Source: Bacilli bacterium
GTDB taxonomy: Bacteria > Bacillota_I > Bacilli_A > RFN20 > CAG-826
NCBI GenBank assembly: GCA_024413875.1
Contig: JAKSVY010000026.1
Location: 1-21,853, forward strand
Direction: 5' to 3'
Length of the DNA: 21,853 nt
Positions 1 to 21,853 of this stretch are shown here, in pieces (within the stretch, counting starts at the first letter, position 1; the number at the start of each line of letters is the position of its first letter). The translations under genes were made by a program, and so were the position numbers. Below the pieces are notes generated by a model. It was not told where the DNA came from. It saw only the letters and a program-made list of their open reading frames with translations, and searched no databases.

Positions 1-871
1 TATGCATGTTCAATGTACAACAGCTAAAAACTTATTAATCTCTAACGTTGCTCCAAGTGGTGCAATGACAACAGCTAACTATGGTACAGCAGTTACTTCA
101 ACACACGCTGTTGTTTCAGAATTAACACCAGGTTCTACAACAAAGTCACAAATTGCTTCTGGTACACCAGATTTCTTCTATACAGATGGAACAATTGATG
201 CTGTTACAGGTACAGTTGTTGCAAAAACAGCAACTACAGCAGGCACAAAGATCTATGTTGGTGCAGAAGGCAACCAAAACCAATATGTTAAGCACTCATT
301 CTGGTTAATGGCTCAATCTCTTGATGATCTCGCTCTCTCAATTGAATCAATTTCATTTAGCGAACCATTAAACGCAACAATTTCTCAATCATTAAGAATG
401 GGAATCTACTATGTAGATACAACAGATAAAACTGGTACATCTACTGATGTTTTAGCAAAAGATGAAGAAGGAACTACAATCGGTGTTGTTAAATCTGATA
501 TCTTCAATTTAGGAGCAAATGGCACTTCAAGTTATCTCGGCTTCAACGGTGGTGAAATTACCCCAACAACAGAAGAAGGTAAGTCACTTATTGGTGAATT
601 AACATCAGTCACAACTTCAGCAGCTAAAGTTGGTGAAACAACAGTTACAGAAGAAGTTAGACCACAAGCAGTTACATCAATTCCTAGTTATTCATTAGGC
701 AAAATTGAATCACAAAAAGACGCAGCATCTATTTCTGCATCTAAATGGCACGAAGTTGATCTTTACTTCTGGTATGAAGGACAAGATGAACACTGTACAG
801 CTAACGACGCTCTTGATGTTCAAGCAATTGATATCACTGTTAAGTTCCAAGCTATTGCGGTTGGCGCATAA
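1..871 (+). CDS. TasA/SipW-type secreted surface protein, 3' part
   Basis: Partial gene whose 5' end lies outside the window. The ATG at position 2 is probably an internal Met, because no signal peptide or ribosome binding site is visible. The 289 visible residues are Thr/Ser/Ala-rich, as expected of an extracellular protein. Two blocks match the three proteins encoded at 1706-4627: a strand with SLRMGIYYV (near residue 130) and a C-terminal WYEGQDEHC followed by a hydrophobic beta strand ending in ITVKFQAIAVGA. A [W/Y]-x-E-G-x-D-x-x-C signature near the C-terminus is typical of SipW-dependent TasA/camelysin-like proteins. No LPXTG sorting motif or C-terminal membrane anchor is seen, so anchoring must be by assembly or binding. 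A strong terminator follows. Family is inferred from motifs; the exact function is unknown. Confidence 0.7.
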   Translation, partial: MHVQCTTAKNLLISNVAPSGAMTTANYGTAVTSTHAVVSELTPGSTTKSQIASGTPDFFYTDGTIDAVTGTVVAKTATTAGTKIYVGAEGNQNQYVKHSFWLMAQSLDDLALSIESISFSEPLNATISQSLRMGIYYVDTTDKTGTSTDVLAKDEEGTTIGVVKSDIFNLGANGTSSYLGFNGGEITPTTEEGKSLIGELTSVTTSAAKVGETTVTEEVRPQAVTSIPSYSLGKIESQKDAASISASKWHEVDLYFWYEGQDEHCTANDALDVQAIDITVKFQAIAVGA

Positions 872-888
872 TTAAGAACAAAAAATCC

Positions 889-914
889 AAAGGCGGTCTT
901 CGGACCGCTTTTTT
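889..914 (+). terminator. Intrinsic terminator with UUCG tetraloop
   Basis: Stem GCGGTC (893-898) and GACCGC (903-908) enclose TTCG, followed by six T (909-914). It ends the transcript of the surface-protein gene that stops at 871. Confidence 0.9.
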
Positions 915-983
915 GTTTTAAAATTTACACAAAAACCAGGTTAGAAACTATTCTTATATGTTTATATATATAAAAATAAATTA

Positions 984-1012
984 TTGCGGTATTTACTTTA
1001 TTGCTATATCAT
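984..1012 (+). promoter_or_regulatory. Putative sigma-A promoter for the two-TM protein gene
   Basis: TTGCGG (984-989), a 17-bp spacer and TATCAT (1007-1012) lie about 35 bp before the start codon at 1048, after the terminator of the previous gene. The region is very AT-rich, so other -10 choices are possible. Confidence 0.4.
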
Positions 1013-1047
1013 AAATATATGTAATCCCCACGGAGGGTAATATTTAT

Positions 1048-1422
1048 ATGAATAAAAATTTAAAGAAAGGCTTAATTATTGCTGGTGTTGTAGTTGATGT
1101 AGCTGTAACTGTCTTTTTATTTGTTATTAGTATCATTATGCTCACCACATTACCAAAAGAACATTTACCAGCCGAATCAATTATCGCGATGAATGGCGCA
1201 TTTATTGGTGGACTTCAAGCCAATCCAAAAGTTTATTTATTCTCATGCGTTGTTCCATTATTTGTATTATTGATTTTGAACATTGCAATGCTTGCTTTAT
1301 ATGTTAAGAAGGTTAGTAAGAAAGCTGTTGTCCTTGAAGATCTTAGTGATGAACAAAAAGAGGCAATTAGACAAGCTCTTCTTAAGGATATGCAAGAACA
1401 ATCCACCGACAAAAAGGAATAA
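1048..1422 (+). CDS. Small two-TM membrane protein with cytoplasmic amphipathic tail
   Basis: 124 residues, family not recognised. Hydrophobic segments at about 10-33 and 62-86 flank a roughly 30-residue loop; lysines before TM1 and after TM2 predict both termini inside the cell. The C-terminal 30 residues form a charged helix (LSDEQKEAIRQALLKDM). It closely resembles the extreme C-termini of the DUF2357-like protein (6195-7559) and the signal peptidase (7565-8320), suggesting a shared interaction helix. The start is supported by GGAGGG (1032-1037), 10 nt upstream of the ATG. The gene has its own promoter and terminator and lies just upstream of the riboswitch-controlled operon. A role as accessory or anchoring subunit of that system is inference only. 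Confidence 0.7.
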   Translation: MNKNLKKGLIIAGVVVDVAVTVFLFVISIIMLTTLPKEHLPAESIIAMNGAFIGGLQANPKVYLFSCVVPLFVLLILNIAMLALYVKKVSKKAVVLEDLSDEQKEAIRQALLKDMQEQSTDKKE

Positions 1423-1435
1423 TTGTGTTATAAAT

Positions 1436-1457
1436 AGCGCCAAATCGGCGCTTTTTA
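1436..1457 (+). terminator. Intrinsic terminator
   Basis: AGCGCC (1436-1441) pairs with GGCGCT (1447-1452) around AAATC, followed by a T run to 1456. It separates the small membrane protein gene from the riboswitch-controlled operon. Confidence 0.85.
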
Positions 1458-1488
1458 TATAAATCATTGGCGGGTTGAATAAAAATAT

Positions 1489-1518
1489 TTGACAAACTAA
1501 TAAGGCATTTGGTAATAT
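1489..1518 (+). promoter_or_regulatory. Putative promoter of the c-di-GMP/surface-fibre operon
   Basis: A consensus TTGACA (1489-1494), an 18-bp spacer and TAATAT (1513-1518) with an upstream TGG (extended -10, TGN). The predicted start near 1525 would leave the 5' strand of riboswitch stem P1 (1504-1512) untranscribed. A second possible promoter, TTGAAT (1475-1480) and TAATAA (1498-1503), starts slightly earlier. The true start needs mapping. Confidence 0.45.
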
Positions 1519-1597
1519 CAACCTCGCTAAAAGCAAAACCGAAGCGATTCGGCGACGCAAAACTACAGGGTCTTAAGAATTAAGACAGCCAGATGCC
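1504..1597 (+). ncRNA. GEMM-I (cyclic di-GMP class I) riboswitch aptamer
   Basis: By eye it contains the GEMM-I core: AGCAAAACC (1532-1540), stem P2 CCGAA/TTCGG closed by a GCGA (GNRA) tetraloop (1539-1552), the invariant GACGCAAA (1554-1561), CTACAGGG, stem P3 GTCTTAA/TTAAGAC (1570-1586), and AGCCAGATGCC at the 3' edge. P1 can form from GGCATTTGG (1504-1512) and CCAGATGCC (1589-1597), nine pairs with one G-U. There is an extra stretch of about 14 nt between P1 and the core compared with the usual compact form. In a hand alignment, the base matching the G that contacts the ligand in the Vibrio Vc2 aptamer is A, so ligand preference (c-di-GMP or cGAMP) is open. It lies 109 bp upstream of the first operon gene, and the operon itself encodes c-di-GMP proteins. 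Confidence 0.78.
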
Positions 1598-1602
1598 ATA
1601 AA

Positions 1603-1673
1603 GGAATTGAACTAGTCGGCCAATTGGACGATAGGTGAAAGGCGCGGCTGGACAATTCTACGGGACACTTTTT
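1603..1673 (+). ncRNA. Structured leader downstream of the riboswitch, probable expression platform
   Basis: GC-richer than its surroundings. GGAATTG (1603-1609) can pair with CAATTCT (1653-1659), and GTCGGCC with GGCTGGAC as an inner imperfect helix. The same AATTG can instead pair with CAATT at 1621-1625, so two exclusive folds exist. A T run (1669-1673) follows but is about 10 nt from the helix, a poor terminator geometry. No known RNA family recognised. Confidence 0.4.
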
Positions 1674-1705
1674 ATTTTAAATACTATTAACTGGAATTTT
1701 TCTTT

Positions 1706-2509
1706 ATGGACATGAAATATGTACGCCAGAGAAAAGCCAGAAGAATTATCGCAGCTTCAGGATCAGCATGTGCTGGTTTAGCAACCATTATTGCGGTTGT
1801 TGCACTGTTAGCTCAAAGACCAGGAGCATTTGTTGTTTCTATCGATAACTCAGCATCAAAATTATCACTTGGAGAACACGCTAATAGCACAGAACAAGTG
1901 ACTTATATGAATGCTGGTGAAGTTCCAACATTTGTTGAATATGAACATTCATTATTAAACGCAACTTATAGTGATGACGTTTTGGATAACGAACGTTTTG
2001 ACTATAAGGTTAATTCTTCTACGCGCGAGGGCTCGATTAAATTCTTCGCTACTACTTTCTATGTTAGAAACGTTGGAAAGGAAGCGGCAGCTTATTCTCT
2101 TTCACTTAATTTTACGAGTGTAACAAAAACTGTCACTGACAGCTATGGGTTAGACTCTATTTTACGTGTTCGTTTTTATGAAAATAAAGTTACTAACGAT
2201 GGTAATGAAACACACAATTTCTCAACATACGCTAAAGAAAGCGGTGTTCACACAAATATTGATGAAAATGGACAACCTTCATATCGTGAACCGATTTCTT
2301 CAAAAGATACTGAACTTGCAAAACCATTTGAATCTCAATATGTTTTATTAACATCAGACGTTAGCTCTATTGCCCCAAAAGAATCTTATCGTTACACATT
2401 TGTTTTCTGGCTCGAAGGTACAGATCCTGAATGTGTTGGCGAAGCTCCACTTGATAGCAGACTCAATTTAGGAGTAACCATTTCTGCTCATGAAGCAAAA
2501 GAAGAATAA
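1706..2509 (+). CDS. Exported TasA-like surface protein, first gene of operon
   Basis: 267 residues. A basic N-terminus (RQRKARR) precedes one hydrophobic segment (about 14-36), then RPGAFVVSIDN, which fits export followed by cleavage by a SipW-type peptidase. The mature part is beta-rich and shares two blocks with its neighbours: a conserved ILRVRFYEN strand and the C-terminal signature FWLEGTDPEC plus a final hydrophobic strand. The Cys after the EGxD motif matches the partial gene at 1-871 but is missing in the two later paralogues. The start at 1706 has only a weak upstream AACTGGA, so 1712 (second Met) is equally possible. It heads the riboswitch-controlled operon and overlaps the next gene by 20 bp. 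Likely a fibre or pilus-like surface subunit; function inferred from family signature and context. Confidence 0.65.
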   Translation: MDMKYVRQRKARRIIAASGSACAGLATIIAVVALLAQRPGAFVVSIDNSASKLSLGEHANSTEQVTYMNAGEVPTFVEYEHSLLNATYSDDVLDNERFDYKVNSSTREGSIKFFATTFYVRNVGKEAAAYSLSLNFTSVTKTVTDSYGLDSILRVRFYENKVTNDGNETHNFSTYAKESGVHTNIDENGQPSYREPISSKDTELAKPFESQYVLLTSDVSSIAPKESYRYTFVFWLEGTDPECVGEAPLDSRLNLGVTISAHEAKEE

Positions 2510-3572
2510 AACCCATTACGTCATTCTTGGATTGTACGCTATGACAGCATTATGTTTAACCGCTTCTATTAGCGGTACTTTTGCGTGGTATACATATTCA
2601 ACACGTACAGGTTTAACTTTTGAAGGCGCTTCTGTCGCAGATGCTGGATCACTTCAAATTGGTGTTGTATCAGACGTTCGTATTGATGACTATGAAGAAT
2701 ATTCTTTTGTTGAAGATACTTCTATTAAAAACAAATACATCTACTGGTCAATGACTGGATTAAACGCAAATAGAATTAATCACATTATCGAAGCTAATGG
2801 CTCTGCAACAAATAGAGTCGCCGCCATGACAAGCGGTAAATTCCACGGTGATGGTTCTACATTTACTTTGTATGACACACCTTCACATGGCACAAACTAT
2901 GTTTATGATGATAATGTTAACTCTATAACAAAGTTTGCTAGAAGTAACGAATACGTAACTCTTCCTTTAGCATTCCGCCTTGAAAATCAAGATAGACCGG
3001 GAACATACATGGCTGATAAACACATTTTCTTTACTCAATGCGATATTACATCTAGAGAAAGAATTTCTGATGCTGTAAGAATCTTTGCTTACACAAAAAC
3101 TAAAGCTGATGGCAACCTTATCAATCCAAATGAAAGATATGATGGATATGATGTTGTTGGCGGTGGCTTAGATTTAGATGTCAATGGTTTTTATGATATT
3201 TGGACCGATCCAGATACAGATAAACAATATGAATTCCCATATGGTGAATTTGTTGGTGGACAATATTTCTATGAAGATACACCTTTAGCTACAGACACAC
3301 ACGATATTGGTAAAGATGCTTTAGATACATTTACAGCAAATTACAAAGCTGGAACCAGAAAGATAGACTGGACAAAAACAGAACCAGAAAGAGCTGAGTT
3401 CAAAGGTATGTCAAATTTCATGAACCATAGAATTATAATGACAACTACAAACAATACCAACAACTATGGTTTCTTAACAATGCTTATTTATCTCGAGGGT
3501 TGGGATTTATCTGTTGTAAATAATGAACTTGGACATGAGTTCTCTATGGACCTTTCATTTGAAATGGATTAA
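2490..3572 (+). CDS. SipW-type exported surface protein
   Basis: 360 residues. N-terminal hydrophobic segment (about 10-30) ending in SGTFAWYTYST, the SipW-cognate signal-peptide pattern (G-T-[FY]-A-[WY]-[FY]). The long Asp/Tyr/Thr-rich mature region contains AVRIFAYTK, matching the SLRM/LRV strand of the paralogues, and a C-terminal MLIYLEGWDLS signature followed by SMDLSFEMD. It starts inside the previous gene (20-bp overlap) with only a distant GGAG (2471-2474), so translational coupling is likely. Only 2 bp separate it from the next gene. Expected to be cleaved by the peptidase encoded at 7565 and displayed at the surface. Confidence 0.75.
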   Translation: MKQKKNKTHYVILGLYAMTALCLTASISGTFAWYTYSTRTGLTFEGASVADAGSLQIGVVSDVRIDDYEEYSFVEDTSIKNKYIYWSMTGLNANRINHIIEANGSATNRVAAMTSGKFHGDGSTFTLYDTPSHGTNYVYDDNVNSITKFARSNEYVTLPLAFRLENQDRPGTYMADKHIFFTQCDITSRERISDAVRIFAYTKTKADGNLINPNERYDGYDVVGGGLDLDVNGFYDIWTDPDTDKQYEFPYGEFVGGQYFYEDTPLATDTHDIGKDALDTFTANYKAGTRKIDWTKTEPERAEFKGMSNFMNHRIIMTTTNNTNNYGFLTMLIYLEGWDLSVVNNELGHEFSMDLSFEMD

Positions 3573-3574
3573 TT

Positions 3575-4627
3575 ATGGAAACTAAAAAAAGATTAGTAAT
3601 TACATCCCTTGTTTTATCGAGTGCATTGCTCCTTGGAACAGTTGGAACTACAGTCGCATGGTTTGCTGGTTCACCTTATCTTGAATATAACAATATTAAT
3701 ATTGGAATTTCGGATAAAAACATTGAAATCTCAGATGATGATATCAACTGGGAATCATCTCTTGATAGTGAAGACCTTGGTATTGTTGATAACTTTAGAC
3801 CAATTTCTTCAATGTTCTCAAATGAATGGCTTAAAAGCAAAAAGACAACACCGGAATTTAGAAATGGCTTTACTACAGCTGATAAACAATTTATGAACGA
3901 TAGTGCGAAAGCATCTATCGCTTCAACTGGATACTTCTCGCATGCTATCTATTTAAAATCAGATGCAGATGCATATATTACGGTTGATCCAGAAAAAACT
4001 TACTTCGTTCCAAACGAAGAAAAAAACAAAGCTATTGTTAAGGATTTAAAACTTTATTATCCTGAATTAACAGAAGAACAAATTTTAGATAATCTCAATA
4101 GCATTAATAAATCATTAAGAATGTCCATCCTTGTTTTAAATAACAGCGGATCAGAACTCTTAAAGGATTATAAATATTACATCGTTGAGCCATATAAAGA
4201 TCGAGATACATTATTCGGTGGAGTTCTCGATATGGATGAGAACAAATATTATGACTCAGTTGGTGACTACGAAGCCGTTTATGGCGATTTAAAAAATACT
4301 GACAAAGCCGTTTATGATGAACCATCTGAATATGATGGAACAATTGAAGGGGAATACTCTGTATTCAACGCTAAAACAATGAGGGATGTTCACCATTTCA
4401 ATCTTGATGCATCACTTGAAAACGGATTTGAAATTGCAAATGAAAATTCAATTGCATTAGAAGATGCTAATAAAGAGATATTTATCCCTTTAGAAGCAAA
4501 CACATCTAGGAAACTTATCATTTCATTCTATATGGAAGGATGGGACTTAGATAATACCAATGTCACAATGTACTCTAACTTTATTATTAATGTTAGCTTC
4601 ATGATTGCGACAAATAGAGCCGAATAA
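3575..4627 (+). CDS. SipW-type exported surface protein
   Basis: 350 residues. The N-terminus (KKRLVITSLVLSS, then GTTVAWFAGS) is a SipW-cognate signal peptide with the A-W-F junction near residues 28-30. The acidic mature region carries SLRMSILVLNN, nearly the same block as SLRMGIYYV in the protein at the left edge, and ends with FYMEGWDLDNTN plus two hydrophobic strands. No sortase motif. It begins 2 bp after the previous stop with no clear Shine-Dalgarno, so coupling is likely. Together with the two preceding genes it forms a set of divergent paralogues of different length, as expected for major and minor subunits of one surface structure (inference). Confidence 0.75.
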   Translation: METKKRLVITSLVLSSALLLGTVGTTVAWFAGSPYLEYNNINIGISDKNIEISDDDINWESSLDSEDLGIVDNFRPISSMFSNEWLKSKKTTPEFRNGFTTADKQFMNDSAKASIASTGYFSHAIYLKSDADAYITVDPEKTYFVPNEEKNKAIVKDLKLYYPELTEEQILDNLNSINKSLRMSILVLNNSGSELLKDYKYYIVEPYKDRDTLFGGVLDMDENKYYDSVGDYEAVYGDLKNTDKAVYDEPSEYDGTIEGEYSVFNAKTMRDVHHFNLDASLENGFEIANENSIALEDANKEIFIPLEANTSRKLIISFYMEGWDLDNTNVTMYSNFIINVSFMIATNRAE

Positions 4628-4638
4628 GGAGGCATATT

Positions 4639-6189
4639 ATGAGAGCGTACTTTTCATACCTTTGGGAAATGCTAAAACAATTTTTTGGAGATGTGGGCCA
4701 ATTCTTTTATAAAGGCATTGTTTCTCCATGGACTGATTTAGGCCAAAACTTTAGAAATTACAATAACGTATTTAATGCCTACAAGGCTGATTTCGGCTTT
4801 GGCGGTTGGCTTATGTTCGTACTCTTTTTGCTCTTACTTGTTGGAGCACTTGGAGCAGCGGGCTATGGTTTATTCTTATTAATTAGAAAATATGCTAAGT
4901 TTGCAAAAACTGAAGTTGATAAAGATGAACTTAAACGCCAAGTCGCTAGACTTAACATTGAACTTTATGATTTATCACGTGAAAAGGAAAGAATTCTTGG
5001 TTTACAAATGCAATCTCTTGCTGGTAAGCAATTACCAACAGAAGGACCTGGAAGCGAAACAACAGAAGAAACTCTTGAAAACGGTTTATATGATGAATCT
5101 GCATCACGTTTCCCACGTTTAGTCCACGTTGATAATCTTTATGTTAATAAAGACACTGAAATTCCAGAGGTAGATGGCTTAACACTTGAAATTCTCTGTG
5201 AACAATTCAGAAACTACGCAGCTAGCCAACATGGTATTTATTATACCATCACAACTATCCGTCAAATGTTTGCGGGTATGGGTGCTGCAAAATTAATCAT
5301 CCTTGAAGGTATCTCAGGTACAGGTAAAACATCTATGCCACTTGAACTTGGTAGATTCTTTAAGCATGATGCAAAAATCTGTCCAGTTCAACCTAACTGG
5401 AAAGATAGATCAGAATTATTAGGTTACTATAACGAATTCACTAAGAAGTTTAACGCTACTGAATTCCTTGAAGCTTTATATACAACTTTGTATAGAAAAG
5501 ATACTAACCTAATTGTTCTCGATGAAATGAACTTAGCCCGTGTTGAATACTACTTCGCGGAATTCTTATCTATTATGGAAAACCCAGATCCAGCTAACTG
5601 GAACATTGAATTAATCGGTAACATCGATGCTCATGACCCTAAGTTATTCATGGAAGGTAAGATTAAAGTTCCACAAAACGTTGTATTCTTCGGTACAGCT
5701 AACAACGATGACTCTACATTCACAATTTCCGATAAGGTTTATGACCGTGCTATTTCATTATTCTTTGATAACAAAGGTATTCCATTTGAAAGTGATTACC
5801 AAGAAGCAGTGGATGTTCCATATGCTCAACTTCAAAGACTCTATGCAGAAGCTCTTGAAGAACACAAGATTGAAGATAACAACGAAAACCTTAAGAAATT
5901 CGAGGAACTTGATAATTTTGTTATTAAGAAATTCCGTCTCGCCTTCGGTAACCGTATTATGAAACAATTAAAACAATTCGTTCCTATCTACGTTGCTTGT
6001 GGTGGTTCAGAATTAGATGGTTTCGACTTCATCTTTACAAATAAGATTTTAAAGAAGTTCGAATCTTTAAACATTGCATTCTTAAAGAATGAGTTAACAG
6101 AACTCCAAAGAATGCTTGAAAAATTATATGGTAAGGGCACATTCCCAATGGCTAATAAGTTTGTAGAAAACTTACTTAAGATGAACTAA
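4639..6189 (+). CDS. Membrane-anchored McrB-like AAA+ ATPase
   Basis: 516 residues. The N-terminal 55 residues are amphipathic/aromatic, followed by one TM helix (about 57-83), a coiled-coil-like linker (about 92-125) and a cytosolic AAA+ module. Walker A is GISGTGKTS (224-232) and Walker B is LIVLDEMNLAR (291-301), the D-E-[MI]-N form characteristic of McrB/MoxR-type ATPases. Sensor 1 lies at GTANND (352-357), and DKVYDRA (365-371) holds a likely arginine finger. All residues for ATP/GTP hydrolysis are present. A clear Shine-Dalgarno (AAGGAGG, 4626-4632) sets the start. McrB proteins normally pair with a DNA-binding/nuclease subunit; here the next gene is a DUF2357-like partner, but the TM anchor and the surface-protein context point to work at the membrane. 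Class is sure, role inferred. Confidence 0.85.
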   Translation: MRAYFSYLWEMLKQFFGDVGQFFYKGIVSPWTDLGQNFRNYNNVFNAYKADFGFGGWLMFVLFLLLLVGALGAAGYGLFLLIRKYAKFAKTEVDKDELKRQVARLNIELYDLSREKERILGLQMQSLAGKQLPTEGPGSETTEETLENGLYDESASRFPRLVHVDNLYVNKDTEIPEVDGLTLEILCEQFRNYAASQHGIYYTITTIRQMFAGMGAAKLIILEGISGTGKTSMPLELGRFFKHDAKICPVQPNWKDRSELLGYYNEFTKKFNATEFLEALYTTLYRKDTNLIVLDEMNLARVEYYFAEFLSIMENPDPANWNIELIGNIDAHDPKLFMEGKIKVPQNVVFFGTANNDDSTFTISDKVYDRAISLFFDNKGIPFESDYQEAVDVPYAQLQRLYAEALEEHKIEDNNENLKKFEELDNFVIKKFRLAFGNRIMKQLKQFVPIYVACGGSELDGFDFIFTNKILKKFESLNIAFLKNELTELQRMLEKLYGKGTFPMANKFVENLLKMN

Positions 6190-6194
6190 TTATT

Positions 6195-7559
6195 ATGGTA
6201 AAAGCAGAATCAAGGTACAAAAAACTTCAAAAGAAATACACGACAAAAGTAGATCCTATTTTTGCTAGTGATTCCGAGGCGAAAAACGTCCTCGATTCTT
6301 TATCGCGCGGGCGTAATGCGTATCTACGTATGGATAGGTGCGAGAGTGCATCGATGGACAATAGCTGGATTAAGGCTATCGAAGATTGCTTGCCTGCCCT
6401 TGAAGATATTGTTATGAACCCAAGAAGAACCTTAACAACGGAAGCAGAAGTTGTTCCAGTTGAAAAGGCTAGACGTACAACAAAAGAATCAGTTATTCAC
6501 TTATCAGCGCATACTGAATATGTTAAGGAAGTTAAGCCTAATGGTGATGTTATTCCTTCAAAGATCTTAAACATTACTAATGAAGACTTCTATCAAACAT
6601 ATGAAAACAGATTCATCGCATCATTAATTAGAAGATTGCTTGTCTTTGTAAACCAACGTTATCAATACATTAAAGAATTCAATCCATTATCTGATAGCCA
6701 AATTCTTTATTACAAAACTAACGCGGTTGTTAATGGCGAAAATGTTGAAATTGAAACAAAGATTACGGTTGCTCACCCAACAAACGATGACTTCAATACT
6801 AAATCAGAAGAATTCATTTCTCGTATTGATCGAATTAGAGATGCGTTACGATTCTTCACTGGCTCTCGCTTTATGGCGATGTTCAAAGGTGAAAAGAACG
6901 TTCGTAACCCAATTCTTCAAACAAACATCATTAGAAAGAACCCACAATATCGTAAATGTTATGGATTATGGTGTTTTATTGAAAGATATACAAAGACTGG
7001 TATTGATGTAAAAGTTAATGAAGAAATTCAAAACTTTACACCTGAGGAACAACTTGATGTTAACAAAGCAATGTGGGCAAACCTTATTGCGTTAAAGGGT
7101 AAAGAGCCAATTGAAGAACCAGTTAAGAAAACTGAAAAATCATACGTTTCAAGAATCATTAAGACTCTTGATGAAGATATGTATACATTCTGGCACTACG
7201 TAAATGGTCCAGTTAAATTCATTCGTATCGATGATGAATATCGTAAATGGAAAGAATCTCCAAAAGATCTTAATCCATGGCCAACCAAAGTTATGGCGGA
7301 ATATAACAAAGACGAATACGAAGATAATAAAAAGAAGAAAGCTGAAACTAAAGCAGTTGATGATCTTATTAAACGTCGTAACAAAGAATCTAAGCAATAT
7401 CTTAGAGATACCGCTGAGGTAAATAGAAACTTAAAAGAAGAAAGGCTTGCTGCTAAACGCGCAATGGAAGAAGAGGCAAATGCAGCGGAAGAAGCAAGAC
7501 TTAACGCTATTAGACAAGCCCTTATGGACGAAGCTAACAAATTCAATAACGAAGATTAA
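6195..7559 (+). CDS. DUF2357/McrC-like partner of the McrB-like ATPase
   Basis: 454 residues, no TM or signal peptide. The N-terminal half has features I associate with DUF2357 proteins that accompany McrB-type ATPases: WIKAIEDCLPALEDIVMNP (58-76) and TYENRFIASLIRRLL (135-149). McrC-type partners often end in a PD-(D/E)XK nuclease; I see no such motif here. Instead the last 90 residues (about 365-454) form a long charged, alanine-rich coiled coil ending in NAIRQALMDEANKF. That end closely resembles the C-terminal helices of the proteins at 1048-1422 and 7565-8320. The gene starts 5 bp after the ATPase stop without a recognisable ribosome binding site, implying coupled translation and a stoichiometric partnership. 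Probably a regulator or adaptor of the ATPase rather than a restriction nuclease. Confidence 0.55.
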   Translation: MVKAESRYKKLQKKYTTKVDPIFASDSEAKNVLDSLSRGRNAYLRMDRCESASMDNSWIKAIEDCLPALEDIVMNPRRTLTTEAEVVPVEKARRTTKESVIHLSAHTEYVKEVKPNGDVIPSKILNITNEDFYQTYENRFIASLIRRLLVFVNQRYQYIKEFNPLSDSQILYYKTNAVVNGENVEIETKITVAHPTNDDFNTKSEEFISRIDRIRDALRFFTGSRFMAMFKGEKNVRNPILQTNIIRKNPQYRKCYGLWCFIERYTKTGIDVKVNEEIQNFTPEEQLDVNKAMWANLIALKGKEPIEEPVKKTEKSYVSRIIKTLDEDMYTFWHYVNGPVKFIRIDDEYRKWKESPKDLNPWPTKVMAEYNKDEYEDNKKKKAETKAVDDLIKRRNKESKQYLRDTAEVNRNLKEERLAAKRAMEEEANAAEEARLNAIRQALMDEANKFNNED

Positions 7560-7564
7560 TTATT

Positions 7565-8320
7565 ATGGAAAAAGAGAAAAAACCAAAATCGAAACTTAGA
7601 AAGATACTCGACGGTCTTGTCGTTGGTGTTTTCGGTTCTTTGATGGTGTTAGTTCTCGCGTTCAATATTATTAATAGGGTTTCTTCGTCAAGAGGAGATG
7701 GGATGGTATTTGGAATGCAATATCCTGTTGTCCTTACTGACTCAATGGAACCCGAATATATGGTTAAAGACGTTCTTATCGTTAAGAAAGTCAAACCAGC
7801 TGATATTAACAAAGGTGATGATATTTCCTTCTATTACGATATCGAAAGAAATGGTAAAGAAAGAAGTGTTACCCACCGTATATCAGACATTGTTGTTGAT
7901 ATGAGCAAAGCTGAGGGTCAAGGAAGATATACCTTTACAGCTCATGGTATCAACAAACAATCTGAACAATGTGGTGGTGGAGATTGTACATATCAAACCC
8001 AAACATTTAACGAAACAAAAGTCATTGGAAGAGTTGTTAAAAGATCAGGATTCCTCACTGGCTACTACAAAGTATCAACATCACTAATTGGTCTTATCGG
8101 ATTTATCTTAGTGCCATGTCTATATCTTGTAGTTACAAGTGTCATTGATATCACAAAGACACTTCGAGAAAGTGAACAGGCTGAAGAACTCGGTATTAAC
8201 ACAGTTGACGCAATTCCAATTGAGCCAAATAAAGATGATCCGCTAGCAGGATTATCCGAAGAAGAAAAAGAAGCTTTAAAAAAGCAAATGCTAGATGAAA
8301 TATTAGGAGGGAAGAAATAA
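7565..8320 (+). CDS. Signal peptidase I, SipW/ER type, with cytoplasmic tail
   Basis: 251 residues: TM1 about 15-36, an external catalytic domain, TM2 about 170-195, then a 55-residue cytoplasmic tail. Box B is TDSMEPEYMVKD with nucleophile Ser60; box D is KGDDISFYYD; box E is SVTHRISD with His104 in place of the Lys of ordinary bacterial enzymes, the SipW/ER arrangement. The usual GDxNxxxD segment is changed to AHGINKQSEQ, followed by a Cys pair (Cys136, Cys141) that could form an external disulfide. The tail contains VDAIPIE (214-220), also found in the protein at 18019-19623, and ends in GLSEEEKEALKKQML, resembling the tails encoded at 1048 and 6195. In TasA systems a dedicated SipW cleaves the fibre subunits, so the operon's surface proteins are its likely substrates. 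Confidence 0.85.
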   Translation: MEKEKKPKSKLRKILDGLVVGVFGSLMVLVLAFNIINRVSSSRGDGMVFGMQYPVVLTDSMEPEYMVKDVLIVKKVKPADINKGDDISFYYDIERNGKERSVTHRISDIVVDMSKAEGQGRYTFTAHGINKQSEQCGGGDCTYQTQTFNETKVIGRVVKRSGFLTGYYKVSTSLIGLIGFILVPCLYLVVTSVIDITKTLRESEQAEELGINTVDAIPIEPNKDDPLAGLSEEEKEALKKQMLDEILGGKK

Positions 8321-9861
8321 TGAAAAGAAGTAATAACAAAGCTTGGTTAATATTAAGTATTGTTGGTTTCGCTACTTCAATTATTTTGTTTGCAGTATTA
8401 ACAGTACTATCTTTCTTTTATCCAGAACTTATCGCAAATCCTTTTTACATTCTTTCTTATGCGATCGTTGTTCCAGTAATTTTAGCAATTGCCGCTTTAG
8501 CGCTTTCTAAATATTATTCAACAAAGAAAGAACTTAGAAATCTCCGTATTGAAAACCAATATAACTTTGGAAGAGAATGTGATTTCTATAACTACTTAAT
8601 GTTCGCTGATAGAATCAATAAATTAAATAAGACTCACAAGGGTCAAAGTGCATACATTATTTATTTCTCGGCATCTACACTTGAAATCACATTAAATGCT
8701 GAACGTAATGAAGATGCTACTAAATTAAATAACTCAATCGCAGAATATTTAGTTGATTACTTCAAAGCACTTCCTGCAAAGAAGAAAGAAAACATTGTCT
8801 TCTGCTTCTATCATGGTTGTTTTGTTATCTATCTTTACGGTAATGAAGAAGACATGATTGCTTTTAAGGTCGGACTTAGCGACGCAACAACCAATGTTGC
8901 AAGAGCGCAAAACCTTAAAGTTTATGCTCGTCCAATCTTTGGTATTAAATTAGTTGATGAAGAAAAAGACTTATTCAATAACATGGATGATGCTTCTATC
9001 GCACGTAATATCTCTGAAAGAAACTATGATGAATCAACAATTTATTCACCATCTTTTAGAAAGGCTACAACAAAAGAAGAAATCGAAGAAATTGAAGATG
9101 CTATTAGAAATAATGAATTCGTTGTTTACTATCAACCAAAATACCTTTTATCATCAAAGGCATTTAACTCAGCAGAAGCTTTAGTTAGATGGAATAGTAA
9201 GGTTCATGGTTTAGTTGCACCAGGAAAGTTCATCAATAAGGCTGAACTTGGTGGTCTTATTCACGAACTTGATATCTATGTCTTTAGACAAGTTTGCCGC
9301 GATTTAGCGGACCAAAAGAAACGCGGAAGAAGAATCCTTCCAGTATCTGTTAACTTCTCTCAATATGAATTCTATTCACCATCATTCCTTCAAGATATTG
9401 ATACAATCATGAAAGAATTCAATATTGAACCATACAACATTCATGTTGAAATTACTGAACCAACTGCACGTAAAAACGAATTCATGACAATCGCTATCTT
9501 AAATAAGCTTAAAGCTAAAGGTATTAAGATTGCTATGGATGACTATGGCATTGGTTATTCAAACTTAGCAAACTTAAACAAATTACCATTTGATACAGTT
9601 AAGATTGATAAGTCTTATATCGACGGTATTGTTACAAATGTTAAAACACGTGAAATTGTTAAGCTTTTAATCAACTTCTGTCACGCTAACGGTATTGAAG
9701 TTGTTGCAGAAGGTGTTGACTCAGCTGATCAAGTCGATATCTTAAAGAAGATTAAGTGCGACACAATTCAAGGATATTATTTCTCAAAACCTGTTCCTAG
9801 AACTGAGTATGAGAAACTTGTTTCTAAGTCATTCCAAGCATTAGATAAGGAGGAAAGATAA
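8320..9861 (+). CDS. Membrane c-di-GMP phosphodiesterase (degenerate GGDEF, intact EAL)
   Basis: 513 residues. Two TM helices (about 9-32 and 42-64), a GGDEF-fold region (about 88-215) where the signature is replaced by FYHGCF (so no cyclase activity expected), and a complete EAL domain (about 252-505). Catalytic/metal residues are all visible: EAL 286-288, Asn345, Glu377 (HVEITE), the Asp pair 407-408 (DDYGIGYS), KID 428-430, Glu464 (AEGVD), QG 484-485. Expected reaction: c-di-GMP to pGpG at the inner membrane face. The start codon overlaps the previous stop by one base (TAATG), with GGAGGG upstream at 8307-8312. It sits behind a c-di-GMP-type riboswitch, so enzyme and sensor could form a feedback loop (inference). 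Confidence 0.93.
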   Translation: MKRSNNKAWLILSIVGFATSIILFAVLTVLSFFYPELIANPFYILSYAIVVPVILAIAALALSKYYSTKKELRNLRIENQYNFGRECDFYNYLMFADRINKLNKTHKGQSAYIIYFSASTLEITLNAERNEDATKLNNSIAEYLVDYFKALPAKKKENIVFCFYHGCFVIYLYGNEEDMIAFKVGLSDATTNVARAQNLKVYARPIFGIKLVDEEKDLFNNMDDASIARNISERNYDESTIYSPSFRKATTKEEIEEIEDAIRNNEFVVYYQPKYLLSSKAFNSAEALVRWNSKVHGLVAPGKFINKAELGGLIHELDIYVFRQVCRDLADQKKRGRRILPVSVNFSQYEFYSPSFLQDIDTIMKEFNIEPYNIHVEITEPTARKNEFMTIAILNKLKAKGIKIAMDDYGIGYSNLANLNKLPFDTVKIDKSYIDGIVTNVKTREIVKLLINFCHANGIEVVAEGVDSADQVDILKKIKCDTIQGYYFSKPVPRTEYEKLVSKSFQALDKEER

Positions 9862-9863
9862 TT

Positions 9864-10649
9864 ATGTTTTTAATTATTGGTAGTAGCCATGATGATATCT
9901 TGTTCTACGAAACTTCTTTAAAGAATGCTCGTGAAGAAGTCTTAATGAATAAATATCACGCTTTAATCGGTACAATTAACAATCAAGAAGTTATGCTTCT
10001 TTCTGATGTATATACTTCTTACATTACAACTGCTTTATTAACACACATCATTGATAAATACATTATCCTTCTTGTTATCTGTGTTGGCCGTTGCCAAGCA
10101 TTTTCAGATAATCTCAAAGTTGGTCAAGTTGTAATTTCAAGAAACACTATCTTTGGTGATGTTAACCAAGTCGCAGCAGTTAAAGGTAATAGCCTTGGTC
10201 AAATCCCAGGATTTAGTCGTTTCCTTGAAAGCAATGACTTACTTGTTTCAACAATGCATAAGGTCTTTGAACGTATCGGTCTTGATACGGTTAAAGAAGC
10301 AACATTCATTTCTGGATCTATGTTAAGAAATAGCCAAGAATTCGTTCTTAATATTAAAAACGAAAAGGCTACAACAAAGCGTTATGATGAAATTGAAAAG
10401 AAAGAAATCGCTCACTTAGGAGAATCTATCGTTACTGATAGTGAATCTGGCGGTATCGCTCTTGGATGTTCATTATTTGGTATTTCTTACATCACTGTTA
10501 AAGTTGTTGAAGGTATGGCAGGGGATAATGTATCTTTAGATACTTACTTAAAAATACTTAAACAATATTCATATGTCGGTAAGGCAATTCTCTCATTTAT
10601 TGGTGAATTATCACGTAACGACGTTGAAAGAATGGAGGATCAACAATAA
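9864..10649 (+). CDS. MTAN/PNP-fold protein, probably catalytically altered
   Basis: 261 residues resembling the nucleoside phosphorylase/MTA-SAH nucleosidase superfamily. Visible: the N-terminal strand MFLIIGSSHDD, GTINNQEVMLL (36-46), the G-rich CVGRCQAFSDNLKVGQVVIS region (73-92), and the nucleoside-binding stretch TDSESGGIA (191-199). That stretch aligns with VDMEATAIA of E. coli MTAN, so the ribose-binding Glu (194) is kept. The expected S-D general acid that follows appears as VEGMAG, so the catalytic Asp seems lost, and the first Glu is Asp. It may bind a nucleoside or nucleotide without cleaving it, or use another chemistry. AAGGAGG (9849-9855) gives a good start. Position between two c-di-GMP-type proteins suggests a nucleotide-sensing role (inference). 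Confidence 0.65.
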   Translation: MFLIIGSSHDDILFYETSLKNAREEVLMNKYHALIGTINNQEVMLLSDVYTSYITTALLTHIIDKYIILLVICVGRCQAFSDNLKVGQVVISRNTIFGDVNQVAAVKGNSLGQIPGFSRFLESNDLLVSTMHKVFERIGLDTVKEATFISGSMLRNSQEFVLNIKNEKATTKRYDEIEKKEIAHLGESIVTDSESGGIALGCSLFGISYITVKVVEGMAGDNVSLDTYLKILKQYSYVGKAILSFIGELSRNDVERMEDQQ

Positions 10650-13600
10650 TGAAACCTAGAAGATTTAAAACATCATTAAAGAACCTCCTTAATGTCGCAA
10701 TTATTGCATCTCTTGTTCTTGGCTCACTTGCTTTCCTTACATTAGGATTTGCTATTGTCTCATACGCTCTTAACTTAGGTAAAGCAGTTACAAGTCTTGC
10801 CTTTGTTTTAGTGGGTTTAGTAGTAATCTTCCTCATCGTAGATATTGCAATTCTTATCACTGTTCAAAAGAAGGTCTATCATGATAACCTCCTTCAAACA
10901 ATTAGAGATAACTTAGTTGCATTATCAAACAAAAAGAAAGCTGTTTTAGTCCATGACCAAGAAACAGTCATCTCAGATTTCAAGGAATTAAATTTACTCC
11001 TTGATGAAACAATTAGAATTTGTGATCAAACAATTGTTTATAACAAAATTACTAACTATAACGAAATCGGAATTGAATTCATCAATGACTCAAAATATGT
11101 TTGTTCATATGAATCATTAACATCAAAAATCCCTGATTTAATTCTCGGTAATGAAATGTTTAGATGTGCTTTCGTTGATTTATTCTACGAAGTAGGTAAA
11201 AACGCTAAGTTAGATGAAGAAACAGAAACTAGACTTACTAAGACAATTATTCATGAACTTAAGTATGAAAATATCTTAATTGCTAAACACGCGGGTGCTA
11301 ACCCAGGATTCTTAGTATATGTTCCACACTTTGAATCTATTTCTCAATTAGGTGAAGAAGTCGATTTATTACTTCGTAATTTATCAATCATTCAACCAAC
11401 TGAAACAGGTACAGAAGTTGTAATGTGTAAGGCCGCTGTTGTTGCTTACCCATTCTCAGAAATTACTAACATCTTAGCGGACTTAAAGTATGCTGCTAAG
11501 CAAAACAAGATTCTTTCAATCTTCCTTCCACCTTATCAAGCAAAACAAAATGATAATCTTCTTCAATCAACAATGAACCTTGCAAACGTTACAAGATTCC
11601 TTCAAAAGTTTGCATCTCTTACATTCGATGAAAAAGATTTATCTTCTAACTCTAAAAAGGTTAATAAAGTTTTAAGCCAAGTTACTGACTATTATGGTTT
11701 TGAAACATCTGGTTTGATTTACTATAACGACGCTCAAGAAAAGTTTGAAGTGGCTTATGAATACTCACTTCAAGGATTATCGCTTTTCAATAAGGGTGAA
11801 TTAGTAGATGCTAACCTTGTTAACGTTATTGATAGAGTAAAAGATGATGATATGTCATATTACTTCTCAAATAGAAAACACGTTAACTCATTACTTGCTG
11901 GATATCTTGACTATTACATGATTTCTTCAGGTCAATTCTATGTAATTAGAGACGCTAATAGAATCTATGGTCTTGTCTATTTCTTAAATAGAAATAAAGA
12001 AGTTAACCTTGATGCTTACTTAAGAGAAGGTTTATTAACATTCTCATACTTCATCTCTTCTTACGCTCGTGAAATCTTAACAAGAATGGGTGCTAAGAAC
12101 TCAGATATTAGATTTAACGATATTGCTCGTTTAACAAACACAAAACTTTATTCTATTGATAAAGAATCATACCGTTTAGTTTATATCTCTGATGCTTTAC
12201 AAGATGTTATTCCAGAAGCAACTCTTAGAAAACCATGTTACGAAGTGTTATATGGATTAAAGGAACCTTGTGAAAACTGTCCTTTGATTGCACGTAATAG
12301 AAAAGTTGCCGCTCTTGGTGGCACTAAATACGAAACTAGTGTTGCTATTAAGCATAACGATGATGATACTGTCTCATTAATGCTTATAGAACATAACGAA
12401 AAAGCTGTATCTAGAGATAGATACGATCCATCATTACTCATTAATACTTATTCATCATTCATTGATAGAATTGATAATGCATTTATTGATGGTACTAAAG
12501 GATACGTTCTCTTATTAACATTAGATAACATTAAAGAAATTATCGAAGTCTATGGTAATGAAGGTTATTCAACATTAATTAAAGACTTCTCAAAGAAAGT
12601 TTCTTCAAAGTTAAAACACATTAATAATATCTATCTTTATAGAGATAACGTCTTAGCAGTAGTGCTCCCTGAAGCTAATAGACACACAGTCATTGATGAT
12701 GTAGAAAACTTATTCAAGATTTCAAAAGAAACAATGATTGATGATATGAATGTTCAATTAAACATTTCTTACATCACAAACAAATATCCAGAAGCATTTA
12801 AGAATGTCACGGATGTTATTAAGAGCATTGATAAGAAACTTACTAAGTTTGTTGATCCTAAGCGTAGTGATTATCTTTACTTCACAGAAACAGGTTATTC
12901 TAGACAAGCATCTAGAGAAGCCTTCATTCTTGATGTTATTGATGCATCATTTGTTAAAGATACATTCGGTGTTCGTTTACAACCTGAAATTAACACAAAA
13001 CACCGCATTTACGGCGCAGAAACTCTTATTAGATTAACTGATACCTATCGCGATATTGTTCTCCCTACAGGAGAAGTTATCATGGTTGGTGAACGTCATA
13101 ATAAGATTAACATCATTACTGATGCTTTAATTAACACAATTGGTAACTTATATAGAGATAATGGTTATCAAACATTCAAGTCACACGGTCTTGAAAATAT
13201 CTCAATTAACACAAACGTCGATTATTTAAGAGATGGAAACTTACTTGAAAAATTAGGATCACTTGCAAAAGCTTATATGATTCCAAGAGACTTCCTTGCC
13301 CTTGAATTCTCTGAAGTTGATGTTTATAACAACAAAGAAGAATTCGCTATGCTTGCAAAGAAGATTCGTGGATGCGATGTTCAAATCATTGTTGACCACT
13401 ATACAGGTAATAAGTTAAGTGTTGAAGAACTTAAGAAATATGATGTTTCACAAATTAAGTTTGAATATTCATTAATCAAGTCAATTACACTTTATAAGTC
13501 AGATCTTGATAGAGTTTCATTACTCTCAAGAGCCGCTAGTGACTCAGCTATTAAGCCAGTTCTTATCGGTATTGAAGCACCTCTTCAATATGAACTTGTT

Positions 13601-13699
13601 AAAGATAACTGTGGTGACTTCCTCATTCAAGGTGAACTCTTATGTGGACCTCTTGAACCAGAAGACTTCATCAAGACTCTTAACAAGATGAATAAATAG
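10649..13699 (+). CDS. Large membrane signalling protein with PAS-like, degenerate GGDEF and degenerate EAL domains
   Basis: 1016 residues. Two TM helices (about 14-40, 47-73), a long cytosolic region including a GAF-like stretch (about 330-490), a PAS-like segment with Cys530, Cys541 and Cys544 (PCYEVL...EPCENCPL), then a GGDEF-fold domain (about 600-745) whose signature is replaced by YRDNVL. The C-terminal EAL-fold domain (about 775-1010) has lost catalysis: the motif is AETL, the Asp pair is DHYTG, KID is KFE, AEGVE is GIEAP; only a QG near residue 1000 remains. It is therefore probably a c-di-GMP receptor, scaffold or regulator, not an enzyme. It overlaps the preceding stop by one base and has ATGGAGG upstream. 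Last gene of the operon. Confidence 0.8.
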   Translation: MKPRRFKTSLKNLLNVAIIASLVLGSLAFLTLGFAIVSYALNLGKAVTSLAFVLVGLVVIFLIVDIAILITVQKKVYHDNLLQTIRDNLVALSNKKKAVLVHDQETVISDFKELNLLLDETIRICDQTIVYNKITNYNEIGIEFINDSKYVCSYESLTSKIPDLILGNEMFRCAFVDLFYEVGKNAKLDEETETRLTKTIIHELKYENILIAKHAGANPGFLVYVPHFESISQLGEEVDLLLRNLSIIQPTETGTEVVMCKAAVVAYPFSEITNILADLKYAAKQNKILSIFLPPYQAKQNDNLLQSTMNLANVTRFLQKFASLTFDEKDLSSNSKKVNKVLSQVTDYYGFETSGLIYYNDAQEKFEVAYEYSLQGLSLFNKGELVDANLVNVIDRVKDDDMSYYFSNRKHVNSLLAGYLDYYMISSGQFYVIRDANRIYGLVYFLNRNKEVNLDAYLREGLLTFSYFISSYAREILTRMGAKNSDIRFNDIARLTNTKLYSIDKESYRLVYISDALQDVIPEATLRKPCYEVLYGLKEPCENCPLIARNRKVAALGGTKYETSVAIKHNDDDTVSLMLIEHNEKAVSRDRYDPSLLINTYSSFIDRIDNAFIDGTKGYVLLLTLDNIKEIIEVYGNEGYSTLIKDFSKKVSSKLKHINNIYLYRDNVLAVVLPEANRHTVIDDVENLFKISKETMIDDMNVQLNISYITNKYPEAFKNVTDVIKSIDKKLTKFVDPKRSDYLYFTETGYSRQASREAFILDVIDASFVKDTFGVRLQPEINTKHRIYGAETLIRLTDTYRDIVLPTGEVIMVGERHNKINIITDALINTIGNLYRDNGYQTFKSHGLENISINTNVDYLRDGNLLEKLGSLAKAYMIPRDFLALEFSEVDVYNNKEEFAMLAKKIRGCDVQIIVDHYTGNKLSVEELKKYDVSQIKFEYSLIKSITLYKSDLDRVSLLSRAASDSAIKPVLIGIEAPLQYELVKDNCGDFLIQGELLCGPLEPEDFIKTLNKMNK

Positions 13700-13712
13700 T
13701 TCATATTAAATT

Positions 13713-13745
13713 AAAAGTTGGTATGCAAAACGTACCAACTTTTAT
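13713..13745 (+). terminator. Strong intrinsic terminator of the 12-kb operon
   Basis: AAAAGTTGGTA (13713-13723) pairs with TACCAACTTTT (13733-13743); two further pairs can extend into the loop. The A/T ends make it potentially bidirectional. Confidence 0.9.
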
Positions 13746-13795
13746 TTAAAAATAAAACAGTTAGCAAAGACAACTTTTTAATTGTAATTTTCCTA

Positions 13796-13824
13796 TTTAT
13801 ATTTGTTAACTTCTATAATATAAT
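13796..13824 (+). promoter_or_regulatory. Putative promoter of the FAD-dependent dehydrogenase gene
   Basis: TTTATA (13796-13801), a 17-bp spacer and a perfect TATAAT (13819-13824). A second overlapping TATAAT begins at 13814. Predicted start about 13831, giving a leader of roughly 65 nt. Confidence 0.55.
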
Positions 13825-13829
13825 CAGTT

Positions 13830-13872
13830 GTAAGAATTTTCTTACATCCTAAGTTCCTATTCGGGACTTTTT
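13830..13872 (+). promoter_or_regulatory. Leader with hairpin plus terminator-like hairpin (possible attenuator)
   Basis: Between the promoter and the ribosome binding site lie GTAAGAA/TTCTTAC (13830-13845) and then AAGTTCC/GGGACTT (13851-13869) followed directly by TTTTT (13868-13872), the shape of an intrinsic terminator. If the upstream promoter is right, most transcripts would stop before the gene unless the hairpin is relieved. No known riboswitch recognised. Confidence 0.5.
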
Positions 13873-13895
13873 ATATGCCCTTTGGAGGAAATAAT

Positions 13896-15317
13896 ATGAA
13901 TAAATATGATGTAATTATTGTCGGAAGTGGTCCAGCTGGCTATTTTTGTGCTTATGAATTATTACAAAAGAAACCAGACGCTAAAGTATTAGTAGTTGAA
14001 AAAGGTGTCGATATCTTCTCAAGACAATGTCCAATCATTGCTGGAAAACTTGATAAATGTCCAGTTGATAAAAAGACAGGTAGAACAGGTTGTTACCCAG
14101 CATGCCGTATCACATCAGGATTTGGTGGTGCAGGCGCATTCTCAGATGGTAAGTTCAATATCACATCTGAATTCGGTGGTTGGTTAAGCGACTATATTTC
14201 TGATGATGAAGTATTAGACTTAATTAAGTATGTTGATGATATCAACTTAAAGTATGGTGCGACAGAAGTTATTACTGATCCATACAATGAAAAAGTAAGA
14301 CAAATCGAATTAAAAGGTATGTCAGTCGGTCTTAAGCTCTTACGTAGTAAGGTAAGACACTTAGGTACAGAAGAAAACATTAGAATTCTTGGTAAAATCT
14401 ACAATGATTTAAAAGAAGTTGTTGAATTTAGATTCAAAACAGAAGTTTCAGATTTAATCATTGAAAACGATCAAATCAAAGGTATCAAGATTGGTGAAGA
14501 AGAAGTCTTTGCTGATAGTGTTGTTCTCGCTGTTGGACGTGATGGTTCTTCTTGGCTTGCAACTCTTTATGACAAATATCAAATCCCAACATCAAACAAC
14601 CAAATCGATATTGGTGTTCGTGTTGAAACATCTGATATCGTTATGCGTGAAATCAACGAGGAATTATATGAAGGTAAATTCATTTACCGTACATCAGTTG
14701 GCACATTAGTAAGAACATTCTGTTCTAATCCAAGTGGTTATGTTGTTGTAGAAAATAACTCAGGTGTTATTAACGCAAACGGACACGCTTTCTCAAAGAA
14801 AGAAATGGGTTCTACAAATACAAACTTTGCTTTACTTGTTTCTCACCACTTTGATGAACCATTCAAAAACCCTAATGAATATGGTAAATCAATCTCTAAG
14901 CTTGCTAACCAATTATCATGTGGTTCAGTTATTGTCCAAAAGTTTGGTGATATCAAAAAGGGTAGAAGAACAAACTATAAGAGATTAAGAGATGGATTTA
15001 TCAAACCAACACTTAAAGAAGCTGTACCAGGCGATTTAGCCTTAGTTCTTCCATATAAGACACTTAAGTCTTTAGTTGAAATGATTGAAGCTCTCGATAC
15101 AGTTACACCAGGTATTGCTACAGAACACACATTATTCTATGGTGTTGAAGCTAAATACTACAGTGCTCGTCCAGTTATGAATAACAAACTTGAAACTGAA
15201 AAGATTCCAAATCTCTACATTATTGGTGATGGTGCAGGTGTTACACGTGGTCTTGCTCAAGCTGGATCTTCAGGTGTCTATGTGGCACGTAATATCTTAG
15301 AAAAGAAAGTACATTAA
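13896..15317 (+). CDS. FAD-dependent dehydrogenase, COG2509-like
   Basis: 473 residues from the ATG at 13896, chosen over an in-frame ATG at 13875 because TGGAGGAA (13883-13890) is ideally spaced for it. The N-terminal Rossmann motif VIIVGSGPAGYFCAYEL binds FAD. The cysteine-containing stretch CPVDKKTGRTGCYPACR and the glycine-rich SGFGGAGAFSDGKFNI (about 76-91) are typical of the uncharacterised NAD(P)/FAD-dependent dehydrogenase family COG2509. The C-terminal YIIGDGAGVTRGLAQAG is the second FAD-contact motif. Substrate unknown. Single-gene transcript with its own leader and terminator; soluble, cytosolic. Confidence 0.85.
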   Translation: MNKYDVIIVGSGPAGYFCAYELLQKKPDAKVLVVEKGVDIFSRQCPIIAGKLDKCPVDKKTGRTGCYPACRITSGFGGAGAFSDGKFNITSEFGGWLSDYISDDEVLDLIKYVDDINLKYGATEVITDPYNEKVRQIELKGMSVGLKLLRSKVRHLGTEENIRILGKIYNDLKEVVEFRFKTEVSDLIIENDQIKGIKIGEEEVFADSVVLAVGRDGSSWLATLYDKYQIPTSNNQIDIGVRVETSDIVMREINEELYEGKFIYRTSVGTLVRTFCSNPSGYVVVENNSGVINANGHAFSKKEMGSTNTNFALLVSHHFDEPFKNPNEYGKSISKLANQLSCGSVIVQKFGDIKKGRRTNYKRLRDGFIKPTLKEAVPGDLALVLPYKTLKSLVEMIEALDTVTPGIATEHTLFYGVEAKYYSARPVMNNKLETEKIPNLYIIGDGAGVTRGLAQAGSSGVYVARNILEKKVH

Positions 15318-15322
15318 AATAT

Positions 15323-15345
15323 AGCCCTCAAATTGAGGGCTTTTT
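15323..15345 (+). terminator. Intrinsic terminator
   Basis: AGCCCTCA (15323-15330) pairs with TGAGGGCT (15334-15341) around AAT, followed by T5. It lies between convergent genes and may serve both, though the minus-strand T run is interrupted. Confidence 0.9.
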
Positions 15346-15354
15346 AAAAAAAGT

Positions 15355-15786
15355 TTATTTTGTATCACGTGATACAATGGAACTATTTTTAGCAGTTTCG
15401 CATGCTTTAGATATATCTAGGCTATGAAGAACATCATAGTTGTCACACAAGTATTCAATAGGTATTTCTTTCCAAGCCACAATGGATGCTACTTTGTACA
15501 AATAACAGTAATATCGATAAAAATAACCAATAAAATGTAATAATGGATAGGTGAATGTAGTAACCTCTTTTGCTTTAGAAATTTTCTTTAATTTCGAAAC
15601 AATGATGGCTTGATCTTCGTAGTTATCAAAATATACACCTTCATCCATATTTTTTGCATATATTGATTTCATGTATCTGCCGATGAAATCTTTTTCATCA
15701 AGCTTCTCATCGATGCATGATTTGAATATACTTGCCTGGATTGAGCATAGTTTTAATGCTTCTTTTTCATTATTTAAGTAATTCAT
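15355..15786 (-). CDS. Small partner protein of the HTH-DUF3990 gene
   Basis: 143 residues, no TM. Family not firmly recognised. The N-terminal part (KLDEKDFIGRYMKSIYAKNMDEG) resembles small helical proteins encoded next to DUF3990 genes, where a phrase like FIxxYMxSxxAxxxD recurs, and the rest is Tyr/Leu-rich and helical. Its start overlaps the end of the upstream HTH-DUF3990 gene by 17 bp, so the two are co-translated. The last codons (IVSRDTK and stop) are written by an 18-bp palindrome identical to the operator-like site in front of the module. An antitoxin or modifier role for the ART-like partner is likely from layout but not proven. Confidence 0.6.
   Translation of the reverse strand: MNYLNNEKEALKLCSIQASIFKSCIDEKLDEKDFIGRYMKSIYAKNMDEGVYFDNYEDQAIIVSKLKKISKAKEVTTFTYPLLHFIGYFYRYYCYLYKVASIVAWKEIPIEYLCDNYDVLHSLDISKACETAKNSSIVSRDTK
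15360..15377. repeat. 18-bp perfect palindrome, copy 1 (3' end of module)
   Basis: TTGTATCACGTGATACAA, identical to the copy at 16629-16646. It lies inside the C-terminal codons of the partner gene. The pair brackets the module. Confidence 0.95.
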
Positions 15787-16621
15787 CTATATATTTACCC
15801 ATTCTTCGATAATTTAATTTGGCCATCTCTATCTTATTTTTCGATGCTTCTGTTTGTTCGAATTTTATTGTTTTGTATTTTTGTTTTTGAATTTGAGGTA
15901 TATAAAGGCAGGTAATTCCTTCTATGTTTGAAAGGGCTTTATTATTGAGGAAAACATATTGTTTACCTAAATAATTAGCTCGTATTGAGTGACGGCATTG
16001 TTCATCAGTAATTTCTTTTGCGGCAAATTCATTAAGTGTTTCGTACATTGAGTTGTCTGCGATAGGTGCAATGATTACATCACTCTTTTTAATTTTTTCA
16101 ATAATCTTTTGTATGATTGGATGATTTTCGTATTCTTTGATTCTTCCACGAAAATAAGAAATAGCGAGCATCCATTCAATATCCGCAGACAATTCATAAA
16201 TGTTCAAGTTATCTTTTCTAAGATAAAAAGCATATACATAATTTGAGCGATATGAAGAAATGAAGGTGGCGGCTTGCTGTAATGTTTCTCCGGCGTAAAA
16301 TCCCTTCCCAAAATCATTTATTTCCCTTGAGTAATCTAGGGAAATATTTGTTTTAATTTCGTTTTTTGAACCATGGAAAAGAAGAATTCTATTGCCTTTA
16401 TCATCATCCATAACATCAGCGTGATCCTCATTAAAATTCAAACCATGTTCATATGCAAAAGAATAGATACCTTCCAGAGAAGGAGAAGACGGCTTGTATG
16501 CGTTGGTCTCAATTCTTGCAATAGTGACTCTCGGTATTCCAGTTTGTTCTGAAAGTTCATTTTGCGTTAAGTCAAAGTATTTTCTAATGTTAATGCAGTC
16601 AGTTGCGAAATAGTTTTTCAT
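15770..16621 (-). CDS. XRE-type HTH fused to DUF3990 (ADP-ribosyltransferase-like) domain
   Basis: 283 residues. N-terminal helix-turn-helix (about 8-62; NIRKYFDLTQNELSEQTGIP then RVTIARIETN) followed by a DUF3990 domain: LLFHGS (80-85), NDFGKGFYAG (102-111) with QQAATF after it, and WMLAISYFRGR (150-160). The H-G-S and F-G-x-G-F-Y motifs match NAD-binding elements of ADP-ribosyltransferase-like folds. The HTH fusion suggests autoregulation at the palindrome just upstream. The ATG has no Shine-Dalgarno, and the promoter predicts a start of transcription at or next to it, so the mRNA is probably leaderless. AT content and codon choice look higher in AT than neighbours, consistent with an acquired toxin-antitoxin-like or phage-defence cassette between housekeeping genes. 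Target unknown. Confidence 0.75.
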   Translation of the reverse strand: MKNYFATDCINIRKYFDLTQNELSEQTGIPRVTIARIETNAYKPSSPSLEGIYSFAYEHGLNFNEDHADVMDDDKGNRILLFHGSKNEIKTNISLDYSREINDFGKGFYAGETLQQAATFISSYRSNYVYAFYLRKDNLNIYELSADIEWMLAISYFRGRIKEYENHPIIQKIIEKIKKSDVIIAPIADNSMYETLNEFAAKEITDEQCRHSIRANYLGKQYVFLNNKALSNIEGITCLYIPQIQKQKYKTIKFEQTEASKNKIEMAKLNYRRMGKYIDELLK

Positions 16622-16627
16622 AACATG

Positions 16628-16656
16628 ATTGTATCACGTGATACAAAACAAATCAA
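16628..16656 (-). promoter_or_regulatory. Promoter of the HTH-DUF3990 module, overlapped by palindrome
   Basis: On the minus strand: TTGATT (16656-16651), a 17-bp spacer and TACAAT (16633-16628). Transcription would begin at about the A of the start codon. The palindrome at 16629-16646 covers the -10 box and most of the spacer, ideal for autorepression. Confidence 0.65.
16629..16646. repeat. 18-bp perfect palindrome, copy 2 (probable operator)
   Basis: TTGTATCACGTGATACAA, 7 bp upstream of the HTH-DUF3990 start codon and overlapping its -10 box. Same sequence as 15360-15377; related core at 20930-20945. Probable binding site of the encoded HTH domain. Confidence 0.9.
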
Positions 16657-16706
16657 TGAATAGATTCATTCAGTTTCTTTTTCTTCATCATTTCGTAATG
16701 CTTTTG

Positions 16707-16735
16707 TTGATTAAAACGAATGTTTTAAATAAAAT
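16707..16735 (+). promoter_or_regulatory. Promoter of rarA (predicted leaderless)
   Basis: TTGATT (16707-16712), a 17-bp spacer and TAAAAT (16730-16735). The start codon at 16743 begins 8 nt after the -10 box, and no Shine-Dalgarno precedes it. Confidence 0.55.
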
Positions 16736-16742
16736 AAATACT

Positions 16743-17981
16743 ATGAATCAACCATTAGCAGATTTACTTAGACCTGAGACCTTAGACGAGATGGTGGGAC
16801 AAACCCATCTTTTAGCGAAGGGCAGTGTTTTCCGTAAATCAATTGAAAAGAATCATATCCCTAATATGATCTTTTATGGTCCTCCAGGAATTGGTAAGAC
16901 CACGATGGCAAACATTATCGCTAAGAAAACCAATATGTATCTTTATAAGTTGAACGCTACATCAGCGACAACAGAAGATATTAAAGAAGTAATCGCATCA
17001 ACTAAATCCGTTTATTCTGCAAATGGAATTCTTTTATATTTAGATGAAATTCAATACTTTAATAAGAAGCAACAACAAAGCTTATTAGAGTTTGTTGAAA
17101 ATGGGGAAATCACTTTAATTGCATCAACAACAGAAAATCCATATTTCTATATATATCCTGCCCTTTTATCAAGATGTAATGTCTTTGAATTTAAGGCTAT
17201 TGTCGCGGATGAAATTGCGAAAGGTCTTAAAAGAGCTGCTAAAAAGATTGATGTAAAAATTGAAAAAGACGCTCTTGAATTATTATCAGTCTCAGCAAAT
17301 GGGGATATGCGCAAAGCATTAAATAACTTAGACTTTATTGCAAGCATTCTCCCTAAATCAGATAGAGTTATTATCAAAGATTTAGTTGATGAAATCGTTA
17401 TTAAAGGAAACATCTCTTACGATAGAGGTGAAGATAAGCATTTTGATAATTTAAGTGCTTTTATGAAATCTCTTAGAGGTTCAGATCCAGATGCAGCAGT
17501 ATTTTATCTTGCCAAACTTCTTGAAGGTGGAGATATCATTGCTGCTTCAAGAAGACTTCTTTGTTCGGTTAGTGAAGATGTTGGACTTGCTTATCCTCAA
17601 TTAATTCCAATTGTTAAGGCTGCTGTTGATAGCGCGCTTCAACTAGGAATGCCTGAAGCAAGACTTCCACTTGTAAATGCAACCATATTAATTGCAACAG
17701 CGCCTAAATCAAATTCTGCTTATATGGCGTACGCGAATGCATTGGAAGACATTCATGCTGGACGCGGAATAAATGTTCCAAGACAACTTCAAAATACCCA
17801 TTTTGATGGCAAAGACGCTCTCGTAAAAGGACAAAATTATAAATACCCACATGATTATCCTAACCATTGGGTAAATCAACAGTATTTACCAGATGATATT
17901 AAGGATCATAAGTATTATGTTCCTGGTGATAATAAAATGGAGAAAACCACTCAAGAATATTGGTCAAAAATCAAAAAATAG
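16743..17981 (+). CDS. rarA: Replication-associated recombination protein A (MgsA/WRNIP1 family AAA+ ATPase)
   Basis: 412 residues from the ATG at 16743. A longer in-frame reading starting at 16629 would begin inside the neighbouring operator and add a hydrophobic N-terminus foreign to the family, so it is rejected. Conserved start NQPLADLLRPETLDEMVGQ; Walker A FYGPPGIGKTTMA (near 40-52), Walker B LLYLDEIQYFNKKQQ, sensor 1 ASTTENPYF with arginine SRC downstream. The family C-terminal clamp-loader-like segment includes ASRRLLCSVSEDVGLA and the YKYPHDYPNHWVNQQYLP stretch typical of RarA. It remodels stalled replication forks with SSB; cytosolic. Ends in TAG. The next gene follows after 37 bp. 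Confidence 0.95.
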   Translation: MNQPLADLLRPETLDEMVGQTHLLAKGSVFRKSIEKNHIPNMIFYGPPGIGKTTMANIIAKKTNMYLYKLNATSATTEDIKEVIASTKSVYSANGILLYLDEIQYFNKKQQQSLLEFVENGEITLIASTTENPYFYIYPALLSRCNVFEFKAIVADEIAKGLKRAAKKIDVKIEKDALELLSVSANGDMRKALNNLDFIASILPKSDRVIIKDLVDEIVIKGNISYDRGEDKHFDNLSAFMKSLRGSDPDAAVFYLAKLLEGGDIIAASRRLLCSVSEDVGLAYPQLIPIVKAAVDSALQLGMPEARLPLVNATILIATAPKSNSAYMAYANALEDIHAGRGINVPRQLQNTHFDGKDALVKGQNYKYPHDYPNHWVNQQYLPDDIKDHKYYVPGDNKMEKTTQEYWSKIKK

Positions 17982-18018
17982 TATATCTTATATATAAGAA
18001 TTATTTAGGGGGCTAAAT

Positions 18019-19623
18019 ATGAAAGCAAAAAACCGTGTATTTGCAATTTTCGCTTTAATCTTCAATATCTTAATTTTAGGCGCAACCGGATATGGATTAT
18101 ACCTTTCTTTTTCAAGCACACCAGATCCATTAAGCGTACTTAGATATTTTACAATTGATTCAAACGCTCTTCTTTGTGTAGCAGCACTCATGATGATTCC
18201 AAATAACATCATTAAGATTGCTAAACCAGAAAAGCCATATGTTCCATTCTTTAAGAACTTAAAGTTTGTCGCAGTTGTATCAACAACAATTACACTAGTT
18301 ACAGCATATGCTTTCTTAGGCCCTACAGGAATGTTTGGAACATATGTTCAAGCAACTCTTGGAGCATTAGATATTAATATCATGTTAAAGAGTGAGGTTT
18401 TCTTCCTCCACACATTTGCACCAGCATTAGGTATCCTTTCAGAAATTTTTGATAAGGATGTTAAGGCAAAATATAAATTAGTTACTTATGGTTTCATTCC
18501 ATTAGCAATTTATACAGTCCCTTATTTAGTATTTGCTGTTGTACCAGGATTAAAAGCTACTTATGGTGGCGATTGGTATGGATTCTTATCATTCAATCTC
18601 CTTTCAAATGAAATCGCTAATACCGCTGTTTTAGCGCTTATTGCAGTATTGGGAGAATTCCTTATCGCATTATTATTCGGTACCATTATTTGGGCGTTAA
18701 CTCTTATTGGAGCGAATTCAAAAGATAATAGAGAACGCGTTACTTACTCTTATGTTGGTTCAAAAGATGAACCTAAAAAAGAAGAAACTCCAATTGTGGA
18801 CGCTATCCCAATTGAAGATCCTAAAGAAGAAAACCCAGTGGAAGAGGCTTTGGAAGAACAACCTGAGGTAGTTGCTCCTATTGAATCTATTGAAGAACAA
18901 CCTGTTGTAGTGGAAGAAATTCAAGCAAAGCCAGTTGAAGAACAACAACAAGCATTAGAAGAAACACCGGTCGAAGAAGAACCTGTAGATGAACAACCTG
19001 CCGAAAAAGAAGAAGTTGAGCCAGAGGAAACACCTGAAGAAACTCCTGTAGAACAACCTGCTGAAGTTCAACCTGAAGAATCTAAGACTGAAGAAAAGCC
19101 TCAAGAAGAAAAGAAAGTATGGCCATTCCAAAAGAAGAAAGAAAAGAAAGGTTTTGCTAAGAAATCTGAAGAATCTAAGAAAGAAGAACCTAAAGAGGAA
19201 AAGGGACAAAAGCCTGCTAAGAAATCTTCTCCAGCAAAGAAACCTGCCGCTAAAAAAGCTACACCTGCTAAGAAATCTTCTCCAGCAAAGAAGGCAGAAC
19301 CAAAGAAAGAAACAAAGGAAACCACAAATAAAAAATCAACTAATAAAGGAGGAACAAAAGTGGCAGTAGCAAAGAAAGAAGCAGCTCCAGCAAAGAAACC
19401 AGCTGCTAAAAAAGAAGAACCAGCAAAGTTCAACGGAAAGGCTCGTGTTTATCACATTTCACAACACGAAAATGGCTATAAGGTTAAATTAGCTGGTGGT
19501 GAAAAGGCAATTAAGACATTCAAAACACAAAAGGAAGCAATTGCTTACGCTAAAGAATTAGTTAAGACACAAGGTGGTACTTACTTAATTCACTCACTTG
19601 ATGGTTCAATCCGTAAAGGTTAA
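18019..19623 (+). CDS. Multi-TM membrane protein with acidic and histone-like linkers and C-terminal DUF2188
   Basis: 534 residues in four parts. (1) About 1-235: six or so TM helices (approx. 6-30, 46-62, 80-101, 126-145, 155-176, 200-231) with YFTIDSNALL, reminiscent of Pr6Pr-type membrane proteins (weak assignment). (2) About 251-365: Glu/Pro-rich acidic repeats, beginning with IVDAIPIEDP, which shares VDAIPIE with the signal peptidase at 7565-8320. (3) About 366-470: Lys/Ala/Pro-rich repeats (AKKSSPAKKPAAKK), histone-H1-like. (4) About 474-534: a DUF2188-like domain (ARVYHISQHENGYKVKLAGG and a conserved LDGSIRKG end). AGGGGG (18007-18012) supports the start. A strong internal ribosome binding site at 19345-19352 could also produce the last 87 residues alone. 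A membrane-to-nucleoid tether is one reading; the function is unknown. Confidence 0.75.
   Translation: MKAKNRVFAIFALIFNILILGATGYGLYLSFSSTPDPLSVLRYFTIDSNALLCVAALMMIPNNIIKIAKPEKPYVPFFKNLKFVAVVSTTITLVTAYAFLGPTGMFGTYVQATLGALDINIMLKSEVFFLHTFAPALGILSEIFDKDVKAKYKLVTYGFIPLAIYTVPYLVFAVVPGLKATYGGDWYGFLSFNLLSNEIANTAVLALIAVLGEFLIALLFGTIIWALTLIGANSKDNRERVTYSYVGSKDEPKKEETPIVDAIPIEDPKEENPVEEALEEQPEVVAPIESIEEQPVVVEEIQAKPVEEQQQALEETPVEEEPVDEQPAEKEEVEPEETPEETPVEQPAEVQPEESKTEEKPQEEKKVWPFQKKKEKKGFAKKSEESKKEEPKEEKGQKPAKKSSPAKKPAAKKATPAKKSSPAKKAEPKKETKETTNKKSTNKGGTKVAVAKKEAAPAKKPAAKKEEPAKFNGKARVYHISQHENGYKVKLAGGEKAIKTFKTQKEAIAYAKELVKTQGGTYLIHSLDGSIRKG
19345..19623 (+). CDS. Possible internal in-frame translation product (87-aa basic DUF2188 protein)
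   Basis: AAAGGAGG (19345-19352) is followed 7 nt later by GTG (19360), in frame with the host gene. Translation from here would give a free 87-residue protein: a Lys/Ala-rich leader (VAVAKKEAAPAKKPAAKK) and the complete DUF2188-like domain, the architecture of a small histone-like nucleic-acid-binding protein. The site arises from Asn-Lys-Gly-Gly codons, so chance is possible, but strength and spacing are better than those of several real starts in this window. Confidence 0.4.
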   Translation, partial: KGGTKVAVAKKEAAPAKKPAAKKEEPAKFNGKARVYHISQHENGYKVKLAGGEKAIKTFKTQKEAIAYAKELVKTQGGTYLIHSLDGSIRKG

Positions 19624-19644
19624 TCATTAAAATTATCAAAGTTT

Positions 19645-19670
19645 ACCAGGTGTAAAACCTGGTTTTCTTT
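19645..19670 (+). terminator. Intrinsic terminator
   Basis: ACCAGGT (19645-19651) pairs with ACCTGGT (19657-19663) around GTAAA, followed by TTTCTTT. Confidence 0.85.
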
Positions 19671-19671
19671 T

Positions 19672-19705
19672 GTTAACAAACAACATATTTGCAAAAGTTG
19701 TTAAC
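19672..19705. repeat. Short inverted repeat between convergent genes
   Basis: GTTAACAA (19672-19679) and TTGTTAAC (19698-19705), 18 bp apart, lie between the two terminators. Role unknown. Confidence 0.6.
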
Positions 19706-19719
19706 TTTCAAAATTATAA

Positions 19720-19740
19720 AACCCGCTTATTAAGCGGGTT
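19720..19740 (-). terminator. Intrinsic terminator of the minus-strand phosphatase gene
   Basis: AACCCGCTT (19720-19728) pairs with AAGCGGGTT (19732-19740). On the minus strand it lies directly after the stop codon and is followed by TTTTATAATTTT. Confidence 0.85.
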
Positions 19741-19746
19741 ATTTCG

Positions 19747-20853
19747 TTAGTTAACTCCAATGATTGAAATGATTAATTCATCAAGCGTAGAGCCAGCGTG
19801 ATGTGCTTTGTGAGAGAATGGATCTTCTTCTTTCTTTAACATATATCCATCAGTTGCGATACCTACATAATCACCTATGAATTTAGATACGAATTCATTT
19901 GGTTTGGTATCGCCAAATAGACCCATCTCAATGACTTCTTCCTTGGTGTAAAGATTATAGTGCTCACCATATTTTTCTTTGAAAATCTTGGTAAACTCTT
20001 CTTTCTTTTCTGGTTTAATGAAGAAGTTTGCACATCTTCCTTCTAAAGAGATATTTCTAAGTAAGCAATCTTGAATCTCTTTATCTTTCCAGATATCAAT
20101 ATTTTTAACATCAATTAATCCGTGGTCTGCGATTACAAGAGTAGTGACATCAGGATTCTTTTGGGAGAATTTCTCAATATATTTATTAATCTTAAGAATA
20201 ATTTTGTGAACACTTTTAGCGGTTACGCCTTCACCATGCATTTCGTGATCTGGGTCGGTCCAATAAGCATATACGAATGATTCATCACCTAATTCATTCA
20301 CAAGCTTGTAGTTATGCTTAATGAAAGCTTTTAAGTGTCTATTCCAATAGTGGGTAGTGTCAACAGCGGTGCCTTGAGTCATATCCGCCATCTTTTTATT
20401 ATTTACTCGATTAATAATATCGGTAATCTTTTCATAACCACAGTAAGTATCACCAAGATGTGGTCCTGGAATCTTATCCCCAGTTTCATCATCTTTGTTT
20501 GAGAACATTTTGACAGTCTTATCAATACTTTCAAAATATTGACTCCATCCAAGCCACCCTGTTTCACTAGGGAATTTACCACTTAATAATCCGTTAGTAG
20601 CAGCAACAGTGGTAGGAGGGAATGTTGATGTCATGTAGTGGAATGTATGCTTTCTTAAAAATGAGTTTTCTGGTAAGTGCTTTTCAATAACATATCTTCC
20701 CATCCCATCAAAAAGGAAGAGAACTACTTTCTTTTTACCTTCTAGAAATTTATCAACTTCTGGAATGGTGCTGTGGAAAGGTTCTGCGCCAAAATGGTTA
20801 AGAATTGAGTTAGATAAGTTAACAATAGAGTTTTTATAATTTGCTTTATTCAT
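19747..20853 (-). CDS. Alkaline-phosphatase-superfamily phosphodiesterase/nucleotide pyrophosphatase
   Basis: 368 residues, no signal peptide. Type I phosphodiesterase/nucleotide pyrophosphatase pattern with two-metal ligands visible: VVLFLFDGMGR (Asp near 49), TFPPTTVAATNGLLSG with the nucleophilic Thr (near 81-82), WTDPDHEMHG (Asp and His), VIADHGL (Asp-His pair) and HKAHHAG near the C-terminus. Expected chemistry is metal-dependent hydrolysis of a phosphate mono- or diester; the substrate cannot be told from sequence. It is apparently intracellular, since the N-terminus is polar. A TATAAT lies 9 nt upstream of the ATG, so the mRNA has almost no leader and no Shine-Dalgarno. Own terminator downstream. 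Confidence 0.85.
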   Translation of the reverse strand: MNKANYKNSIVNLSNSILNHFGAEPFHSTIPEVDKFLEGKKKVVLFLFDGMGRYVIEKHLPENSFLRKHTFHYMTSTFPPTTVAATNGLLSGKFPSETGWLGWSQYFESIDKTVKMFSNKDDETGDKIPGPHLGDTYCGYEKITDIINRVNNKKMADMTQGTAVDTTHYWNRHLKAFIKHNYKLVNELGDESFVYAYWTDPDHEMHGEGVTAKSVHKIILKINKYIEKFSQKNPDVTTLVIADHGLIDVKNIDIWKDKEIQDCLLRNISLEGRCANFFIKPEKKEEFTKIFKEKYGEHYNLYTKEEVIEMGLFGDTKPNEFVSKFIGDYVGIATDGYMLKKEEDPFSHKAHHAGSTLDELIISIIGVN

Positions 20854-20862
20854 AATGAACTT

Positions 20863-20868
20863 ATTATA
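20863..20868 (-). promoter_or_regulatory. -10 box of the phosphatase gene
   Basis: Perfect TATAAT on the minus strand, 9 nt before the ATG, placing transcription start 2-3 nt from the start codon. The -35 at 17 bp (CATTTA) is weak. Confidence 0.5.
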
Positions 20869-20929
20869 TCACTTTGAAAAATATATAAATGTCTCATTTA
20901 AGTAAAATCCCTAATAAAACGCGTTAAAA

Positions 20930-20945
20930 AGTATCATATGATACT
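20930..20945. repeat. 16-bp palindrome related to the module operators
   Basis: AGTATCATATGATACT keeps the GTATCA-N2-TGATAC core of the palindromes at 15360 and 16629. It lies in the divergent region, 77 bp from the phosphatase start and 160 bp from nagB. The rest of 20869-21060 shows no gene or recognised RNA. Confidence 0.7.
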
Positions 20946-21034
20946 AAAATACACGTAATTTTGAAGTTTGATGATATCTAACCACGTTACAGTTTTTGTC
21001 TTTTTAAACCAATTATTATTCTTTATTTACAATT

Positions 21035-21075
21035 GATTAATTTATTAATCCCATTATAAAGATATGTAGTATAAT
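21035..21075 (+). promoter_or_regulatory. nagB promoter region with inverted repeat
   Basis: TATAAT (21070-21075) lies about 30 bp before the start codon. The -35 is poor, and an inverted repeat GATTAA/TTAATC (21035-21050) sits where it should be, a candidate operator for a sugar-responsive regulator (weak). Confidence 0.45.
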
Positions 21076-21105
21076 TAGACCAACAAAATAAAAGAGGTTA
21101 TTAAA

Positions 21106-21813
21106 ATGAAATTAGTTATCGACACAAAAGAAACTATTAATAAAGTCGTCGCTGATGAATTTATTAAAGTTATCAACTCAAAAGAACATCCAGTAATTGG
21201 TTTAGCAACAGGTTCTACTCCATTAGGTGTATATGCTGAACTTGCTAAAGCAGTTAAAGAAGCAAGAGTATCATTCAAGAAAGTTCACTCATTCAACCTT
21301 GATGAATACGTTGGTCTTCCAGTAACAAATGATCAATCATACCGTTACTTTATGAACTACAACTTATTCCAACATGTTGATATTGATGTAAACAACACTA
21401 AGGTTCCTACACCAGAAACATATGAAGTTTATGATGATATGATTGCTAAAGAAGGCGGCATTGATATCCAAATCTTAGGTTTAGGTAGTGATGGCCACAT
21501 CGCATTCAACGAACCAGGCACACCATTTGATTCATTAACACACTTGGCAGATCTTCAAGAATCAACAATTAAAGATAATTCAAGATTCTTTGCATCAATT
21601 GACGATGTTCCAACAAAAGCTATGACAATGGGCCTTAAGTCAATTATGAATGCTCGTAAGATTGTTCTTATCGCATATGGTAAAAACAAAGCAGAAGCAG
21701 TCAACGCAATGTTTAATGGACCAATCGACGAATCTATGCCAGCATCAATCCTCAGAAATCACAACGATGTAACAATCTATTGTGATGCTGATGCAGCCTC
21801 ATTATTAAAGTAA
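21106..21813 (+). CDS. nagB: Glucosamine-6-phosphate deaminase
   Basis: 235 residues, full length for the short bacterial form. Converts glucosamine-6-phosphate to fructose-6-phosphate and ammonia, linking amino-sugar use to glycolysis; cytosolic. Visible motifs: IGLATGSTPLGVYAEL (phosphate loop), FNLDEYVGL with the general-base Asp, ILGLGSDGHIAFNEPG with the ring-opening His, and the later conserved TMGLKSIMNARKIVLIAYG. AGAGG (21094-21098) lies 7 nt upstream of the ATG. Probably monocistronic given the following hairpin. Confidence 0.95.
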   Translation: MKLVIDTKETINKVVADEFIKVINSKEHPVIGLATGSTPLGVYAELAKAVKEARVSFKKVHSFNLDEYVGLPVTNDQSYRYFMNYNLFQHVDIDVNNTKVPTPETYEVYDDMIAKEGGIDIQILGLGSDGHIAFNEPGTPFDSLTHLADLQESTIKDNSRFFASIDDVPTKAMTMGLKSIMNARKIVLIAYGKNKAEAVNAMFNGPIDESMPASILRNHNDVTIYCDADAASLLK

Positions 21814-21832
21814 TTTGAATTATCAAATAATT

Positions 21833-21853
21833 AACAGGTCATGGCGACCTGTT
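21833..21853 (+). terminator. Terminator stem after nagB, cut by the window end
   Basis: AACAGGTC (21833-21840) pairs with GACCTGTT (21846-21853) around ATGGC. The T run would lie outside the window. Confidence 0.75.

What the first reader, a model, noticed from the sequence alone, without database searches (positions are those of the whole stretch)
1489..13743. Candidate new system: riboswitch-controlled surface-fibre export operon with an McrB-like membrane ATPase and a c-di-GMP module
One uninterrupted co-directional run of nine genes, with overlaps or gaps of 2-11 bp, combines TasA/SipW-type surface proteins, a dedicated signal peptidase, a membrane-anchored McrB-like AAA+ with a DUF2357-like partner, an active-looking EAL enzyme, an MTAN-fold protein and a degenerate GGDEF-EAL protein, behind a GEMM-I riboswitch. 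Tap/SipW/TasA operons and McrBC pairs are each known, but I know of no described system that unites them. Inference: the ATPase pair drives or gates assembly of the surface structure in response to c-di-GMP.
Basis: partly seen in the sequence, partly recalled or inferred. Interest (0 to 1): 0.85.

Follow-up and report, generated by a model that had tools for sequence, protein, structure and literature searches.

The report
c-di-GMP-switched surface-fibre operon with McrBC-like motor
Many uncultured gut bacteria carry a conserved gene cluster that appears to use a repurposed DNA-restriction motor, stripped of its DNA-cutting part, together with a dedicated signal peptidase and a c-di-GMP sensor, to build or control protein fibres on the cell surface.

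Summary
The nine-gene run (1706-13699, +) behind a c-di-GMP-I riboswitch (1522-1600) is real and is a conserved unit. Among 80 related loci plus the window, AAA-DUF2357-SipW stand in this order in 65 of 66 testable cases, and the riboswitch lies before the first surface gene in 49 of 53. A class-wide sample keeps the association, less completely. 'No described system' is too strong: a 2024 eLife paper names, in one paragraph, 'CoCoPALM' systems (McrB-like GTPase with membrane/coiled-coil part, McrC homologue, signal peptidase); this is very probably one. Added here: the c-di-GMP module, the probable cargo (SipW-type surface proteins, weakly TasA/FimA-like), absence of a recognisable nuclease, two apparent pseudo-enzymes, and a cytosolic tail shared by SipW and an overlooked membrane protein (1048-1422). 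Best explanation: a nuclease-less McrBC-type motor at the membrane drives or gates SipW-dependent fibre assembly under c-di-GMP control; the motor's action is inferred. Against a strict reading, a derived branch keeps the motor pair without SipW beside a giant surface-type protein, and tandem and 900-aa relatives lack SipW and riboswitch. New variant of a known kind.

The parts
2..871 (+). S0: surface-type protein, probably cut by the window edge; separate transcript upstream
   Evidence...WYEGQD... end like the operon's surface proteins; terminator-like hairpin 889-912; one relative by profile, in L001
1048..1422 (+). M1: two-TM membrane protein whose cytosolic tail (DLSDEQKEAIRQALLKDM) resembles the SipW tail
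   Evidence: terminator-like hairpin 1436-1452
1489..1518 (+). promoter-like site, extended -10
   Evidence: consensus match only; not above chance in number
1522..1600 (+). c-di-GMP-I (GEMM-I) riboswitch aptamer
   Evidence: Rfam RF01051 54.4 bits; before the first surface gene in 49 of 53 testable loci
1706..2509 (+). Sa: membrane-anchored (one N-terminal TM) surface protein, possible fibre base
   Evidence: first gene after the riboswitch in most loci; role inferred
2490..3572 (+). Sb: SipW-type surface protein (TFAWY signal region, YLEGWD end); 0-3 copies in relatives by profile label
3575..4627 (+). Sc: SipW-type surface protein; AF2 model pLDDT 88.8, best-ranked PDB rows TasA fibre, an archaeal filament and FimA (weak, tied Z)
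4639..6189 (+). McrB-like AAA+ NTPase with N-terminal TM segment; Walker A GISGTGKTS, Walker B LDE, NxD-type motif NNDD
6195..7559 (+). DUF2357 / McrC N-domain protein, no nuclease recognised, with long C-terminal helix
7565..8320 (+). SipW-class signal peptidase with cytosolic tail
8320..9861 (+). membrane EAL phosphodiesterase with conserved active-site motifs
9864..10649 (+). MTAN-fold protein without conserved catalytic residues as aligned (probable pseudo-nucleosidase)
10649..13699 (+). membrane degenerate GGDEF-EAL protein, probable c-di-GMP receptor
13851..13869 (+). terminator-like hairpin after the operon

Best explanation
A c-di-GMP-regulated surface-fibre assembly system built on a domesticated McrBC. 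Shown by sequence: c-di-GMP-I riboswitch, surface proteins with SipW-class signal regions, SipW-class peptidase, McrB-like NTPase with TM anchor, McrC-type activator domain without a recognisable nuclease, intact EAL motifs, degenerate GGDEF-EAL and MTAN folds, and long co-inheritance. Inferred steps: c-di-GMP sets transcription of the operon through the riboswitch; SipW processes the surface proteins, which polymerise by donor-strand exchange on a membrane-anchored base (Sa); the NTPase hexamer, stimulated by the DUF2357 protein, sits under the membrane, docks to the tail shared by SipW and M1, and uses NTP hydrolysis to recruit, remodel or gate the processing/assembly site; EAL and the two pseudo-enzymes set or read local c-di-GMP as feedback.
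Confidence: 0.6

Rival explanations
1. The motor pair is still a defence module (type IV restriction descent) that guards the envelope or aborts infection; the surface genes are merely co-transcribed or are what it guards.
For: McrB/McrC descent; the PADLOC candidate-defence model PDC-M26A matches the AAA at 4.9e-43; the eLife paper treats its clade within type IV restriction systems; a 900-aa relative (L112) stands beside a small CBS-domain protein with an RNDLAHN motif that looks HEPN-like (motif recalled).
Against: No nuclease family found in the operon or in 34 DUF2357 orthologues; conserved operonic order with SipW, surface proteins and riboswitch, not the patchy shuffling expected of defence genes (recalled); riboswitch control.
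Confidence: 0.15
2. The motor is a quality-control or extraction device: it pulls stalled precursors or SipW/M1 out of the membrane, or hands them to a protease, and is not needed for assembly.
For: Membrane AAA+ with tail-like client sequences.
Against: No protease other than SipW among the conserved genes; McrB-type motors are not known unfoldases (recalled).
Confidence: 0.15
3. The motor only regulates SipW activity; fibres self-assemble without it as TasA and BsaA do.
For: C. perfringens sipW-bsaABCRSD makes BsaA polymers, and recombinant BsaA polymerises in E. coli (PMC7395162, passages), with no such motor named there.
Against: Near-absolute linkage of motor pair and SipW in the 80 loci.
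Confidence: 0.1

Closest known systems
CoCoPALM systems (Bell et al. 2024 eLife, PMC11090510; section 7 read)
   Same: McrB-like NTPase with NxD-type motif and N-terminal TM part, McrC homologue with coiled coil, associated signal peptidase
   Different: The paper gives one paragraph and speaks of 'pilus assembly factors'; SipW has 0 occurrences in its main text. c-di-GMP riboswitch/EAL module, surface cargo, pseudo-enzymes and shared tail are not in the section and passages I saw; its supplement was not seen
tapA-sipW-tasA of Bacillus subtilis; sipW-tasA and calY of B. cereus (PMC13082335, passages)
   Same: SipW peptidase, SipW-processed precursors, TasA-like strand proteins
   Different: No McrBC-type motor, riboswitch or EAL genes in those operons (recalled; PMC13082335 main text has 0 occurrences of ATPase, AAA, c-di-GMP, riboswitch)
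sipW-bsaABCRSD of Clostridium perfringens (PMC7395162, passages)
   Same: SipW-dependent filament operon
   Different: Controlled by a two-component system; no motor pair among the operon genes named
E. coli and T. gammatolerans McrBC
   Same: McrB AAA+ domain; McrC N-domain-like fold
   Different: Window pair has a TM anchor and no recognised nuclease or DNA-binding domain

Membership tests
CoCoPALM | McrB-like GTPase domain | tested here: met
   McrB accounts for all 3 PDB sequences matched at E<=1, best 0.0016; GTP preference not testable
CoCoPALM | NxD signature, usually followed by D or E | tested here: met
   N[NKR]DD in 178 of 180 long motors parsed, overlapping loci included; NxDE in the 900-aa relatives. 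NNDD could also be read as NxxD
CoCoPALM | GTPase fused to FtsB-like TM and coiled-coil part | tested here: inconclusive
   TM segment 49-83 by hydropathy; no FtsB/DivIC family among the 25 shown of 46 Pfam families for 21 members
CoCoPALM | McrC homologue with DUF2357 and coiled coil | tested here: met
CoCoPALM | associated signal peptidase family gene | tested here: met
   SipW-class gene at 7565-8320; 65 of 66 loci
McrBC restriction system | PD-(D/E)xK nuclease in McrC | tested here: not met
   0 of 34 orthologues match a PD-(D/E)xK family in Pfam at E<=1. By sequence only; a degenerate fold is not excluded
TapA-SipW-TasA fibre system | SipW-class signal peptidase | tested here: met
   SipW model 4.1e-13 but 49 bits against a cut-off of 190: SipW-class, not the Bacillus equivalog
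TapA-SipW-TasA fibre system | TasA-fold fibre subunit | tested here: inconclusive
c-di-GMP-I riboswitch | aptamer above Rfam gathering score | tested here: met
   54.4 vs 35 bits
MTA/SAH nucleosidase | catalytic Glu/Asp residues | tested here: not met
   fold matched (1.6e-8); the positions aligned with E. coli Glu174 and Asp197 are not among the columns conserved at 90% in 54 sequences. Asp10 and Asp192 next to catalytic positions are conserved, so a shifted site is not excluded; residue numbers recalled

The most novel reading that the evidence does not exclude
A distinct, class-wide, NTP-driven machine for building Gram-positive surface fibres: a restriction motor stripped of its nuclease, clamped under the membrane to the tails of SipW and M1, with expression and perhaps activity set by c-di-GMP; sister branches have switched the cargo to giant cadherin-like or transglutaminase/antigen-like surface proteins.
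Probability: 0.45. Interest if true: 0.9.

Novelty: new variant of a known kind. Interest (0 to 1): 0.7.

Why it matters
TasA-type fibres are thought to assemble outside the cell without a cytosolic motor (recalled; compare the donor-strand papers listed). If a McrBC-derived motor works in their assembly, this is a new route of energising surface structures and a clear case of a defence machine turned to construction. It also gives the CoCoPALM group, named in one paragraph of the one paper and preprint found, testable cargo, regulation and a docking motif. The motor family is common: 99 of 296 genomes of the class sample match it at E<=1e-30.

Tried and rejected
Viral contigs: no relative. 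Foldseek gave no match at E<=0.001 for either model; VIA-align second looks were used instead. A phylum sample shared all 54 of its matching genomes with the class sample and was not counted as independent. DUF2357 C-terminus as carrier of the shared tail: looked plausible in the window, rejected because the tails are not conserved. No clear terminator or other expression platform after the riboswitch. Tail against the SipW model TIGR02228: 6 of 45 such genes near a motor and 1 of 105 elsewhere overlap a tail match, among the 150 rows typed in from a cut list; that model's best rows are mostly other SipW genes. L051 (antisense ORF apparently preferred by my ORF picker) and L161 gave no motor ORF and dropped out of motor counts; the broken motor of L194 was split and left out of the long class. 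L209 and L210 repeat L146 and L113 and were left out. Searches for prior description; listings only, several cut (for instance 15 of 613 papers). Only PMC11090510 and its preprint name CoCoPALM; the 8 other rows look unrelated.
Full report
What is there. One search confirms nine + strand ORFs from 1706 to 13699 with overlaps of 1-20 bases or gaps of 2-11 bases. One search finds one Rfam match in the window, a c-di-GMP-I riboswitch at 1522-1600 (54.4 bits, gathering score 35). One search places a promoter-like site at 1489-1518, a terminator-like hairpin before it (1436-1452) and another after the last gene (13851-13869), so the likely transcription unit is 1489-13869. Promoter-like sites are no commoner than in shuffles (44 against 56.4), terminator-like ones are (20 against 6.3). 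Gene by gene: three surface-type proteins without a Pfam family above cut-off, two of them with an AW[FY] signal region and an EGWD end; an AAA+ protein that matches only McrB among solved structures (E 0.0016); DUF2357 (6.5e-7, above cut-off); a SipW-class signal peptidase; EAL (5.6e-70); an MTAN fold (1.6e-10); and a GGDEF-EAL protein.

Is it a unit? Their titles name uncultured Bacilli, Bacillales, Erysipelotrichaceae and the like, many from gut or rumen; one is labelled Gammaproteobacteria (L009). These are the best hits and so a biased set. In them plus the window (81 sources), AAA-DUF2357-SipW stand in order in 65 of 66 cases with enough sequence; EAL follows in 59 of 62, the MTAN fold in 56 of 59 and the GGDEF-EAL protein in 44 of 55. 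A covariance model built from 12 of the riboswitches was run over them: 49 of the 81 have the switch right before the first surface gene, 4 with enough upstream sequence do not (L064, L070, L077, L080), 3 have under 250 bases there, and 25 hold no complete first surface gene by my labels. Whole genomes of 44 carriers hold 1-6 c-di-GMP-I riboswitches in 43 cases and none in 1; the 14 control genomes hold none.

Control for bias. In a class-wide sample 99 of 296 genomes have a motor match at E <= 1e-30. I fetched neighbourhoods of all hits at E <= 1e-150 except one, three of them being already held among the 80 loci, and of chosen weaker hits representing variants. Of 81 long membrane-type motors, the next gene is DUF2357 in 73 of 78 with 2.5 kb downstream, SipW lies within 6 kb on the same strand in 38 of 49 with both flanks of 5 kb, EAL or GGDEF genes within 8 kb in 22 of those 49, and a riboswitch upstream in 31 of 55 with 5 kb upstream. 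The script's classes mixed some types, so I recounted its rows by hand: 900-aa relatives have SipW in 0 of 3 and the riboswitch in 0 of 4 (a fifth 900-aa motor, L111, has a SipW nearby but no upstream sequence); tandem relatives 0 of 9 and 0 of 11; the 600-aa type has SipW in 4 of 5 and the riboswitch in 0 of 5. SipW-like genes are common at genome level, in 186 of 296 genomes, and c-di-GMP-I riboswitches occur in 94 of 296, so it is the closeness that counts. In a tree of 183 motors (FastTree, rooted on the 900-aa type, two loci present twice) riboswitch plus SipW occur on both main branches of a 148-member clade (support 0.999), which argues for an ancestral link. The MTAN-fold gene was labelled in only two of the class loci (L152, L153), so that part belongs to the window's own lineage. 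Tandem switches, up to four in a row, precede some operons (L135).

Exceptions. Nine motors without SipW form one branch (support 0.984) nested inside the SipW clade. In the member examined (L143) the neighbour is a 2983-aa protein, open at the locus edge, with 11 cadherin-like stretches. Two tandem-motor loci examined stand beside large proteins with YDG, antigen I/II-like or transglutaminase domains (L118, L119), and one locus beside a T2SSE ATPase (L144). So the pair is not tied to SipW, but cell-surface or secretion genes recur beside it.

Signalling proteins. The EAL protein keeps its active-site motifs in nearly all of 56 sequences (DDFG or DDYG in 54). The last gene has lost the GGDEF motif and, in the window, the second Asp of the EAL DD pair, so it is likely a receptor. 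In the MTAN fold the positions aligned with two catalytic acids are not conserved in 54 sequences, though two neighbouring Asp are; I read it as a probable ligand-binding pseudo-enzyme.

A shared tail. A pattern written from these tails occurs in 39 of 62 SipW, 23 of 36 M1-labelled ORFs and 0 of 867 other ORFs at the C-terminus in the 81 sources, and once inside 1034 ORFs (the pattern was made from the tails, so only the absence elsewhere is informative). A profile of 20 tails searched in 12 whole genomes, most of which contributed tails to it, gives 24 matches, of which 23 are SipW or M1 by position and ORF length. The M1 profile has 57 matches in 49 of 296 class genomes, 46 of them within 8 kb, same strand, of the motors typed in. 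Full-length M1 is found in only 5 genomes; most matches cover the second TM segment and tail, in ORFs the size of SipW mostly just upstream of the motor. I infer a common cytosolic partner, most simply the motor pair.

Comparison with print. Bell et al. 2024 (PMC11090510; section 7 read; passages) define CoCoPALM in one paragraph and postpone the rest; the main text has no 'SipW'. In the rows listed by searches I saw no paper joining this motor to SipW, TasA-like proteins or c-di-GMP; the library lacks most subscription journals and several listings were cut. That McrB is a GTPase stimulated by McrC is and the abstract start of PMC7680126.

Verdict. How the motor acts is the open point. On re-checking, counts for the relatives' classes were mended and limits added; the odds did not need to change.

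Noticed in passing
L135 19426-19877; L133 15184-15507; L147 14481-14807: Three or four c-di-GMP-I riboswitches in tandem before one surface operon.
   Followed up: partly
L003 19301-19376; L007 13179-13254; L048 19459-19535: A second riboswitch just after the GGDEF-EAL gene, before the next gene.
   Followed up: no
L011 4599-11594; L020 1567-8289: DUF2357 gene grown to 2331 aa with 14 Big_2 Ig-like stretches (L011) and to 2240 aa (L020).
   Followed up: partly
L118-L123: Tandem motors AAA-DUF2357-AAA, most loci with very large ORFs nearby; two examined have transglutaminase, YDG or antigen I/II-like domains.
   Followed up: partly
L144 7713-16104: Motor pair beside a T2SSE secretion ATPase and small membrane proteins, Tad-like (Tad likeness recalled).
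   Followed up: no
L131-L136, L181, L184: Two motor operons about 15 kb apart in one genome (G122, G177, G059, G068).
   Followed up: no
window 15355-16621 (-): HTH + DUF3990 protein overlapping a 143-aa ORF; may be a toxin-antitoxin-like pair; DUF3990 profile matched in only 2 loci.
   Followed up: no
window 18019-19623: Protein with a long acidic/basic low-complexity stretch and a C-terminal DUF2188 domain.
   Followed up: no
L112 7309-9665 (-): Beside a 900-aa motor relative: DUF2357-profile protein and a small CBS-domain protein bearing an RNDLAHN, HEPN-like motif (motif recalled).
   Followed up: no
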